The position numbers were made by a program, and so were the translations under genes. Of a stretch of DNA of 64,000 bases, positions 1-64,000 are shown one piece after another. Position 1 is the first letter of the stretch; every line of letters begins with the position of its first letter. The DNA comes from Streptomyces adelaidensis (GTDB lineage: Bacteria; Actinomycetota; Actinomycetes; Streptomycetales; Streptomycetaceae): assembly GCF_016598475.1 (NCBI RefSeq), contig NZ_JAEMUX010000004.1:62001-126000 (forward strand), written 5' to 3'. The notes under the pieces were generated by a model. It had not been told where the DNA came from. It did no database searches and saw only the letters and a program-made list of their open reading frames with translations.

Positions 1-160
1 CGAGGGCTTCGGCGATGGTGTCGGCGTCGTGGGCGGCGTCGATGACGATCACCTCGTGGTCGTCGCCGACGATCCACACGTTGTTGTCGACGTCCCAGGT
101 GCCGCCGTCCAGCGAGAACGTCCCCGAGGTGACGAGATGCTCGATACGGGCGCCGGCCAT
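1..160 (-). CDS. MBL-fold metallo-hydrolase, N-terminal part (runs off the window)
   Basis: Only the first 53 codons are present; the rest lies beyond base 1. The visible peptide begins [20 protein letters not shown] and continues with a DNNVWIVGDD...VIVIDAAHDAD stretch, which is the first beta-sheet region of metallo-beta-lactamase-fold hydrolases (family knowledge). The ATG overlaps the stop of the upstream dehydrogenase in a TGATG arrangement, so the two are translationally coupled. In actinomycetes an MBL hydrolase commonly follows the mycothiol-dependent formaldehyde dehydrogenase, where it may hydrolyse the S-formylmycothiol product; that role is inferred from context. The HxHxDH metal motif is not in the visible part. 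Confidence 0.8.
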   Translation of the reverse strand, partial: MAGARIEHLVTSGTFSLDGGTWDVDNNVWIVGDDHEVIVIDAAHDADTIAEAL

Positions 161-1245
161 CAGAGGACCACCACCGAGCGCAGCACGTCGCCGCCGTGCA
201 TCCGCTCGAAGGCCTTCTCGACGTCGTTGAGGGCGATGGTCTCGGTGACGAACGCGTCCAGGTCGAGGCGCCCCTGGAGATAGAGGTCGATGAGCATCGG
301 GAAGTCCCGGCTCGGCAGGCAGTCGCCGTACCAGGAGGATTTCAGCGTGCCGCCCCGCCCGAAGACGTCCAGCAGCGGCAGCTCCAGCTTCATCTCCGGG
401 GTGGGGACGCCGACGAGGACGACCGTGCCGGCGAGGTCGCGGGCGTAGAAGGCCTGCTTGTACGTCTCCGGGCGGCCGACCGCCTCGATGACGACATCGG
501 CGCCGAAACCGCCGGTCAGCTCGCGGATCGCCTCGACCGCGTCGGTGTCCTTGGAGTTGACGGTGTGGGTCGCGCCCAGCTTCTTCGCGGTGGCCAGCTT
601 GTGGTCGTCGATGTCCACGGCGATGATCTTCGCCGCGCCCGCCAGGCTCGACCCGACGACCGCCGAGGCCCCGACGCCGCCGCAGCCGATGACGGCCACG
701 GTGTCGCCCCGGCCGACGTTGCCGGTGTTGATGGCCGCGCCGATGCCCGCCATCACCCCGCACCCCAGCAGCCCGGCGACCGCCGCCGACGCGGCCCGGT
801 CGACCTTCGTGCACTGCCCCGCCGCGACCAGCGTCTTCTCCGCGAACGCGCCGATACCCAGCGCCGGTGACAGCTCGGTGCCGTCGAGCAAGGTCATCTT
901 CTGCTTGGCGTTGTGGGTGTCGAAGCAGTACCAGGGCCGCCCGCGCAGACAAGCCCGGCACTGTCCGCACACCGCGCGCCAGTTGAGGATGACGAAGTCG
1001 CCGGGTGCCACGTCGGTGACGCCCTCGCCGACCGACTCCACGACCCCGGCGGCCTCGTGGCCGAGCAGGAAGGGGAAGTCGTCGTTGATGCCGCCCTCGC
1101 GATAGTGCAGATCGGTGTGGCAGACCCCGCAGGCCTCGACCTTCACCAGCGCCTCGCCAGGGCCCGGGTCGGGCACGATGATCGTCTCCAGGCTGACGGG
1201 GGCGCCCTTCCCCCGCGCGACGACAGCACGGACCTGATGAGTCAT
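160..1245 (-). CDS. S-(hydroxymethyl)mycothiol dehydrogenase-like zinc alcohol dehydrogenase
   Basis: A 361-residue class III-like zinc dehydrogenase predicted to oxidise the formaldehyde-mycothiol adduct with NAD in the cytosol. Visible signatures are the catalytic-zinc site [10 protein letters not shown] near residue 40, the [14 protein letters not shown] segment, a structural-zinc cluster [15 protein letters not shown] around residues 95-110, and the Rossmann motif [10 protein letters not shown] near residue 190. Length and motifs agree with the actinobacterial formaldehyde-detoxifying family (mscR/adhE2 type). ATG at 1245 is chosen because GAGGAG lies 5 nt upstream; the in-frame GTG at 1251 would overlap that ribosome site. 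The stop overlaps the start of the downstream metallo-hydrolase, giving a two-gene operon. Confidence 0.88.
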
Positions 1246-1459
1246 GGCCACTCCTCGATGGGTACGAACCGGAGTCCGACGTTGCTTATTACGGCACGCA
1301 TCTCATGTGCCGCAACAAGCATCGGGCAGGGCGGACCCGTGGTCAAGGACGGGACGCGAGCGGATGCCCTGCGGGTGGGGCGCCGGGGGCGGCCCCGGCA
1401 TCCGCCACCCGCCGGCGACGGGCCTCAGGCCGCGCAGGGCAGGCCGCTACGCTGGGATC

Positions 1460-2032
1460 ATGCCCGCCACCCGCCGCACGGCCCGCCAGGCCGACCTGCT
1501 GGAACGACTCGTCGCACTGGTCACGACGGAGGGGTTCGCGGAGCTGACCCTCGACGACCTCGCCGAGCGGCTGCACTGTTCGAAGACGACGCTCTACCAG
1601 CTCGCCCGCAGCAAGCAGGGGCTGGTCGTGGAGGCGGTCAAGCACTACTTCCGGGGGGCGACCGAGGCGGTCGAGAAGCGGGTGGCGCAGACCGTCGCCC
1701 CGTCGGACCGTGTCCGGGCGTACCTGACGGCGGTGGCCGAGCAACTGCGTCCGCTCTCCCGCCGGTTCCTCGACGACGTGGCGGAGTTCCCGCCCGCCCG
1801 CGAGGTGTACGAGGCCAACACGAGGATGGCCGCGGAGCGGGTGCGGCAGCTGATCTCCGAGGGTGTCTCCGGCGGCGCCTTCCGGGACGTGCACACCGCC
1901 TTCGTCGGAGAGGTCGCCGCCGCCACGATGCGCCAGATCCAGCAGGGCGAACTGAAGGCGCGCACCGGGTTGACCGACGCGGAGGCGTACGAGCAGCTCG
2001 CCTCACTGATCGTGCACGCCGTCTCGTCCTGA
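1460..2032 (+). CDS. TetR/AcrR-family transcriptional regulator
   Basis: A 190-residue protein with an N-terminal helix-turn-helix (EGFAELTLDDLAERLHCSKTTLYQLARSKQGLV, residues about 24-55) and an all-helical ligand-binding C-terminal half, the usual TetR layout and size. No good Shine-Dalgarno is seen; instead a TACGCT hexamer ends 6 nt before the ATG, which suggests a leaderless transcript. It lies 134 nt upstream of a co-directional acyl-CoA dehydrogenase whose promoter contains an imperfect 26-bp palindrome (2112-2137), so that gene is its most likely target and an acyl-CoA a plausible ligand (inference). An ORF in this frame can be extended upstream to 1244, but that extension is arginine-rich and unlike the family. 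Confidence 0.85.
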   Translation: MPATRRTARQADLLERLVALVTTEGFAELTLDDLAERLHCSKTTLYQLARSKQGLVVEAVKHYFRGATEAVEKRVAQTVAPSDRVRAYLTAVAEQLRPLSRRFLDDVAEFPPAREVYEANTRMAAERVRQLISEGVSGGAFRDVHTAFVGEVAAATMRQIQQGELKARTGLTDAEAYEQLASLIVHAVSS

Positions 2033-2111
2033 TATCCGGCGATCACCCCGGCCTTCTCGGCTCCCCGGGCCACCGCACCGAAGCCGACCACCTCTTCGCC
2101 GTACTGAAAAT

Positions 2112-2137
2112 GATACGCTTGTACGTACCGCAGTATC
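2112..2137. promoter_or_regulatory. Imperfect 26-bp palindrome, candidate TetR operator
   Basis: GATAC and GTATC arms flank, at equal 4-nt distances, the perfect core GTACGTAC (2121-2128). The two 13-nt halves match at 9 positions. It overlaps the -35 region of the acyl-CoA dehydrogenase promoter and lies between that gene and the TetR gene, as expected for a repressor site. Confidence 0.55.
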
Positions 2138-2148
2138 GCTTCTAGTAT
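2119..2148 (+). promoter_or_regulatory. Candidate promoter of the acyl-CoA dehydrogenase
   Basis: TTGTAC (2119-2124) and TAGTAT (2143-2148) are spaced by 18 nt and resemble a housekeeping -35/-10 pair. Transcription would begin close to 2155, giving a very short leader. Confidence 0.45.
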
Positions 2149-2166
2149 CAAAGCATGGAGGTTGCC

Positions 2167-3345
2167 GTGCCTGCCACTCGCGCCCTGCCGACCGAGGAAG
2201 CCGTCGAGCTCATCCAGCTCACGCGCACGCTCGCCGCCAAGGAGCTCACCCCTCGGGTCGCCGACGCGGAGGCGGACGAGACGTTTCCCCGGGACGTCTT
2301 CCGCACCCTCGGGCGCAGCGGCCTGCTCGGGCTGCCCTTCGCCGAGGAGTGCGGCGGGGCGGGCCAGCCGTACGAGGTCTATCTCCAGGTGCTGGAGGAG
2401 GTCGCCGCGGTCTGGTCGAGCGTCGCCGTGGGCATCTCCGTGCATGCCCTGTCCTGCTTCCCGCTGGCGCGCTTCGGCACGGAGGAGCAGCGGCGCCGGT
2501 GGCTGCCGGACATGATCGGTGGCGAACTGCTCGGCGCGTACTGCCTGTCCGAGCCGCACGCCGGCTCCGACCCGGCGGCCATGCTGACCCGCGCGGTCCG
2601 TGACGGCGACGAATACGTCCTCAACGGTGCCAAGGCCTGGACGACGCACGGCGGTCACGCCGACTTCTACACGGTGATGGCCCGCACCTCCGACGAGCGC
2701 GGCCGCGGCATCTCCTGCTTCCTGGTCCCGGCGGACACCCCGGGGCTCAGCGCCGATCCGCCGGAGCGGAAGATGGGGCTGACCGGCTCGGCGACGGCCA
2801 CCATGCGACTGGACGACGTCCGGGTGCCGGTCGAGCGGCGGATCGGGGCGGAGGGGGAGGGCCTGAAGATCGCGCTCGCCTCGCTGGACTGCGGCCGCCT
2901 CGGCATAGCCGCTGTCGCCACCGGGCTCGCCCAGGGCGCCCTCGACCACGCGGTGCGTTACGCCCGCGAGCGGGAGACCTTCGGCAGGCCGATCATCGAG
3001 CACCAGGGCCTGGCGTTCCTGCTGGCCGACATGGGCGCCGCGATCGAGTCGGCGCGGGCCACCGCGCTGTCCGCCGCGCGGCTGAAGGACCTCGGCCTCC
3101 CCTTCACGCTGGAGGCGTCGATCGCCAAGCTCGTGGCCACGGACAACGCCATGAAGGTCACCACGGACGCGGTACAGGTCCTCGGTGGATACGGGTACAC
3201 CCGCGACTTCCCCGTCGAGCGCTATATGCGCGAGGCCAAGGTCATGCAGATCTTCGAAGGCACCAACCAGATCCAGCGGATGGTCATCTCCCGCGCGCTG
3301 GACCGGAACGACGGCGGTGCGCTCACCGTCCTCGGCAAGGGCTGA
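2167..3345 (+). CDS. Acyl-CoA dehydrogenase
   Basis: A 392-residue FAD-dependent acyl-CoA dehydrogenase that introduces the first double bond in fatty acyl or branched acyl-CoA oxidation. Visible signatures are the FAD/substrate motif AYCLSEPHAGSD (about residues 125-136), NGAKAWTTHGG, the RETFGRPIIEHQGL segment, and the C-terminal VQVLGGYGYTRDFPVERYMREAK and IFEGTNQIQRMVISR motifs; the glutamate of IFEGTNQIQ is the usual catalytic base. GTG at 2167 is preferred because GGAGGT (2157-2162) sits just before it; an upstream in-frame ATG at 2155 overlaps that ribosome site and would only serve a leaderless message. Probably controlled by the adjacent TetR protein. Confidence 0.92.
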   Translation: MPATRALPTEEAVELIQLTRTLAAKELTPRVADAEADETFPRDVFRTLGRSGLLGLPFAEECGGAGQPYEVYLQVLEEVAAVWSSVAVGISVHALSCFPLARFGTEEQRRRWLPDMIGGELLGAYCLSEPHAGSDPAAMLTRAVRDGDEYVLNGAKAWTTHGGHADFYTVMARTSDERGRGISCFLVPADTPGLSADPPERKMGLTGSATATMRLDDVRVPVERRIGAEGEGLKIALASLDCGRLGIAAVATGLAQGALDHAVRYARERETFGRPIIEHQGLAFLLADMGAAIESARATALSAARLKDLGLPFTLEASIAKLVATDNAMKVTTDAVQVLGGYGYTRDFPVERYMREAKVMQIFEGTNQIQRMVISRALDRNDGGALTVLGKG

Positions 3346-3446
3346 CGAGGCGCGCGCCGTTGGAGGAGGCACGGGCTCGGCCCGAAAGGGTGAAGACCAC
3401 CTGGCCTGCGGGAAGCCCCGCCCGCGTGCCGGCTCGGGGGCCGGGG

Positions 3447-4745
3447 TCAGACCGGCCGGGGTGTGAGGCGTTTGTGGCCCCTGCGGTCGTAGTAGCTCGT
3501 CATCGCGAAGCCGAAGACGAGGGCGAGGGCGGTACCGAGGGCGATCATGAGCCAGGAGCGGGTGAGGCCGGCGTCGCCGCGCGCGTCGAAGTAGAGGATG
3601 GCGCGCACGCCGTCGCTGAGCTGGCGCATGGGCTCGAAGTGGGACAGGAAGCGGTAGAAGTCGGGCACCGCCTGGAGGGGGACGGTGGCGCCGGACGACG
3701 GCAGGCCGAGGACGATGAAGACGAACATGGACACCAGCTGCCCGATCCCGCCGAAGGCCGCGTTGATGGCCTGCACACCGAGGCCGACGGCGAGGGACGC
3801 GCAGTAGGAGTAGATCCACAGCAGCGGCAGATGCGAGGCGTCCATGTCGAGGACGCCGACGCAGCACGCCATCACCAGTGAGGCGCTGAGGAGGGTGATG
3901 CCGGCGGTCATGGCCATCTTCAGCAGCAGCGTCTGGTTCCGGGTGATCGGCACCGTCGGGCGGCGGGTGTGCCAGGGGCCGATCTCGTTGTCGGCGTAGC
4001 CGAGGGCGGTGTCGACGCCGTTGCTGATGACGTTGCCGCCCATGAAGCCGGCCAGGACGAGCAGCAGCGTGTAGTAGAAGGCGCTCAAACCGAGGCCGCT
4101 GTGGGTGCCGATGGGGTGGCCGACCTCCGTGACGACCTCCACGGGGTCGGCGAGCAGCAGCCGGGAGGTGGAGTCGGCACCGGTGGCGGCCCGCGTGAGC
4201 CGCTCGCCGAGGTCCTGGGACGCCTGGTGCGCCGCCTTGGTGGTGATCTGGCCCGCCAGGGAGGAGCCGAGGCTGCCCTTGCCGGGGTTGGTGAGCGTGG
4301 TCATCGTCGGCCGCTCGGTGGCCCCGGTCGTGGTCAGCGCGGTGACGGCGTCGGTGAAGTCGGCCGGGACGACGAGTGCGCCGTACACCTTGCCGGAGTC
4401 CAGCTGGTCCTGGGCCTGTGCGCGGGTGAGGGTACGCCACTCGGCCTTGCCGCCCGCGCTGTCGGCGGCGATGGCGGCGGTGACCTGGGTGCCCAGGTTC
4501 TCGCCCTGGCCGGCGGGCGGCTTGCCGGTGTCACCGTTGACCAGGGCGATGGGCAGGTCCCGCAGGTCACGGTTGGGGTTGACGATGCCGCCCATGTAGA
4601 GCAGGGACAGCAGCAGCGCGAGCAGTCCCGTCAGGACGGCGGGTACCAGCCACAGCTGGAGGTGGGACAGCAGCGCGATGGCGCGGGCCTCGGAAACCGT
4701 GTCGGGACCGGTATCAGGACCGGTATCAGGACCGGTGTCGGTCAT
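3447..4745 (-). CDS. YhgE/Pip-like (DUF3533-type) membrane protein
   Basis: A 432-residue membrane protein. After an acidic N-terminus with three GPDT repeats there is one transmembrane helix ([20 protein letters not shown], about residues 30-50), a roughly 170-residue extracytoplasmic domain containing [12 protein letters not shown] and [17 protein letters not shown], and about five helices in the C-terminal half, the last followed by the basic tail [15 protein letters not shown]. This is the topology of ABC-2-type/YhgE-Pip proteins, which are implicated in export or envelope processes. The extracytoplasmic sequence matches the part shared by phage-infection-protein homologues. No ATPase partner is adjacent, so the substrate is unknown. 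The start ATG has GGAG about 6 nt upstream. Confidence 0.78.
4705..4740. repeat. Three tandem 12-bp units in the membrane-protein 5' end
   Basis: Units of the form GGACCGGTATCA are repeated three times (the last with two changes) and encode the GPDT repeats at the N-terminus of the YhgE/Pip-like protein. Copy-number change would be in frame. Confidence 0.85.
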
Positions 4746-4840
4746 GGTGCTCCGTGGGTCCGGGCGGTGCGGGGGCCGCACTGCGTGGGATGGCGGCCGT
4801 GCCGCGACCACGGCACGGCCGCACGGGACACCAGCATGCG

Positions 4841-4885
4841 ACGTTCCCGGGGGAAAGGCGCGCGCTGTTCCCTTCCGCTCCCCCC
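4841..4885 (+). repeat. 45-bp intergenic palindromic element, copy 1
   Basis: The element begins ACGTT, contains the block GGAAAGGCGCG and closes with a CCCTTCC...CCCC arm that can pair with the first. A second, inverted copy of the same length is at 7301-7345. It lies in the divergent intergenic region between the YhgE/Pip-like gene and the C-S lyase gene. Confidence 0.5.
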
Positions 4886-4967
4886 GTTGCAGTACGGCGT
4901 GCCGTCGGCGGCCATGACAAGCCAAAGGGGCAGCAGGCGCAGGCAGCCCCCCGCCTACTCTTGGCCC

Positions 4968-6152
4968 ATGGACAGTGGATCTCGTGACACCTCCGCCCCG
5001 GGCACCGCCAATCCGCTGAGCCGGCTCTCGCTGGAGCAGCTGCGGCGGCGTACGAGCATGAAGTGGCGGACGTACCCGGACGACGTACTGCCGCTGTGGG
5101 TCGCCGAGATGGACACGCCCCTCGCCGAGCCGGTCGCGCGGGCGATCGTGGACGCGGTGGCACTCGGGGACACCGGTTACCCGGCCGGGACCGATTACGC
5201 CGAGGCGCTGGCCGGGTTCGCGAGCGGGCGGTGGGGCTGGGACGGCCTCGCGGTGAAGCGTACGGCGATCGTTCCGGACGTCATGCTGGGCATCGTCGAA
5301 ATGCTCAAGCTGGTCTCCGGACCGGGCGATCCGGTCATCGTCAACTCCCCCGTGTATCCGCCGTTCTACCAGTTCATCCAGAACCTGGGCCGTCCCGTGG
5401 TCGAGGCGCCGCTGGGGCCGGACGGCCGGATCGACTTCGAGGTGCTGGAGGCCGCGTTCGGGCGCGTCACTGACGGCCGGAAGCGCCCGGTCCACCTGCT
5501 GTGCAGCCCGCACAACCCGACCGGCACACTGCACACCGCCGAGGAGCTGGCGGAGGTGGCGAGGCTGGCGCGGTCGTACGGCGTCCGGGTCGTCGCCGAC
5601 GAGATCCACGCTCCGATCGTGGCCTCGGGCGCGACGTTCGTGCCGTATCTGAGCGTCCCCGGCGCGGAGGACGGGCTGTCGCTGATGTCGGCGTCCAAGG
5701 CGTGGAACCTGGCCGGGCTGAAGGCCGCGCTGGCCGTCGCCGGGCCCGACGCGGCCGCCGACCTCGCCCGCCTTCCCGAAGAGGTCGGCCACGGCCCCAG
5801 CCATGTCGGTGTCATCGCCCACACCGCCGCGCTGCGGCACGGCGGCGACTGGCTCGACGCCCTGCTCGCCGGGCTCGACGACAACCGACGGCTGCTGGCG
5901 GACCTGCTGGCCGCCCACCTGCCCGCCGTACGCTGCGCACCGGCCCAGGCCACCTACCTCGCCTGGCTGGACTGCCGGTCTCTGGGCGCGGACGGTGATC
6001 CGGCGACCCTCTTTCTGGACCGGGGCCGCGTCGCCCTGAACTCCGGCGCCGATTTCGGGACCGGCGGCGCGGGCTTCGTCCGGATGAACCTGGCGACCTC
6101 CCCCGAGCTGATCACCGAGGCGGTACACCGGATGGCCGCCGCTCTCGACTGA
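4968..6152 (+). CDS. PatB/MalY-type PLP-dependent C-S beta-lyase
   Basis: A 394-residue fold-type I PLP enzyme of the MalY/PatB group, which cleaves cystathionine, cysteine or related C-S bonds. Visible are [12 protein letters not shown] (residues about 41-52), typical of this group, SPHNPTG near residue 180, ADEIHAPIV near 210, the PLP-binding lysine in [14 protein letters not shown] (about K244) and the substrate-carboxylate arginine in FVRMNLA near the C-terminus. There is no Shine-Dalgarno; a TACTCT hexamer ends 6 nt before the ATG, again consistent with a leaderless transcript. Divergent from the membrane protein gene, with no obvious pathway partner nearby. Confidence 0.88.
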
Positions 6153-6189
6153 CTCGTCGCGAGAATGCCTTCCGAACAGCCATACCTCA

Positions 6190-6203
6190 ACCGGTCGACC
6201 GGT
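6190..6203. other. 14-bp perfect palindrome between convergent genes
   Basis: ACCGGTCGACCGGT reads identically on both strands and sits in the 70-bp gap between the C-S lyase stop and the GntR stop. It could form a short hairpin terminator, but has no T-tract. Confidence 0.5.
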
Positions 6204-6222
6204 GGTGAACTCGACATCACCG

Positions 6223-6929
6223 TCATCCCCTCCCGAGCCGCGCCCGCAGCCGCCGCGTCGCCGAGTCCATGTGCGCGTGCATGGCGGCCCGTGCCGCCCG
6301 GGGGTTCTTGTCCCGCACGGCCTTCAGTACGGCGTCGTGCTCGCCGAGCCGTCCCTCGCCCGGCTTGCGGATGTTCTGCCGGATCCATACGGCGACCAGG
6401 GTCTCCAGCCGGGCCTGGAGACCGGCCAGGGCGCTGTTGTGGGAGGCCTGGGCCAGGGCGCGGTGAAAGGCCAGGTCGGCCTCCAGACAGCGCTCCGGGT
6501 CGTCGTGTTCGGCGGCCATCCGGGCCAGATGGGCCTCGAGGGCGGTGACGTCGTTGTCCGTCCGGCGCAGCGCGGCGAGTTCCGCGAGGTCGACCTCCAC
6601 GCGCGCGCGAGCCCCCAGGAGTTCGTCCATGGTGTGGTCGCCCAGCATCAGTCCCCACTCCAGGACCTGCGGCAATAGGTCGGAGGGAGCGCCCCGGACA
6701 AAGGTGCCGTCGCCCTGCCGAATCTCCAGGAGTCCGAGCAGCGAGAGGGACTTGAGGGCCTCGCGGACCGCCGAGCGGCCCACCCCGAAGGTCGCCGCGA
6801 GCTCCCGCTCCGGCGGCAGCCGGTCACCGGCCCTGAGCCGGCCCGACGTCAGCAGATGGTCCAGCAGGCGGCGCGCCACCTCCACCGCGGGCGCCTGCGG
6901 CTCTTGTCGTTCGATGCAAGCCCGGCCAT
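6223..6929 (-). CDS. FadR-subfamily GntR regulator with apparent frameshift near the start
   Basis: The main frame encodes a winged-helix domain (SGRLRAGDRLPPERELAATF, then VGRSAVREALKSLSLLGLLE) followed by an all-helical FCD ligand domain with AEHDDPERCLEADLAFHRAL and metal-type histidines, about 220 residues in total. The frame lacks a sensible start: the first usable GTG (6885) cuts into the first helix. In the adjacent frame there is an ATG (6929) with a strong GGGGAGG site 8 nt upstream whose product MAGLASNDKSRRRP would lead straight into VEVARRLLDHLL if one base were restored near 6890-6900. I therefore annotate the whole span and infer a one-base deletion or sequencing error. Alternatively a longer in-frame start (7062) without ribosome site is used. 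Confidence 0.7.
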
Positions 6930-7300
6930 GCCCGCGGCCTCCCCTGTCTGGTCGTCCACCGGCGCGGCAGAACCGGCGCGCTCGGTCGACACGGTAACCG
7001 TCCGGGGCCCTCGTACCCTGTCGGCCTCGATCAATGGTTGGCAGGTAGACCAGTTGCGCCATCGTCGTCGAAACCAACGGACAGCACCAGTGCCGTCGCA
7101 CCGACGGAGGAAGCCGCGAAATCCGGTGCTCCCGACGCGGCAGACGAGCAGACTGCCGAGGGGCGGTACGGCGCACATGAGATAGTCGATCGGCCCGCGC
7201 GCGGCTTCGGACGCCGGCGGTTTTCGGTCCCTGAGGTGGCGGTGCGGCTGTGCGTGAGGTGCCCGCGAAGAGGTCGTCCGCTCGCGGCGGACGATGATGG

Positions 7301-7345
7301 GGGGACCGGGAAAGGGGAGTGCCCGCGCCTTTCCACTCTCAACGT
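7301..7345 (-). repeat. 45-bp intergenic palindromic element, copy 2 (inverted)
   Basis: Read on the minus strand it starts ACGTT and carries GGAAAGGCGCG at the same offset as copy 1 (4841-4885), then a CCCCTTTCC arm; the GGAAAGG and CCTTTCC arms pair perfectly. The position immediately upstream of the rifamycin-associated element may be coincidental. Confidence 0.5.
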
Positions 7346-7357
7346 ATAGCGCACCAG

Positions 7358-7377
7358 GGGGCTTGCGGCAAGGCCCC
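7358..7377 (+). promoter_or_regulatory. Rifamycin-associated element (RAE)
   Basis: The palindromic GGGGCTTGCGGCAAGGCCC matches, from memory, the 19-bp rifamycin-associated element found upstream of rifamycin-inducible resistance genes in actinomycetes. It lies 60 bp before the start of a HelR-type gene, a known RAE-controlled class. TTGCGG within it could act as a -35, with CACAAT (7388-7393) as a -10 at 19-nt spacing. Confidence 0.88.
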
Positions 7378-7436
7378 GGTCGTGGCGCACAATCACAGGC
7401 CGAGGCCACTACCTGCGGAAATGGGAGATTCACGAA

Positions 7437-9608
7437 GTGCGTGCCGGACCTGATGACAAGAACCCTCCGACGACCGGCGCATTCGACCTTCCCGACCGTC
7501 TCGCCGCCAAGGCCGACCCCCTGCTGATCGCTCGGGACGAGCGGCATTTCGCGGCCATCGCGGCGAGCCTCGAGGAGGCGATCGCCGAACTGTCCGACCG
7601 CCTCGATGCCGAGCGCCGGGCGCCGGGCGGCGCCGGCCGGGAGGCCATGGAGCGGGACATCGAGATCCACCGGCTGTCCGCCCGGCTGCGCGCCCTGCGC
7701 CGCTTCGGGCTGGACCTGTGCCTCGGGCACGTGGTCGGCGCGGACGACGCCGAGCCCATGTACATCGGACGGCTCGGCCTCACGGACAGCGCGGGCCGCC
7801 GGCTGCTCATCGACTGGCGCTCCCCCGCAGCCGAGCCGTTCTTCGCGGCGACGCACGCCAACCCGATGGGTCTGGCGAGCCGCCGCAGGTACCGCTGGAC
7901 CCGCGGCCGGATCAGCGACTACTGGGACGAGGTGTTCACCGCCGACGGGCTCGAACAGCACGCCGCGCTCGACGACCAGTCCGCCTTCATCGCCAGTCTG
8001 GGCAGCAACCGGTCGGCCCGGATGCGCGATGTGCTCTCCACCATCCAGTCCGACCAGGACGCCATCATCCGCGCGGGATCCCGCGGCGCCCTCGTCGTCG
8101 ACGGTGGTCCGGGCACGGGCAAGACCGTCGTCGCCCTGCACCGCTCCGCCTACCTCCTCTACTCCGACCCGCGCCTCGGTCACCGTCGGGGCGGCGTGCT
8201 GTTCGTCGGTCCGCACCAGCCCTACCTGGCCTACGTCGCCGATGTCCTCCCCAGCCTCGGCGAGGAGGGCGTGCAGACCTGCACCCTGCGGGACCTGGTC
8301 GCCGAGGGAGCCGGCGCGGCGATCGAGGCCGACCCGGAGGTGGCCCTCCTGAAGTCGTCCGCGAACATGGTGAAGGCGATCGAGAAGGCCGTCAGGTTCT
8401 ACGAGGAGCCGCCCGCCAAGGGCATGACGGTCACGACCCCCTGGTCCGACATCCGGCTGAGCGCCGAGGACTGGGCCGAGGCCTTCGAAGCGGCGGAACC
8501 CGGTACGTCGCACAACGACGCGCGCGAGCAGATCTGGGAGGAGCTGGTCACGCTCCTCATGGACAAGCACGAGGGCGACGACGCCCCGCCCGCGCTGTTG
8601 CGCAAGTCGCTGCAGAACAACAGGGAACTGGTCGGCACCCTCAACCGCGCGTGGCCGCTGCTCGAAGCCGCCGATCTCGTCGGGGACCTGTGGTCGGTAC
8701 CCGCCTACCTGCGGATGTGCGCCCCCTGGCTCGACCCCGACGACGTACGGAAGCTGCAGCGCGCGGAGCCGCAGGCCTGGACGGTGTCCGACCTGCCGCT
8801 CCTGGACGCGGCCCGGCAGCGGCTCGGCGACCCCGAGGCGTCACGACGTGAGCGTCGGCGCAAGGCCACCGTCGCCGCCGAACGCGAGCGCATGGCCGGT
8901 GTCATCGACAACATCATCGACGCCGATCCCGACGGCGAGGGCGCGGTGACGATGCTGCACGGCCAGGACCTGCGGGACACCCTCGTCGACGAGAGCGCAC
9001 TGCCCACCGTCACACCGGACCTGCTCGCCGGTCCGTTCGCGCATGTCGTCGTGGACGAGGCACAGGAACTCACCGACGCACAGTGGCAGATGCTGCTGCT
9101 CCGCTGCCCGTCGCGGAGCTTCACCATCGTCGGGGACCGCGCCCAGGCCAGGCACGGGTTCACCGAGTCGTGGCAGGAACGGCTCAAGCGCGTCGGGCTC
9201 GACCGGATCGACGTGGCCTCCCTGAGCGTCAACTACCGGACGCCCGAAGAGATCATGGCGGAGGCCGAGCCGGTCATCCGGGCCGCGCTCCCGGACGCCA
9301 ACGTCCCGACCTCCATCCGCAGCGGCGACGTCCCCGTCGTCCACGGATCAGTCGCGGAGCTGGACTCGGTCCTCGACACCTGGCTCGCCGGCCATGCCGA
9401 CGGGATCGCCTGCGTCATCGGCGACCCCACGTTCCGGGCGACGACCCGCGTCCGGTCGCTGACCCCGGAGCTGTCGAAGGGGCTCGAATTCGACCTGGTC
9501 GTCCTCGTCGACCCGGAGAAGTTCGGCGAGGGCATCGAAGGGGCGGTCGACCGCTATGTGGCCATGACCCGGGCGACCCAGCGACTCGTCATCCTGACGA
9601 GTGGCTGA
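7437..9608 (+). CDS. helR: HelR-type RNA polymerase-associated helicase-like ATPase (rifamycin tolerance)
   Basis: A 723-residue UvrD/Rep-like superfamily 1 protein of the HelD group. The N-terminal 60 residues form a charged coiled coil suited to reach into the RNA polymerase secondary channel. Walker A is GGPGTGKT near residues 223-230, Walker B is VVVDEAQEL near residue 537, followed by FTIVGDRAQ, and the C-terminal SF1 motifs SVNYRTPEEI, ELSKGLEFDLVVL and YVAMTRATQRLVIL. HelR proteins displace rifamycins from RNA polymerase and recycle stalled complexes. Assignment to HelR rather than to general HelD rests on the upstream RAE and the family resemblance. GTG start with GGGAG 9 nt upstream. 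A strong hairpin follows the stop. Confidence 0.87.
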   Translation: MRAGPDDKNPPTTGAFDLPDRLAAKADPLLIARDERHFAAIAASLEEAIAELSDRLDAERRAPGGAGREAMERDIEIHRLSARLRALRRFGLDLCLGHVVGADDAEPMYIGRLGLTDSAGRRLLIDWRSPAAEPFFAATHANPMGLASRRRYRWTRGRISDYWDEVFTADGLEQHAALDDQSAFIASLGSNRSARMRDVLSTIQSDQDAIIRAGSRGALVVDGGPGTGKTVVALHRSAYLLYSDPRLGHRRGGVLFVGPHQPYLAYVADVLPSLGEEGVQTCTLRDLVAEGAGAAIEADPEVALLKSSANMVKAIEKAVRFYEEPPAKGMTVTTPWSDIRLSAEDWAEAFEAAEPGTSHNDAREQIWEELVTLLMDKHEGDDAPPALLRKSLQNNRELVGTLNRAWPLLEAADLVGDLWSVPAYLRMCAPWLDPDDVRKLQRAEPQAWTVSDLPLLDAARQRLGDPEASRRERRRKATVAAERERMAGVIDNIIDADPDGEGAVTMLHGQDLRDTLVDESALPTVTPDLLAGPFAHVVVDEAQELTDAQWQMLLLRCPSRSFTIVGDRAQARHGFTESWQERLKRVGLDRIDVASLSVNYRTPEEIMAEAEPVIRAALPDANVPTSIRSGDVPVVHGSVAELDSVLDTWLAGHADGIACVIGDPTFRATTRVRSLTPELSKGLEFDLVVLVDPEKFGEGIEGAVDRYVAMTRATQRLVILTSG

Positions 9609-9629
9609 TCGATCTCCTGAGTTCCTGAT

Positions 9630-9661
9630 GAGGGCGGCTGCCGAACCCGGCAGCCGCCCTC
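9630..9661 (+). terminator. Hairpin terminator of the helR gene
   Basis: A perfect 14-bp stem (GAGGGCGGCTGCCG and its complement) with loop AACC, beginning 21 nt after the stop and followed by a short GTCGTTTCC stretch. Confidence 0.85.
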
Positions 9662-9776
9662 GTCGTTTCCGGGGAGGCCGACGAGGCCCAGGTCGTCGGC
9701 GGAGGAGCGGGAAACGGTTACCCAACTTCGCCCAGTTCGACCGTCCCGTACGCAAAAGGCTATCCATGCACGACCA

Positions 9777-9806
9777 TTGACCGGGCATCGCCCTCCTCAC
9801 TAGCGT
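9777..9806 (+). promoter_or_regulatory. Promoter of the secreted protein gene at 9874
   Basis: TTGACC (9777-9782) and TAGCGT (9801-9806) are separated by 18 nt, a good housekeeping-type promoter, with transcription expected to begin near 9813. Confidence 0.65.
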
Positions 9807-9813
9807 GGAATAC

Positions 9814-9824
9814 GTTTACTAAAC
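9814..9824. promoter_or_regulatory. Operator-like 11-bp palindrome at the transcription start
   Basis: GTTTACTAAAC is a perfect GTTTA-C-TAAAC inverted repeat placed right at the predicted transcription start, a typical roadblock/repressor position (LacI, ROK or MarR-like). The cognate regulator is not evident. Confidence 0.55.
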
Positions 9825-9873
9825 ATGGCCTGTTCACGCTCCCCTCCCCGCAGAGCCGAAAGGAACGTCCGCC

Positions 9874-12735
9874 GTGGCCGAAGCAGTCCAGCGCAGATCC
9901 CTTCTCAAGATGGCCGCAGGCACCACAGCCGCGGGATGGCTGTGGCAGGGCGGCACCGCCCGGGCCGCCGATGCCTCGACCGCTTCCGGGGAGGGCGTTG
10001 CCGGCGGGCGCGGGCCGCTCGACACGCTCGTGCTCGGGAACACCGCGTCGGAGAGCGCGCACCGGCTGACCGCCACCCGCTCCGAGGTCGTCGCGGGCGG
10101 CCTCGACAAGGCCGGGCGCGTGCTCAACGCCCCCGAGACAGCGGGCTGTTGGGGCGGCACGCTGGCGGCGACGATGGCCTGCGGGGCCAAGGGCGCCACG
10201 TACGTCACCATCAAGCTGTGGGGCTCGGAGAGCGGCGCGGAGCTCGGCCGGCTCCAGCTCTTCGCCGAGGGCAGGCAGGTCGGCCACTACCACTTGGGCG
10301 CCGTGGACCCCCTCGACATCGCGAGCGACGATCCGCGTACCCCGGAGCGGTTCTTCTTCCACACGCTGCCGCTGCCCCTCGACCTCACCGAGGGCAAGAG
10401 GTCGCTCTCCCTGGAGATCCGGTCCATGGGGCGGATCGCCGGGTACGCGGCGACGGCCGACGCCTACTACAAGGCCATGGAGGGCCCGAGCCGCACGGTC
10501 TACCGTCTCTACACGCACGACGAGCCCTACTTCGACCCCGCCGCCGACGACGTCACCGGGACGCTGCCGGCCGCGCCGACCCGTACCTCCCCCGGCACCG
10601 CGATCATCGGCACGATCAACGACCGCATCCTGGCCAGGGCCGCGGCCGAGGCGGGCCGGACCAGCGCCCAACTCGACCTCTGGTACCTGGAGTTCCTCGC
10701 CCGCGCCTACGCCATGCCGGCGACGGCCGCGTACGGGAACGTCGCGGTGCCGCCGCAGATCGCCCGGAGCCTGGACGGCGTCCACTGGAGGTACCTCGCC
10801 GACCCGGCCGTGATGACGGGCTCCAGCCAGCAGTGGATGGGGCTCGGCCGGTCCGGTCTGGTCATGCTGGCGCTCGCGGACGTCCTGGAACCGCTGCTCG
10901 ACGAGCCGGTCATCGGGTCGCCGTACGGTCTGGGCAACCCGGGCTTCGAGTTCGGCACGACCGGCTGGAAGTCCTCCACCTGGTCCGGCAGCGGTACCGC
11001 CTCCCGGGACACCACCGTCCACCGCACCGGGCACGCCGCCGCGAAGGTGACGATCCCGGTCTCGGGCACGGTCGGCTACAGCACCTCGGCGAAGATCCCG
11101 GTGGATCAGGGCACGTACACGTACGGAGCCTGGATCAGGACCGACGGCGTCGGCACCGACAGCGCCTATCTGGACGTCCTGTTCCACGACGCGAACGGCA
11201 CCCTGGTCGGCACGGACAACAAGGCCCACGCCTCGGCCGGCACCCACGACTGGGAGCAGGTGACGGCCGCCCTCACCACACCAGCCACGGCCACACACGT
11301 CGTCATCAGCGTCCGGCTGTCGGGCGCGGGCACCGCCTGGTTCGACGACCTGACCTTGGTGGCACCCGCCGGCTCGTCGTACGCGCCCGTCGTGCGCCGG
11401 GACGCCTGGGCGAAGATGCTCCTCGACAGCCGCGAGTTCTGGCGGCGGAACTTCCCGCAGTACACCAACCAGGCCATCATCTGCGCCATCGGCCTCTATC
11501 TCGCCGACCGCGGCCTGGCCTGGCTCGGCTCCGACAAGGCCTGGGGCGAGGAGAAGGCCCGCGACTACCTCTACCAGTCCGTCGGCCTGGTCCCGTGGCT
11601 CGGCCCGGAGGACGCGGACGGCACACCGACCGCGCCACTGGGCGGCTCCTACTACCAGGTCACCAAGAAGGGCATATCCAAGGAGCTCGGCTACGCCGGC
11701 AGTTACGGCGAACTCCAGGAGTGGCTGTCACTGGTGTACGACGCGGTGACGGGCATAGGCGGCGTCGAGGACAGCACCCTGCGCGACCATCTGATCAAGA
11801 TGGCCAAGGCGCGGATGGTCTTCCGCCACCCGTCCGTGGACCGCGACGGCTACCGGGCGATGCGCCTGGAGACCATGGTCGGCTGGCGTGACAGCGAGTA
11901 CCCCGGCAAGGTCGCCTACGACGAGGACGCCAAGTGGGACGGCCACGCGATGAAGATGGCCGCGCTGATCAAGGACCCGGACCTCACAGCGTACGCGCGG
12001 CAGTCCCTCGCGGACGGCCAGGCGTTCCAGTCCCTCGCGGACACGCACGCGGCGGCGGTCTCCGCCCGCACCAACCTCAACCTGGTGAGCGCCGCGGACG
12101 ACTACGCCTACATCAGCGGCGCCACCGGCAGCGGCGCGCGGCTCCCCATGACGCCCGGCGCGCCCGACTTCGTCTTCGCCGACGAGGAGAACGGCCTGGT
12201 CGCGGTCAAGCACGGCGAGGAGATCCTGTACGCGTCCCTGTACTGGCGGGCCCGCTGGGGCATCAACCGGCTCGCCCGCGTCCACCACATCAGCGCGGCG
12301 GGCGTGGAGCGTTCGGCCACGGTCTGGCAGGACGTGAAGTACGTCCCGGACGGGCGCGCCTTCACCGAACCCGACTGGGTCAACTGGGAGTTCACGGTCG
12401 GCGACCTCGACATCCCGGACGGCGGTTTCGACCCGCCCGGCGACGTCCTGCGCCAGGCGTTCGCCGGCCAGGTGCTGCCCCTGGCCAAGGCCCCGGCCGA
12501 CATGCCGGAGCGCGCGCCGGGCGTGGAGACCCCGTACGCCGGACGCGCCTCCTTCTACCGCTGCGTGTACGGCCCGTACCTCATCGCCATGAACACCACC
12601 GAGGACCGCGTCCACACCCTCAGCACGAAAGGCTTCGGCGCGTCGACGAACCTGGCGAGCGGGGCGAAGGTGGGCGGGAACGCGGAGTTGCGTGTGAAGC
12701 CGGGGACGACCGTGGTGTTGCGGCGCGAGCGCTGA
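9874..12735 (+). CDS. Large Tat-secreted protein with internal carbohydrate-binding-like domain, activity unknown
   Basis: A 953-residue exported protein. The N-terminus has a twin-arginine signal (QRRSLLKMAAGTTAAGWLW, residues 6-24) ending near an AxA site (TARAAD). Residues about 50-340 begin with a beta-rich module and continue into a helical stretch. Residues about 352-500 resemble a CBM4/9/22-like beta-sandwich, starting LGNPGFEFGTTGWKSS and ending AGTAWFDDLTLV. Residues 510-830 look alpha-helical and may form an alpha/alpha toroid, with a C-terminal beta-sandwich after it, the architecture of many polysaccharide lyases and some hydrolases. I do not recognise a catalytic family. GTG start with GAAAGGA 9 nt upstream; strong promoter and operator precede it. 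It is monocistronic and is followed by an unrelated minus-strand gene. Confidence 0.75.
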   Translation: MAEAVQRRSLLKMAAGTTAAGWLWQGGTARAADASTASGEGVAGGRGPLDTLVLGNTASESAHRLTATRSEVVAGGLDKAGRVLNAPETAGCWGGTLAATMACGAKGATYVTIKLWGSESGAELGRLQLFAEGRQVGHYHLGAVDPLDIASDDPRTPERFFFHTLPLPLDLTEGKRSLSLEIRSMGRIAGYAATADAYYKAMEGPSRTVYRLYTHDEPYFDPAADDVTGTLPAAPTRTSPGTAIIGTINDRILARAAAEAGRTSAQLDLWYLEFLARAYAMPATAAYGNVAVPPQIARSLDGVHWRYLADPAVMTGSSQQWMGLGRSGLVMLALADVLEPLLDEPVIGSPYGLGNPGFEFGTTGWKSSTWSGSGTASRDTTVHRTGHAAAKVTIPVSGTVGYSTSAKIPVDQGTYTYGAWIRTDGVGTDSAYLDVLFHDANGTLVGTDNKAHASAGTHDWEQVTAALTTPATATHVVISVRLSGAGTAWFDDLTLVAPAGSSYAPVVRRDAWAKMLLDSREFWRRNFPQYTNQAIICAIGLYLADRGLAWLGSDKAWGEEKARDYLYQSVGLVPWLGPEDADGTPTAPLGGSYYQVTKKGISKELGYAGSYGELQEWLSLVYDAVTGIGGVEDSTLRDHLIKMAKARMVFRHPSVDRDGYRAMRLETMVGWRDSEYPGKVAYDEDAKWDGHAMKMAALIKDPDLTAYARQSLADGQAFQSLADTHAAAVSARTNLNLVSAADDYAYISGATGSGARLPMTPGAPDFVFADEENGLVAVKHGEEILYASLYWRARWGINRLARVHHISAAGVERSATVWQDVKYVPDGRAFTEPDWVNWEFTVGDLDIPDGGFDPPGDVLRQAFAGQVLPLAKAPADMPERAPGVETPYAGRASFYRCVYGPYLIAMNTTEDRVHTLSTKGFGASTNLASGAKVGGNAELRVKPGTTVVLRRER

Positions 12736-12754
12736 GGTGCCGGGGAACCGGACA

Positions 12755-13240
12755 TCACTCGATGACGATGACCGATCCGCGCGCGGACCGTTCCCAGAGG
12801 TTCAGTCCCGCGCGGAGGAGTTCTCCCATCGCCGCCATCTCCTCGTCCGTGCAGGCTTCGTCGCCGCCGAAGATCTTCTCGTAGGCGTCGTCGTGGATCG
12901 GTCCCTGCGCGGGGAGCGAGGAGCCGGCCGGCCGGCTGTGGGAGAGATCGTCGAAGAAGTTCCACGCGTCCAGCAACAGCCCGGCCGGCACCGGGCCTCG
13001 GCGCGGGCCCTCGGCCCACTCCCGCACGGCTTCCAGATCGAGAGTGGCCTCCTCGTCCTGGACGAACGGCCGGCCATTGCGCTCACAGTGCTTCTGAAGC
13101 CCCTTGGTGTCCGGGGAGGCGAGCAGTCGTCCGTGGTCGTCGACGACGAACTCATCGGGGGCGTCGCCTTTTCCGGGCCGCCAGATCAGGACGAGGTAGC
13201 CGCTCCCGCCGGCGATGCGGTACGGGTAGTGATCAGTCAT
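12755..13240 (-). CDS. Hypothetical protein, 161 residues, possible immunity-type partner
   Basis: An acidic soluble protein without a family I can name. It begins MTDHYPYRIAGGSGYLVLIW and has several tryptophans, no signal peptide and no membrane segment. GGGGGAG lies 9 nt before the ATG. Its start overlaps by 8 bp the 3' end of an upstream minus-strand reading frame (ATGACTGA), so it was the distal gene of an operon whose first gene is now reduced to a remnant. Small acidic proteins in this position are often immunity or chaperone partners; that is only a suggestion. Confidence 0.7.
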   Translation of the reverse strand: MTDHYPYRIAGGSGYLVLIWRPGKGDAPDEFVVDDHGRLLASPDTKGLQKHCERNGRPFVQDEEATLDLEAVREWAEGPRRGPVPAGLLLDAWNFFDDLSHSRPAGSSLPAQGPIHDDAYEKIFGGDEACTDEEMAAMGELLRAGLNLWERSARGSVIVIE

Positions 13241-13400
13241 CGTGGGGCTCCCCCAGTGCCGTGGCGGCGGCGTGGGCGGCGCGGGGTCGGTCGAGCAGGT
13301 CTGTGCTGTCCGACCACTGGTCGACGCTTCCGACCAGTGGCGCTCCGCGGAGGTCCGGGTCGGTGACGGTACGGGCGAGGGCCTGGGCGAAGCGGTCGGC
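13233..13400 (-). pseudogene. 3' remnant of a gene formerly upstream of the 161-residue protein
   Basis: The minus strand keeps a coding-like stretch, roughly FAQALARTVTDPDLRGAPLV through ALGEPHDD and a stop, with strong GC3 bias. Its stop codon overlaps the next start in an ATGACTGA junction typical of an operon. Upstream of about 13400 the frame dissolves into sequence that belongs, on the other strand, to a beta-propeller gene fragment. The parent protein is not recognisable. Confidence 0.5.
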
Positions 13401-13409
13401 GCGCAGAAC

Positions 13410-13943
13410 ATGGCGATCACTCCTGACAACAGGACGCTGTACGTGGCGAACATCCACGACAACACCGTCACACCGGTCGACCTGGAAGCACGGAAGGCGG
13501 GGGCGGAGATCCCGGTCGGCCCCCGCCCGTTCAACGTCGTCGCCGCGCCGGACGGGAAGACGGTGTACGTGTCCAACTCCGGTGGCTCGACGGTGACCCC
13601 GATCGACACGGAGACGAACGACACCGAGCCGACGCTCCTGGTCTCCGGCCAGGCGTACGGCCTCGGCCTCTCACCCGACGGGCGGACCCTGTGGGTGAGC
13701 CCCAGCACCGGGGACCACGTCACGCCCGTCGACACGGTGACCGGCGCCCCGGGGACGAAGGTCACCGTCGGCAGGTCCGCCTTCGATGTCGGCCTGGACT
13801 GGAACGGCTCCACGGCCTACGTCACCACGGCCGACGGCAACAGGCTGGTGCCGGTCGACACCGCGTCCGGCGCCGCTGGGGCCCCGCTGACCACCGGCGC
13901 CTATCCGCTGGCGGTCGCGCTGACGCCCGTACCGGTTAAGTGA
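13410..13943 (+). pseudogene. 5'-truncated YVTN/YncE-type beta-propeller protein
   Basis: About 177 residues with four propeller blades, each of the form xITPDNRTLYVAN...NTVTPVDLEA, and a normal C-terminus (YPLAVALTPVPVK). Complete members carry a signal peptide and seven blades in 300-400 residues; here the signal and the first blades are missing. The frame remains open upstream to 13242, but that part is the antisense of a minus-strand remnant and not propeller-like. No ribosome site precedes the ATG at 13410. The stop abuts the stop of the convergent SIS-domain gene with no gap. Confidence 0.65.
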
Positions 13944-14732
13944 TCAGCTGGCGGTACGCCGGATCCGTCCGGCGTACCGCTTCTCCAGCTCCAGGTTGCC
14001 CTCGAAGCCGCCGGGCACGTTGGCGGAGACGTACACCGGGGGGCGGTCGCCGGAGGCGAGGAGTTGGGCGGCGGCCTCGGCGATGGTCATCTGGATGAGC
14101 AGGACGCCGGTGAGGGTGGACAGGGCGCAGACCGCGCCGCCGCCGGGGAGTTCGAGGAGGGCGTCGCCGCGCGGGGCCGCGTTGTCGAGGACGACGTCGG
14201 CGAGGTCGGCGAGCTTCTTGCCGCTGGGGTGGGTGGCGGGCACGGAGCCGGTGTGGGCGAGGGAGGTGATGGCGAGGAGGCGGTGGCCGCGCTCCTTGGC
14301 GTGCAGGGCCATCTCGACGATGACGTTGTTGACGCCGGAGTTGGAGATGATGACGAAGAGGTCATGGGGGCGGGGGTCGGCGAGTTCGTAGAGGCGGACC
14401 GCTATGCCGGGCTCGCGTTCCAGGAGCGGGTCGTCGAGGCCGCTGGGGTGGTCGCCGCCGTACAGGACGAGGTCGGCCATCTGGAGGCGGTTGGTGGGGA
14501 CGAAGCCGCCCGCGCGGCCGGCGAGTTCGAGAACCATGGCCTGGGAGTGGCCGGTACCGAAGGCCTGGACCACGCCGTCCTCGCGGACGCAGTCGGCGAT
14601 CAGTTCGGCGGCGGCGCTCACCTCGGCGCGCGCGGTCTCGGTGAGGCGGGTCAGGACGGCCAGGCCCTCGCGCGCGAAGCGGTCGGCGCTCAGCCGCTCG
14701 GGCACGGACTCATTGGCGGACTCGACGGACAC
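13944..14732 (-). CDS. SIS-domain phosphosugar-binding protein (UPF0309-like)
   Basis: A 262-residue cytosolic protein with a SIS domain: GVVQAFGTGHSQAMVLELAG (residues about 49-68), the phosphosugar loop in VIISNSGVNNVIVEMAL, and HRLLAITS. SIS proteins isomerise or cleave phosphosugars. Sequence and length fit the UPF0309 group, close to N-acetylmuramic/glucosamine phosphate enzymes. GTG at 14732 is chosen since GGGGAG lies 6 nt upstream; a longer GTG start at 14762 would make a regulatory site (14747-14761) part of the coding region. Divergent from an RpiR gene, a classic pairing of sugar-phosphate regulator and enzyme. Confidence 0.8.
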   Translation of the reverse strand: MSVESANESVPERLSADRFAREGLAVLTRLTETARAEVSAAAELIADCVREDGVVQAFGTGHSQAMVLELAGRAGGFVPTNRLQMADLVLYGGDHPSGLDDPLLEREPGIAVRLYELADPRPHDLFVIISNSGVNNVIVEMALHAKERGHRLLAITSLAHTGSVPATHPSGKKLADLADVVLDNAAPRGDALLELPGGGAVCALSTLTGVLLIQMTIAEAAAQLLASGDRPPVYVSANVPGGFEGNLELEKRYAGRIRRTAS

Positions 14733-14746
14733 CTGAGACTCCCCAC

Positions 14747-14761
14747 TGGTGGATTGAACCA
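14747..14761 (+). promoter_or_regulatory. Shared sugar-regulon site A
   Basis: TGGTGGATTGAACCA, just upstream of the SIS-domain gene, is one of four near-identical 15-mers (14747, 15854, 20993, 27793) that precede separate transcription units of the sugar region. Confidence 0.65.
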
Positions 14762-14776
14762 CCTCACATACACCTA

Positions 14777-14791
14777 TCAGTGAATCACTGA
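14777..14791. promoter_or_regulatory. Perfect 15-bp palindrome in the SIS/RpiR divergent region
   Basis: TCAGTGAATCACTGA has perfect 7-bp arms around a single central base. It lies between the divergent SIS and RpiR genes, 16 bp from regulon site A, and may be a second operator. Confidence 0.5.
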
Positions 14792-14902
14792 ATCACAGGC
14801 CCGGCATCAAGGGCAATGGCGCAGTTCACCCCCGGATGCGGAAGCGAAGCCCGGTCCTGGTATTCAGCTGCTGCCCCAACGGGTGGCTGGTACCTTCTTT
14901 GC

Positions 14903-15787
14903 ATGCCCACGACCGATGTCACCACCCTGATCCGCACCGAGTTGCCCCGGCTGGCCGGCTCCCTGCGGAAGGTCGGCGAGCTGATCCTGGAGGATCCGGC
15001 CGCCGTCACCCACTGCTCGGCCGCGGAGCTGGGCCGCCGCACCGGCACCTCCCAGGCCACCGTCACCCGGTTCTGCCGTGCCATCGGCCTCGACTCCTAC
15101 CAGCACCTGCTGATCGAGCTGGCCCAGGAGCGGGGCCGGGGCGAGTCCTCCGAGTGGGGCAGCGCCGAGATCGGGCCGGACATCTCCCCCGACGACAGCC
15201 TGGAGCGGGTCGTCCAGGTCGTGGGCACCTCCGATCTGCGGGCCATCCAGCAGACCATCGACCGGATCGACCTCGACTCGATGGAGCGCGCCGCCCAGGC
15301 CGTGGCCCGCGCCCGGCGCGTCGACGTGTACGGCGTCGGCGGCAGCGGCGCGGTGGCGCAGGAGACGGAGACCCGGCTGTTCCGCATCGGCTGCGCGGTG
15401 CGCGGCTGGACCGAGGTGCACGCGGCCACCACCTCCGCCGCCCTGCTCACCCCGGCGGACGTGGCGATCGGCATCTCCCACTCCGGCGCCACCCGCGAGA
15501 CGATCGAGCCGTTCGAGCTGGCCAAGGAGCGCGGCGCCACCACCATCGCGCTCACCGCCGACCCGCGCTCGCCACTGGCCCGCGCCGCCGACGTACGGCT
15601 GATCGCCTCCTCCTCGGAGACCAGCTTCCGCACCGGCGGCATCGGCGCGCGCCACTCGGTGCTGATGCTCATCGACTGCCTCTACGTGCGCGTCGGCCAG
15701 CTCTCCTACCAGCGGGCGAGCGCCTCCCTGGCGCTGACCGACCACATCGCCGGAGCACACGCGGTGAAGTCCCGCCGGACCCGCTGA
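14903..15787 (+). CDS. RpiR-family transcriptional regulator
   Basis: A 294-residue regulator with an N-terminal RpiR helix-turn-helix (TGTSQATVTRFCRAIGLDSY, residues about 47-66) and a C-terminal SIS domain (VYGVGGSGAVAQETETRLFR near residue 140; GISHSGATRETIEPF near 190) that senses a phosphosugar. A TACCTT hexamer ends 6 nt before the ATG, so the message is probably leaderless. With regulatory 15-mers on both sides (sites A and B), it is the leading candidate to control the surrounding glycoside-utilisation genes. Confidence 0.88.
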   Translation: MPTTDVTTLIRTELPRLAGSLRKVGELILEDPAAVTHCSAAELGRRTGTSQATVTRFCRAIGLDSYQHLLIELAQERGRGESSEWGSAEIGPDISPDDSLERVVQVVGTSDLRAIQQTIDRIDLDSMERAAQAVARARRVDVYGVGGSGAVAQETETRLFRIGCAVRGWTEVHAATTSAALLTPADVAIGISHSGATRETIEPFELAKERGATTIALTADPRSPLARAADVRLIASSSETSFRTGGIGARHSVLMLIDCLYVRVGQLSYQRASASLALTDHIAGAHAVKSRRTR

Positions 15788-15853
15788 GCCGACCGGCACC
15801 GCTCTCCCAGCCGACCCCGATTGCATGGATGAACCAACCAAGATTCCTACGGA

Positions 15854-15868
15854 TGGTTGATTGAACCA
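15854..15868 (+). promoter_or_regulatory. Shared sugar-regulon site B
   Basis: TGGTTGATTGAACCA, with perfect TGGTT/AACCA arms, 47 bp before the alpha-mannosidase start. A related half-site, ATGGATGAACCA, lies at 15825-15836. Confidence 0.7.
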
Positions 15869-15915
15869 CCCCTCGGTGCCAGGATGGGGCTCCGCCGAGT
15901 ACTCGTAGGAGCCCC

Positions 15916-18900
15916 ATGCGTGTCATCTCTGTCGAGTCGACCGAGCTCTTCGTCGGGACGGAGGACCAGCCGCGTCAGGTGGTCGCCGTCGAGGTCGGGC
16001 ACGAACCGGGCCGGGCGGTCCGGCTGAGCGTGGAGGGCGAGGGCGTCCGCAGCGTCGGGGAGGCCGGGGAGACCGTCGTCACCGTCGGTGCGGACGGGAC
16101 CGTACGCGCCGAGATACCCGTGGTCAGCGATGGTCTCGCCGTCGGCGACCGCCGTGAGATCACGGTCACCGCCGTCGACGGGGACGGGGACGCGGATGGG
16201 GGGCAACTGGCCCGGCAGACCGCCGAGTTCACGGTCGCCGAGCCCGGCTGGACCATGTTCATGGTCAGCCACTTCCACTACGACCCCGTCTGGTGGAACA
16301 CCCAGGCCGCCTACACCGAGACCTGGGACGTCGCCGACGATCCCGCCCTCACCGGGCTGCCCGCCCGGACCTTCGACTCGCGCGGCCAGTCCGGCATGAG
16401 TCTGGTGCGGGCCCACTGCGACCTGGCCCGGCGCGACCCGGCGTACACCTTCGTGCTCGCCGAGGTCGACTACCTCAAGCCGTACTGGGACGCCTTCCCC
16501 GAGGAGCGGGCCTTCCTGCGCCAGCTCATCCGCACCGGGCGGGTCGAGATCATGGGCGGCACCTACAACGAGCCCAACACCAACCTCACCGGTGCCGAGG
16601 CGACCATCCGCAACGCGCTGTACGGCGACGGCTTCCAGCGCGGGATCATCGGGGCCTCACCGGAGACGGCCTGGCAGCTGGACGCGTTCGGGCACGACCC
16701 GCAGTTCCCGGGGCTCATGGCGGACGCGGGCGTCACCTCCAGCTCGTGGGCGCGCGGGCCCTTCCACCAGTGGGGGCCGACCCTGTCGGTGTTCGGCGAG
16801 GAGCCCCGCGACCCCCAACGCATGCAGTTCCCGGCCGAGTTCAGCTGGATCGCCCCCTCCGGGCGCGGGCTGCTGACCGCGTACATGGTCAACCACTACG
16901 GTGCCGGCTGGGCCATCGACAACGCGCCCACGCTGCCCGAGGCGGAGGCCGCCGCGCTCAAGCTCTTCCGGGGGCTGAAGAAGGTCGCGCTCACCCGCAA
17001 CGTGCTGCTGCCGGTCGGCGGCGACTACGCCCCGCCGTGCCGCTGGGTGATGGGCATCCACCGCGACTGGAACGCCCGTTACGTCTGGCCGCGCTTCATC
17101 AGCGGCATCCCCCGGGACTTCTTCGCCGCCGTACGCGGCGAGCTGGAGCGGGAGGGGCGCACCGCGTCCCCGCAGACCCGGGACATGAACCCGGTCTACA
17201 CCGGCAAGGACGTCTCCTACATCGACACCAAGCAGGCCCAGCGGTACGGCGAGGCGCTGCTCGCCGACGCCGAGGCCTGGGCGACCCTCGCCTCCCTCAC
17301 CGCCGGACACTCCTATCCGGACGCGGCGCTCGACAAGGCGTGGCGGCAGCTGATCTACGGCGCCCACCACGACGCGATCACCGGCTCCGAGTCGGACCAG
17401 GTCTACATCGACCTGCTCACCGGCTGGCGGGAGCTGTACGACCTGGCCCAGGCCGTGCACGCCGACGCCACCCAGGCCCTCGCCGACCGGGTCGTCGCCC
17501 TGCCGGGCGACAGCCCCGACCTGGTCGTCTTCAACTCCGCGACCTGGCGGCGGGGGGACGTACTGACCGTCGCCGACCCCGGCCTGGTCCCGCTGGACCA
17601 CACCGGGCTGCCGCTGCCGGCCGTGCGCGAGGACGGCGAACTGCGGGTCGTCGTACCGGACGTGCCCGGCATGGGCCTCAAGGCGCTCTCCCTCGCGGAG
17701 GGTTCGGTCGCCGGCTGGACGGCCGGTGAGGGAGCCACGATCCGCAACGAGTTCTACGAGGTGACGGTCGACCCCGCGCGCGGCGGCGGCGTCAGCAGCC
17801 TGCGCGCGCTCACCGAGGCCGGCGGCGGCCGGGAGTTGCTGCGCGCCGGGGACATCGGCAACGAGCTGGTGGTGCAGGAGGAGTATCCGAGGCATCCGCG
17901 CTTCGGCGAGGGCCCCTGGCACCTCACCCCCACGGGTACGACCGCCGCCCGCAGCCGGGACGTGACAGCTGACATCGATGTCGAGCACTCGGCGGCCGGC
18001 TCCCGTATCACCGTCCGCGCCGACCTGGGCCTTTTCCGGTACACCCAGCGGCTCACGCTGTGGGCGGGCGTCGACCGGCTGGACGTGACGACGACCGTCG
18101 ACGGCTACGACGGCGCCGACCGGCTGATCCGGGTGCGCTGGCCCTCCGACGTACGCGGCGGGCTGCCGGTGCACGAGGTCGCGGACGCGGTGATCGGGCG
18201 CGGCTTCGGCTTCGTGGAGGTGGACAGCGAGCAGTTCCCGTGGACGCTGGACAACCCCGCGAACACCTGGTTCGGGCTCGGCTCCACGGCCCGCGTCGCC
18301 GTCCACGACGACACCGGGGCGCTGCTCGGGCACCGGTCGATCGGCGTCGCCGAGCTGGTCTTCAGCGGCTGGGACACCGCCGGCGAACTGGGCACCCCGC
18401 TCGCCGCGGCCCTGGTGCGCACGGGCGTCACGGCCACCTCGACGATCGCGGGCGGCCCGCGCTACGGCGACCTGGAGATCGACTCCAACCTGCCCGACAT
18501 CCGGATCGCCGTCGGCGGCCCGGAACGCAACACCCTGGTCGCCGAGGCCCTCGGCTGGGACCCGGCCGCCGCCCGCGAACTGCGCCGCCAGCTCGCCGAG
18601 AACGGCCTCGCCGCCGTCTGGGTGGCCCCCCGCGCCTCGCTCCGCGAGGAATGGGTGCCCGGCGCCGACCTGCGCGACCTGGAGCGGCTGCCGCTGCTCG
18701 TGGTCGCGGGCGCCCGCCCCGAGGACGACGCCAAGGCCGTGGACGCGCTGATCTCCGACCTGGACGACGCGACCGTGCGGGCCACGGCGGCGGGGGGTGG
18801 CGAGGCGCTGCCGCCGGGTGACGCCTGGGACGGGCGGGGCTTCGCGATCCTCAACCGGGGCACGCCGGGCTGCGTGGTCACCTCCTCCGGCGACCTCTAC

Positions 18901-20247
18901 ATGTCGTTGATGCGGTCCTGCACCGGCTGGCCCTCCGGCATCTGGGTCGACCCGCCCCGGCGCACCGCCCCCGACGGCTCCGGCTTCCAGTTGCAACGTT
19001 GGTCGCACACCTTCGAGTACGCGGTCGTCGCGGGAGAGGGCGACTGGCGCGATCTGGGCTGGCCGCGCGCCGGACACGCCTTCAACCGCCCGCTCACGGC
19101 CCGGCTGCGGGAGCCCGAACATCCGCTGACCGCACGGCTGCGGGGGCCCGCCGGGACGCCGGCCGACCTGCCGAGGACCGTGGCCCTGCTGGCGCTGGAG
19201 CCCGAGGGCCGGGTGCTGCTGGACGCGCTGAAGCCGGCCGGGTCCCCTCTGGCCCGGGGCGGTACGGCCCCGGCGGACCCCGCGCGCGGGGTGGTCGTAC
19301 GGGCGCACGAGGTGGACGGACGGCCGGTGCGGGCGCGGCTGACGGGGCCCTCGGCATGGGCGGAGGGCGGTCGGGCGGACGTACTGGAGCGGCCCGGCGA
19401 GGCCCTGGCGCCCGGCGCGGACGGTGTGCTGGAGCTGGACCTGACGGGTTTCGAGGTGGCCACCGTGCTGGCCTCGCCGGTCGGCGGACGGCCCGCCGAG
19501 GGGCCCGGCGTGGCCGCGTACGAGCCCGCGCAGCCGGTGCACACCCGGTACTGGCTGCACAACTCCGGGCCCGCGCCCCGGGGGAACATGCCCGTGGCCG
19601 TCTATCTCTCGCCGGCCGCGCTCACCGCCGACGGCCCGGTCACCGCGACGGTCCGCGTCTCCTCCGAGCTGACCGACACGCCCGTGTCGGGCACGGTCGC
19701 CCTGGACGTGCCGTCCGGCTGGACCGCCGAGCCAGCCGAACTGACGTACGCGCTCGGCCCCGGGGGCTTCACGCTCACCGAGGTCACCGTGACGCCCCCG
19801 CCGGACCCGCTGCCCGGCCGGTACCGGCTCGCCGCGCGGCTGACCTACGGCGGGCAGTCGTTCGAGGACGTGGTCGCGCTGGACGTGCCGGGCGGGGCGG
19901 TGGAGGGCGAGCCCGACGGGCGGACCGGGCCGAGTCTCGTGCTGGAACTGGGCGCCGCCCGGGTCGAGGTGCGCCGGGGTGAGCGTGTGCGCGTACCTGT
20001 CCAGGTCCGGAACACGACCCGGGGGCCGGTGAGCGGAACGCTCTGGGCGCTGTCGTCCTGGGGGACGTGGGCCGGCGTCGGACCCGGCTGCCAGGGGTTC
20101 ACCCTCGCGGCCGGGGAGAGCGCGGACCACCTGGTCGAGGTGGACGGCTCTGCGGTGGAGCCGGGCTCGTACTGGCTGATGGCGAAGGCAGGCTGGCACG
20201 GCTGTGTGGCCTACACGGAGGCGGTCGTACTGGAGGTGACGCGATGA
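15916..20247 (+). CDS. GH38 alpha-mannosidase, multidomain, probably cytosolic
   Basis: A 1443-residue retaining alpha-mannosidase. An N-terminal beta module (residues 1-110) precedes the GH38 catalytic barrel. The zinc site is formed by H121 and D123 in SHFHYDPVWW, the nucleophile D256 in AWQLDAFGHDP, and H485 in GAHHDAITGSESDQ, all in the expected GH38 order. The middle and C-terminal GH38 beta-sandwich domains follow, then extra beta-sandwich modules (NEW3/alpha-galactosidase-associated type, about residues 1200-1300) that make it longer than the usual 1000 residues. No signal peptide is seen, so it should act on imported oligosaccharides. AGGAG lies 5 nt upstream of the ATG. Its stop overlaps the next gene by ATGA, and site B precedes it. 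Confidence 0.92.
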   Translation: MRVISVESTELFVGTEDQPRQVVAVEVGHEPGRAVRLSVEGEGVRSVGEAGETVVTVGADGTVRAEIPVVSDGLAVGDRREITVTAVDGDGDADGGQLARQTAEFTVAEPGWTMFMVSHFHYDPVWWNTQAAYTETWDVADDPALTGLPARTFDSRGQSGMSLVRAHCDLARRDPAYTFVLAEVDYLKPYWDAFPEERAFLRQLIRTGRVEIMGGTYNEPNTNLTGAEATIRNALYGDGFQRGIIGASPETAWQLDAFGHDPQFPGLMADAGVTSSSWARGPFHQWGPTLSVFGEEPRDPQRMQFPAEFSWIAPSGRGLLTAYMVNHYGAGWAIDNAPTLPEAEAAALKLFRGLKKVALTRNVLLPVGGDYAPPCRWVMGIHRDWNARYVWPRFISGIPRDFFAAVRGELEREGRTASPQTRDMNPVYTGKDVSYIDTKQAQRYGEALLADAEAWATLASLTAGHSYPDAALDKAWRQLIYGAHHDAITGSESDQVYIDLLTGWRELYDLAQAVHADATQALADRVVALPGDSPDLVVFNSATWRRGDVLTVADPGLVPLDHTGLPLPAVREDGELRVVVPDVPGMGLKALSLAEGSVAGWTAGEGATIRNEFYEVTVDPARGGGVSSLRALTEAGGGRELLRAGDIGNELVVQEEYPRHPRFGEGPWHLTPTGTTAARSRDVTADIDVEHSAAGSRITVRADLGLFRYTQRLTLWAGVDRLDVTTTVDGYDGADRLIRVRWPSDVRGGLPVHEVADAVIGRGFGFVEVDSEQFPWTLDNPANTWFGLGSTARVAVHDDTGALLGHRSIGVAELVFSGWDTAGELGTPLAAALVRTGVTATSTIAGGPRYGDLEIDSNLPDIRIAVGGPERNTLVAEALGWDPAAARELRRQLAENGLAAVWVAPRASLREEWVPGADLRDLERLPLLVVAGARPEDDAKAVDALISDLDDATVRATAAGGGEALPPGDAWDGRGFAILNRGTPGCVVTSSGDLYMSLMRSCTGWPSGIWVDPPRRTAPDGSGFQLQRWSHTFEYAVVAGEGDWRDLGWPRAGHAFNRPLTARLREPEHPLTARLRGPAGTPADLPRTVALLALEPEGRVLLDALKPAGSPLARGGTAPADPARGVVVRAHEVDGRPVRARLTGPSAWAEGGRADVLERPGEALAPGADGVLELDLTGFEVATVLASPVGGRPAEGPGVAAYEPAQPVHTRYWLHNSGPAPRGNMPVAVYLSPAALTADGPVTATVRVSSELTDTPVSGTVALDVPSGWTAEPAELTYALGPGGFTLTEVTVTPPPDPLPGRYRLAARLTYGGQSFEDVVALDVPGGAVEGEPDGRTGPSLVLELGAARVEVRRGERVRVPVQVRNTTRGPVSGTLWALSSWGTWAGVGPGCQGFTLAAGESADHLVEVDGSAVEPGSYWLMAKAGWHGCVAYTEAVVLEVTR

Positions 20248-20897
20248 ACTCCCCGGGCGAGCCCTCCGCGCCGGGCCGGCACGCGGTGCTGGTGGGTGGT
20301 GAAGTCATCCCCGAGGAGCGCGTGGAGGCCGTGTTGGAGGCGGTGCCCGCGCGGGATCGGGAGGCGCGGCCGCAGGGGCGGGCTCGGGCGGAGCGGCAGC
20401 GGCGGCGGTGGGCCACGCAGGTCGTGGTCGCCGACGAGCTGGCGCGCCGGGCCTGCGCCGCGCGCGGTCTCGCGCCGCCGGCCGGGGCGGCCCCGGCCGG
20501 GGCGCTCGCGGTGTCCGGGACCGAGGTCGCCGACCTGGGCAGCATCATCGCCGTGGCCCTCGCTCACTCCCCCGCCGCCCGGGCCCTGCTCGCGGCCCTG
20601 GAGACCGAGCAGAGGGTGCCGGAGATGGCCGTACGGGCCTACTACGAGCGCAATCCGGACCGTTTCCTCACCGCGGAGGCGCTGCGGCGGGGCGTCGATC
20701 CGTACGGCGGGGCGGGGCCGGGGGACTTCCTGCCGTACGACGAGATCCATGACGACGTGGTGCGGGAGTTGCGGCGGGCGATGGGCCGGCAGGCCTTCTT
20801 CGACTGGCTGGACCGGGCGCGGGCCGACGTGGAGTACGCGCCGGGGCACGAGCATCCGGGCGACCCGTCCCACCCTGACCACGAGCACCGGCACTGA
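20244..20897 (+). CDS. DUF7158-like protein, translationally coupled to the alpha-mannosidase
   Basis: A 217-residue soluble protein that resembles the actinobacterial DUF7158 group, distantly like the N-terminal region of SurA/parvulin-type proteins: an AVLVGGEVIPEERVEAVLEA start, a basic helix with ERQRRRWATQVVVADELARR, and RVPEMAVRAYYERNPDRF, which recalls the segment before a PPIase domain. No PPIase domain follows. The tail is histidine- and acid-rich (HEHPGDPSHPDHEHRH) and could bind metal. The ATGA overlap with the zinc-dependent GH38 gene suggests joint function, perhaps as assembly or metal-supply helper; this is inference only. Confidence 0.7.
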   Translation: MNSPGEPSAPGRHAVLVGGEVIPEERVEAVLEAVPARDREARPQGRARAERQRRRWATQVVVADELARRACAARGLAPPAGAAPAGALAVSGTEVADLGSIIAVALAHSPAARALLAALETEQRVPEMAVRAYYERNPDRFLTAEALRRGVDPYGGAGPGDFLPYDEIHDDVVRELRRAMGRQAFFDWLDRARADVEYAPGHEHPGDPSHPDHEHRH

Positions 20898-20942
20898 ACG
20901 CGCCGGAAACGGCCCGGAACCGAAAAGCAACACGGCAAGGCA

Positions 20943-20971
20943 TTGACCTCCGATGAATTCTGGTCCACATT
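20943..20971 (+). promoter_or_regulatory. Candidate promoter of the ABC importer operon
   Basis: TTGACC (20943-20948) is a good -35; CACATT (20966-20971) at 17-nt spacing is a weak -10. Regulon site C lies about 20 bp downstream, consistent with repression. Confidence 0.4.
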
Positions 20972-20992
20972 TTCATCAATCGGAGTCCTAGT

Positions 20993-21007
20993 TGGTGATT
21001 TGAACCA
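20993..21007 (+). promoter_or_regulatory. Shared sugar-regulon site C
   Basis: TGGTGATTTGAACCA, between the predicted promoter and the ribosome site of the sugar ABC transporter operon. Confidence 0.7.
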
Positions 21008-21060
21008 GCAGCCCGGCCCCCAGCAGCGTGGTCGGCGGCTGACTCATCGCAGGAGGCAAC

Positions 21061-22434
21061 ATGCGTGCGAGAAGACTGACCGGATGCGTGGCGGGCGTCA
21101 TCGCCCTCACCCTGACCGCCGCCGGCTGCGGCCTGTCGGGCGGCGGCTCCGACAGCGGGGACGCCACCGCCGGCGGCTGCAAGGTCGACGAGGGCAACGT
21201 CGGTTCGGGGAAGATCACCGGGGACGTCAAGGGGAAGATCACCTTCCAGACGACCAATCTGAAGAAGGACTTCGGGGACTACTTCAACGGCATCATCAAG
21301 GCCTTCGAGAAGGCCCACCCCGACACCACCGTGAAGTGGGTCGACGACCCGGGCGACGCCACCTTCACCCAGCGCCTCGTCGCGGACGCGCAGGGCTGCA
21401 CGCTGCCGGACGTGGTGAACATCAACGTCAACACGGCGATCGCGCTCACCAAGAGCGGTTATCTCCTGGACCTGGACAAGAAGGCCCCGGACGCGGGGAA
21501 GCCGTTCACCGAGTCGATGTGGAAGTCGAGCATGTACGCGGACTCCACCGACACCAAGGTGCACAGTGTGCTGCCCTGGTACTCCGGCGGCATCGCGCAG
21601 ACCTTCAACATCGATCTGATGAAGAAGGCGGGCCTGGATCCCGCCAAACCTCCGACGACCGTGCTCGGCCTGTTCGACGACGCCCAGAAGATAGCCGAGG
21701 CCTCGGACGGCAAGTACTACGCCTTCCTCGCCAACCCGCAGCTGCGCATCCCGGCCGACTGGCAGCAGATGGACATCCAGGTCCTGACCCCCGACGGCAA
21801 GAAGTTCACCTTCGCCGACGACCCGAAGACCACGCAGTGGGTCGAGGCCATGACGAAGCTCTACAAGAGCGGCGGCATGCCCCGCGACTCGCTCTCCTCC
21901 ACCCAGGACCCGGCCAACGTCTACGGTCAGGGCAAGCTGGTCTACGGCCCCACCAACCCCAACTTCCTGCGCTTCATCCAGCAGAACAACCCGAGCGTCT
22001 ACAAGGAGACCGGGGTCGCCCGCTTCATGCTGGACGACCTGGGCCACACCGTGGGCGCCCCGCAGTACATCGGGGTCGCGTCCACCAGCGAGAACGCCGC
22101 CACCGCGCTGTCCTTCGCCCAGTTCCTGACCAACGCGAAGAACCAGCTGGAGTGGGCGAAGGACCCCAACGTGGTCATCTTCCCCTCCACCACGGAATCG
22201 TTGAACGACCCGTTCTTCCAGTCGGTCGAGGGCAGTGACCCCTTCGCCGAGGCCCGCAAGATCGTGGCCAGCGACCGCAAGACCGCCACAGCCGACGAGA
22301 TCGCCCTCACCCCCGGTGAGCTGAACGCCATCTCGGCCCAGATCCAGCTGGCCATGCAGGGCAAGAAGAGCGCCCAGGACGCCCTCGACGAGGCCCAGAA
22401 GAAGGCCAACGAGCTGATCGAGCAGGGCAGCTGA
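21061..22434 (+). CDS. Sugar ABC transporter substrate-binding lipoprotein
   Basis: A 457-residue family 1 extracellular solute-binding protein. The signal peptide ends in the lipobox LTAAGC (cysteine at about residue 23), so the protein is lipid-anchored outside the membrane. The mature part has the typical two-lobe features: FNGIIKAFEKAHPDTTVKWV, LPDVVNINVN and WYSGGIAQTFNIDLMKKAGL. AGGAGG lies 6 nt before the ATG. First gene of a three-gene importer operon that lacks its own ATPase; streptomycetes usually supply the shared MsiK ATPase (family knowledge). Substrate is probably an oligosaccharide processed by the neighbouring glycosidases. Confidence 0.92.
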   Translation: MRARRLTGCVAGVIALTLTAAGCGLSGGGSDSGDATAGGCKVDEGNVGSGKITGDVKGKITFQTTNLKKDFGDYFNGIIKAFEKAHPDTTVKWVDDPGDATFTQRLVADAQGCTLPDVVNINVNTAIALTKSGYLLDLDKKAPDAGKPFTESMWKSSMYADSTDTKVHSVLPWYSGGIAQTFNIDLMKKAGLDPAKPPTTVLGLFDDAQKIAEASDGKYYAFLANPQLRIPADWQQMDIQVLTPDGKKFTFADDPKTTQWVEAMTKLYKSGGMPRDSLSSTQDPANVYGQGKLVYGPTNPNFLRFIQQNNPSVYKETGVARFMLDDLGHTVGAPQYIGVASTSENAATALSFAQFLTNAKNQLEWAKDPNVVIFPSTTESLNDPFFQSVEGSDPFAEARKIVASDRKTATADEIALTPGELNAISAQIQLAMQGKKSAQDALDEAQKKANELIEQGS

Positions 22435-22438
22435 CCCT

Positions 22439-23455
22439 ATGACCACCCTCTCTCCCCCCACCAAGGGATCGGGGGTCGCGGTTCCCCGCGACCCCCGTCC
22501 CGGGGAACCGAACGGCGGGCGCCGCCTGCTGCGGGCCATCAGGCCGGGCCCCTCCGCCGACGCGGGCGGCGCCGCGCTCTACCGCCGCTGGTGGCTGCCG
22601 TGGCTGTGGATGTCACCGGCGATCATCGGCGTCACCGTCTTCGGCGTGTACCCCTTCCTCAACACGCTGCTGCTGTCCTTCACCGACGCCAAGCCGCTCG
22701 GCGGCGCCGCGTCCTTCGTGGGCCTGGACAACTACACGCGGATGCTGGGCGACTCCGACTTCTGGCTCGCCACCCGCAACAGCGTGCTGTACGCGCTGAT
22801 CGTGGTCCCTCTGATGGTGCTGCTGCCGCTGACGCTGGCCGTGCTGGTGGAGAAGAACCTGCCCGGCATCGGCTTCTTCCGCTCCGCCTTCTACACCCCG
22901 GTCCTCGCCTCCAGCGTGGTCGTCGGCCTGAGCTGGCAGTGGCTGCTCAGCGATCAGGGCCTGGTCAACACCTGGCTGCAGAAGGCCCACATCATCCGCG
23001 AGGCCATCCCCTTCCTCTCGGACTCCTGGCTGATCCTGATCTGCGCGATGGGCCTGACCCTGTGGAAGGGCCTCGGCTGGTACATGATCTTCTACCTGGC
23101 CGCGCTGGGGAACGTGGCCAAGGAACTGCACGAGGCCGCCTCGGTCGACGGCGCGGGCGCGATCCGCCGCTTCTGGCACATCACCATGCCCGGCGTGCGC
23201 ACCTCGATGATGCTCGTCGGCACCCTCACCGGTATCGGCTCGCTGCGGGTGTTCACCGAGATCTACATGCTCGGCGGCTCCACCGGCGGCCCCGGCGGCG
23301 CCGACCGCACCCTCCCCTTCTACATCCGGGACGTCGCCCTCGACCCGCTCACCGGCAACGCCGGGTACGGCTCGGCCGTCAGCGTCGCCCTCTTCGTACT
23401 CACCCTGGGCCTCACGCTGCTCGCGCAGCGCCTGACGAAGGAGGACGAGTCATGA
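22439..23455 (+). CDS. Sugar ABC transporter permease (MalF/UgpA type)
   Basis: A 338-residue inner-membrane permease with six predicted helices, beginning with PWLWMSPAIIGVTVFGVYPF after a 55-residue cytosolic N-terminus. The ATPase-contacting EAA loop is ELHEAASVDGAGAIRRFWHI near residue 225-245. The gene starts 4 nt after the binding-protein stop and its stop overlaps the next gene by ATGA. Confidence 0.92.
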   Translation: MTTLSPPTKGSGVAVPRDPRPGEPNGGRRLLRAIRPGPSADAGGAALYRRWWLPWLWMSPAIIGVTVFGVYPFLNTLLLSFTDAKPLGGAASFVGLDNYTRMLGDSDFWLATRNSVLYALIVVPLMVLLPLTLAVLVEKNLPGIGFFRSAFYTPVLASSVVVGLSWQWLLSDQGLVNTWLQKAHIIREAIPFLSDSWLILICAMGLTLWKGLGWYMIFYLAALGNVAKELHEAASVDGAGAIRRFWHITMPGVRTSMMLVGTLTGIGSLRVFTEIYMLGGSTGGPGGADRTLPFYIRDVALDPLTGNAGYGSAVSVALFVLTLGLTLLAQRLTKEDES

Positions 23456-24384
23456 CGACGGCCGTGACCGACCCGGCCTCCGCCGCTTCCGAGGCCTCGG
23501 AGGCCGCCGAGGCTCCCCCGGCGAAACGGCGGCGCCTGATGCCGCGCTGGCGGGACTACGGCCGGCCGCGCGAACTCATCGTCCGCTACCTGCTGTTGCT
23601 CTTCGTCCTCGGCATCACCATCGGCCCGCTGGTGTGGCAGCTGCTGTCGTCGCTGAAGGGCGTCGGCGAGGACGTGTTCGGCCCGAACGCCTCTCTCTTC
23701 CCCAGCGATCCGACCCTGCGCGCCTACCGCGAGGTGTTCGCCCAGGTCCCGGTGTGGACGTACATCCGCAACAGTGTGGCCGTCGCCCTGCTGTCGATCA
23801 CGAGTCAGCTGGTCTTCTCCACGCTCGCCGGCTACATGCTCTCCAAGCCCAGCTGGAAGGGCAAAAAGCTGGTCTGGGTGCTGTTGATGGCGTCCATGAT
23901 GTTCCCCTTCGAGTCGATCATGGTGTCGCTGTTCCTCAGCATCCGTGACCTCGGCCTGGTCGACAACGTGGTCGGTGTCTGGCTGCCCGGCTTCGTCGCC
24001 GCCATCAACGTCCTCATCATGCGGGCCGCGTTCCTCGCCGTGCCGCGCGAGATCGAGGACGCGGCGATGCTGGACGGGGCGGGCGAGTGGAAGCGGTTCC
24101 GGTATCTGTATCTGCCGTCCGCGTGGGGAGCGATCCTCGTCGTCACCATCAACACCTTCATCAGCGCCTGGGACGACTTCCTCTGGCCCCTGATCGTGCT
24201 GCGCACGGAGGACCACTTCACCCTCACCCTGGGCCTCTCCCGGCTGCAGTCCTCCTCCTTCGGCTACGACCAGCGGATCGTCATGGCGGGCTCGGTGATC
24301 TCCGTGATCCCGGTGCTGGTGCTGTTCGTGATCACACAGCGGTGGTTCTACAAGGGGGTGTCCTCCGGGGCGGTCAAGCTCTGA
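23452..24384 (+). CDS. Sugar ABC transporter permease (MalG/UgpE type)
   Basis: A 310-residue partner permease. An alanine/glutamate-rich cytosolic start is followed by six predicted helices, the first being LIVRYLLLLFVLGITIGPLV. The EAA loop reads EIEDAAMLDGAGEWKRFRYL near residue 200-220. Start overlaps the upstream permease stop (ATGA). The 3' end overlaps the convergent GH3 gene by 37 bp. Confidence 0.92.
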   Translation: MTTAVTDPASAASEASEAAEAPPAKRRRLMPRWRDYGRPRELIVRYLLLLFVLGITIGPLVWQLLSSLKGVGEDVFGPNASLFPSDPTLRAYREVFAQVPVWTYIRNSVAVALLSITSQLVFSTLAGYMLSKPSWKGKKLVWVLLMASMMFPFESIMVSLFLSIRDLGLVDNVVGVWLPGFVAAINVLIMRAAFLAVPREIEDAAMLDGAGEWKRFRYLYLPSAWGAILVVTINTFISAWDDFLWPLIVLRTEDHFTLTLGLSRLQSSSFGYDQRIVMAGSVISVIPVLVLFVITQRWFYKGVSSGAVKL

Positions 24385-26654
24385 TCGAGCACGAGCGGTA
24401 CGACCGTGAGCGCCTCCCGCGCGGACCGCGCGACCCGGATCTCCACCGCCTCCGGCACCACCACGGACTCCAAGTCGGCGCCGACCAGCGACAGTTGGTC
24501 GGCGCCGAGGCGTATCGCGACCGTACGGCATTCCCCCGGGGCGAGATCCACGCCGCGGAACGCCCGCAGTTCGAGCGTGCGCGGCCACACGGGCGTACGC
24601 AGCCTGCGGATGTACAGCTGGACGACGCTGCGGCCGGGCCGCGTACCGGTGTTGGTGACGTCGACCTCGACGGTGCACCCGGCCAGGCGGGGCGGACCGT
24701 GGTCGAAGGCCGTGTACGACAGCCCGTGCCCGAAGGAGAAGAGTGGCCCGGCGTCGCCGTCGACGTAGGAGCCGTACTCGGTGTCCTTGTGGTTGTAGTA
24801 GGCGGGAAGTCGGTCCGCCGAGCGCGGGACGGAGACCGGGAGGCGCCCGACGGGTTCGGTGAGCCCGAGGAGCACCTCGGCGATCGCCCGGCCGCCCCAC
24901 GGGCCCGGATACCAGGCGGTGAGCAGCGCGGCGGCCCGGTCCGCCGCCTCCGGGACGGCGTGCGGGCGGCCCTGGACGAGGACGACGACGGTGGGCGTGC
25001 CGGTGGCGGTGACCGCGTCCAGCAACGCGTGCTGGGCCTCCCCCAGCCGCAGCCCGGCGAGGTCGACGCCCTCACCGCAGGTCATCTCGGACACCACCGT
25101 CCGCGCGGCCCCGTTGGCGTCGAACTCCGTGTCGGGGGTACGGGCGCTGCTGCCGCCCAGCACGAGCACGGCCAGGTCGGCCGCGACGGCTTCGGCGATC
25201 GCGGCCGGGACGCCGCTGCGGTCGGCGCCGGTGAGGGCCGCGCCCGGTGTGTGGCGGACGTCCGTGCCGGCCGGGGCGAGGCGGCGTAGTGCGTCGAGGA
25301 CGCTCTCGCCGGTGCCGGGGCGCTGCGGGGCGGTGTAGTCGCCGAGTTGGTGGGCGATGGTGGCGGCGTGCGGGCCGAGCACGGCGATACGGCGTACCGA
25401 GGGCCCGATGGGCAGGACGCCGGCCGGGTTGTGGAGGAGGGTGACGCAGGCGCGGGCGAGGTCGGTGCTCAGGCTGCGCCCGGCGTGCTCGGGGACGGAC
25501 GCGCGTCGCGTGTACGGGTGCTCGAAGAGGCCGAGGCGGAACTTCAGGCGCAGTACGCGGGCGACGGCCGTGTCCAGGGCGGCCTCGCTCACCAGGCCCC
25601 GTTCGACGGCCTCCTCCAGGTGGGTGAAGCCCTCGTCCCAGAGGCTGAGGTCGACGCCGGCGTGCAGCGCGAGCGCGCCCGCGGACACCTTGTCACCGGT
25701 GATGCGGGCGAGGCGGTCCACGGCGAGCCCGTCGGCCATGACCAGGCCCTCGAAGCCCCAGCGGTCCCGGAGCAGTCCGGTGAGCAGGGCGCGGTTGCCG
25801 GAGCAGGGCACGCCGTCGACCTCGTTGTACGCGGCCATGACGGCGGCGGCGCCGGCCCGGACCCCGGCGCGGGCGGCCGGGAGGTGGATCTCGTGCAGTT
25901 CGCGCAGGCCGAGTTCGGACTCGGCGGAGTTGCGGCCGCCGACGGTGGCGCCCTGACCGGCGAAGTGCTTGAGGACGACGGGGGTGCGGTCGGCGGCGAA
26001 GTACTCGCCCGGCGCACCCTGCATGCCGTGCACCAGGGCCTCGGTGAGCCGGGCGGCCAGGTACGGGTCCTCGCCGAAGCACTCCTCGGTACGGCCCCAG
26101 CGTGGGTCCCGGGCGATGTCCAGTGCGGAGACGAGGGCGACGTGGCCGCCTCTGGCGCGCAGTTCGGCGGCGGCGTGGGCGGCGGCCCGCTCGTACAGGC
26201 CGGGGTCCCAGGTGGCGCCGACGGCCAGGTTGACGGGGAGGACCGTGCCGTCGAGGGCCATGTGACCGTGCGGCATCTCCTCGACGAACAGGGCGGGGAT
26301 GCGGAGTCGGCTGCGTTCCAGGACATGGCGCTGGACCAGGTCGGCGAGGTCTGCGCTGTCCGTCGCGTCGGGTCCCGAGCCGTGGTCCACGCCGGACCAG
26401 GCGTCGGCGCGCATCAGGCCGTAGAGGGCGCCGAGGCCCGCGAAGCGCTCCGTCTCGGCGTACAGGGCCTCGGTGAGTGCGAAGTGCCCGTCCGGGGTGC
26501 GGCGGTAGGCGCCCCAGCCGTACATGCGCTGGTTGAGCTGGCCGGCCTTCTCGCGTGGGGTCATACGGGAGAGGAGGTCGCGGACTCGGGTGTCGAGGGG
26601 GGCGGCCGGGTCGAGGTAGGGGTGCGAGACAGTTGCCTGGTTCTGAGGGGACAT
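24348..26654 (-). CDS. GH3 beta-glycosidase
   Basis: A 768-residue family GH3 enzyme with the full barrel, alpha/beta sandwich and C-terminal fibronectin-III-like domain (TVEVDVTNTGTRPGRSVVQL). Catalytic features are ARDPRWGRTEECFGEDPYL, LKHFAGQGATVGGRNSAE and the nucleophile aspartate in WGFEGLVMADGLAVDRL (near residue 303; alanine replaces the usual serine before it). No signal peptide, so it is intracellular. It follows the sugar kinase gene by 54 bp on the same strand and probably shares its promoter and regulon site D. The exact sugar (glucose, mannose, xylose) cannot be read from sequence. Confidence 0.88.
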   Translation of the reverse strand: MSPQNQATVSHPYLDPAAPLDTRVRDLLSRMTPREKAGQLNQRMYGWGAYRRTPDGHFALTEALYAETERFAGLGALYGLMRADAWSGVDHGSGPDATDSADLADLVQRHVLERSRLRIPALFVEEMPHGHMALDGTVLPVNLAVGATWDPGLYERAAAHAAAELRARGGHVALVSALDIARDPRWGRTEECFGEDPYLAARLTEALVHGMQGAPGEYFAADRTPVVLKHFAGQGATVGGRNSAESELGLRELHEIHLPAARAGVRAGAAAVMAAYNEVDGVPCSGNRALLTGLLRDRWGFEGLVMADGLAVDRLARITGDKVSAGALALHAGVDLSLWDEGFTHLEEAVERGLVSEAALDTAVARVLRLKFRLGLFEHPYTRRASVPEHAGRSLSTDLARACVTLLHNPAGVLPIGPSVRRIAVLGPHAATIAHQLGDYTAPQRPGTGESVLDALRRLAPAGTDVRHTPGAALTGADRSGVPAAIAEAVAADLAVLVLGGSSARTPDTEFDANGAARTVVSEMTCGEGVDLAGLRLGEAQHALLDAVTATGTPTVVVLVQGRPHAVPEAADRAAALLTAWYPGPWGGRAIAEVLLGLTEPVGRLPVSVPRSADRLPAYYNHKDTEYGSYVDGDAGPLFSFGHGLSYTAFDHGPPRLAGCTVEVDVTNTGTRPGRSVVQLYIRRLRTPVWPRTLELRAFRGVDLAPGECRTVAIRLGADQLSLVGADLESVVVPEAVEIRVARSAREALTVVPLVLDQSLTAPEDTPL

Positions 26655-26708
26655 GAAGTCGTCCTTCCTGCCTCAGCGGCCGGTGCGGTGGGCTCAGGTG
26701 GTGTGGGC

Positions 26709-27812
26709 TCAGATGGCGTGGTCGAGGCGGGCCAGGGCCACGGCGCCCGGGGAGCCGTCCGAGACCGGGGTGATCGCGAGGGCGAGGGGGGCCAGGCGTT
26801 CGGTCAGGGGGATCAGCAGGGGGCCGTCGGGGGCGAGGAGGCCGCCGGTGACGACGAGGGGTTCGCCGGGGCGCGGGGCGAGTGCCGCCACGGTGTCGGC
26901 GAGGCGGCGGGCCGCCTCGTGCAGAATCCGCGTGGCGACGGCGTCCTTCTCCTCTGCGGCGCGGACGACCAGGGGCGCGTGGTCGGCGAGCCGGACCGGC
27001 GGCCGGTCCATCACGGCGGGCAGCAGACGCTCGCGGTAGGCGGCGCGCGAGGCCGCGCTCCAGGGGGCGGCGTCCGTGCCGCCGTGGCACGGGGCCGCGT
27101 CCGTGCCGCCGTAGTCCTGCGGGGGAAGGATCTCCGTCGGCAGGCCGAGTGCCCGGCCGACCGTGAGGGCGAGCGCGGTGGGCCCGCTGCGGCCGTCGGC
27201 GGCCCGCAGGACCGCCCGTACGGCGGCGCGGCCGATCCAGAAGCCGCCGCCGTCGTCGCCGAGGAGCCAGCCGTCGCCGCCGGAGGTCGCGGCCGGCACC
27301 CGTGCGTCGATCCGGGCGGCGACCGCGCCGGTGCCGGCCACCAGGACGAGGCCGTCGGCGGGGTGGCCGGGGGCGGCGGCGAACGCGGTCTCGATGTCGC
27401 TGTGGACACCGACCTCGGCGGCGGTGACGCCCACCCGGGCGAGCGCGGCGGCCAGCGCCGCCTGTGCGCGTACCCGGCCGGGCTCGTCGGCGGCCTGTCC
27501 CCCGTGGCCGGTACCGGCGAACCCGCCCGCCACCGCGACCACCCGCCCGCGCAACGGTTCGGGCACGGCCCGCGCGAGGGCCTCTGCGAGGTGGTCGGCG
27601 AGCACCGGGCCGGGCACGGTGAGTGCGTTGCCCGGCCCGGACGTGCCCTCGCCCAGGGTGCGGCCGTCACCCAGGTCGGCCAGGACGGCACGGGTGCGGG
27701 TGCCGCCGGCGTCGATGCCGACCACCAGCGCCGGGGCGGCTCTGGAGAGCGACGCGGCCGACGCCCGGGCAGCCGGGGAATCCGCGGAAGCTTGGTTCAA
27801 ATCACTATTCAT
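26709..27812 (-). CDS. BadF/BadG-type N-acetylglucosamine kinase-like protein
   Basis: A 367-residue ASKHA-fold kinase of the BadF/BcrA group, which includes N-acetylglucosamine kinases. Motifs are the phosphate loop VVGIDAGGTRTRAVLADLG (near residue 30), LVLVAGTGAVAARID, DGWLLGDDGGGFWIGRAAVR and a C-terminal PLVVTGGLLA. ATG at 27812 is used although its ribosome site is weak and regulon site D overlaps codons 2-7; a start further in cannot be excluded. A local duplication yields two GGTDAAP copies. The kinase would phosphorylate the monosaccharide released by the intracellular glycosidases. Confidence 0.8.
   Translation of the reverse strand: MNSDLNQASADSPAARASAASLSRAAPALVVGIDAGGTRTRAVLADLGDGRTLGEGTSGPGNALTVPGPVLADHLAEALARAVPEPLRGRVVAVAGGFAGTGHGGQAADEPGRVRAQAALAAALARVGVTAAEVGVHSDIETAFAAAPGHPADGLVLVAGTGAVAARIDARVPAATSGGDGWLLGDDGGGFWIGRAAVRAVLRAADGRSGPTALALTVGRALGLPTEILPPQDYGGTDAAPCHGGTDAAPWSAASRAAYRERLLPAVMDRPPVRLADHAPLVVRAAEEKDAVATRILHEAARRLADTVAALAPRPGEPLVVTGGLLAPDGPLLIPLTERLAPLALAITPVSDGSPGAVALARLDHAI
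27793..27807 (-). promoter_or_regulatory. Shared sugar-regulon site D
   Basis: On the minus strand TAGTGATTTGAACCA, 14 of 15 matches to site C. It lies at the divergent start region of the kinase gene and the GH5-like gene; GTGGTTGATAC at 27825-27834 may be a further half-site. Confidence 0.65.
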
Positions 27813-27873
27813 TGTCGTCCATGGTGGTTGATACATTCGCCGGAGACAAGGTCCAACTCTTGAGGAGGCCGCC

Positions 27874-29130
27874 ATCGACACGCCGCCCTCGCCCGCGCCC
27901 GCACTCCGCTTCGGAGTGAACTACACCCCACGCAGAGGCTGGTTCCACGCCTGGCACGACTTCGATCCGGGGCTCACGCGCGAGGACCTGGAACAGATCG
28001 CCGGGCTGGGCCTGGACCACGTCCGGGTCTTCCATCTGTGGCCCCTGCTCCAGCCCAACCGCACCCTGGTCCGCGCATCGGCCGTCGACCAGCTGGTCCG
28101 CCTGGTGGACCTGGCGGGCGAATGCGGCCTGGACGTCGTCGTCGACGGCGTGCAGGGCCATCTGTCGAGCTTCGACTTCTACCCGGAGTGGACGCGCGGC
28201 TGGCACCACCGCAACGTGTTCACGGACCCCGGGGCCATCGAGGCGCAGGCGCTGCTCCTGCACACGCTGGGCCGCGCCCTGACCGGCCATCCCCACCTCA
28301 TCGGCCTCCAGCTCGGCAACGAGCTCAACAACCTGGTCGAGCACAACCCGGTGTCACCGGCCGAGGTGGACCACTACCTGGACACCCTGCTGGCCGCCGC
28401 GCGGGACGGGCTCGGCGAGTACGGCGGCCTGGTCACGCATTCGGCGTACGACGCCGCCTGGTACGGCGACGACCACCCCTTCACCCCCGAGGCCTCGGCC
28501 CGCAAGGGCGACCTGACCACGGTCCACCCCTGGGTCTTCTCCGCCGACTGCGCCCGCCGCTACGGCCCACGCTCCCCGCAGACGCACCATCTCGCGGAGT
28601 ACGGCACGGAGCTGGCCGTCGCCTACGCCACGGACCCGGCCCGCCCGGTCTGGGTCCAGGAGACCGGGGCGCCCGAGCCGCACATCCCGGCCGCCGACGC
28701 CCCCGACTTCGCCCGCGCGACCCTCCGCAACGCGGCCGGCTGCGCACAGCTGTGGGGCGTCACCTGGTGGTGCTCCCACGACGTCGACCGCTCCCTGGCC
28801 GACTTCCCCGAACTGGAGTACACCCTGGGTCTCTTCGACTCCGCCGGCCGTCCCAAGCCGATCGCCGACGCCCTCTCCACGACGGTGGCCGAGCTCCGCA
28901 CCGCCGCCGCCCCGTCCGTTCCCCGTACGACGGCCCTGGTCCTCGACTGCACCCCGTCCACCCGCTCGGTCTCCGGCCCGGGCGGCGCCTTCTTCGAGGC
29001 CTGGATGCGCCTGCGGGAGGAGGGCACCCGCCCGGCGGTGGTCCTGGCGGAGCGGGCGAAGGACACGGCGTATCTCGCGGCGAGGGGGATCACGGAGCTG
29101 GTCGAGGGGAGCGACGTGCGCATCCCCTGA
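27874..29130 (+). CDS. GH5-like cytosolic glycoside hydrolase, probable ATC start codon
   Basis: A (beta/alpha)8 glycosidase resembling cellulase-family (GH5/clan A) proteins of actinomycetes. Acid/base glutamate E150 is in LQLGNELNN and nucleophile E263 in VWVQETGAP, at the ends of strands 4 and 7. QGHLSSFDF and VTWWCSHDVDRSL are other active-site-like stretches. No signal peptide. The first in-frame ATG/GTG/TTG is GTG 27916, which has no ribosome site and starts inside strand 1 (FGVNYTP). A perfect GGAGG (27864-27868) instead points to ATC at 27874, giving MDTPPSPAPALRFGVNYTP. I use that start. Stops upstream in frame exclude a longer ORF beyond 27832. Confidence 0.78.
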   Translation: MDTPPSPAPALRFGVNYTPRRGWFHAWHDFDPGLTREDLEQIAGLGLDHVRVFHLWPLLQPNRTLVRASAVDQLVRLVDLAGECGLDVVVDGVQGHLSSFDFYPEWTRGWHHRNVFTDPGAIEAQALLLHTLGRALTGHPHLIGLQLGNELNNLVEHNPVSPAEVDHYLDTLLAAARDGLGEYGGLVTHSAYDAAWYGDDHPFTPEASARKGDLTTVHPWVFSADCARRYGPRSPQTHHLAEYGTELAVAYATDPARPVWVQETGAPEPHIPAADAPDFARATLRNAAGCAQLWGVTWWCSHDVDRSLADFPELEYTLGLFDSAGRPKPIADALSTTVAELRTAAAPSVPRTTALVLDCTPSTRSVSGPGGAFFEAWMRLREEGTRPAVVLAERAKDTAYLAARGITELVEGSDVRIP

Positions 29131-29140
29131 CGGCCGGAGG

Positions 29141-30634
29141 TCAGGGTGTCCGCCCCGTCAGGATCTCGGCCACCGCCCCCAGGTTGACCCGCCCCCTGCC
29201 GTGCGCGCACACCGCGGCGCCGGGTTCCGGCAAGCCGGTGGAGACCGGTAGCGCGTCCGGGCGTGCGGTCAGGAGCGCGTCCCGCAGGCGCCCCTGCCAG
29301 GGGTACAGCTCGGCGTCGCACACGGCGACGACCAGCGGCCGCCCGGCCGCGGCCCGCAGCGCCTGAGCCACGACGGCGCCGGTGTCGTCCGGTTCTCCGG
29401 CGACCGCCGTGCCCGTGGCCGTCGGGTCGAGGGCGCGGATCTCGGTCAGGAGGTCCTCGCCGCCCCAGTTGAGGGCGGGGTGCGGGGCCGGGAAGAGGTC
29501 GACGACATGGGCGCCCGGCACCGGTTCCGGCACGGGCCCGCCGCGCCGGACGGCCCGCCGCGCCGCCGCCGGCCCGGCGTCCGCGTCCCACGGCGCCGCC
29601 TCGCCCGGCCGGTACGGCACCGCGTACCGCAGCGCGAGCCGCCGTACCCGTGCCGCGGCCTCGGTCACGCGCTCCTCGGCCAGTTCGCCCGTCAGCAGGG
29701 CGTCGAGCACGGCGTCCCGGCAGGCGAGGGTGACCTCCGGATCCGGCACGGCGACGATGACCTGGTCCGCCCCGGCGGCGAGCGCGAGCCGGGCGCCGGC
29801 CGCCTCGCCGTAGCGGTCGGCGATGGCCTTCATCTCCAGCGCGTCGCTCACCAGGACGCCGTCGAAGCCGAGTTCGCCGCGCAACAGGTCGGAGAGGATG
29901 CGCGGGCTGAGGGTGGCGGGCAGGTCCGGGTCGAGGGCCGGGAACACCACATGGGCGCTCATCAGCATGGGCACGCCCGCGTCGACGGCGGCCCGGAAGG
30001 GCGCGAGATCGAGCCGGTCGTACGGCCGTGGGTCGACCGCGAGCTCGTGGTGGCTGTCCGTGACGGTCCCGCCGTGACCGGGGAAGTGTTTGGCGCAGGA
30101 GGCCACGCCACGCGCCTCGGTGGCCTCGATCCAGGCACGCAGATGCCGCGAGACCAGCTCGGGGTCGCCGCCGAAGGCCCGGGTGCGCACGATCGGGTTC
30201 TCGGGCCGGCTCTGTACGTCGGCGACCGGGGCGTACGAGGCCGTGATGCCGAGCGAGAGCAGATGTCCGGCGAGGGCGTCGGCGCACGCGGCGGTGAGCC
30301 TCGGGTCGTCGGCGACGCCGAGCGCCCAGGAGCCGGGCACCTCGGGGGCGCCGGCGGCCACCAGGTGGCCGATGCCGCCGCCCTCGTTGTCGATGGCCAC
30401 CAGCAGGTCCGGGCGCAGTCCCCGTAGCGTGCCGGTGAGTTCGCGGACCTGGTCGGCGTCGCGGACGTTGCGGGTGAAGAGGATGACCCCGCCCAGTCCA
30501 CGGTCGATGAGCCGTTTCAGGGTGTCGGGGACGGTCGTCGTACCGTCGAAGCCCGCGACGAGGCAGCGGTGGGCTGCCTCGTCGAGGGCCGCGGGGAGGA
30601 CCGGGCCGAGCGGCCCGGCGGCGGAGTGTGTCAC
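29141..30634 (-). CDS. NagZ-like GH3 beta-N-acetylhexosaminidase
   Basis: A 497-residue GH3 enzyme of the NagZ subgroup, which releases N-acetylglucosamine. Diagnostic sequence is AKHFPGHGGTVTDSHHELAV (residues about 180-200), whose Asp-His dyad is the acid/base of NagZ-type GH3, and the nucleophile aspartate in FDGVLVSDALEMKAI. ILFTRNVRD and LLVAIDNEGGGIGHL are also typical. A C-terminal domain of about 150 residues follows the barrel. No signal peptide. GTG 30634 is chosen because AGAGGA lies 8 nt upstream; a TTG at 30658 is less likely. Divergent from nothing close; a partly symmetric sequence (30677-30695) lies upstream. Confidence 0.88.
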   Translation of the reverse strand: MTHSAAGPLGPVLPAALDEAAHRCLVAGFDGTTTVPDTLKRLIDRGLGGVILFTRNVRDADQVRELTGTLRGLRPDLLVAIDNEGGGIGHLVAAGAPEVPGSWALGVADDPRLTAACADALAGHLLSLGITASYAPVADVQSRPENPIVRTRAFGGDPELVSRHLRAWIEATEARGVASCAKHFPGHGGTVTDSHHELAVDPRPYDRLDLAPFRAAVDAGVPMLMSAHVVFPALDPDLPATLSPRILSDLLRGELGFDGVLVSDALEMKAIADRYGEAAGARLALAAGADQVIVAVPDPEVTLACRDAVLDALLTGELAEERVTEAAARVRRLALRYAVPYRPGEAAPWDADAGPAAARRAVRRGGPVPEPVPGAHVVDLFPAPHPALNWGGEDLLTEIRALDPTATGTAVAGEPDDTGAVVAQALRAAAGRPLVVAVCDAELYPWQGRLRDALLTARPDALPVSTGLPEPGAAVCAHGRGRVNLGAVAEILTGRTP

Positions 30635-30676
30635 CCCTGGAATCCTCTGGCTGACCAAGCCTTAAGTCAACAGTTG

Positions 30677-30695
30677 GGTGGATGAATGATTCACC
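30677..30695. promoter_or_regulatory. Imperfect 19-bp palindrome upstream of the NagZ-like gene
   Basis: GGTGGATGAATGATTCACC has GGTG/CACC ends and partial inner symmetry. On the minus strand it contains TTGGTGAAT, which resembles the left half of the shared regulon sites, but the GAACCA half is absent, so it is listed separately. Confidence 0.4.
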
Positions 30696-30711
30696 AAGGC
30701 GGGCAAGGGCG

Positions 30712-31347
30712 TCACGGGACGGCGTGATGCGAGGAGACCGCCCGCCGTGCGCGCACCCAGCCGAGGAGGACCGCCGAGCAGAGGGCGGCGAGGGCGCACC
30801 AGGTCGAGATGAACTCCAGTCGCCACAGGATCCAGCAGACCAGGGCACCGACGGCGGCCAGGGCCCCGAGCAGTACGAGGCGCCGGTCGCCCGAGAGCAG
30901 GAGGGAGCCGACCGTGGCGAGGAGGTAGCCCGCGACGAGGAGGCCAGGATGGGAGAGGCCGAGTGTGTAGCCGACGGTGCGGCCGCGGATCTCGGCGGTC
31001 ACCGGACCGGTGGCCAGGGCGTGGGCGAGCAGCGCGGCCGTCGCGACTCCGACGCCGAGCAGGACGGTGAGCCGGGTCCGGACACGGGGCGGGGCCGCGC
31101 ACCACACGCCCACGGGCACCCAGACGGCCAGCAGCGGCAGCGCGATGACGGCCCAGGCGACGGTGGCCGGTCCGCTGCCGCCGCCCGAGGACCAGACCGC
31201 CGACTCCACGATCTGATGCGCCCCGAGCAGCAACGGCAGCGCCGCGAGCGGCAGATCCCGGCCGTCGCGCACCTGCGCCACACAGGCCACCCCGACGACT
31301 CCGACGCAGACACCAGCCACGAGATCGGCCGTCGCACTCCAACACAT
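30712..31347 (-). CDS. DUF6629-type integral membrane protein
   Basis: A 211-residue protein that starts MCWSATADLVAGVCVGVVGV, the hallmark of the actinobacterial DUF6629 family, and is almost entirely made of about seven hydrophobic helices with short loops. Function is unknown. Ribosome site is weak (GGTGGCG). No operon partner; its upstream region carries two tandem repeats. Confidence 0.75.
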   Translation of the reverse strand: MCWSATADLVAGVCVGVVGVACVAQVRDGRDLPLAALPLLLGAHQIVESAVWSSGGGSGPATVAWAVIALPLLAVWVPVGVWCAAPPRVRTRLTVLLGVGVATAALLAHALATGPVTAEIRGRTVGYTLGLSHPGLLVAGYLLATVGSLLLSGDRRLVLLGALAAVGALVCWILWRLEFISTWCALAALCSAVLLGWVRARRAVSSHHAVP

Positions 31348-31412
31348 CACGCCACCACGGGGTCGACCGCCGTAGGCATCTGGCTCCCTGACGTCTGACA
31401 GCTGAATATCGG

Positions 31413-31442
31413 GCATCGGCATCGGCATCGGCATCGGCATCG
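31413..31442. repeat. Hexanucleotide tandem repeat GCATCG x5
   Basis: Five exact GCATCG units in the intergenic region between the DUF6629 and LacI genes. Confidence 0.9.
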
Positions 31443-31527
31443 GGCAGGGCATCCGACATCTGACGGATCTGCGGTTTTTGCAGTATTCACCGGATATGTC
31501 GCGCACGCCGCTCACGCTCTGCCGTGC

Positions 31528-31563
31528 GGGCCAACCGGGCCAACCGGGCCAACCGGGCCAACC
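31528..31563. repeat. 9-bp tandem repeat GGGCCAACC x4
   Basis: Four exact 9-bp units, 85 bp from the hexamer repeat and downstream of the LacI gene stop. Noncoding on present evidence. Confidence 0.9.
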
Positions 31564-31609
31564 GGGGGCACGCCGCCACGGAGGACGGTGGCAGTGCCTT
31601 GGCCCGCCG

Positions 31610-32656
31610 TCACCCCGTACGCGGCAGGCCCGTGGCGGCGGGCGGCATGTTGAACGGGGTGACCACCTGGATCGGCGACGGCAGCATGGGCCCGTCGTCC
31701 GGCAGCGCCTTGTGGGCGCGCATCACGGTCTGGCAGGCGCGGCGTACGTCCTGGCGGAGGTCGTGGTGGAGGACCGCGGACAGGCGGCGCTCGCGGAGCA
31801 GCCGGGTGTTGTCGTGGTCGAGGTCATGGGCGATGAACACCGCGCAGGTGCGACCCAGTTCGCCGAACGCGTCCAGGGTCGCGAGGTTGCCGCCGCCCAT
31901 GGAGTAGACGGCGACGATGTCCTCGTCGCGTCGGAGCGCCGCGCGGACGAGGTCGCCCTGGGTGGCGTCGAGGCCGTCGCTGTCGGTGACCTCCACCAGG
32001 GAGCGTCCGGGGTGGGCGAGGCGCATCGCGCTGCGGAAGCCCATCTCGCGCTCCTCCTCACCACGGAACGAGCCGCGGCTGATGGTGGTCAGCACATGGC
32101 CGGGCCGGTCGCCGAGCCACTGGCCGACGAGGTACGCGGCGGTGGTCCCGGCCGCGCGGTTGTCGATGCCGACATACGCGACGCGGGCACTGCCGGGCAG
32201 GTCGGTGACGAGGGTGACGACGGGGATGCCGGCCGCGGCCAGCCGGTCGACCGCGGCGGAGATCTCCGGCAGGTCCGGAGCCTTGAGGAGCACACCCTGC
32301 GAACCCCGCCGGGCGATCTTGTCCAGGGTGGCGACCGGTTCGGCGGCGGTGCCGGTCTCACGGAAGTGGAAGCGGGAGCGTACGACGGCGGGGTGCAGGG
32401 AGGGCAGTTCCGCTTCGAGGGCGTCGCGTACGGCGGTCGTGAAGCGTTCGGGGGCCTGCATCACGATGTCGATCATGAACGTACGCCCGCCGATGCGGAC
32501 CTGGCTCCGCTGGCGGTCCAGGTCCTCGACGGCCTGCCGTACCTCCCGGGCCGTGCTCTCCCGCACCATGCCCCGGCTGTTGAGGACGCGGTCGACCGTG
32601 GCCGTGCTCAGGCCTGACTGACGGGCGATCTCCTTGATCGTGTACGGGTGTCGCAT
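31610..32656 (-). CDS. LacI-family transcriptional regulator
   Basis: A 348-residue regulator with an N-terminal helix-turn-helix TIKEIARQSGLSTATVDRVL (residues 6-25) and hinge region, followed by a periplasmic-binding-protein-like sugar domain of the Peripla_BP_4 type (GVLLKAPDLPEISAAVDRL, IPVVTLVTDLP, VYSMGGGNLATLDAF, FIAHDLDHDN). It belongs to the subgroup with a VDRVLN recognition helix rather than the VSRVLN form. Divergent from the dioxygenase gene, 116 bp away, which may be its target. Ribosome site GGGAAA is weak. Confidence 0.88.
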   Translation of the reverse strand: MRHPYTIKEIARQSGLSTATVDRVLNSRGMVRESTAREVRQAVEDLDRQRSQVRIGGRTFMIDIVMQAPERFTTAVRDALEAELPSLHPAVVRSRFHFRETGTAAEPVATLDKIARRGSQGVLLKAPDLPEISAAVDRLAAAGIPVVTLVTDLPGSARVAYVGIDNRAAGTTAAYLVGQWLGDRPGHVLTTISRGSFRGEEEREMGFRSAMRLAHPGRSLVEVTDSDGLDATQGDLVRAALRRDEDIVAVYSMGGGNLATLDAFGELGRTCAVFIAHDLDHDNTRLLRERRLSAVLHHDLRQDVRRACQTVMRAHKALPDDGPMLPSPIQVVTPFNMPPAATGLPRTG

Positions 32657-32772
32657 CGCTGATTTCCCAGGCTCTGTGATGTCTTTTTGATGTGTTTCCG
32701 CGCATTGAATGATGGATTCGAGGTCATCAGACTGGCAGAAGGACAAGGGCTGCGACATAGGAAGGGAGCACG

Positions 32773-34011
32773 ATGTCCCCCATCGATGCGGCGTCACGGA
32801 CGGCGGCAGGGACGACGGCACGGACCGCGCCAGGGACGGCGTCACGGACTGCGGCAGGGACCTGGCTGACCGAGGAGGACTGCGATCTCGACGCGTTCCG
32901 CGCACTCGTCGAGCAGCGCACCGAACTCGCCGACCACCCCTCGGCCGAGCGGGTGGAGCAGAACGTTCCGCTCTACGACAGCGATCGGCTCCGCGCGCTG
33001 ACGGCCACCCCGCAGGGCCGTCGGAGCGTACAGACCGAGCTGATCCGGGCGCTGATGGACGGCCCCGGCGTCGTCGTTCTCAAGGGCGCGTTCACCGACC
33101 CGGCCGTCGTGGACCGGGCGTCCGCCGCCTTCCGGGCGCTGATCGAGGAGGAGCGCGCCGCCGGCACGGCCCGGGGCGACCACTTCGCCAAGCCCGGCGC
33201 CAACGACCGCGTCTGGAACGCCCTGGACAAGGTGGCCGTCCGCGCGCCGGAGGTGTTCGCCGACTACTACGCCAACGACGTCCTGGCGCTGATCGCCGAG
33301 GCCTGGCTCGGCCCCGCCTACCAGGTCACCTCGCAGGTCAACGTGGTCAACCCCGGCGGCGCCGCCCAGAGTCCGCACCGCGACTACCACCTCGGGTTCC
33401 TCTCCCAGCGGCAGGCCGCCGCCTACCCCGCGCACGTCCACCGCCTCTCCCCCGTCCTCACCCTCCAGGGCGCGGTCGCCCACTGCGACATGCCGGTCGA
33501 GTCCGGCCCGACCCTCTACCTGCCCCACTCGCAGAAGTACCAGCCCGGCTACCTCGCCTGGCGACTGCCGCGGTTCGTCGAGTACTTCGACGCCCACCAC
33601 GTCCAACTCCCCCTGGACAAGGGGGACGCGGCGTTCTTCAACCCCGCGCTCTTCCACGCCGCCGGCCACAACCGCTCGACCGGCATCCGGCGCATGGCCA
33701 ACCTGCTCCAGATCTCCTCCGCCTTCGGCCGCGCCATGGAGACCGTGGACCGCGAGGCGATGGCCAACGCGCTCTTCCCCGTCCTGCTGCACCGCAAGGC
33801 CGAAGGCGCCCCGGAGGACTGGCTGCGCCGCGTCGTCGCCGCCACCGCCGAGGGCTATCCCTTCCCCACCGACCTCGACCTCGACCCGCCCGTCGGCGGC
33901 CTCGCCCCGCCCTCCCAGGCCGACCTGCTCTGGCAGGCAGTCACCGAGAACTGGGCCCCGGCCCGACTGCGCCGGGAACTCGAAGCGGGGACCAAGCGCC
34001 GGGGCCTCTGA
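32773..34011 (+). CDS. Phytanoyl-CoA dioxygenase-family Fe(II)/2-oxoglutarate enzyme
   Basis: A 412-residue PhyH-type oxygenase. The iron site is H202 and D204 in QSPHRDYHLGFL and a distal histidine in FFNPALFHAAGHNRS (near residue 296), with the 2-oxoglutarate arginine in the following STGIRRMANLLQ. The first 30 residues are a low-complexity Ala-Arg-Thr-Gly run from short DNA repeats. GGAAGGGAG lies just upstream of the ATG. Divergent from the LacI gene. Members hydroxylate acyl-CoAs or secondary metabolites; the substrate here is unknown. Confidence 0.87.
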   Translation: MSPIDAASRTAAGTTARTAPGTASRTAAGTWLTEEDCDLDAFRALVEQRTELADHPSAERVEQNVPLYDSDRLRALTATPQGRRSVQTELIRALMDGPGVVVLKGAFTDPAVVDRASAAFRALIEEERAAGTARGDHFAKPGANDRVWNALDKVAVRAPEVFADYYANDVLALIAEAWLGPAYQVTSQVNVVNPGGAAQSPHRDYHLGFLSQRQAAAYPAHVHRLSPVLTLQGAVAHCDMPVESGPTLYLPHSQKYQPGYLAWRLPRFVEYFDAHHVQLPLDKGDAAFFNPALFHAAGHNRSTGIRRMANLLQISSAFGRAMETVDREAMANALFPVLLHRKAEGAPEDWLRRVVAATAEGYPFPTDLDLDPPVGGLAPPSQADLLWQAVTENWAPARLRRELEAGTKRRGL

Positions 34012-34090
34012 CCCGTCCGGTCGTCCGGCGGCGTTGTCAGTGGGTCCCTCTAATGTGGTGATCGCTGCTGAACATTGCGTGTATCCGCTG

Positions 34091-34102
34091 GTCAGCGCTG
34101 AC
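34091..34102. other. 12-bp perfect palindrome upstream of the WGR gene
   Basis: GTCAGCGCTGAC lies 50 bp before the predicted start of the WGR-DUF4132 gene and could be an operator. Confidence 0.4.
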
Positions 34103-34151
34103 TTCACGTGGGGTGTGGGCCGCAGAGCCCGCAGGTCGGAAGGGGTGGGAC

Positions 34152-37100
34152 GTGCGCCGCTGGGAGTATGCCGAGGGGGACTCCTCGAAGTTCTGGGAGG
34201 CCGTACCGGACGGTGTCATCGTCACCGTCCGGTACGGGCGTTGCGGCTCGGAGGGCCGCACGCAGGTCAAGGAGTGCGCCTCCCCGGAGGAGGCCGCCGA
34301 GCATCTGCGCAAGACCATCGCGGCCAAGGAACGCAAGGGCTATCGCGAGGTCGGCGAGGCCACGGATGCGGCGGCCGGTGACGCGGTCGCTCCGCTCTCT
34401 CAGGTCCCTGTCGCCCCTCCAGCCGCACCGATCCTCGACGAGGACGCCTTCGTGCTGCCGGCCGCCTGGCACCGTCATGTGCATCCGCGCCGGGGTGGCG
34501 TCAGCCGCAAGCCCGCGCGCCCGGTCAAGGGCGCCGCGGCCACGGCCGAGCAGCGGCTGCGCGCTTCGGCCGACTGGGTACGGCAGTTCCTGGACAGCCC
34601 GAAGAGCGACGCGGACCTGGTGCGGGCCGCCGAGGCCCATCTCGCCGGTACGGCCGACCCGTTGGGCGCGGCCGTGCTGGCCGTCACGTCCGACACGGCG
34701 TGGTCCGGCGCGGCCTGCGCCGATGCCTGGGTGGAGGCGCACGGACCGGTCTTCGCCGCCCGGGCGACCGTCGCACTGTTCGACGTCAACGTGCATTTCG
34801 TGCAGCGTGGCCAGCACCGCTCCGATCCCCACGTCGAGCGGGCACCGGACGGCGGCTTCACACACCACGCATGGCGGGTGCGCGGCGTCGCGGACCGTGT
34901 GCGGGCACTGCTCGCCGCCGCCGACGAGGGCACGTACCGCGCGGTGGTCTCCGCGCTCACCGGGACGCGGGACAGCGCCCGCCGACGGATCGTCGTCTCG
35001 TACCTCCTCCCCAGTGAGACGGAATGGCTCTACGAGTGCGCGGGCGGCCCCGAGGCCGACCGGCCGCGCGACAACACACTGCGTTCGATGCTGTTCTGTT
35101 CGTTCAACGACCCCGAGCAGGTACGGCAGTTGGGCGGTGTGGCCGGTCTGGGCCACAACGGATGGCCGATGCCGACGGTCGCCACCGTCGCCGAGGGCAT
35201 CGGCACGGCGGTGGCACCGCTCGTGGCGGAGCAGCTCAGGAGGTCGTACGTCTCGTCGGGCGACCTCAAGAAGGTGGGCTCGGTCCTGGTGGAGATTCCC
35301 ACCGACGAGGCCTTCGCCGTGCTGCTGTCCCGGCTGGACGACAAGCGGATGCAGCCCCTCGTGGCGAAGGCGGCCCACCGCTGCCCGAGGCGGGCCCTGC
35401 GCATGCTCGCCGAGGCCGTGGCCGCGGGCGGGCCGAACGTCGATCACCTCAGGCACGCGCTGCTCGTGCACGCGACCGCCCACCGGGACCTGGCCGAGGA
35501 GGCGCTCGCCTCCCTCTCGCCGGGGGCGGCGGCCCTCGTCGAACCGCTGCTGAGCCCACCCGACCTGATGCCGGACGCCCCGGCCTCGGCCCTCCCCGAA
35601 CTGCTCACGAGCCCCCCGTGGACCCGGCCGCGCGAAGCCGCCGAGGTCCGCACGATCACCGGGCTGGTCGTTGCCGACGAGCCGCGGATCGGCTGGCTGC
35701 CCGAAGAGCGACAGACCTGGGCCGACACCCAGTCGTGGGAGCGGGACTGGGCCGCGCGCAACGAGTGGCCGGACGATCCGGACGCCCTGCTGGAGCTGGT
35801 CCGCGCGAACAGGCTCGGCTCGGTGGGCCTGTTCCTCACCCAGCCCGAGGATCTGGTCCGGCCGCTGCTGGACGAGTGGGAGCCGACGAACGTGTGGGAC
35901 GGCGACGCCGTACTGCGGCCGGTCGTCGCCAGGTTCGGCACGGACGCCCTGGCGCTGGTGCTGCGCCTGGCGCCGAAAGCGCCCGCGTCGCTCGCGCCGC
36001 TGCTGCTGCCGTATGCGAGCGTGGCGACGGCCCGGCTGGTCGCGGAGTGGGCCGTGCGGCTGAAGTCGGTGCGGGGGACGGCCCGTTCGTGGTTCGGGCG
36101 GCATGGGGCGGCCGCCGCGGCGCTCCTCGTTCCGGACGCCGTGGGCAAGGCGGGCCCCGGTCGCCGCCATGCCGAGCAGGCGCTGCGCACCATCGCGGCC
36201 CTGCACGGCGAGCAGGTCGTGCTCGCGGCCGCCGGGGGGTACGGCGCCGAGGCCGCGGCGGCGGTCGGGGAGCTGCTGTCCGCCGATCCGCTGCGGACGG
36301 CCCTGCCGGCGAAGCTGCCCGAGCCCGTCGAGTGGGCGGAGCCGGTGCTGCTGCCGCAGATCCTGGTGCGCTCCGGTGGCGCGCTGCCCGCCGAGGCCAC
36401 CCGGCATGTGGTCACCATGCTCGCGCTGTCCCGGCCGGGCGAGCCGTACCCGGGGCTGGCCGTGGTTCGGGAGCTGTGCACACCGGAGTCGCTCGCCGAG
36501 TTCGTGTGGGCCCTGTTCGAGCAGTGGCGGCTCGCAGGTATGGCGAGCAAGGAGAGCTGGGCGCTGACCGGGCTGGGCCCGCTCGGTGACGACGAGACGG
36601 TACGCAGACTGACGCCCCTGGTGCGGGCCTGGCCCGGCGAGGGTGCGCACCAACGCGCGGTGGACGGACTGGACGTCCTGGCCGCGATCGGCACCGATGT
36701 GGCGCTGACGCATCTGCACGGCGTGGCGCAGCGGGTGAGGTTCAAGGCGCTCAAGTCGCGTGCGCGGGAGAAGATCACCGAGGTCGCGGAGGGGCTCGGG
36801 CTGACCGGCGAGCAACTCGTCGACCGGCTGGTCCCGGACTTCGGCCTGGACGCTCGGGGCACCACGGTCATCGACTACGGCAGCCGTACGTTCACGGTCG
36901 GCTTCGACGAACAGCTGCGCCCCTTCGTGCAGGACCCCGACGGCAAGCGCCGCAAGGACCTGCCGCAGCCGGGCGCACGGGACGACGCGGAGCTGGCGCC
37001 CGCCGAGCGCAAGCGGTTCATGGCGCTGAAGAAGGATGTGCGGACGATCGCCGCCGACCAGGTGCGGCGGCTGGAATCGGCGATGGTGCGGGGCCGTTCG

Positions 37101-37763
37101 TGGTCGGCCGACGAGTTCCGCGAGCTGTTCGTCGGACATCCGCTGTTGTGCCACGTGGTACGGCGCCTGGTGTGGCTGAGCGACGCCGACGGGTCGACGA
37201 CCTCCTTCCGGGTCACGGAGGACCGTACGTTCGCGGACGTCGGCCACTCCCCCTTCGCCCTGCCCGACACGGCGACCGTACGGATCGCGCACCCGTCGCA
37301 GCTGCCGAGCCGACTCGACGCCTGGGCCGAGCTGTTCGCGGAGCACGAGATCCCGCAGCCGTTCCCCCAACTGGGGCGGCAGGTGTTCGAGCTCACGGCG
37401 GAGGAGGCCGACGGCTGGCGGCTGGAACGCTTCGAGGGCCGTACGGTGACGACGGGCCGCCTCGTCGGTCTGGAGCGGCGCGGTTGGCGGCGCGGCCAGC
37501 CGATGGACGCCGGTGTCGAGCGCTGGCTCTCCAAACAACTCGCCCCGAACCGCTACGCCGTGATCGCCCCCGACCACGGCATCGCCGTCGGCTCCTTCGA
37601 CCCCGCCGAGCAGCAGAAGCTGGAGCACATCTGGCTCGACACCAGGCCGGGCGACTTCTGGCCGAGGAAGACCTACAGCACGCGCTTCAGGGACCTCGAC
37701 CCGGTGGCGGTGTCCGAACTCCTCGCCGACCTGACGGAGCTGACCGAGCCGACGGCAGAGTAA
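34152..37763 (+). CDS. Giant WGR and DUF4132 domain protein
   Basis: A 1203-residue cytosolic protein. The N-terminal 75 residues form a WGR domain (VRRWEYAEGDSSKFWEA through VTVRYGRCGSEGRTQVKE), a nucleic-acid/nucleotide-binding module known from PARP1 and MolR-like proteins. A long helical-repeat middle section (HEAT-like) follows, and the last 250 residues match DUF4132 (AERKRFMALKKDVRTIAADQ, WRRGQPMDAGVERWLSKQL, IAVGSFDPAEQQKL). Function is unknown; DNA-damage or stress roles have been suggested for related proteins. GTG 34152 is preferred over the upstream GTG at 34113 because the WGR domain begins right there with a GGGG-rich ribosome site. Single-gene unit. Confidence 0.85.
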   Translation: MRRWEYAEGDSSKFWEAVPDGVIVTVRYGRCGSEGRTQVKECASPEEAAEHLRKTIAAKERKGYREVGEATDAAAGDAVAPLSQVPVAPPAAPILDEDAFVLPAAWHRHVHPRRGGVSRKPARPVKGAAATAEQRLRASADWVRQFLDSPKSDADLVRAAEAHLAGTADPLGAAVLAVTSDTAWSGAACADAWVEAHGPVFAARATVALFDVNVHFVQRGQHRSDPHVERAPDGGFTHHAWRVRGVADRVRALLAAADEGTYRAVVSALTGTRDSARRRIVVSYLLPSETEWLYECAGGPEADRPRDNTLRSMLFCSFNDPEQVRQLGGVAGLGHNGWPMPTVATVAEGIGTAVAPLVAEQLRRSYVSSGDLKKVGSVLVEIPTDEAFAVLLSRLDDKRMQPLVAKAAHRCPRRALRMLAEAVAAGGPNVDHLRHALLVHATAHRDLAEEALASLSPGAAALVEPLLSPPDLMPDAPASALPELLTSPPWTRPREAAEVRTITGLVVADEPRIGWLPEERQTWADTQSWERDWAARNEWPDDPDALLELVRANRLGSVGLFLTQPEDLVRPLLDEWEPTNVWDGDAVLRPVVARFGTDALALVLRLAPKAPASLAPLLLPYASVATARLVAEWAVRLKSVRGTARSWFGRHGAAAAALLVPDAVGKAGPGRRHAEQALRTIAALHGEQVVLAAAGGYGAEAAAAVGELLSADPLRTALPAKLPEPVEWAEPVLLPQILVRSGGALPAEATRHVVTMLALSRPGEPYPGLAVVRELCTPESLAEFVWALFEQWRLAGMASKESWALTGLGPLGDDETVRRLTPLVRAWPGEGAHQRAVDGLDVLAAIGTDVALTHLHGVAQRVRFKALKSRAREKITEVAEGLGLTGEQLVDRLVPDFGLDARGTTVIDYGSRTFTVGFDEQLRPFVQDPDGKRRKDLPQPGARDDAELAPAERKRFMALKKDVRTIAADQVRRLESAMVRGRSWSADEFRELFVGHPLLCHVVRRLVWLSDADGSTTSFRVTEDRTFADVGHSPFALPDTATVRIAHPSQLPSRLDAWAELFAEHEIPQPFPQLGRQVFELTAEEADGWRLERFEGRTVTTGRLVGLERRGWRRGQPMDAGVERWLSKQLAPNRYAVIAPDHGIAVGSFDPAEQQKLEHIWLDTRPGDFWPRKTYSTRFRDLDPVAVSELLADLTELTEPTAE

Positions 37764-37885
37764 GGGCGGCGAAGACAGCGCCAACGGCAACGGCGGAGAG
37801 GGGGGAGCCGGCTTCCAGTGACAGATGCTGTCGCGAGGGGTTGACGGCGGTGCGTGTGGCGGTCATCTTCGAAAGCGCATCGTGA

Positions 37886-37899
37886 TGGGAGCGCTCCCA
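37886..37899. promoter_or_regulatory. CebR operator
   Basis: TGGGAGCGCTCCCA is exactly the 14-bp CebR box that controls cellulose/cello-oligosaccharide genes in Streptomyces (established knowledge); the symmetry extends to GATGGGAGCGCTCCCATC. It lies 47 bp before the secreted esterase start. Confidence 0.92.
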
Positions 37900-37945
37900 T
37901 CCGCCTGCCGCTACCACCCTCTCCGTTCGCCGAAGGGATGGCCCC

Positions 37946-39064
37946 ATGGAAACGCCTCGCCACTTATCCCGAAGGACATTGGTCGCGGCAGCCGCCGCGG
38001 GGCTCGTCACCGCCGTCGCCTCCCCCTCGCAGGCGGTCGGCGCGCGGGGGGCGCGGTTCCACACGGTGGGCCGGGTCGAGGAGGCCGCTGACGGGAGTGT
38101 TCGGTACAGCTGGCCCGGTGTCTGTTTCGAGGGGCGGTTCCGGGGGACGGGGGTCGGCGTCGTCCTTGATGACACGGACAATGATTACGACGTGCAGGTC
38201 GACGGGACGACCGTCGCCACCCTCGTGACGCCGGGCCGTACCGTCTCCTGGGTCGACGGGCTCGGCGACGGCGGGCACAGCGTGCGGGTCGTGAAGCGGA
38301 CGGAGAGCCCGTGGGCTGCGGGCCGGTTCGGGGGGTTCGTCGCGGCTCCCGGTGGGGCTATTCTCGCGAGACCCCGGGCGCGGAGCAGGCAGATCGAGTT
38401 CATCGGTGACTCGTACACCGCCGGATACGGCAATGTCTCCGAAACCCAGGACTGCTCCGGCAACGGCGGGGTCAACCGGAACAGCAACGCCGATCTCGCG
38501 TTCGGCGCGCTCACCGCACGGAAGCTCGACGCCGACTACCAGATCAATGCCTTTTCCGGCCGTGGAATGGTGCGGAATTACAACGGCGGCGAGCCCGGCA
38601 CCGACTTTCGTACCTACTACGACCGGGCCCTGCTGAACATCGAAGGTGACGTCTGGCGAAAGCCGGCGAGCTGGCGGCCACAGGTCGTCGTGGTGGGGCT
38701 CGGCATCAACGATTTCTCGACGCCCCTCAATCCCGGCGAGCGCTGGACCACACCGGACGAGCTGGTCACCGCCTACGAGAGTGCCTATCACGGCTTCCTC
38801 GACAAGCTGCGCGGCCGGTACGGGCCCAGGACGTTCGTCGTGGTCGCCGCCGCTCACCTCTGGAACACCACCGCGTTCGCGGAGGCCACGCTGCGGATCG
38901 TCGAGGAGCGCGGGCGGCGGGGCGACGCCCGGGTCAGCCACTGGTACTACGACGATCCGGGGCTGGATCACCTGGGCTGCGACTGGCACCCCTCGCTCAA
39001 CGACCACCGGATCATCTCCGGGCTGCTGGACGACCACCTCGCGGGGCTGCCGCTGCGCTGGTAG
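37946..39064 (+). CDS. Secreted CE2-type acetylxylan/polysaccharide esterase
   Basis: A 372-residue exported SGNH esterase. A twin-arginine signal (HLSRRTLVAAAAAGLVTAVA) ends near SQAVGA. A jelly-roll module (VRYSWPGVCFEGRFRGTGVG) precedes the SGNH domain, the arrangement of carbohydrate esterase family 2. Catalytic serine is S156 in FIGDSYTAGYGN; D346 and H348 in LGCDWHPSLNDH complete the site. CE2 enzymes remove acetyl groups from plant polysaccharides. The CebR operator upstream places it in the cellulose response, induced by cello-oligosaccharides. Some middle codons (around 38540-38600) are less GC-rich than the neighbours, hinting at a separate origin. Confidence 0.9.
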   Translation: METPRHLSRRTLVAAAAAGLVTAVASPSQAVGARGARFHTVGRVEEAADGSVRYSWPGVCFEGRFRGTGVGVVLDDTDNDYDVQVDGTTVATLVTPGRTVSWVDGLGDGGHSVRVVKRTESPWAAGRFGGFVAAPGGAILARPRARSRQIEFIGDSYTAGYGNVSETQDCSGNGGVNRNSNADLAFGALTARKLDADYQINAFSGRGMVRNYNGGEPGTDFRTYYDRALLNIEGDVWRKPASWRPQVVVVGLGINDFSTPLNPGERWTTPDELVTAYESAYHGFLDKLRGRYGPRTFVVVAAAHLWNTTAFAEATLRIVEERGRRGDARVSHWYYDDPGLDHLGCDWHPSLNDHRIISGLLDDHLAGLPLRW

Positions 39065-39107
39065 CCGGCCGCCGGCGTCCACCGCGGCTTGGGGCTGTCC
39101 GACGACC

Positions 39108-39632
39108 TCAGGCCGTCAGGGGCTGCCCCGGCTTCAGTGCGTCGAGGAGGCCGACGTGGTGCAGTTCCGCGACGGGGGCCAGGAGGTCGGGGTGGCGGAG
39201 CAGTGCGGCCGCCCGCCGGGCGAGGTCGTCCGGCCGGAGGAGACGGCGGAAGTCGGCGGCGGAACCGGCCGCCGTGTAGGGGGAACCGGCGAGGGTGGCC
39301 ACCGCGGTGCGGGCCAGCCCGGCGTCGGCGAGCAGGCAGGCCGCCCAGCTGGCCACGACCTCGTCCACCCAGGTCCGCCACGCGTACTCGTCCGGTGTCG
39401 GGGCGTCGTCGGAGCCGGTGATCCAGTCGAGCCGGGCCGATCCGCCGGGCCCGGCCACGCCGACGAGCGCCGCGTCCATCGGGGTCGGATAGCGCAGCCA
39501 GGCCGCCACCGTGACTGCCTGCCGGGCCTGTGCCTCGCAGAGCGCGTCGTCCAGCGCGCCGCCGCCCGCCGGGTAGGCGCGCGTGAGCCATTGGGTGGTC
39601 GCCGCTATGAGCGGGGAGAGATCTGCGAGCAC
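39108..39632 (-). CDS. Hypothetical helical protein
   Basis: A predicted 174-residue soluble protein, alanine- and leucine-rich, with several tryptophans (DEYAWRTWVDEVVASWAACL) and a SPYTAAGSAADFRRLLRPDD stretch. I do not recognise a family. GTG 39632 is chosen because the sequence upstream of it in the same frame (to 39737) is proline-rich and interrupted by a G8 run; the longer start remains possible. No signal or membrane helix. Stands alone between the esterase and a decayed gene. Confidence 0.6.
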   Translation of the reverse strand: MLADLSPLIAATTQWLTRAYPAGGGALDDALCEAQARQAVTVAAWLRYPTPMDAALVGVAGPGGSARLDWITGSDDAPTPDEYAWRTWVDEVVASWAACLLADAGLARTAVATLAGSPYTAAGSAADFRRLLRPDDLARRAAALLRHPDLLAPVAELHHVGLLDALKPGQPLTA

Positions 39633-39863
39633 TGAGCCATCCGTGGGTTCTGGGGGGGGAATGCGTTGCAAAACGTAGCCGGTGTGCGTCGGCCCCGGAA
39701 ATGGCGCAGGCCACGGAATGGACGTGTCCTCGGCCACATCGCGCTGCGGGACGGACTCACCGGGCGTCGATACGACGAATTCGGGTTCGGCGGGGTTTCA
39801 CTGACCTCCGCAAGGTCCAGCCCGGAGCGAACGGCCGGGACGCGCAGCTGAGGAGCGACGGAA

Positions 39864-40185
39864 ATGGGACACGGCGCAGACGTCATCGAGGAACTGAAGA
39901 CCGACCACCGAGAGGTCGAAGAACTCTTCGGGAAAAACGAGGAACTGCCTTCCGGAAACCGCCGGCGCAAGGAATAGGCCGACCTGATCACCCTTGAGCT
40001 GGTCCGGCACTCCGTCGCGAAGGAGGCGTACCTCTACCGTCGAGACGCTGAACGACGTCGGCGACAAGGTCCGCCGCGCGGCAAGGACTCCTGAGCCATC
40101 CAAAGGTGTACATCCCACGGCTGACACGCCGGCGGGAAATCCATCGGGGGCCCGATGCTCTCCGCCCGTGCCGCCGGAAAGGTGA
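39864..40185 (+). pseudogene. Decayed hemerythrin (HHE) domain protein
   Basis: Begins with a good ribosome site (GAGGAG) and MGHGADVIEELKTDHREVEE, the start of actinobacterial hemerythrin-like proteins, then meets an in-frame TAG at 39975-39977. Beyond it the same frame continues in homologous form (ADLITLELVRHSVAKEAYLY) to about 40037. The central HHE segment of roughly 60 residues is missing, and the expected C-terminus resumes in another frame (ETLNDVGDKVRRAARTPEPS), ending at 40185. Stop codon, internal deletion and frameshift together make it a pseudogene. Confidence 0.8.
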
Positions 40186-40189
40186 AGTC

Positions 40190-42673
40190 ATGGGTGAATC
40201 CAGAACACTGACGAAGCGTCATGGGCGTCATTGGCGTGACGGGCGCGATGGGCTCGATCGGCGTGATCGGCGTGATCGGCGTCATGGAAGTTTCCTGACC
40301 GGCCGGCTGGCTGCCCTGGCCGCCGCCCTCTGTCTCACCGCGACCAGCGCCGCCCTGCTGCCCGCGTCCTCGTCCGCCGCGACGGGCGGGGGCGGCGAGG
40401 CGGTGGCCGAGGGCGGGTACACGGCGCGGATCAGTCGGACCGAGTACGGCATCCCGCACATCCGGGCGCGGGACTTCGACGGGCTCGGATACGGCTACGG
40501 CTACGCGTTCGCGCAGGACAACGTGTGTGAACTCGCCGACCAGATCATGACGTTACGGGGTGAGCGGTCCCGGTTCCTCGGGCCCGACGGGGAGGCCGGC
40601 GAGGGCTCCAACCTGGCCAGCGACACGTACCACCAGGGGCAGTCGCGCGCCGGCACCGTACGGCGGCTGCTCGACCGGAAGGCACCGGCGGGGCCGACGG
40701 CGGAGCTGCGCCGGATGGTCGAGGGCTATGCCGCCGGGTACAACCGCTATCTGCGGGACACGGGCGCCGACGAGCTGCCGGAACCGCGCTGCAAGGGCAA
40801 GCCCTGGGTCCGGCCGATCACCCCGCTCGACCTGTGGAGCATCGTGTACGACGTCAACGGGGCGACCGGGGCGGTCCCGCTGGCACCGGACATCGGCGAC
40901 GCGAGGCCTCCGACGGCGGGCGGCACGAACACGGAGGCCTCCGTGGCCTTTGTGGCCTCCGCTCCAAGCCTCCCGGCACTCGGCGCCGACTTCGGCAGCA
41001 ACGGCTGGGCGCTCGGCCGCGAGGTCACCCGTAGCGGCAACGCGATGGTCCTCGCGAACCCGCATCTGCCCTGGACCGAGGGCGGATTCCGCTTCTACCA
41101 GGTGCAGTTGACGATCCCCGGCACCCTGGACGTAGCCGGCGCCGGCATCTACGGCACCCCCCTGGTCCTCATCGGCCACAACCGGAACCTCGCCTGGACG
41201 CACACGGCGAGCGACGCCCAGCACGCCTCGCTGTACGCGTTGAAGCTGGTGCCCGGCGATCCGACCAGTTATGTGGTCGACGGCAGGACCGAGCGGATGG
41301 GACGCCGTACGGTCCCGGTCACCGTGCGCGACGCGGACGGCGGGCTCACGACCGTCGAACGGACCCTGTACACCTCGCGGTTCGGCGCGGTCCTCTCCTC
41401 GGGGTGGACGACCGAGACCGCGTACGCCCTCCGTGACGCCAACGCCGACAATCTGCGTTCCATGAACACCTGGCTGGCCATGGGCAAGGCCCAGAACCTC
41501 GAGCAGCTGCGCGCCGCCCAGGACACCTATCAGGGCATCCCCTGGACGTACACCCTCGCGGCCGACACCGGCGGCGGCACGTACTTCACCGACTCCTCGG
41601 TCGTCCCGCATCTCACCGACGCGCAGTTGGAGCGCTGTGCCGTCGGCGAGGAGGGCGGAGCCGGGGAGGGGCCCGCCGCGCTGGACGGTTCGATGTCGGC
41701 CTGTGCCTGGGGCAACGCCCCGGACGCCGTCGTGCCGGGCATCCAGGGCCCGTCCGGACAGCCGAGGCTGAGCCGCGCCGACTACGTCGCCAACTCCAAC
41801 AACGGGCCCCGGTACACCAATCCGAAGGCGCCTCTCACCGGCCTTCCGGGCACGTACGACACCGACACCAGGCTCGGCCGGCGCGCCCAGCTCGGCCTCC
41901 GGATGGTCGGGGAGCGCGTGGACGGCACGGACGGACTCGGCGCCCCGGGGTTCACCCTGAGCACCCTGCGCGAGTCGATGCTGGGCAACCGCGTCCTGTC
42001 CGCCGAGACGGGCCGCGACGACGTGGTCGCCATGTGCCGCGCCCACCCCCGGCTGACGGCCACGGACGGCACGGAGATCGACGTACGGCAGGCCTGCACG
42101 ACCCTCGCCCGCTGGGACACCCGTGCCGACACCGGCAGCCGGGGCGCCGCGCTCTGGATGACCTTCTTCGAGCGTCTCCTCAGGGCGGGCCCGCCCGACA
42201 CCTGGCTCCGCGTCGCCCACGACCCGGCGCAGCCGCTCACCACACCGCGCGGCATCAAGGGCGACGACGTACGGGTCCGGCGCGCCCTGGCCGACGCCGT
42301 CCAGGACTTCGCCGCCCGTGACCTCCCGGTCGACACCGAGCTGGGCGCCGTACAGAAGTGGGCCGGCATCCCGCTCTCCGGCTGCACCGGCGAGAAGGGC
42401 TGCTTCAACGTCCTGAGAGCGGGCCCCGACTCGGGCACCGGCACCCCGCCCGCCGACGCCTTCGGCACCAGCTTCCTCATGGCCGTCGAACTGACCCCCG
42501 ACGGCCCCCGCACCCACACCCTCCTCACCTACGGCCAGTCGGCGAACCCGGCTTCACCCCACTACACCGACCAGACCCGCCTCTACTCCCGCGAGGAGTG
42601 GGTCCGTGAGCGCTTCATCGAGGCGGAGATCGCGAGCGACCCGGCGTTGAAGGTGACGACGCTGCGCCGCTGA
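40190..42673 (+). CDS. Secreted penicillin-acylase-family Ntn hydrolase
   Basis: An 827-residue precursor of the penicillin acylase/aculeacin acylase/PvdQ family, which is autocleaved into two chains and hydrolyses amide-linked acyl groups. After a basic start, a signal peptide (FLTGRLAALAAALCLTATSA) leads out of the cell. The alpha chain contains EYGIPHIRARDFDGLGYGYG. The new N-terminal nucleophile is S270 in ADFGSNGWALG; YVANSNNGP carries the oxyanion/assisting asparagine. Cys pairs in SGCTGEKGCF suit an exported enzyme. GGAAAGG lies upstream of the ATG. The first 30 codons contain a degenerate 9-bp repeat giving KRHGRHWRDGRDGLDRRDRR. It lies just upstream of the condensation locus, but a link is unproven. 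Confidence 0.88.
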   Translation: MGESRTLTKRHGRHWRDGRDGLDRRDRRDRRHGSFLTGRLAALAAALCLTATSAALLPASSSAATGGGGEAVAEGGYTARISRTEYGIPHIRARDFDGLGYGYGYAFAQDNVCELADQIMTLRGERSRFLGPDGEAGEGSNLASDTYHQGQSRAGTVRRLLDRKAPAGPTAELRRMVEGYAAGYNRYLRDTGADELPEPRCKGKPWVRPITPLDLWSIVYDVNGATGAVPLAPDIGDARPPTAGGTNTEASVAFVASAPSLPALGADFGSNGWALGREVTRSGNAMVLANPHLPWTEGGFRFYQVQLTIPGTLDVAGAGIYGTPLVLIGHNRNLAWTHTASDAQHASLYALKLVPGDPTSYVVDGRTERMGRRTVPVTVRDADGGLTTVERTLYTSRFGAVLSSGWTTETAYALRDANADNLRSMNTWLAMGKAQNLEQLRAAQDTYQGIPWTYTLAADTGGGTYFTDSSVVPHLTDAQLERCAVGEEGGAGEGPAALDGSMSACAWGNAPDAVVPGIQGPSGQPRLSRADYVANSNNGPRYTNPKAPLTGLPGTYDTDTRLGRRAQLGLRMVGERVDGTDGLGAPGFTLSTLRESMLGNRVLSAETGRDDVVAMCRAHPRLTATDGTEIDVRQACTTLARWDTRADTGSRGAALWMTFFERLLRAGPPDTWLRVAHDPAQPLTTPRGIKGDDVRVRRALADAVQDFAARDLPVDTELGAVQKWAGIPLSGCTGEKGCFNVLRAGPDSGTGTPPADAFGTSFLMAVELTPDGPRTHTLLTYGQSANPASPHYTDQTRLYSREEWVRERFIEAEIASDPALKVTTLRR

Positions 42674-42701
42674 CCGGAACCGATCCGACCCGACCTGACC
42701 C

Positions 42702-42746
42702 GATCGGATCGGATCGGATCGGATCGGATCGGATCGGATCGGATCC
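42702..42746. repeat. Pentanucleotide tandem repeat GATCG x9
   Basis: Eight GATCG units and a final GATCC between the acylase stop and the SDR gene, preceded by degenerate copies. Noncoding. Confidence 0.92.
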
Positions 42747-42818
42747 GAGCCGAGCCGGGCGTGCCGGTACGCCCGGGTCGGCTCGGTTCCGTACGGGGAT
42801 CGCCTACCGTTGCCCGCC

Positions 42819-43664
42819 ATGAGGATCCTGATCATCGGCGGCAGCGGGTTCCTGGGCGGCGAGCTGGCGCGCCGGGCCAGGGCGGCGGGGCACGAGACGG
42901 CGGCGACGTACGCCACGCGGCCCGGCACCGCCCCGGACGTCCCCTGGCATGCCCTCGATGTCCGGGACCCCGCGCAGGTGACCGGGGTGCTGGCCGAGGT
43001 GTCTCCCGAAGTCGTCGTCAACGCGTCGAGCGGGCAGTCCGACTGGGCGGTCACGGCCGAGGGCGCGGTCCGGGTGGCGATGGCTGCCACCGAGCGGGGC
43101 TGCCGCCTGGTCCATGTGTCCAGCGACGCCGTGTTCTCGGGCGACCGGGATCGCTACGACGAGACGTGCCTCCCCGATCCCGTCACGCCGTACGGTGCCG
43201 CGAAGGCCGCGGCGGAGACCGGGGTCCGGTTGTCGGCCCCGCACGCGGTCGTGGCACGTACGTCGCTGATCATCGGGGACGGCCGCGCCCTGTCCGGGCA
43301 TGAGCGCCAGGTGCACGACCTCGCGGCCGGCACCGTCGACGGAGCGCTGTTCACCGACGTCGTGCGCTGTCCGGTGCAGGTGGGCGACCTGGCCGCCGCA
43401 CTGCTGGAGCTGGCGACGTCCGGGGAGAGCGGTGTGCGGCATCTCGCCGGGCCGGACGCCCTCACCCGTCATGAACTGGGCGTCCTCGTCGCCCGCCGCG
43501 ACGGCCTCGACGCGTCCCTGCTGCCGGCCGGCCGCCGCGCCGACGCCTCCCTCCCAGGGGCACGAAGAGGAGCCATGGACGTCCGGCTGGACTGCCGGGT
43601 GACGCGGCTGGGGCTGCGCACCCGGCTGCGTGGTGCTCGGGAGTTCCTGGCGGAGCGGGCGTGA
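42819..43664 (+). CDS. RmlD-like SDR-family reductase
   Basis: A 281-residue extended short-chain dehydrogenase. The NAD(P) motif GGSGFLGGELARRA is at residues 8-21; HVSSDAVFSGDRDRYDE and the catalytic pair in PYGAAKAAAE (YxxxK, near residue 125) are RmlD-type. The usual annotation is dTDP-4-dehydrorhamnose reductase-like; no other rhamnose genes are near. Its position 211 bp before the acyl condensation genes makes it a candidate for reducing the beta-keto product of the synthase, as an SDR does for mycolates. TACCGT ends 8 nt before the ATG and there is no ribosome site, suggesting a leaderless message. Confidence 0.8.
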   Translation: MRILIIGGSGFLGGELARRARAAGHETAATYATRPGTAPDVPWHALDVRDPAQVTGVLAEVSPEVVVNASSGQSDWAVTAEGAVRVAMAATERGCRLVHVSSDAVFSGDRDRYDETCLPDPVTPYGAAKAAAETGVRLSAPHAVVARTSLIIGDGRALSGHERQVHDLAAGTVDGALFTDVVRCPVQVGDLAAALLELATSGESGVRHLAGPDALTRHELGVLVARRDGLDASLLPAGRRADASLPGARRGAMDVRLDCRVTRLGLRTRLRGAREFLAERA

Positions 43665-43856
43665 AGGGCAGGCCCACGGCATGAAGGTGCCTTCGCCGGA
43701 GTAGGTGACGCCGGGCCGGACACCGGTGTACGCCAGTGACGTGGCCCATACGGCTCACTTGTCACCCACGGACGAACTCCGGTCCCGCAGGACTCAACTC
43801 CCGCAAAGAGAAAGGCGATCGCTCCGGTCGGCCACGAAGGCGCTGCCATATTCGGA

Positions 43857-43875
43857 AGCCACTTCGGAGGTGGCT
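43857..43875 (+). promoter_or_regulatory. Hairpin overlapping the ribosome site of the carboxylase gene
   Basis: AGCCAC (43857-43862) pairs with GTGGCT (43870-43875) directly before the GTG start at 43876. The Shine-Dalgarno GGAGG (43866-43870) lies in the loop and right arm, so folding could limit translation. Confidence 0.4.
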
Positions 43876-45522
43876 GTGACACTAGAGGTGACGACATCCC
43901 GGGCGAGGCGAGTGGCGGAGCGGACGACGACCCGCGCGCCCGACCCGACCGCCGGACCAGCCGGTCAACCGACCGCCGGACCAGCCGGTGAACGGAACGC
44001 CGACCGGACCGCCGACCGCATCACTGATCTGGAAGCCCGCCGGGCCAAGGCGGTCGCTCCCGGTGGGCCCAGGCGGCGCGGTGAGTACGGCGCCCGGGAG
44101 CGGATCGATCTGCTGCTGGACGCGGGCTCGTTCACGGAGACGGGTCTGTTCGTGCGGGCCCGGCCCACCGGGGACGGCGGCCGGCGCCCCTACGGCGACG
44201 GCGTGGTCACCGGGCACGGCACGATCGACGGGCGCCCCGTCTGCGTGTTCGCCCAGGACGCCACGGTCTTCGGCGGCAGCATGGGCGAGGCGTTCGGTGA
44301 GAAGACCATCGCGTTGATGGACCTCGCCCTGAAGACGGGCTGTCCGGTGATCGGGCTCAACGACGGCGGTGGCGCCCGTATCCAGGAGGGCGTCACCTCG
44401 CTCGCCCTCTACGCCGAGCTGGTGCGCCGCAACGTGCGGGCGTCCGGGGTGATCCCGCAGATCTCGGTCGTTCTGGGGCCGTGCGCCGGCGGGGCCGCGT
44501 ACTCGCCCGCCATCACCGACTTCACCGTGATGGTGGAGGGCACCTCGCACATGTTCGTGACCGGACCCGACGTCATCGAGACGGTCACCGGTGAGCGCAC
44601 CAGCGCCGAGGAACTGGGCGGCGCCCGCACCAGCAACACCGTCAACGGCAACGCCCACTTCCTCGCCGCCGACGAGGTGGACGCCCTCGACACCGTACGG
44701 GACCTGCTGTCGTACCTGCCCGTCAACAACCTGGAGCGGCCCCCGCAGTACGCGCCGGGGGCCGCGCCCGACGGGTTGTGTCTGGACGCGGTGGTGCCGG
44801 ACCGGCTCGGGCAGGCCTACGACATGCGGGACATCCTGCGGGCGGTCGTCGACGAGGGTGAACTCCTGGAAATCCAGGAACTGTTCGCGCCGAACATCAT
44901 CTGTGCCCTGGCCCTCGTCGAGGGCACCTCGGTCGGGATCGTGGCCAATCAGCCGCTGCACGCCGCCGGGGTCCTCGACATCGACGCCTCCGAGAAGGCC
45001 GCGCGGTTCGTGCGGTTCTGCGACGCGTTCGGCATCCCGCTGCTGACCTTCGCCGACGTGCCGGGTTATCTCTCCGGCGTCCGCCAGGAGCAGGCCGGCA
45101 TCATCCGGCGCGGCGCCAAACTCCTGTACGCGTACGCCGAGGCGACCGTCCCCAAGGTCACGGTGGTGGTGCGCAAGGCGTACGGCGGCGGGTACGCGGT
45201 GATGGGCTCCAAGCACCTGGGCGCCGACCTCAACTTCGCCTGGCCCACCGCGCGCATCGCCGTCATGGGCGCCGAGGGCGCGGTGGGGGTGCTGCACCGG
45301 CGTGAACTCGCCGCCTCGGCCGACCCCGAGGCGCTGCGCGCCCGCCTGGTCACCGCGTACGAGAGTACGTACGGCACGCCGTACCTCGCCGCCGAGCGCG
45401 GCTACGTCGACGCCGTCATCGCCCCGCGCGACACCCGCGCCCACATCTGCCGCGCCCTGCGCGCGCTGCGCGGCAAGCGCGCCCCGATGCCGGAACGCCG
45501 CCACGGCAACATCCCGCTCTGA
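43876..45522 (+). CDS. Acyl-CoA carboxylase beta (carboxyltransferase) subunit, AccD4/PccB-like
   Basis: A 548-residue biotin-dependent carboxyltransferase. The crotonase-like halves show LNDGGGARIQEGVTSLALYA, VLGPCAGGAAYSPAITDFTV, HMFVTGPDVIETVTGE and the second-half KAYGGGYAVMGSKHLGADLN and AWPTARIAVMGAEGAVGVLH. A 60-residue Pro/Ala/Arg-rich N-terminal extension with a duplicated TAGPAGQP unit is unusual for PccB. GTG 43876 follows GGAGG by 5 nt. First gene of an apparent operon with a fatty acyl-AMP ligase and a Pks13-type synthase, so it probably makes the carboxylated acyl-CoA extender, as AccD4 does in mycobacteria; the biotinylated alpha subunit must come from elsewhere. Confidence 0.88.
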   Translation: MTLEVTTSRARRVAERTTTRAPDPTAGPAGQPTAGPAGERNADRTADRITDLEARRAKAVAPGGPRRRGEYGARERIDLLLDAGSFTETGLFVRARPTGDGGRRPYGDGVVTGHGTIDGRPVCVFAQDATVFGGSMGEAFGEKTIALMDLALKTGCPVIGLNDGGGARIQEGVTSLALYAELVRRNVRASGVIPQISVVLGPCAGGAAYSPAITDFTVMVEGTSHMFVTGPDVIETVTGERTSAEELGGARTSNTVNGNAHFLAADEVDALDTVRDLLSYLPVNNLERPPQYAPGAAPDGLCLDAVVPDRLGQAYDMRDILRAVVDEGELLEIQELFAPNIICALALVEGTSVGIVANQPLHAAGVLDIDASEKAARFVRFCDAFGIPLLTFADVPGYLSGVRQEQAGIIRRGAKLLYAYAEATVPKVTVVVRKAYGGGYAVMGSKHLGADLNFAWPTARIAVMGAEGAVGVLHRRELAASADPEALRARLVTAYESTYGTPYLAAERGYVDAVIAPRDTRAHICRALRALRGKRAPMPERRHGNIPL

Positions 45523-45596
45523 GCCCCCTCCGCGTGCTTGGGCCGCGCCAAGCCCTCTGACCGCAAGCCGTCCCCGCGACGTCAGGAGCCTGCCCC

Positions 45597-47377
<1,781 letters not shown>

Positions 47378-47381
<4 letters not shown>

Positions 47382-50300
47382 AGGCCGTGGGCGAGGGCCG
47401 GGAGGGCGGGCCGCCGGGGCGCAGGGTCGGCGGGGGCGAGGAGAGTGCGCTGCGCCGGATGATCGCCGAGCAGGTGGCCGCGTGGAGCGGTACGGCCGTC
47501 GAGGACGTGCCGATGGACCGGCCGTTCGCGGATCTCGGCATGTCCTCGCGGGACGCGGTCGTGCTGGCCGGGGAACTGTCCCGGGCGACGGGCCGTGAGC
47601 TGCCCGCGACACTGCTGTGGGAGGCGGCCACGGGCGACGCCCTGGTGGCGCGGGTGTGCGGTACGACGGCGGGCGCCGCGCCTGTCGTCCGCGAGGCGCG
47701 TCCCCGGGTCGGGCCCGGCGAACCCGTCGAGCCCGGCGTGACCGGCACCGTGGGCGAGCCCGTCGCCGTCGTAGGGGTCGGCTGTCGGCTGCCAGGCGGT
47801 GCGCACGGCGGTGTGTGCGGCCCGGCGGACTACTGGCGGTTGCTGACCGACGGCGTCGACGCGATCCGGCGGGTCCCGGCGGACCGGTGGCGGGACTTCA
47901 CGCCCTACCCGCCCGCCGACGCGCTCCCGTACGGCGGCTATCTGGACGACATCGCCGGGTTCGACGCGGACTTCTTCCGGGTCACCCCGCGCGAGGCCGC
48001 GGTGATGGACCCGCAGCAGCGGATGCTCCTGGAGGTCGTGCAGGAGACCCTCGACCACGCCGCCGTCCCGGCCGCCTCCCTCGCTGGGACCGCCACCGGG
48101 GTCTTCGTCGGGGTGTCCGCGCCCGAGTACGGGCAGCTCACCGGCGCCGACCCGGCGGCCGTCGATCCGTGGGCGCCGGCCGGCGGGGCGTTGAGTGTGG
48201 CGGCGGGACGGCTGGCGTACGTCCTGGACACGCGCGGGCCGAGCATGGCCGTCGACACCGCGTGTTCGTCGTCGCTGGTGGCGGTGCACCACGCCTGTGT
48301 CAGTCTGCGCACGGGCGAGAGCGATCTCGCGATCGCCGCCGGGGTCAATGTGCTGCTCTCGCCGACCGTCACCGTCGCGTTCCGGCGGGCGGGCGCCCTC
48401 GCGCCGGACGGGCGGTGCAAGCCGTTCTCGGCGGCGGCCGACGGCATCGGACGGGGTGAGGGCTGCGCGGCCGTGCTCCTCAAGCGGCTGTCGGACGCCG
48501 AGCGGGACGGCGACCGGGTACTCGCCGTCGTCCGTGCCACCGTCGTCAACTCCGACGGCCGCTCCAACGGTCTGATGGCCCCCAACCCGGCCGCCCAGCA
48601 GGCCCTTCTGACGACCGCCTACGCGCGCGCCGGTCTCTCCCCCGCGCGCGTCGACCACGTCGAGGCGCACGGCACCGGCACCCCGCTCGGCGACCCGATC
48701 GAGGCGGGCGCGCTCGGCGCCGTCCTCGGCGCGGGCCGCGACCCCGACCAGCCGCTGCTGCTGGGCTCCGTCAAGGGCAACCTCGGCCACCTGGAGTCCG
48801 CCGCGGGCATCGCCGGCCTGGTGAAGACGGTGCTCGCCCTCCACCACGATCTGATCCCGCCCTCACTGCACTGCGTCGAGGGCAGCGCCCTGGACGGCCA
48901 CGTACGGCTGCGGGTCGTGACGGAGGCCGAGCCGTGGCCCCGGTACGGGGGTACGGCCACCGCCGGGGTCTCCGGGTTCGGGTTCGGCGGCACCAACGCC
49001 CACGCGGTGCTGGAGGAGTGGCGGCCCGGCGCCCTGCTGCCGCCCCCGGCCGACGCGCCCCCCGCCCGCCTCCACCTCCTCTCCGACGCCGACACCGCCC
49101 GCGTCCGGGACACCGCCGCCCGCCTCGCCGACTGGCTCGGTACGCCCGAGGGCAGCGCCGCGCACCCCGCCGACGTGGCCCGCACCCTCGCCGGGCGCGC
49201 GGGGAGGGGACCGGTACGGGCCGCCGTCGTCGCCGCTGACCGTGCCGAACTCGCCGACGGGCTGGGCGCGTTGGCGGGCGAGCGCCCCCACGCACGGGTC
49301 GTGACCGGCGACCGTGATCTCGTCGGGCGCGGCCCGGTGTGGGTCTTCTCCGGGTACGGCAGCCAGTGGGCCGGCATGGGGCGCCGGCTGCTGGCCGAGG
49401 AACCCGCGTTCGCCGCGGCTGTGGAGAAGCTCGACGCCCAACTGGCCCCCGAGTGCGGTCTGTCCCTGTACGACCACCTCGCGGCCGGCGGCGACCTCGA
49501 CCGTCTGGAGGTCGCCCAGCCCGTCCTGTTCGGCCTCCAGGTGGCGCTCGCCGAACTGTGGCGCGCGTACGGCGTAGAGCCCGTCGCCGTCATCGGTCAC
49601 TCCCTCGGCGAGGTGGCCGCCGCGGTGTGCGCGGGCGCGCTGGAGGTGCCGGACGCGGCCCGCGTGGTCGCCGTACGGGCCCGGCTGCTCAGCGGGCTGC
49701 GCGGCGGGGCGATGGCGGTCGTCGACCTCGACGACGACGAACTCGACTTCCTGGAACGGGACTTCCCCGGCGTGCATGTCGCCGTGCACTCCTCCCCCGG
49801 CCAGAAGGTGGTCACCGGGGAGGAGGAGGCGGTGGCCCGGCTCGTGCGCCGACTGGAGGGGGAAGGGCGGGCCGCACGTGCGATGCGGGTGGTCGGGGCG
49901 GGCCACTCCCCTCAAGTCAAGCCGCTGCTACCGGAGTTGGCCGACTCCCTGGCGGACATCCGGGGTGTCCTGCCCCGTATCCCCGTCTACTCCACCGTCC
50001 TGGACGACCCGCGCGGCGAGGGTGTCTTCGACGCCGCGCACTGGGTGGCGAACCTGCGGCGGCCCGTCCGGCTGGACCGTGCCGTCGCCGCTGCCGCCGC
50101 CGACGGGCACACCGCCTTCGTCGAGCTGTCGCCCCACCCGGTCCTGACCCGGGCCATCACCGACACCGCCCCCGGCGCCCTCGCCGTCGGCACGCTCCAC
50201 CGCGACGCCGACGGCTCCGCCGGATTCCTCACGCGGCTGGGCACCCTCTACACCGCCGGCCTGCGCCTGCCGCTGCCGCCCGGCCGCGTCATCGACCTGC

Positions 50301-51868
50301 CCGCGCCGCGCTGGCGGCACGTCCGGCACTGGTGGACGGACGGGCGGGGGGCGGGAGGCGCGGGGACGGACCCGTCGAGGGTGCCGGTGGACGCGGCGGG
50401 CGCGGGGAAGGCGGTGGGCGCGGTGGAGGCGGTCCACGGCTCGGCGGGGGGCGATGCGGTGGCCGAGGACGCCTCGGTCTCCGCCCGTCTCTGCCACCAC
50501 ATCGCCGCCGTCACCGGGCATCCGCCGACCCGCGTCACCCCGGCCACCGCCTTCGCCGAACTGGGCCTCGACTCCCTGATGGCCGTCCGCATCCGCGCCG
50601 CCCTGGAACGCGAGTTCGACATCGAGCTGCCCCTGCGCGACCTGCTGGGCGCCGCCACGGTCGAGGACACGGCGACGCGCATCGAGCGGGCGATGCCGGT
50701 ACGGACGCCTAGCGCCCAGTCGCCTTCGCAGGCCGCACCCGCGACGGCCGAGGACGACCGACAGGCACCACCGACGAGGCCGGCTCCGGCCGGAGACATC
50801 CAGCTCGCGCCGCCCACCAAGGCGTCGGCCCGGGACACGCCGTCGGGAACCCCCCGGCCGCCGGACGAGGACTCCCCGCCGCGCCCACCGCGAGCGATCG
50901 GCGAAGCCGCCCTCCCCCAACCGCCACGAACCATCGGCGAAGCCGCGCAGCCACAGCCACAGCCGCCACCGGCGATCGGCGCGAACTCCTCACCGCATAC
51001 CGAGAGGACGCCGGGCGAGGGCTCCCCGCTCCGGGCCCCTCACACCACCGGCTCCCATCCTTTCCTCCGCTCCCTCCACCCCACCGGCACCCGTCCCCCG
51101 CTCTTCCTCGTCCACGCCGCCGGCGGCACGACCGACGTCTACCGGGCCCTCGTGGAACGGCTCGGCGCGGAACGGCCCGTGTACGGGCTGGAGCGGCTCG
51201 CGGCGGCCCGTACGGTCGCCGAGAAGGCGCGCCGGTACGCCGAGGCGGTCGCCGCCGTGCATCCCGACGGGCCCTGTCTGCTGGGTGGTTGGTCCTTCGG
51301 TGGCTTCGTCGCGCAGGAGACCGCGCGGCAGCTCACGGCCGCCGGGCGGGACGTGCGGCTGGTGGTGCTCATCGACTCCGTACGGCCCCTCACCCGGCCC
51401 GATGTCACGCCGGGCGACCGGATCCGCGCCCACTTCACGGGCTTCGCCCGCCATGTCGCCGACGCGTACGGGGTCGAACTGGAGTTGCCGTACGACGAGT
51501 TGGCCGCGACCGAGGACGACGGTGAGCGGATCGACGTCGTGCTGCGGGCGCTGCGGGAGGCGGCCGAGGTGCCGCGGGCCGCCCTCGATCATCAGCGGTC
51601 CTCCTATCTGGACCTGCGGATCGGCGAGGCCCACCGGCCGGGCCGCCACGACGGGCAGGTGGTCCTGTACCGGGCCGGCGAGAGCGCGCCGCACACCGTG
51701 CGGGACCCCGCGTACGAGCGGGACGACGAGGCGCTCGGCTGGGACGAGGTGTGCCCGAACCTGGCCGTCGTCCGGGTCGTGGGGCACCATCTGTCGCTGC
51801 TCGACCCGCCGTACGTCGACGAGATCGCCGCCCATCTGCGGTGGGAGCTCGCCGACGAGAACCGCTGA
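47378..51868 (+). CDS. Pks13-type condensing polyketide synthase (ACP-KS-AT-ACP-TE)
   Basis: A 1496-residue type I synthase with the rare domain order of mycobacterial Pks13. N-terminal ACP: FADLGMSSRDAVVLAGEL, phosphopantetheine serine at S56 or S57. KS (about 128-550): C296 in DTACSSSL, histidines in EAHGTGTPLGDP and GNLGHLES. AT (about 640-960): S742 in GHSLGEVAAA, with GYGSQWAGMGR upstream. Second ACP: S1066 in LGLDSLMAVRI. A proline-rich linker (1110-1225) leads to a thioesterase with S1306 in GGWSFGGFVAQE and H1470 or H1471 in VVGHHLSLLDPPY. No KR, DH or ER is present, so the product should be an alpha-alkyl-beta-ketoacyl chain made by one Claisen condensation. Follows its acyl-AMP ligase with ATGA overlap. 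Confidence 0.92.
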
Positions 51869-51890
51869 ACCCGAGCCGAGGAGAGCCGCC

Positions 51891-52910
51891 ATGTCCGACC
51901 CCACCACCGCGATGTCCCGACGCGCCGTCACCAGGACGGCGGCCGCCGCCTCTCTGGCCGCCCTGTTCGACGCCGCCGCCACCGGCACCGCCGGAGCGGC
52001 CGCCATGACGCGAGCGACCACGGGCCGGGCAGCCACCACCGGAGCCGCCGCCACGCGAACCGTCACCACACCGACCGTCACCCAGCTCGGCCCCCGCACC
52101 CTCGACGTCTCCCTCCCCTCCGCCGCGCTGGGCCGCAGTGCGCCGGTGCGGCTGGTCCTCCCCTCCTCCTTCGCCACGCAGCCCGGCCGGACGTACCCCG
52201 TGCTGTACCTCCTGCACGGCGCCCACGACGACTACACGTCGTGGACCCGGGAGACGGACATCGTGGCGTTCACCGAGGGCCGGGAGCTGATCGTGGCGAT
52301 GCCGGACGCGGGGCCCACCGGGATACCCACCGCCTGGCGCAGCGGCCCCGACTACGAGACGTTCCAGCTCAGCGAGGTCCCGGCGCTGCTCACCCGTGAC
52401 TACCGGGCGTCCGGCGTCCGCGTCGTCGCCGGTGTCTCCACCGGCGGCTACGGGGCGATGGCGCACGCCGCTCGCCATCCGGGGACGTTCGCGGCGGCGG
52501 CCTCGTACAGCGGCATCCTCGACACCACCGCCCCCGGCGTGCCGACTCTGATGGACGCCATCGTGGCCCGCGAGAACCTGGCGGCGCTGTCCCTGTGGGG
52601 CAACCCGATCCTGAACGCGCTCACCTGGCGCGACTTCAACCCCAGGGCCCGCGCGGCGGGGCTGCGCGGCACCGCCCTGTACGTGTCCAGCGGCAGCGGG
52701 GTGGTGGGCGGCAGCGGCGACTGGCTGCCGGAGGCACTGGAGAGCGCGCTGTGGCCGTCCGCCCACGCGTTCGCCGACACGCTCGCCCTGCTGGGTGTCC
52801 GGGCGACCACCCACTTCTACGCGGGAGGGGGACACAGCTGGGCGTACTGGAAGCGGGAGTTCGGCGCGTCGTGGCCGATGCTCGCCGGTGCGCTGGGGGT
52901 GCCGGCGTGA
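51891..52910 (+). CDS. Tat-exported antigen-85-fold esterase/acyltransferase
   Basis: A 339-residue exported alpha/beta-hydrolase of the esterase D/antigen 85 family. The signal is twin-arginine (MSRRAVTRTAAAASLAALF). The fold shows YPVLYLLHGAHDDYTSWTRE, the nucleophile S183 in AGVSTGGYGAMAHAA and catalytic H315 in GGGHSWAYWKREF, which closely parallels the HSWEYW end of mycobacterial Ag85. Those enzymes transfer mycolic acids between trehalose and cell-wall sugars. It starts 22 bp after the Pks13-type synthase with GAGGAGA upstream, so it is in the same operon and probably handles the synthase product outside the cell. Confidence 0.88.
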   Translation: MSDPTTAMSRRAVTRTAAAASLAALFDAAATGTAGAAAMTRATTGRAATTGAAATRTVTTPTVTQLGPRTLDVSLPSAALGRSAPVRLVLPSSFATQPGRTYPVLYLLHGAHDDYTSWTRETDIVAFTEGRELIVAMPDAGPTGIPTAWRSGPDYETFQLSEVPALLTRDYRASGVRVVAGVSTGGYGAMAHAARHPGTFAAAASYSGILDTTAPGVPTLMDAIVARENLAALSLWGNPILNALTWRDFNPRARAAGLRGTALYVSSGSGVVGGSGDWLPEALESALWPSAHAFADTLALLGVRATTHFYAGGGHSWAYWKREFGASWPMLAGALGVPA

Positions 52911-53032
52911 GGCCGGTACCGTCCGGGCACGGAACGGAGCGCCAGGGACGTGCGTCCAACCCAGGACTTGTCCCTCGCCCCACGGGCACCGGCCCTCGGG
53001 TGAGCCGCTTCCGGGTGAAAGGAGGGTCCGCC

Positions 53033-54313
53033 GTGGCTGCCCCCACACCGCCGCACGGCGTACCGGACGGTCCCGGCACTGCCTCTGTCGCCACCCCTGT
53101 GCCGCCCGAACTCGCCAAACTGCTGCGCGATCAGCTGGCGGTCGTCGCCGACGAGGTGGAGGAGGAGGTGCGCAGACAGGTACCGGAGTACTCCCGCCCG
53201 GCCGACGCGACGTATCGCGCCCGCCTCAGAGCGGGGGTCGTCCAGGCGCTCACCCTGTTCGTCGACCACATCGCCGATCCGCGCGGCCAGGGCGCCGCGA
53301 TCACCGCGACGTACTACGAGATCGGGCGCGGCGAGGCCCTGGACGGCCGGGGCCTGGACGCGTTGCAGTCCGCGTTGCGGGTCGGGGGTCTGCACGCCTG
53401 GCGGCTGATGGGCCGTACGGCGGAGGAACTGGGCCTGGACTCCTCGGTCGTGGCCGCGCTGGGCGAACTCGCGTTCCAGACGGTGCACGAGGTCGCCGAG
53501 GCGGCCGCCGCCGGCTACGCGGAGGCTCAACTGCGCAACACGGACGAGCTGGAGCGGCGGCGCGCGCGGCTGCTCGATCTGCTGCTGGCCGAGGGGCCGG
53601 TGTCCCCGGAGGCCGTGCAGGACATGGCGCACGCCGCCCGCTGGTCGGTGCCGAGGCAGGTCGCGGTCGTCGCGCTGGCGGCGAGCCCGGACCAGCGGGA
53701 GGCGGACCGGCCGTTGGCGGCGGCGGGGGCGCTGGTGGACATGGAGTCCCGGCCGCCGCGGATGCTGGTGCCCGACCCGGACGGTTCCGGCCGTTTCGGC
53801 GGCCGGGCGTTCACCCTCGCGCTGCGCGGCCGGCCCGCGGCGATCGGCCCCACGGTCCCGCTGACGGAGGCCGCCCGTTCGCTGCACTGGGCCATCCGGG
53901 CGCTCGGCCTGATGGGGCGCGGCGTCCTCCCCCGGCAGGGCGTGGTGCGCTGCGCCGACCATCTGTCGACGCTGCTGCTGCACAGCGACGAGCCGATGCT
54001 CGACCAGCTCCGGTCACAGGTGCTGGCCCCGCTGGACGCGATCGCGGAGGGACCGCGCGGCAGGCTCGCCGAGACCCTGCTGGCGTGGCTGCTCGGCGGC
54101 AGCAACGTGCCCGACGTCGCCGCCCGTCTCCACATCCACCCGCAGACGGTCCGCTACCGCCTGCGCCAGCTGGAGAAGCTCTTCGGTGACGCCCTGCACG
54201 ACCCCGGCACCCGCCTGGACCTCATTCTCGCGCTGCGCGCGGAGGCGCTTCGGGATTCGCTCCCGCTCACCTCGGCACAAAAACCAGAGGAATTCCTGAA
54301 TTCCCGTCCATAA
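53033..54313 (+). CDS. PucR/CdaR-type transcriptional regulator
   Basis: A 426-residue regulator. The N-terminal 180 residues form a helical RsbRD-like sensor region (LLRDQLAVVADEVEEEVRRQ, ADATYRARLRAGVVQAL), a central GGDEF-like PucR linker follows, and the C-terminus has the PucR helix-turn-helix GGSNVPDVAARLHIHPQTVRYRLRQLEKLF, of which the last part is diagnostic. GTG 53033 is preceded by AAAGGAGG. It lies 122 bp after the antigen-85-fold gene and just before the cutinase gene on the same strand, so it probably regulates this locus. Its last codons carry a perfect inverted repeat (54289-54304). Confidence 0.88.
   Translation: MAAPTPPHGVPDGPGTASVATPVPPELAKLLRDQLAVVADEVEEEVRRQVPEYSRPADATYRARLRAGVVQALTLFVDHIADPRGQGAAITATYYEIGRGEALDGRGLDALQSALRVGGLHAWRLMGRTAEELGLDSSVVAALGELAFQTVHEVAEAAAAGYAEAQLRNTDELERRRARLLDLLLAEGPVSPEAVQDMAHAARWSVPRQVAVVALAASPDQREADRPLAAAGALVDMESRPPRMLVPDPDGSGRFGGRAFTLALRGRPAAIGPTVPLTEAARSLHWAIRALGLMGRGVLPRQGVVRCADHLSTLLLHSDEPMLDQLRSQVLAPLDAIAEGPRGRLAETLLAWLLGGSNVPDVAARLHIHPQTVRYRLRQLEKLFGDALHDPGTRLDLILALRAEALRDSLPLTSAQKPEEFLNSRP
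54289..54304. promoter_or_regulatory. Inverted repeat upstream of the cutinase gene
   Basis: GGAATTC-CT-GAATTCC has perfect 7-bp arms in a GC-rich setting, at the end of the regulator gene and 90 bp before the cutinase start. It may be an operator for the cutinase promoter, within the coding sequence of its putative regulator. Confidence 0.4.
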
Positions 54314-54393
54314 CACTCGGTCCGACAACGCGAATACCTTCGGGACGTCCTTTTCCACAGGCGCTCCACGCGCCCCACCCTCAAAGGATCCCC

Positions 54394-55035
54394 ATGCGTA
54401 TCCGCTTGTGCCTCGCCGCGCTCTCACTGGCCGGCGGGGCCGGACTGGCCACCGTCTCGGCCCCCACGGCAGCAGCCGCTGCCTGCACGGACATCGACGT
54501 CGTCGCGGCTCGCGGCACGTTCGAGCCGGGCACGCTCGGCTTCATCGTCGGCGACCCGGTGTATTCCGCCCTGCAGAAGAAAATCACCGGGAAATCCCTG
54601 TCCAGCTACAAGGTGAACTATCCGGCCGACCTTTCGCTCACGTCGGCCGCGCAGGGAAACTCCGACCTGGTGAACCATGTCACGAGCCAGGCTTCGGCCT
54701 GTCCGAACCAGCGTTTCGTGCTCGTCGGCTATTCGCAGGGCGCGAATGTCGTCGACAACTCCATCGGTATCAGCAGCGCCGGCGCGGTGGTCGGCAGCCC
54801 CATCGTGGCCACGATTCCGGCCGCGCTGGAGCCGAGGGTCGCCGCGGTGCTGCTGTTCGGCAATCCGATCCGGGCCATCGGCAAGAGCGTGACCGGCACC
54901 TACCAGAGCCGCACCATCGACTTCTGCGCGGCCGGTGACCCCGTCTGCGAGAACGGCGGGGGCGACGTGGGCGCGCACCTCGGCTACACCGCGAACGCGG
55001 ACGCGGCGGCGGCCTTCGCCGCGACCAAGGTCTGA
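54394..55035 (+). CDS. Secreted cutinase-family lipolytic enzyme
   Basis: A 213-residue exported serine hydrolase. The Sec signal (CLAALSLAGGAGLATVSA) ends at TAAAAAC. The nucleophile is S114 in LVGYSQGANVVDN; the aspartate is in DFCAAGDPVCENGGGD and the histidine in VGAHLGYTANADA. Three disulfide-prone cysteine pairs are kept. It groups with the actinobacterial cutinase-like family, in which mycobacterial Rv3802c sits next to fadD32-pks13. AAAGGA lies 6 nt before the ATG. Base use (AAAATCACCGGG, TATTCG) is less GC-biased than the neighbours. The IS element begins 38 bp after its stop. Confidence 0.9.
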   Translation: MRIRLCLAALSLAGGAGLATVSAPTAAAAACTDIDVVAARGTFEPGTLGFIVGDPVYSALQKKITGKSLSSYKVNYPADLSLTSAAQGNSDLVNHVTSQASACPNQRFVLVGYSQGANVVDNSIGISSAGAVVGSPIVATIPAALEPRVAAVLLFGNPIRAIGKSVTGTYQSRTIDFCAAGDPVCENGGGDVGAHLGYTANADAAAAFAATKV

Positions 55036-55073
55036 CCCGTAGCCGTCGCGCATGAGCCTGTATCCGTACAGGC

Positions 55074-55121
55074 GAAGGGCCCGGGAGGAGAGATCCGACG
55101 CTGACTCTGTCGGGGATCTTG
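55074..55121 (+). repeat. Left terminal inverted repeat of the IS
   Basis: Starts GAAGGGCCCGGGAGGA and includes CGACGCTGACTCTGTCGGGG; matches the complement of 56907-56954 with four mismatches clustered at positions 17-20. Confidence 0.88.
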
Positions 55122-55130
55122 GCGGTCTGC

Positions 55131-56873
55131 TCAGTCTCTGGCGGACCGCCAAGACCTCGGCCGGGTGATTCCGTGCTGGTCCAGGTAGTTCTGGAAGGCG
55201 GTCGGCGGCCGGGACGGAGGTGCTTCTCCGGCCGGCGGCCGTCGGCTGAGGCGCTCGATGTTTGCGGCGATGGCCGTGAACACGTGCTGTAAGTGGGCTT
55301 TGTGCTGTCCCCGGTAGCGGCAGCGACGCATGCCGTGTCCGTGGGCGAGCTCGTTGATGGTGCCTTCCACTCCGGAGCGGACCGCATAGCGGGCCTGCCA
55401 TTCGGATGTCTGCTGCTCGGCACGGACGCGGAGCTGCAGGTCACGGAGTTCTCGCGGGGGAAAGCCCACGCTCCGGGCGCTGTCGGCGGTGGTCGTGCAG
55501 CGGGTGCGGACCGGGCAGGGACGGCACTGGCTCTTGGTGAACCGTGCCACGATCAGAGGCGCCGCGATGGGCGAGGAGGTCGGATAGGGGCCGTGCCATC
55601 CCGCGCTGGTCTCGCCCTGCGGGCAGGTGACCTGCCGGCGGTCGAAGTCGATGTGGAAGTCGTCGCGGCCGAAACCGTTGTTCCTGCGGTTCTGGCGGGC
55701 GGTGTTGACCGGCAGTGGTCCGGTGACCGTGACCTGGTGTTCGCGGGCCGCCTGTTCCAGATGGACCAGGGAGGTGTAGCCGCCGTCGACCAGGTGCTCG
55801 GCGGGCAGCAGACCGCGGTGCTTCAGCCGGGTGTGGATGCCGGGCAGAGCCTTCGCGTCGTAGCTGGTGGCGTCGGTGGTCGCCACATCCGTGATCACGT
55901 TGACGCCGTCGGGATCACAGGTCTCGGTGAGATGCGCGACGAACCCTTTCCAGCGGGTGACGTGTCCGCGGCGCGCGTAGCGGGCCGTCGGATCGTAGGG
56001 CGAGACGACTGCGACGGCCGAGGGCGGCAGGCCGCCGTCCTCGGCGGTGCGCCAGCGCAGGCGGCCGACCCCGTCGCGGTAGTAGTTCTGCACCATGATC
56101 TGCCGCAGAGCCTGGACGCAGGGACCGGACAGGCGTTCCGGCCCGTGCTGCCCGAGGTGCTCGATCAGCCGGACGGCGTCGCCTCCGGTGGCGAGGATCC
56201 TGGTCTTGGGGCGGGTGGGGTTCTTGCCCAGACGGACCGGGCGGCCGTAGCGGCGCCCCCACTCCTCGTCGACCAGGCCGGCCAGCAGGTGCGGAGCTGC
56301 GCCGGCCAGTTCTTCCAGCGCGGCGCGGACGGCCTCGGTGACCAGTTCCAGCCGGGTCAGGTCGCGCACTGCGGCCAGGACGTGGGTGGAGTCCGTGCGC
56401 CGGGTGGTGCGCTCGCGGACGAGACCGGCCTCCTTCAGGCGCGCGAGCGCGAGGTCGAGGAGACGGTCGGCTCGGCCGTCCTCGGTGAGACGGTCGCGGA
56501 AGTCGGCCAGCACGCTGTGGTGGAAGCCGGGATCGTCCAGTTCCATGGCCAGCGCGTACTTGAAATCGATGCGGCAGCGAACCGCTTCGGCCGCCTGCCG
56601 GTCCGACAGACCAAGGAGGAACTGGAGCACGCAGACGGTGGCCAGCTGAGCGGGCGAGAGACCCGGACGGCCATCACGCGGATACCAGTCGGCGAAGTCC
56701 TCGTCCCGCCACAGCCCGCCCAGGTGGTCTCTCACCCACATCGCCGTCGTACCGCCCGGGTTGCTCGCCCGTGCCATCCGCACAGTCGAAGAAGGGACTT
56801 GCTCACCAGAACGGGCGTGGAGCGACAACGGGCACCTCGACAACTGCATCGGCCTTTGAACAGAGCCGAGCAT
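55131..56873 (-). CDS. IS1182-family DDE transposase
   Basis: A 580-residue transposase, full length for the family. The N-terminal DUF772 domain shows [20 protein letters not shown] and [20 protein letters not shown]. The catalytic domain includes [14 protein letters not shown] (first Asp), [16 protein letters not shown] (second Asp) and a C-terminal [20 protein letters not shown] (Glu) region, so the DDE residues appear intact. The cysteine cluster [13 protein letters not shown] may bind zinc. No frameshift is seen. The ATG at 56873 is the first in frame inside the element; a later start at the MQLSR methionine is possible. Confidence 0.88.
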
Positions 56874-56906
56874 GCCCGTTGATCACGCTGCCCCGCCGGG
56901 GATCCT

Positions 56907-56954
56907 CAAGATCCCCGACAGAGTCAGCGTCGGAGAGATCCTCCCGGGCCCTTC
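56907..56954 (-). repeat. Right terminal inverted repeat of the IS
   Basis: Complement of the left repeat with 44 of 48 matches; ends in GGGCCCTTC at 56946-56954. Confidence 0.88.
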
Positions 56955-56981
56955 TTCCATGGGGGAAAGTGGCTGGTGGGG

Positions 56982-58703
56982 TTACTCGGGAGCCCGCGCG
57001 AACTCCGTGAGACCCGTGGAGACGGGCTCGGGGCGGCCGTTGTTCTGGGTGGGCGCGGCGGTCAGCACGTCGAGGTGCTGGTAGCCGTCGGCGACGACGG
57101 GGTCGAGGTCGGCCGGGACCCGGCCGGCGAGCAGTCCGTCGCCCGCGAGCACGGTGAGCGTCGGGTTGGCGGTGAGCCCGTCCGGGTGGACGACGAGGCG
57201 CTTCACCTGGGGCGAGGTGGCGAGTTGGAGGTCGGTGACGAGCTTGGTCGGGAAGTACTGCTCGGTGAAGTCCAGCGGCTGCTGGGCCATGCTGCGGGCC
57301 AGTTCCTGGATGTCGGTGACCTCCTTGCCGGCGTCGGTGAACGGCGTCCCGTCGGCCGACCGGTACCCGGGGTCGTCGGGATCGCCGACGCGGTCGTAGT
57401 TGCGCCAGGTGTAGAGCGGGCCGTGCGGCTGGTCGGGGATGGCCTTGTACTCGCCGCCGAACAGCGCCGGTTGCTCCTCGCCGCCGTTGGCGACGGGGAA
57501 GTTCTTGTCGACGATCGGCCCGCCGTCGTAGAAGCCCACGCTGCTCTGCAGGAAGGCGAGCGGCACGGAGTGGTCGTCCATGAGCGCGCCGAGTATCGCC
57601 TCGTTGGTGAGCCGGAAGTCCTTCACCGCCGGTGAGCCGGTGAGGAAGGTGGCGGTGTCCTCGGAGAACAGGAAGCGGTTGGTGGCCTCGATGTTGGTGT
57701 TGAGGGGCAGGTAGCCGGGCAGATCGGCCTCGCCGCCGGGGTCCTGTACGGCGCCGAGGCCGGCGATGGCCAGCAGGGTCATGGTCTCGGGGTTGAGGAG
57801 CACCGGCGCGGACAGCGAGCGCGGCACTACTCCGCTGTCGAGCCCGGCCTGCACGACGCCGTAACCGAGGCCCACGTCGGGCAGGTTGGTGTCGTCCGGG
57901 ATGCTGCCGCTGAGGTCGGCGAGCGAGGTGGAGACGGTGGTGTCGAGGGCGAAGTAGCCGGCGCACTGGTTGTGTCCGGCGTCCGCGGTGGTGGCGGGGT
58001 CGCCGTCGAAGTCGGCGGTCGCGAAGTACCCGGTGACGACTCCGCCCAGGGAGTGCCCGCCGCACAGCACCTTCTCCTCGCGCATCCGCTGGTCGGGCAA
58101 CTCGGCGGTGAGCAGGTCGTACTGGTCGCGGACGGTCCGCTCGATGCCGAGCTTCGCCATCCACCCCAGCTCGCCGTCGCCGACGTATCCGGCGAAGGTG
58201 CGGCCCTCGACCTGCTTGCCCCGGTAGTAGTAGTCGACGGCCGTGTGCTGGTCGCCGGAGGCCACGCCGGTGCGGTCCTCCAGGCAGTTGGAGCGCCGGT
58301 CCAGGGCCCAGAACTCGATGTGCCGGCCCTGTTCGGCGGCGCGGGCGACGGTGTTGCGGGCGACGCTGTCGAACGCTCCGGCGCCTTCCAGGATGCCCGG
58401 CTGGGCGACGAGGACACGGTCGGCGTCGGCCGAGGCCGCCGGTCCGTCGGCGGCTCGGTAGCGCAGGTACGACAGCCAGTCGCACGCCGCCGGCCGCGCC
58501 CCGAAGGACGCGGGCAGCGGCGACTTGACCCGCACCATGGTCTCGGTGACCCCGCTGACGGGGCTCGTCGACGACACGGCCGTCTCGGTGCGCGCGTCCG
58601 CGCCCCGGGCGTCCGGGACGGCCCCGGTGAACGCCCCGACGGTCAGCAGCGCCGCCACCGCGGTGGTGCGGCACGTTCCTGTTCTGCTGCGACTCATGTT
58701 CAT
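56982..58703 (-). CDS. Secreted alpha/beta-hydrolase (lipase-like), substrate unknown
   Basis: A 573-residue exported protein. A signal peptide (TAVAALLTVGAFTGAVPDARG) precedes a lipase-like alpha/beta-hydrolase core: RVLVAQPGILEGAGAF with a strand-turn start, the nucleophile serine in VLCGGHSLGGVVTGYF near residue 212, and a likely histidine in VVADGYQHLDVLTAAP near the C-terminus. Size and sequence suggest an actinobacterial extracellular hydrolase group that I cannot name. ATG 58703 is supported by TACCGT ending 6 nt upstream, which again suggests a leaderless message. The IS sits 27 bp after its stop, so the gene is probably undamaged. Confidence 0.75.
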   Translation of the reverse strand: MNMSRSRTGTCRTTAVAALLTVGAFTGAVPDARGADARTETAVSSTSPVSGVTETMVRVKSPLPASFGARPAACDWLSYLRYRAADGPAASADADRVLVAQPGILEGAGAFDSVARNTVARAAEQGRHIEFWALDRRSNCLEDRTGVASGDQHTAVDYYYRGKQVEGRTFAGYVGDGELGWMAKLGIERTVRDQYDLLTAELPDQRMREEKVLCGGHSLGGVVTGYFATADFDGDPATTADAGHNQCAGYFALDTTVSTSLADLSGSIPDDTNLPDVGLGYGVVQAGLDSGVVPRSLSAPVLLNPETMTLLAIAGLGAVQDPGGEADLPGYLPLNTNIEATNRFLFSEDTATFLTGSPAVKDFRLTNEAILGALMDDHSVPLAFLQSSVGFYDGGPIVDKNFPVANGGEEQPALFGGEYKAIPDQPHGPLYTWRNYDRVGDPDDPGYRSADGTPFTDAGKEVTDIQELARSMAQQPLDFTEQYFPTKLVTDLQLATSPQVKRLVVHPDGLTANPTLTVLAGDGLLAGRVPADLDPVVADGYQHLDVLTAAPTQNNGRPEPVSTGLTEFARAPE

Positions 58704-58822
58704 GCTGGGACGGTAGGACCGCCGCGACGGCCCTGCCGTCCCATGCTCACAAGTACGCAGCTCCTGCCGGCACCTTTGTCACCAGGCACCAACTACCCTT
58801 GTTCCAGCGGGACTTACAAGAA

Positions 58823-59422
58823 CTACAGCCCGTCGCTCACCATCGCGGCGACGATCCGGACGTGCCGGTCGGCCGCCGTGCCGGAGTACTCGTTGTCGTA
58901 GTTCAGCCCGTACGGCCAGAAGTGGCCGCCGCCGGTGGAGATCTTGGCGCTCGACCCGTCGTACTGCCGGACGAGCGCCGTGGCCTGCGCGCCGGTCCAG
59001 GTGCCGCCGCCGCCCAGCCGCGACCAGCCGGAGCTGGTGCCCACGCCGATGGTGTGCGCGATCTCGTGCAGCGCGGTCCGCTCGTTCATGTAGCTGCGGT
59101 TGCCGAAGCGGATGGTCCCGTTGATGTTCCCGTCGGCGGTGGGCACACCCGGTTCGTAGCGGACGGTGATGTTCTTCCCGAGGTCGCTGAGGTTGTTGTA
59201 GCGGGCGACGGCCGCGTTCATGGCCGCCGTGATGAGGTTGTACGCCGTCTGCTGGTCCTGAGTCGGGTTGCTCGCCCGTACGAGGGTCCAGGTGATCGTG
59301 GCCGCCGCGGCCCGTTCGCCGGGCACCGGCGCGGCCTGCGGGGCCGCCTGTGCGACACCGGGTCCGGCCAGCAGCGCCGCCGCCAACGCGGCCATGACCG
59401 CTTTCTTGCGCAGTGAACTCAT
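58823..59422 (-). CDS. Secreted HExxH metalloprotease-like protein
   Basis: A 199-residue exported protein with a Sec signal (KAVMAALAAALLAGPGVAQA). The zinc-binding motif is RTALHEIAHTIGVGTS near residue 120, preceded by RFGNRSYMNERT. The GGGHFWPYGLNYDNEYS segment near residue 167 is a further conserved-looking stretch. It resembles small secreted metallopeptidase-like proteins of streptomycetes that sit beside carbohydrate-active enzymes. GAAGGA lies 10 nt before the ATG. Target unknown. Precedes the pectate lyase gene on neither strand as an operon: the lyase lies upstream of it on the same strand, 43 bp apart, separated by a long G-run. Confidence 0.75.
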   Translation of the reverse strand: MSSLRKKAVMAALAAALLAGPGVAQAAPQAAPVPGERAAAATITWTLVRASNPTQDQQTAYNLITAAMNAAVARYNNLSDLGKNITVRYEPGVPTADGNINGTIRFGNRSYMNERTALHEIAHTIGVGTSSGWSRLGGGGTWTGAQATALVRQYDGSSAKISTGGGHFWPYGLNYDNEYSGTAADRHVRIVAAMVSDGL

Positions 59423-59438
59423 GTGGGGGTCCTTCTGT

Positions 59439-59461
59439 GGGGGGGGGTGGGGATGGGGGGG
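59439..59461 (+). other. G-quadruplex-prone G-run
   Basis: Nine G, T, four G, AT, seven G in the 42-bp gap between the pectate lyase stop and the metalloprotease start. On the coding (minus) strand it is a C-run. Confidence 0.7.
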
Positions 59462-59464
59462 TGA

Positions 59465-60241
59465 TCAGGCGCCGATCCTGCCGACGCCCGCCCCGGCCCG
59501 TACGAGGGCGGGGACATCTGCGGTGGGGTCCAGCGTGTAGGCGTAGTAGGTGCGGGGCTCGGTCACCGTGCCGTTGGTCTCGCAGGTGCCGGAGCCGGTG
59601 AAGAGGTTGTTCCGCTGCACCAGCCGGCCCGGCCCGGAGGCGTCGTAACCGCTCGCCGAGTAGCAGGGTTTGGGGACGCCCTCGAAGTGGTTGCCCTCGA
59701 CGACGACGCCCGCGTCCATGGTCGACGCGACGCCGTAGACGGCGTTGCCCTTGAAGTCGACGAACTCGTTGTGGTCGATCCAGATGTGGTGCGACTCCTG
59801 GCCGACGTTGACGGCGTCGTCCTCGGCGGCGGTGAACCTGATGTTCCGCACGATGACGTTGTACGAGCGGTAGAAGTCCAGGCCGCCGTTGATGACGGCC
59901 GACGAACCCACGCCGATGATCGTCTTGTCGGGGCGGACACCCTGCTTGCTGGTGATGTCGATGGTGCCCTGGACCCGGATGACCAGCGGGCCCGTGGTGT
60001 CGATGTACTCCAGGAACTGCTCGGTGGTGGTGGCGGTCACGGTCGCACCGGCGGCTCCGCCCGTGGTGCCGTTCTGCCCGAGGGCGTTGACGGCGGCGAA
60101 GCCCGTGGGGGACGTCTCCGCCTGCGGCGCCGCCTGGGCCCGCGGCGCCTCCTCCGCCCCTACGGGAGCGGTCGCGGCGAGCAGCAGGGCGAGGGTGAGC
60201 GCCGGAACGCCGTGTGCGGCGCGGGACAACGACGAGCTCAT
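59465..60241 (-). CDS. PL1 pectate lyase with catalytic core deleted in frame
   Basis: A 258-residue exported protein that reads as family PL1 at both ends: signal peptide, FAAVNALGQNGTTGGAAGAT, KTIIGVGSSAVINGGLDFYR, IWIDHNEFVD at the front, then VYGVASTMDAGVVVEGNHFE, RLVQRNNLFTGSGTCETNG and YTLDPTADVPALVRAGAGVG at the back. Between WIDHNEFVD and NAVYGVASTMD, complete PL1 enzymes carry about 70 residues with the calcium-binding aspartates and the catalytic arginine (RHPRVRFG-type segment). These are missing while the frame is kept, so the protein should lack lyase activity. It might still bind pectin. Good ribosome site (GGGAGG). Confidence 0.8.
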   Translation of the reverse strand: MSSSLSRAAHGVPALTLALLLAATAPVGAEEAPRAQAAPQAETSPTGFAAVNALGQNGTTGGAAGATVTATTTEQFLEYIDTTGPLVIRVQGTIDITSKQGVRPDKTIIGVGSSAVINGGLDFYRSYNVIVRNIRFTAAEDDAVNVGQESHHIWIDHNEFVDFKGNAVYGVASTMDAGVVVEGNHFEGVPKPCYSASGYDASGPGRLVQRNNLFTGSGTCETNGTVTEPRTYYAYTLDPTADVPALVRAGAGVGRIGA

Positions 60242-60305
60242 GTGGTTCCTCCCGGGTCGAGTGGGGGATCTTCCGGGCCGTACGAGAACGGGAGCACAGA
60301 GACTA

Positions 60306-60317
60306 GAAAGCGCTTTC
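60306..60317. promoter_or_regulatory. LacI-type operator between the PL1 and GH30 genes
   Basis: GAAAGCGCTTTC is a perfect palindrome with the central CG of LacI-family operators, 64 bp before the PL1 start and 79 bp before the GH30 start, so it may control both divergent genes. Confidence 0.65.
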
Positions 60318-60395
60318 AGTTTCGTGAATGCTAAGCAGGTGTTTTGGGCATGTCAACGAAATCTCGTCGGCCTCTGTGTTGTGGAAGGGAGTGTC

Positions 60396-63300
60396 GTGAC
60401 CCCACGGCATCGCATCGTCCGGGCAATCGCGCCCATGGTCCCCCTGGTGCTCGGCGCGGGGCTGATGGCCGCGCCGGCGGCGACCGCGGACGCGTCGGCC
60501 AGGGAGGCCTCCGCCTCGGCGGCGCGGAGCGCGGTCACCGTACGGATCGACCCGTCGTACCGGCAGCAGGAGTTCGAGGGGTGGGGGACGAGCCTCGTCT
60601 GGTTCGCCAACGCCACGGGCAACTACCCGGAGCCCGTACGAAGACAGCTCGTCGACATGCTGTTCGGCGAGGACGGTCTCGGGCTCAACATCGCGCGCTA
60701 CAACATCGGCGGCGGCAACGCCCCGGACGTCCGCACGGACTACATGAAGGCCGGCGCGACGATGGAGGGCTTCTGGAAGGCCCCCGAGGGCACCACCCGG
60801 CAGGACATGGAGTGGTGGGACCCCAGCGATCCGGACCACTGGAACTGGGACGCCGACTCGGGCCAGCGCTGGTGGGTGGACCAGATCAAGGACAAGGTCA
60901 CCACATGGGAGGCGTTCAGCAACTCGCCGCCCTGGTTCCAGACCGTCAGCGGCTATGTCTCCGGCGGCTTCGACGCGAACACGGACCAGATCCGGGCGGA
61001 CCGCGTCGACGAGTTCGCCGCCTATCTGGTGCGGGTGACAGAGGAGCTGGAGAAGGCGCACGGCATCGACTTCGACACCATCGCCCCGCTGAACGAGCCC
61101 AACACCAACTACTGGGGCACCCAGATCGGCGCGAACGGCCAGCCCACCGGCGGCCGCCAGGAGGGCGCGCACGCGGGACCGGCGCTCCAGCAGAAGGTGC
61201 TCCTGGCGCTCGACAAGGCGCTCGAAGGGGCGGCGATCGACGCCGAGATCTCCGCGATGGACGAGACCAACCCCACGATCTTCACCCAGAACTGGAACGC
61301 CTACGACACCTCCGCACGTGCCGCCGTCCCCCAGCTCAACGTGCACACCTACGGCACGGGCATGCGCACCAGCGCCCGTGACATCGCCAAGGGCGCGGAC
61401 AAAAAGCTCTGGATGAGCGAGGTCGAGGGCACCTGGGGCACCGGCAGCGACTTCACGAGCATGGAACCGGGCCTCGGCATCGCCACCCGCATGGTCGACG
61501 ACATGCGTGAACTGGAGCCCTCCGCCTGGGTGTTCTGGCAGCCCATCGAGGACTCGATCCCGCAGGCCGCGGCCGGCAAGAACTGGGGCAGCATCCACGT
61601 CCCGTTCAACTGCACGGCCGAGGACACCCTGGAGACCTGCCCGATCCGGGCCAACTCCAAGTTCCACACCATCCGGAACTTCACCCACCACATCCGTCCC
61701 GGCGACCGCTTCGTGAAGGTCGACGACCCGTCCAGCGTCGCCGCCGTCAAGAAGTCCGGCCGCGCGGCCACCGTGGTCCACGTCAACAGCGGCACGACCG
61801 CGCGCTCCGTCACCCTCGACCTCTCCCGCTTCGGCAAGGTCTCCTCGCGCGCCACCGTCACCCCCGTGGTGACGAGCACCGACGGCGCCCTCGTGGAGGG
61901 CACCCCGGTGCGGGTGACCGACCGCACGGCCACCCTCGACGTTCCCGCCAAGTCCGTCACCACCTTCCTGGTCGAGGGCGTCAGCGGGGTGGCGAAGGAT
62001 GCCCCGCTCGTCCGGTCCGGGCACGTCTACCGGCTCCAGGGCGCGCAGAGCGGCAAGTCGCTCGCCCCGTCGGAGGACGGCACCGGCGTGGTCATCCGCA
62101 CGACCGACGCCGCGAGCGCCCGGCAGCTGTGGTCGGTGGAGCAGCTGACCCCGGGCACCGACAACCGCGAGCGCTACGCCCTCACCAACGCCGACACCGG
62201 CAAGCGGCTGGCGGTGCGCGACAACCAGGCCGTCCTCGAAGACCCGGCAGCGGACCCGGCGGACGGTGATGTCCCCGAAGCCGCGCAGTGGATCATGTCG
62301 ACGACGGGCGACGGCAGTTGGACCTTCGTGAACGTCGCCACCGGCCGCCTGGCCGACGTCGCCGGGCAATCGTCGGCGGACGGCGCCAAGGTGTCGACGT
62401 ACACCCCGACCTCGGCGGGCAACCAGCGCTGGACCGTGACCGACGAGACCGTGCTGCGCACCGAGCGGGCCGAGGCGTTCACCGTGCCGCGGCTGCGGCC
62501 GAAGCTGCCGGAGACGGTGACGCCGGTGTTCCGGGACGGCGCCCGGGGCTCCCTGCCCGTGGTGTGGGACCTTCCGTCGGACCGGAATTGGCGCGAGCCC
62601 GGGACCGTACGGGTCACGGGTGAGGCGACCGACGCCCTCGGGCGGAAGATCGCCGCGAAGGCCGTCGTCACCGTCGACACGATCGCCTCGACCGTCCCCG
62701 GCCGCGCCAAGACCTACGTGGGCGGCGAGCCGGAGCTGCCGGCGACGGTCGTCGGCCTCGGCAGGCACGGCGGCCGGACCGCCCTCCCCGTCACCTGGGG
62801 CGCCGCTCCCGAGGGGGCGTTCGACAAGGCCGGGGCCGTGACGCTGACCGGCACCGCCGAGGTCGTCGACGGCAGCACGGCCGCCGCGTCGGTACGCGTC
62901 CAGGTCACCGAAGCCACAGCGACCAACATCGCGCCCGAGACGGGCGTCTTTGTCGCCGCCACCTTCACCGAGAGCGGCTACTCCGCGGAGCGCCTGCGCG
63001 ACGGCACCACCGGCGAGAAGGCCTGGTCCAACTGGAGGTCGGGCACCAAGAACCCGTCCGACACCCTCACCTTCACGCTGCCGAAGAGCCGCGACCTCAC
63101 CCGGATCGTCGCCCACTTCCACCGGGACGGGACCAATGTCTCCTTCCCGGAGAGCCTGAAGGTGCAGGTCAGGGCGGCCGACGACGGTCCGTGGACCGAT
63201 GCGAGCGGTTCGGTCGCGGTCGGCACGGAGGGCACACCGGTCATCGACGTCCCGCTCGACGAGGGCCCGGCGACCGGCGTGCGCGTGGTCATGACCGCAC

Positions 63301-63605
63301 GTCAGGGCGGCTACATCACGATGAGCGAGATCGAGGTGTACGCCAAGTCCGCCGGCGTCTCCTCGGACGCCGCCGCCACCGCCGTCGAGGTGGCCGGAAA
63401 ACCGGTCGCGTCCTTCGACCCCGACACCACCGCCTACCGGGTCGTCACGTCCGACCCGACCCGGGCCGAGGTCACAGCGACGGCCCGCGACCCGTACGCG
63501 ACCGTCACCGTCGACCGGACCACTCGCACCTCGGCCGTCGTCTCCGTGACGAGCGAGGACGGTACCGAGACCCGGAAGTACCGGATCGATCTCGTACGAC
63601 GCTGA
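60396..63605 (+). CDS. Secreted multidomain GH30 glycosidase with ricin-type, Ig-like and F5/8C modules
   Basis: A 1069-residue exported enzyme. The signal (RAIAPMVPLVLGAGLMAAPA) is followed by a GH30 barrel: EGWGTSLVWFANATGNYPEP, acid/base E234 in APLNEPNTNYWG and nucleophile E342 in LWMSEVEGTWG. This resembles endo-beta-1,6-galactanase-type GH30. After the barrel come a GH30 beta-domain, a ricin-B-like trefoil (HVYRLQGAQSGKSLAPSEDG to SAGNQRWTV, about residues 545-690), two bacterial Ig-like domains (Big_4 type), an F5/8C (discoidin) module (NIAPETGVFVAATFTESGYS on) and a C-terminal cadherin-like beta-sandwich. GTG 60396 follows AAGGGAG. A strong hairpin ends the unit. Confidence 0.9.
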   Translation: MTPRHRIVRAIAPMVPLVLGAGLMAAPAATADASAREASASAARSAVTVRIDPSYRQQEFEGWGTSLVWFANATGNYPEPVRRQLVDMLFGEDGLGLNIARYNIGGGNAPDVRTDYMKAGATMEGFWKAPEGTTRQDMEWWDPSDPDHWNWDADSGQRWWVDQIKDKVTTWEAFSNSPPWFQTVSGYVSGGFDANTDQIRADRVDEFAAYLVRVTEELEKAHGIDFDTIAPLNEPNTNYWGTQIGANGQPTGGRQEGAHAGPALQQKVLLALDKALEGAAIDAEISAMDETNPTIFTQNWNAYDTSARAAVPQLNVHTYGTGMRTSARDIAKGADKKLWMSEVEGTWGTGSDFTSMEPGLGIATRMVDDMRELEPSAWVFWQPIEDSIPQAAAGKNWGSIHVPFNCTAEDTLETCPIRANSKFHTIRNFTHHIRPGDRFVKVDDPSSVAAVKKSGRAATVVHVNSGTTARSVTLDLSRFGKVSSRATVTPVVTSTDGALVEGTPVRVTDRTATLDVPAKSVTTFLVEGVSGVAKDAPLVRSGHVYRLQGAQSGKSLAPSEDGTGVVIRTTDAASARQLWSVEQLTPGTDNRERYALTNADTGKRLAVRDNQAVLEDPAADPADGDVPEAAQWIMSTTGDGSWTFVNVATGRLADVAGQSSADGAKVSTYTPTSAGNQRWTVTDETVLRTERAEAFTVPRLRPKLPETVTPVFRDGARGSLPVVWDLPSDRNWREPGTVRVTGEATDALGRKIAAKAVVTVDTIASTVPGRAKTYVGGEPELPATVVGLGRHGGRTALPVTWGAAPEGAFDKAGAVTLTGTAEVVDGSTAAASVRVQVTEATATNIAPETGVFVAATFTESGYSAERLRDGTTGEKAWSNWRSGTKNPSDTLTFTLPKSRDLTRIVAHFHRDGTNVSFPESLKVQVRAADDGPWTDASGSVAVGTEGTPVIDVPLDEGPATGVRVVMTARQGGYITMSEIEVYAKSAGVSSDAAATAVEVAGKPVASFDPDTTAYRVVTSDPTRAEVTATARDPYATVTVDRTTRTSAVVSVTSEDGTETRKYRIDLVRR

Positions 63606-63609
63606 AACA

Positions 63610-63643
63610 GGTCGGCGGGGGCCGATGACGGCCCCCGCCGACC
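63610..63643. terminator. Bidirectional hairpin terminator
   Basis: A perfect 15-bp GC stem (GGTCGGCGGGGGCCG and complement) with loop ATGA between convergent genes, starting 5 nt after the GH30 stop. Confidence 0.88.
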
Positions 63644-63668
63644 GTACGAGCGACTGGTCGACCGCTGC

Positions 63669-64000
63669 TCAACTGCTCACGCAGGCCGCCCCGTTGAGAG
63701 TGAAGGTCGTCGGCGCGGTGTTGGTGGTGCCCTTGCTGCCGATGAACCCGGCCGTGACGGAGCCCGCGGCGGGGACGGTGGAGGTGTAGGAGGCGGGGGC
63801 GACGCTCACCGAACCGCCTGTCTGCGTGGGGGTTCCGCCCCACATGTTGGTGATCTTCTGGCCGTCCGCGAAGGTGAAGGCGAGGGTCCAGCCGCTGATG
63901 GCGCTGGTGCCGGTGTTGCGGATGACGATCTCGCCCTGGTAGCCGCCCTGCCACTCGTTGGTGGCGCGGTAGGCGACGGAGCAGGTCCCTGCGGGTGTGT
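63669..64000 (-). CDS. C-terminal CBM2 domain of a secreted glycoside hydrolase (runs off the window)
   Basis: The last 109 codons of a minus-strand gene. The peptide CSVAYRATNEWQGGYQGEIV, SGWTLAFTFADGQKITNMWG and the closing FTLNGAACVSS form a complete family 2 cellulose-binding module, with the paired terminal cysteines and exposed tryptophans. The catalytic domain lies beyond base 64000. CBM2 modules anchor cellulases, xylanases and chitinases to crystalline polymers. Confidence 0.9.
   Translation of the reverse strand, partial: TPAGTCSVAYRATNEWQGGYQGEIVIRNTGTSAISGWTLAFTFADGQKITNMWGGTPTQTGGSVSVAPASYTSTVPAAGSVTAGFIGSKGTTNTAPTTFTLNGAACVSS

What the first reader, a model, noticed from the sequence alone, without database searches (positions are those of the whole stretch)
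42819..55035. Mycolate-type condensation locus (accD-fadD32-pks13-Ag85-cutinase) in a streptomycete
Seen: consecutive genes for an acyl-CoA carboxyltransferase, a fatty acyl-AMP ligase, an ACP-KS-AT-ACP-TE synthase, an Ag85-fold exported esterase, a PucR-type regulator and a cutinase. Known: the same gene types form the accD4-pks13-fadD32-Rv3802c-fbp locus that makes and transfers mycolic acids in Mycobacteriales. Streptomycetes are not known to have mycolic acids. Inference: the locus makes a short or unusual alpha-alkyl-beta-hydroxy or beta-keto fatty acid and attaches it to a secreted or surface acceptor, a system I do not know to be described.
Basis: partly seen in the sequence, partly recalled or inferred. 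Interest (0 to 1): 0.95.

Follow-up and report, generated by a model that had tools for sequence, protein, structure and literature searches.

The report
Mycolate-type lipid machinery in Streptomyces
About one in eight of the Streptomyces genomes sampled carries a conserved gene cluster related to the machinery that builds and transfers the waxy mycolic acids of tuberculosis-type bacteria, although Streptomyces is thought to lack such acids; the cluster likely makes a related branched lipid, still unidentified, that would be attached to something outside the cell.

The parts
43705..45522 (+). acyl-CoA carboxyltransferase (AccD/PccB-like beta subunit); start codon uncertain
   Evidence: PF01039 605 bits; PDB best PccB 693 bits; pocket residues Val/Ala instead of Phe/Asp; in place in 64 of 64 loci
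45597..47381 (+). fatty acyl-AMP ligase, sister to FadD32
   Evidence: NCBIfam FadD32 521 bits under cut-off 975; tree clade with FadD32 99/98*; 64 of 64 loci
47378..51868 (+). Pks13-like synthase, ACP-KS-AT-ACP-TE, no reducing domains
   Evidence: Pfam; Pks13 best NCBIfam and PDB match; KS and AT trees; catalytic motifs present
51891..52910 (+). exported Ag85/PS1-type esterase, probable acyltransferase; N-terminal stretch with twin Arg
53000..54313 (+). PucR-type transcription regulator; start uncertain
   Evidence: PF13556; 61 of 61 loci
54394..55035 (+). secreted cutinase, orthologue of S. scabiei Sub1
   Evidence: PF01083 141 bits; 90% identical to the L023 cutinase, which carries both sub1 primer sites; 60 of 60 loci
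56982..58703 (-). conserved convergent neighbour, secreted alpha/beta-hydrolase-like protein with a GGHSLGG motif, function unknown
   Evidence: present in 55 of 59 loci; Abhydrolase_5 only at E 0.06, below cut-off; sequence

Best explanation
[quoted passage not shown] Proposed steps, all inferred from homology and residues: (1) the AccD, with biotin-carrier and small subunits from elsewhere in the genome, carboxylates a medium- or long-chain acyl-CoA to an alkylmalonyl-CoA; (2) the FAAL activates a second fatty acid as acyl-AMP and loads it on the first ACP of the synthase; (3) the AT loads the alkylmalonyl unit on the second ACP and the KS joins the chains by decarboxylative Claisen condensation; (4) the TE releases the alpha-alkyl-beta-oxo chain onto a carrier alcohol, as Pks13 does onto trehalose; (5) an unlinked exporter, perhaps an MmpL protein, moves the ester out; (6) the secreted Ag85-type enzyme transfers the chain to a surface glycan, glycolipid or protein; (7) the secreted cutinase trims or recycles the esters, besides the action on cutin and suberin shown for Sub1. 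No reductase is in the Streptomyces core, so the chain may stay beta-oxo or be reduced by an unlinked enzyme. Shown here: gene content, kinship, conservation, catalytic motifs. Predicted: the esterase fold. Inferred: every chemical step.
For: Pks13 is the best NCBIfam model (1164 bits, next 979) and the best PDB match for the whole protein (806, next 659) and for the TE alone (148, next 71). KS tree: window, Streptomyces, long type and Pks13 on one side, 97/74; AT tree 98*; FAAL tree with FadD32 99/98*. AT motif GAGH in 13 of 13 Streptomyces rows, GASH or GAGH in 16 of 16 Pks13 rows. AccD pocket Val/Ala in 63 of 63 Streptomyces-type rows, Gly/Ala or Ser/Ala in 37 of 37 mycolate rows (4 genomes counted twice), Phe with Asp, Ile or Tyr in 4 of 4 own-genome paralogues; PMC5187497 ties loss of Phe and Asp to chains longer than C4 (passages). 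Esterase: PS1 best by sequence, mycoloyltransferases best by fold, triad conserved. Cutinase beside the esterase in 38 of 38 genomes. Catalytic motifs intact in the window. Relatives carry KR in 6 of 6 long synthases scanned and MMPL genes in 7 of 13 loci.
Against: No chemistry is shown. Synthase and FAAL fall below the Pks13 and FadD32 cut-offs and outside those clades. KS clade support is not starred (97/74) and the inner order is open. AccD is closest overall to PccB. The named FadD32 and FadD23 chains score alike against the FAAL in the PDB (408 and 405). The GAGH motif also occurs in an Embleya hybrid synthase outside the family (L011). No reductase or exporter lies in the Streptomyces locus; the MmpL3-like score of relatives' transporters is not specific, since an unlinked Streptomyces MMPL scores likewise. 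No PF04602 arabinosyltransferase in the genome. Eleven of 295 Streptomyces genomes hold only a weaker esterase homologue (about 39-60% identity) whose context was not examined, and one f18 genome with the synthase has no esterase match at 1e-10 (G562).
Confidence: 0.62

Rival explanations
1. The locus is a secondary-metabolite cluster: the same condensation gives a diffusible lipid (free beta-oxo acid, its ketone, a surfactant or signal), and the exported esterase and cutinase are hydrolases that mature or degrade it, with no attachment outside the cell.
Against: The esterase is nearest to mycoloyltransferases by sequence and fold and the whole enzyme set matches mycolate loci.
Confidence: 0.2
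2. The locus belongs to plant-polyester use: Sub1 and the esterase release fatty acids from cutin or suberin, and FAAL and synthase turn them into a lipid that helps contact with the polymer.
For: The cutinase is the orthologue of Sub1, which degrades cutin, suberin and PET (PMC7104285, abstract and passages); carbohydrate-active genes surround the window locus and several are shared with S. scabiei.
Against: The cutinase goes with the esterase orthologue in 38 of 38 genomes across the genus sample, a 68% identical cutinase lies near two Amycolatopsis loci, and the surrounding CE2 gene is in only 7 of 68 loci; mycolate loci also carry cutinase-family genes.
Confidence: 0.08
3. The extender is methylmalonyl-CoA, so the product is an ordinary 2-methyl-3-oxo fatty acid and not a two-chain lipid.
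For: AccD is nearest to propionyl-CoA carboxylase by score; Val rather than Gly at one pocket position.
Against: The Phe and the Asp or Ile of the short-chain paralogues are both replaced; the AT motif is the Pks13 type and not VASH or YASH (that these mark methylmalonyl ATs is recalled); the genome already has a PccB-like paralogue, 64% identical, with Phe and Asp.
Confidence: 0.06

Closest known systems
Mycolate condensation/transfer locus of Mycobacteriales (AccD4, FadD32, Pks13, Ag85/Myt, cutinase-family gene; seen annotated in Rhodococcus ruber L012 and Tsukamurella L094)
   Same: Same enzyme types side by side; same ACP-KS-AT-ACP-TE order; same AT motif type; small residues in the AccD pocket; Ser-Glu-His acyltransferase
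   Different: Sister lineages, below Pks13 and FadD32 cut-offs; AccD closer to PccB overall; different gene order; PucR regulator and Sub1-type cutinase; no arabinosyltransferase found; found outside mycolate bacteria
MccB acyl-CoA carboxylase and alkylmalonyl-CoA extender pathway (stambomycin; PMC5187497)
   Same: Ala at the Asp position and loss of the Phe that limits chain length; same PccB-like background
   Different: Val instead of Gly at the Phe position; feeds a single-module Pks13-like synthase and not a modular macrolide PKS. The paper mentions a cryptic single-module cluster with an MccB homologue widely conserved in Amycolatopsis, which may be the long form seen here
S. scabiei Sub1 suberinase (PMC7104285) and BGC 27a 'unknown' (PMC8914351)
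   Same: The same locus in S. scabiei: Sub1 is its cutinase and SCAB_78961 by gene order its synthase
   Different: Neither passage seen connects the cutinase with the synthase or with mycolate-type genes
Lipstatin and nocardiolactone pathways (recalled, no call)
   Same: Also make alpha-alkyl-beta-hydroxy acids from two acyl chains
   Different: Recalled to use stand-alone thiolase-like condensing enzymes, with no ACP-KS-AT-ACP-TE synthase and no Ag85-type transferase

Membership tests
Pks13 | domain order ACP-KS-AT-ACP-TE without reducing domains | tested here: met
   Pfam scan; catalytic motifs
Pks13 | passes the NCBIfam Pks13 equivalog cut-off (2100 bits) | tested here: not met
   1164 bits, though best of all models
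Pks13 | KS falls inside the Pks13 clade | tested here: not met
   the 16 Pks13 rows form their own clade 100/100*; the window lies in a wider clade with them, 97/74
Pks13 | makes an alpha-alkyl-beta-oxo acyl chain and transfers it to trehalose | not testable with these tools
   needs enzymology
FadD32 | passes the NCBIfam FadD32 cut-off (975 bits) | tested here: not met
   521 bits; two generic FAAL models score 560 and 556
FadD32 | groups with FadD32 and not with other FAALs | tested here: met
   clade 99/98* with FadD32, apart from 20 other FAAL rows; three other FAALs of mycolate genomes fall inside it beside FadD32
Mycoloyltransferase (Ag85/PS1) | fold | tested here: met
Mycoloyltransferase (Ag85/PS1) | Ser-Glu-His triad | tested here: met
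   13 of 13 Streptomyces rows align S, E and H with the mycolate enzymes; triad of MytC as in PMC11927696
Mycoloyltransferase (Ag85/PS1) | falls among the enzymes of mycolate bacteria in a tree | tested here: inconclusive
   two sides of a 100/99* branch in an unrooted tree; one long-branched row of a mycolate genome (L194) lies on the locus side
Mycoloyltransferase (Ag85/PS1) | acyl transfer activity | not testable with these tools
   needs enzymology
AccD4-type long-chain carboxyltransferase | closest relative is AccD4 | tested here: not met
   PccB 693 bits; the 9t97 chain labelled D4a, taken as AccD4, 516
AccD4-type long-chain carboxyltransferase | pocket lacks the Phe and Asp of short-chain enzymes | tested here: met
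   Val/Ala in 63 of 63 rows; mycolate rows Gly/Ala or Ser/Ala; own paralogues Phe with Asp, Ile, Tyr, Tyr
mycolyl-arabinogalactan envelope | EmbC-type arabinosyltransferase (PF04602) | tested here: not met
   0 matches in the own genome; Corynebacterium glutamicum control rings
Sub1 suberinase | orthologous to the S. scabiei gene cloned as sub1 | tested here: met
   annealing parts of both sub1 primers occur once each in the L023 cutinase gene; window protein 90% identical, same place in the locus

The most novel reading that the evidence does not exclude
Mycolate-type lipids exist outside the mycolic-acid bacteria. About one Streptomyces species in eight, and many Pseudonocardiaceae and Streptosporangiaceae, build two-chain alpha-alkyl fatty acids with a Pks13-FadD32-AccD engine and mount them outside the cell with an Ag85-type transferase. 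In Streptomyces the chain stays beta-oxo, so the usual alkaline work-up turns it into ketones and the test for mycolic acids misses it. The mycolate pathway of tuberculosis-type bacteria would be one specialised branch of this wider actinomycete system.
Probability: 0.4. Interest if true: 0.96.

Novelty: new variant of a known kind. Interest (0 to 1): 0.86.

Why it matters
Mycoloyltransferases are described as specific to Corynebacteriales (PMC11927696 passage). A full condensation-and-transfer set in Streptomyces and in other non-mycolate families would make the origin of the mycomembrane directly testable, explain an uncharacterised but widespread actinomycete locus, give harmless soil bacteria in which to study Pks13-, FadD32- and Ag85-type enzymes, and place the suberin- and PET-degrading enzyme Sub1 in a lipid pathway. 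It also suggests why such lipids could have been missed: unreduced beta-oxo chains break down to ketones in alkaline hydrolysis (PMC2568869 passages).

Tried and rejected
Rejected: (a) 'unrelated lipopeptide or polyene synthase': in the KS, AT and FAAL trees the modular, hybrid and other FAAL rows lie elsewhere. (b) 'Decayed remnant': catalytic motifs are intact in the window, and 57 to 62 of 62 long Streptomyces frames match each motif; the few misses were not examined one by one. (c) The RmlD/SDR gene 42810-43664 as a built-in ketoreductase: matched in 2 of 68 loci. (d) The PvdQ-like acylase 40106-42673 as a part: no match in 68 loci. (e) 'The MmpL beside relatives is specifically MmpL3-like': an unlinked Streptomyces MMPL scores MmpL3 as well (195 bits, against 160), so I do not use it as evidence for a TMM-like cargo. 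(f) Streptomyces type as the exact sister of Pks13, or Pks13 outside all the others: neither is rejected (p 0.39 and 0.077); branching order left open.

Led nowhere or needs care: the model of the 573-aa neighbour was too poor to search (pLDDT 39). One search scanned some mechanical ORFs that are antisense to likelier genes (for example 34104-37790 and 60303-63122, minus); their lack of matches means nothing. One search cut AccD frames wrongly (25 fragments); the counts used are. I had labelled L148 as outgroup before seeing the KS tree; it fell inside and was so treated. The two esterase misses are artefacts of its rule: L039 ends with its contig, and in L077 the esterase is present but the best synthase segment ended early. 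The trees used 13 of the 68 Streptomyces-type loci plus the window; L005 gave no AT row. The 37 mycolate AccD rows count four genomes twice. The Fisher value (9e-45) ignores the relatedness of the genomes. Group codes f4, f17 and f18 are read as Mycobacteriaceae, Streptosporangiaceae and Pseudonocardiaceae from their company in the trees; no call names them. The identity of PDB 5d6j as a FadD32 and of 5inf/5ing as MccB is recalled. That VASH, YASH and HAFH mark methylmalonyl or malonyl ATs, and that streptomycetes lack mycolic acids, is recalled. The homologue list was not used further.
Full report
WHAT IS THERE. The window is part of a 9.32 Mb draft genome whose nearest rows in the trees are Streptomyces (S. 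canus, S. caniscabiei, S. scabiei). On the + strand lie, in order, an acyl-CoA carboxyltransferase (43705-45522), a fatty acyl-AMP ligase (45597-47381), a synthase with ACP-KS-AT-ACP-TE order (47378-51868), a PF00756 esterase (51891-52910), a PucR-type regulator (to 54313) and a cutinase (54394-55035). FAAL and synthase overlap by ATGA, and the esterase ATG follows the synthase stop after 22 bases. A transposase (55131-56873, minus) separates the cutinase from a convergent secreted protein (56982-58703). No match to the transposase was found in 68 Streptomyces-type loci, while the secreted protein is in 55 of 59, so the insertion is peculiar to this genome among those examined.

KINSHIP OF THE SYNTHASE. 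The best NCBIfam model is Pks13 (1164 bits; equivalog cut-off 2100), the next PKS model scoring 979. Among solved structures Pks13 is first for the whole protein (806 bits; next MAS 659, EryA 632) and for the thioesterase alone (148 bits; next 71). A KS tree of 63 rows puts the window, the Streptomyces rows, a 'long' type from other actinomycetes and Pks13 on one side of a branch (97/74; 98/84* with one more f4 row), away from modular synthases, three of them of the same genome. The 16 Pks13 rows form one clade (100/100*) among the others. The AU test does not settle the inner order: holding Streptomyces plus long type together without Pks13 gives p 0.077, holding Streptomyces with Pks13 alone p 0.39. 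The AT tree agrees (98*, quick method). The AT motif is GAGH in 13 of 13 Streptomyces rows and 14 of 17 long rows, GASH or GAGH in 16 of 16 Pks13 rows, and something else in 13 of 15 outgroup rows; of the two exceptions L148 belongs to the family by the trees, and L011, an Embleya hybrid synthase, does not.

THE LIGASE. Its first PDB matches (438 bits) are labelled acyl-CoA synthase and are FadD32 by recall; the first chains named FadD32 and FadD23 score alike (408 and 405), so that ranking alone decides little. The tree does: in 56 rows the window, Streptomyces, long-type and FadD32 rows form a clade (99/98*) apart from 20 other FAAL rows, including six of mycolate genomes and the other FAAL of its own genome; three further FAALs of mycolate genomes fall beside FadD32. 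It is not FadD32 itself: 521 bits against a cut-off of 975, with two generic FAAL models at 560 and 556.

THE CARBOXYLTRANSFERASE. Overall it is closest to S. coelicolor PccB (693 bits), then to 5ing/5inf (664; MccB of the stambomycin pathway by recall), AccD5 (601) and a chain taken as AccD4 (516). Its first PDB hit, 3ibb, is the D422A mutant of PccB (so named in PMC5187497), in keeping with an Ala at that position. [quoted passage not shown] In my alignment the locus AccDs have Val/Ala in 63 of 63 Streptomyces-type rows and Gly/Ala in 4 of 5 long-type rows (Val/Gly in the other); mycolate-locus AccDs have Gly/Ala in 35 and Ser/Ala in 2 of 37 rows (four genomes counted twice); four paralogues of the same genome have Phe with Asp, Ile, Tyr and Tyr. 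PMC7835884 (passages) finds that the Asp/Ile position is an important but not the sole determinant. I infer an extender longer than methylmalonyl.

THE CUTINASE IS SUB1. The annealing parts of both primers used to clone sub1 of S. scabiei (PMC7104285, methods passage) occur once each at the ends of the cutinase gene of the S. scabiei 87.22 locus L023; with the primer's own stop codon the reverse primer does not match. The window protein is 90% identical. Sub1 hydrolyses cutin, suberin and PET (PMC7104285, abstract and passages). PMC3388780 names SCAB_78931 as an extracellular cutinase (passage), and PMC8914351 lists SCAB_78961 as the gene of BGC 27a, 'Unknown', not responsive in that study (passage). 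That SCAB_78931 is Sub1 and SCAB_78961 the synthase follows from gene order and locus-tag steps, not from a record I could open. The own genome has one PF01083 match, this one.

CONSERVATION. Of the 80 loci kept (162 candidates; the best 80 are returned), 68 are Streptomyces-type. On contigs long enough to tell, FAAL and AccD are in place in 64 of 64, esterase in 61 of 63 (both misses are artefacts of the rule), PucR in 61 of 61, cutinase in 60 of 60. Of 295 Streptomyces genomes 38 hold the close esterase orthologue (71% identity or more). A strong cutinase (E below 1e-36) is in 41 of the same 295: in all 38, each 1.5 to 3.3 kb downstream on the same strand, and in 3 others.

RELATIVES BEYOND THE STREPTOMYCES TYPE. 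The other 12 loci (one of them Wenjunlia, a streptomycete family member) plus Nonomuraea L010 have a longer synthase. Pfam on six of these 13 shows KR in all six; DH is clear in Saccharopolyspora (two) and Amycolatopsis, weak in Planomonospora and Streptosporangium, and not matched in Nonomuraea. FAAL, AccD and esterase all lie within the fetched flanks in L080, L082, L083, L085 and L089; L092 lacks an AccD match; the Streptosporangiaceae loci carry the esterase divergently beside the synthase, with a FAAL about 10 kb away in one genome. MMPL genes lie in 7 of the 13 loci and in none of the 68 Streptomyces-type loci, within about 10 kb; the own genome has several MMPL genes elsewhere. A cutinase 68% identical to the window's lies near two Amycolatopsis loci. 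Pks13 over its cut-off occurs in 34 of 394 genomes of the class, all in family code f4; 21 more genomes match at 1e-250 below the cut-off, 18 of them f17 or f18, and the KS tree shows that several of those are not members. This search understates the Streptomyces type, whose match is split into pieces. Annotated mycolate loci of Rhodococcus and Tsukamurella show the same five enzyme types with one or two cutinase-family genes.

HOW IT LIKELY WORKS. Pks13 chemistry is known: FadD32 loads one chain on the first ACP, the AT loads a carboxylated second chain, the KS condenses them, and the TE moves the alpha-alkyl-beta-oxo chain to trehalose (PMC11649247 passages). Each of these parts has a counterpart here with its catalytic motif. 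No reductase is in the Streptomyces core. Loss of the mycobacterial reductase does not stop the pathway: beta-oxo chains are still esterified to trehalose and the wall, and are lost as ketones in alkaline hydrolysis unless first reduced (PMC2568869 passages). A beta-oxo end product is therefore plausible and would escape a work-up of that kind. The acceptor is unlikely to be mycobacterial arabinogalactan, because no PF04602 match is in the genome. Product, acceptor, export and the part played by the cutinase are inference.

NOVELTY. The enzyme types are known. Their joint, conserved presence in non-mycolate actinomycetes did not turn up in my searches (listings only, in an open-licence library that lacks most subscription journals). 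Pieces are in print: Sub1, BGC 27a 'Unknown', and a remark on a cryptic single-module cluster with an MccB homologue widely conserved in Amycolatopsis (PMC5187497 passage), which may be the Amycolatopsis form. I call it a new variant of a known kind: it fails the membership tests for Pks13 and FadD32 proper, but resembles them in the features that could be tested.

Noticed in passing
55131-56873 (-): DDE transposase gene between the cutinase and its conserved convergent neighbour; no match in 68 Streptomyces-type loci.
   Followed up: partly
56982-58703 (-): Secreted 573-aa protein with a GGHSLGG motif and no Pfam or NCBIfam family, beside the cutinase in 55 of 59 loci; perhaps a further lipid hydrolase. 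Structure model too poor to use.
   Followed up: partly
54394-55035: Orthologue of Sub1, an enzyme reported to act on PET: 41 of 295 Streptomyces genomes hold a strong cutinase match, a pool of candidate polyesterases.
   Followed up: no
L084:390-4388, L085:4757-6763; also L087, L088, L089, L090, L010: MMPL-family transporter genes near the long-type locus in Streptosporangiaceae and Amycolatopsis.
   Followed up: partly
L080:6527-7774; matches in L083, L085, L089: Secretory lipase family (PF03583) gene near the Pseudonocardiaceae loci.
   Followed up: no
40106-42673 (+): Penicillin-amidase family protein, best NCBIfam PvdQ acylase below cut-off (586 of 950 bits), just upstream of the locus but with no match in 68 Streptomyces-type loci.
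   Followed up: partly
15916-39064 and 59889-63605: Carbohydrate-active genes around the locus: GH38, two GH3, a CE2-type esterase, a GH30-type xylanase; several are also beside the S. scabiei locus.
   Followed up: no
34113-37763 (+): 1216-aa protein with WGR and DUF4132 domains, function unknown.
   Followed up: no
32773-34011 (+): PhyH-family dioxygenase; an 85% identical gene lies beside the S. scabiei locus.
   Followed up: no
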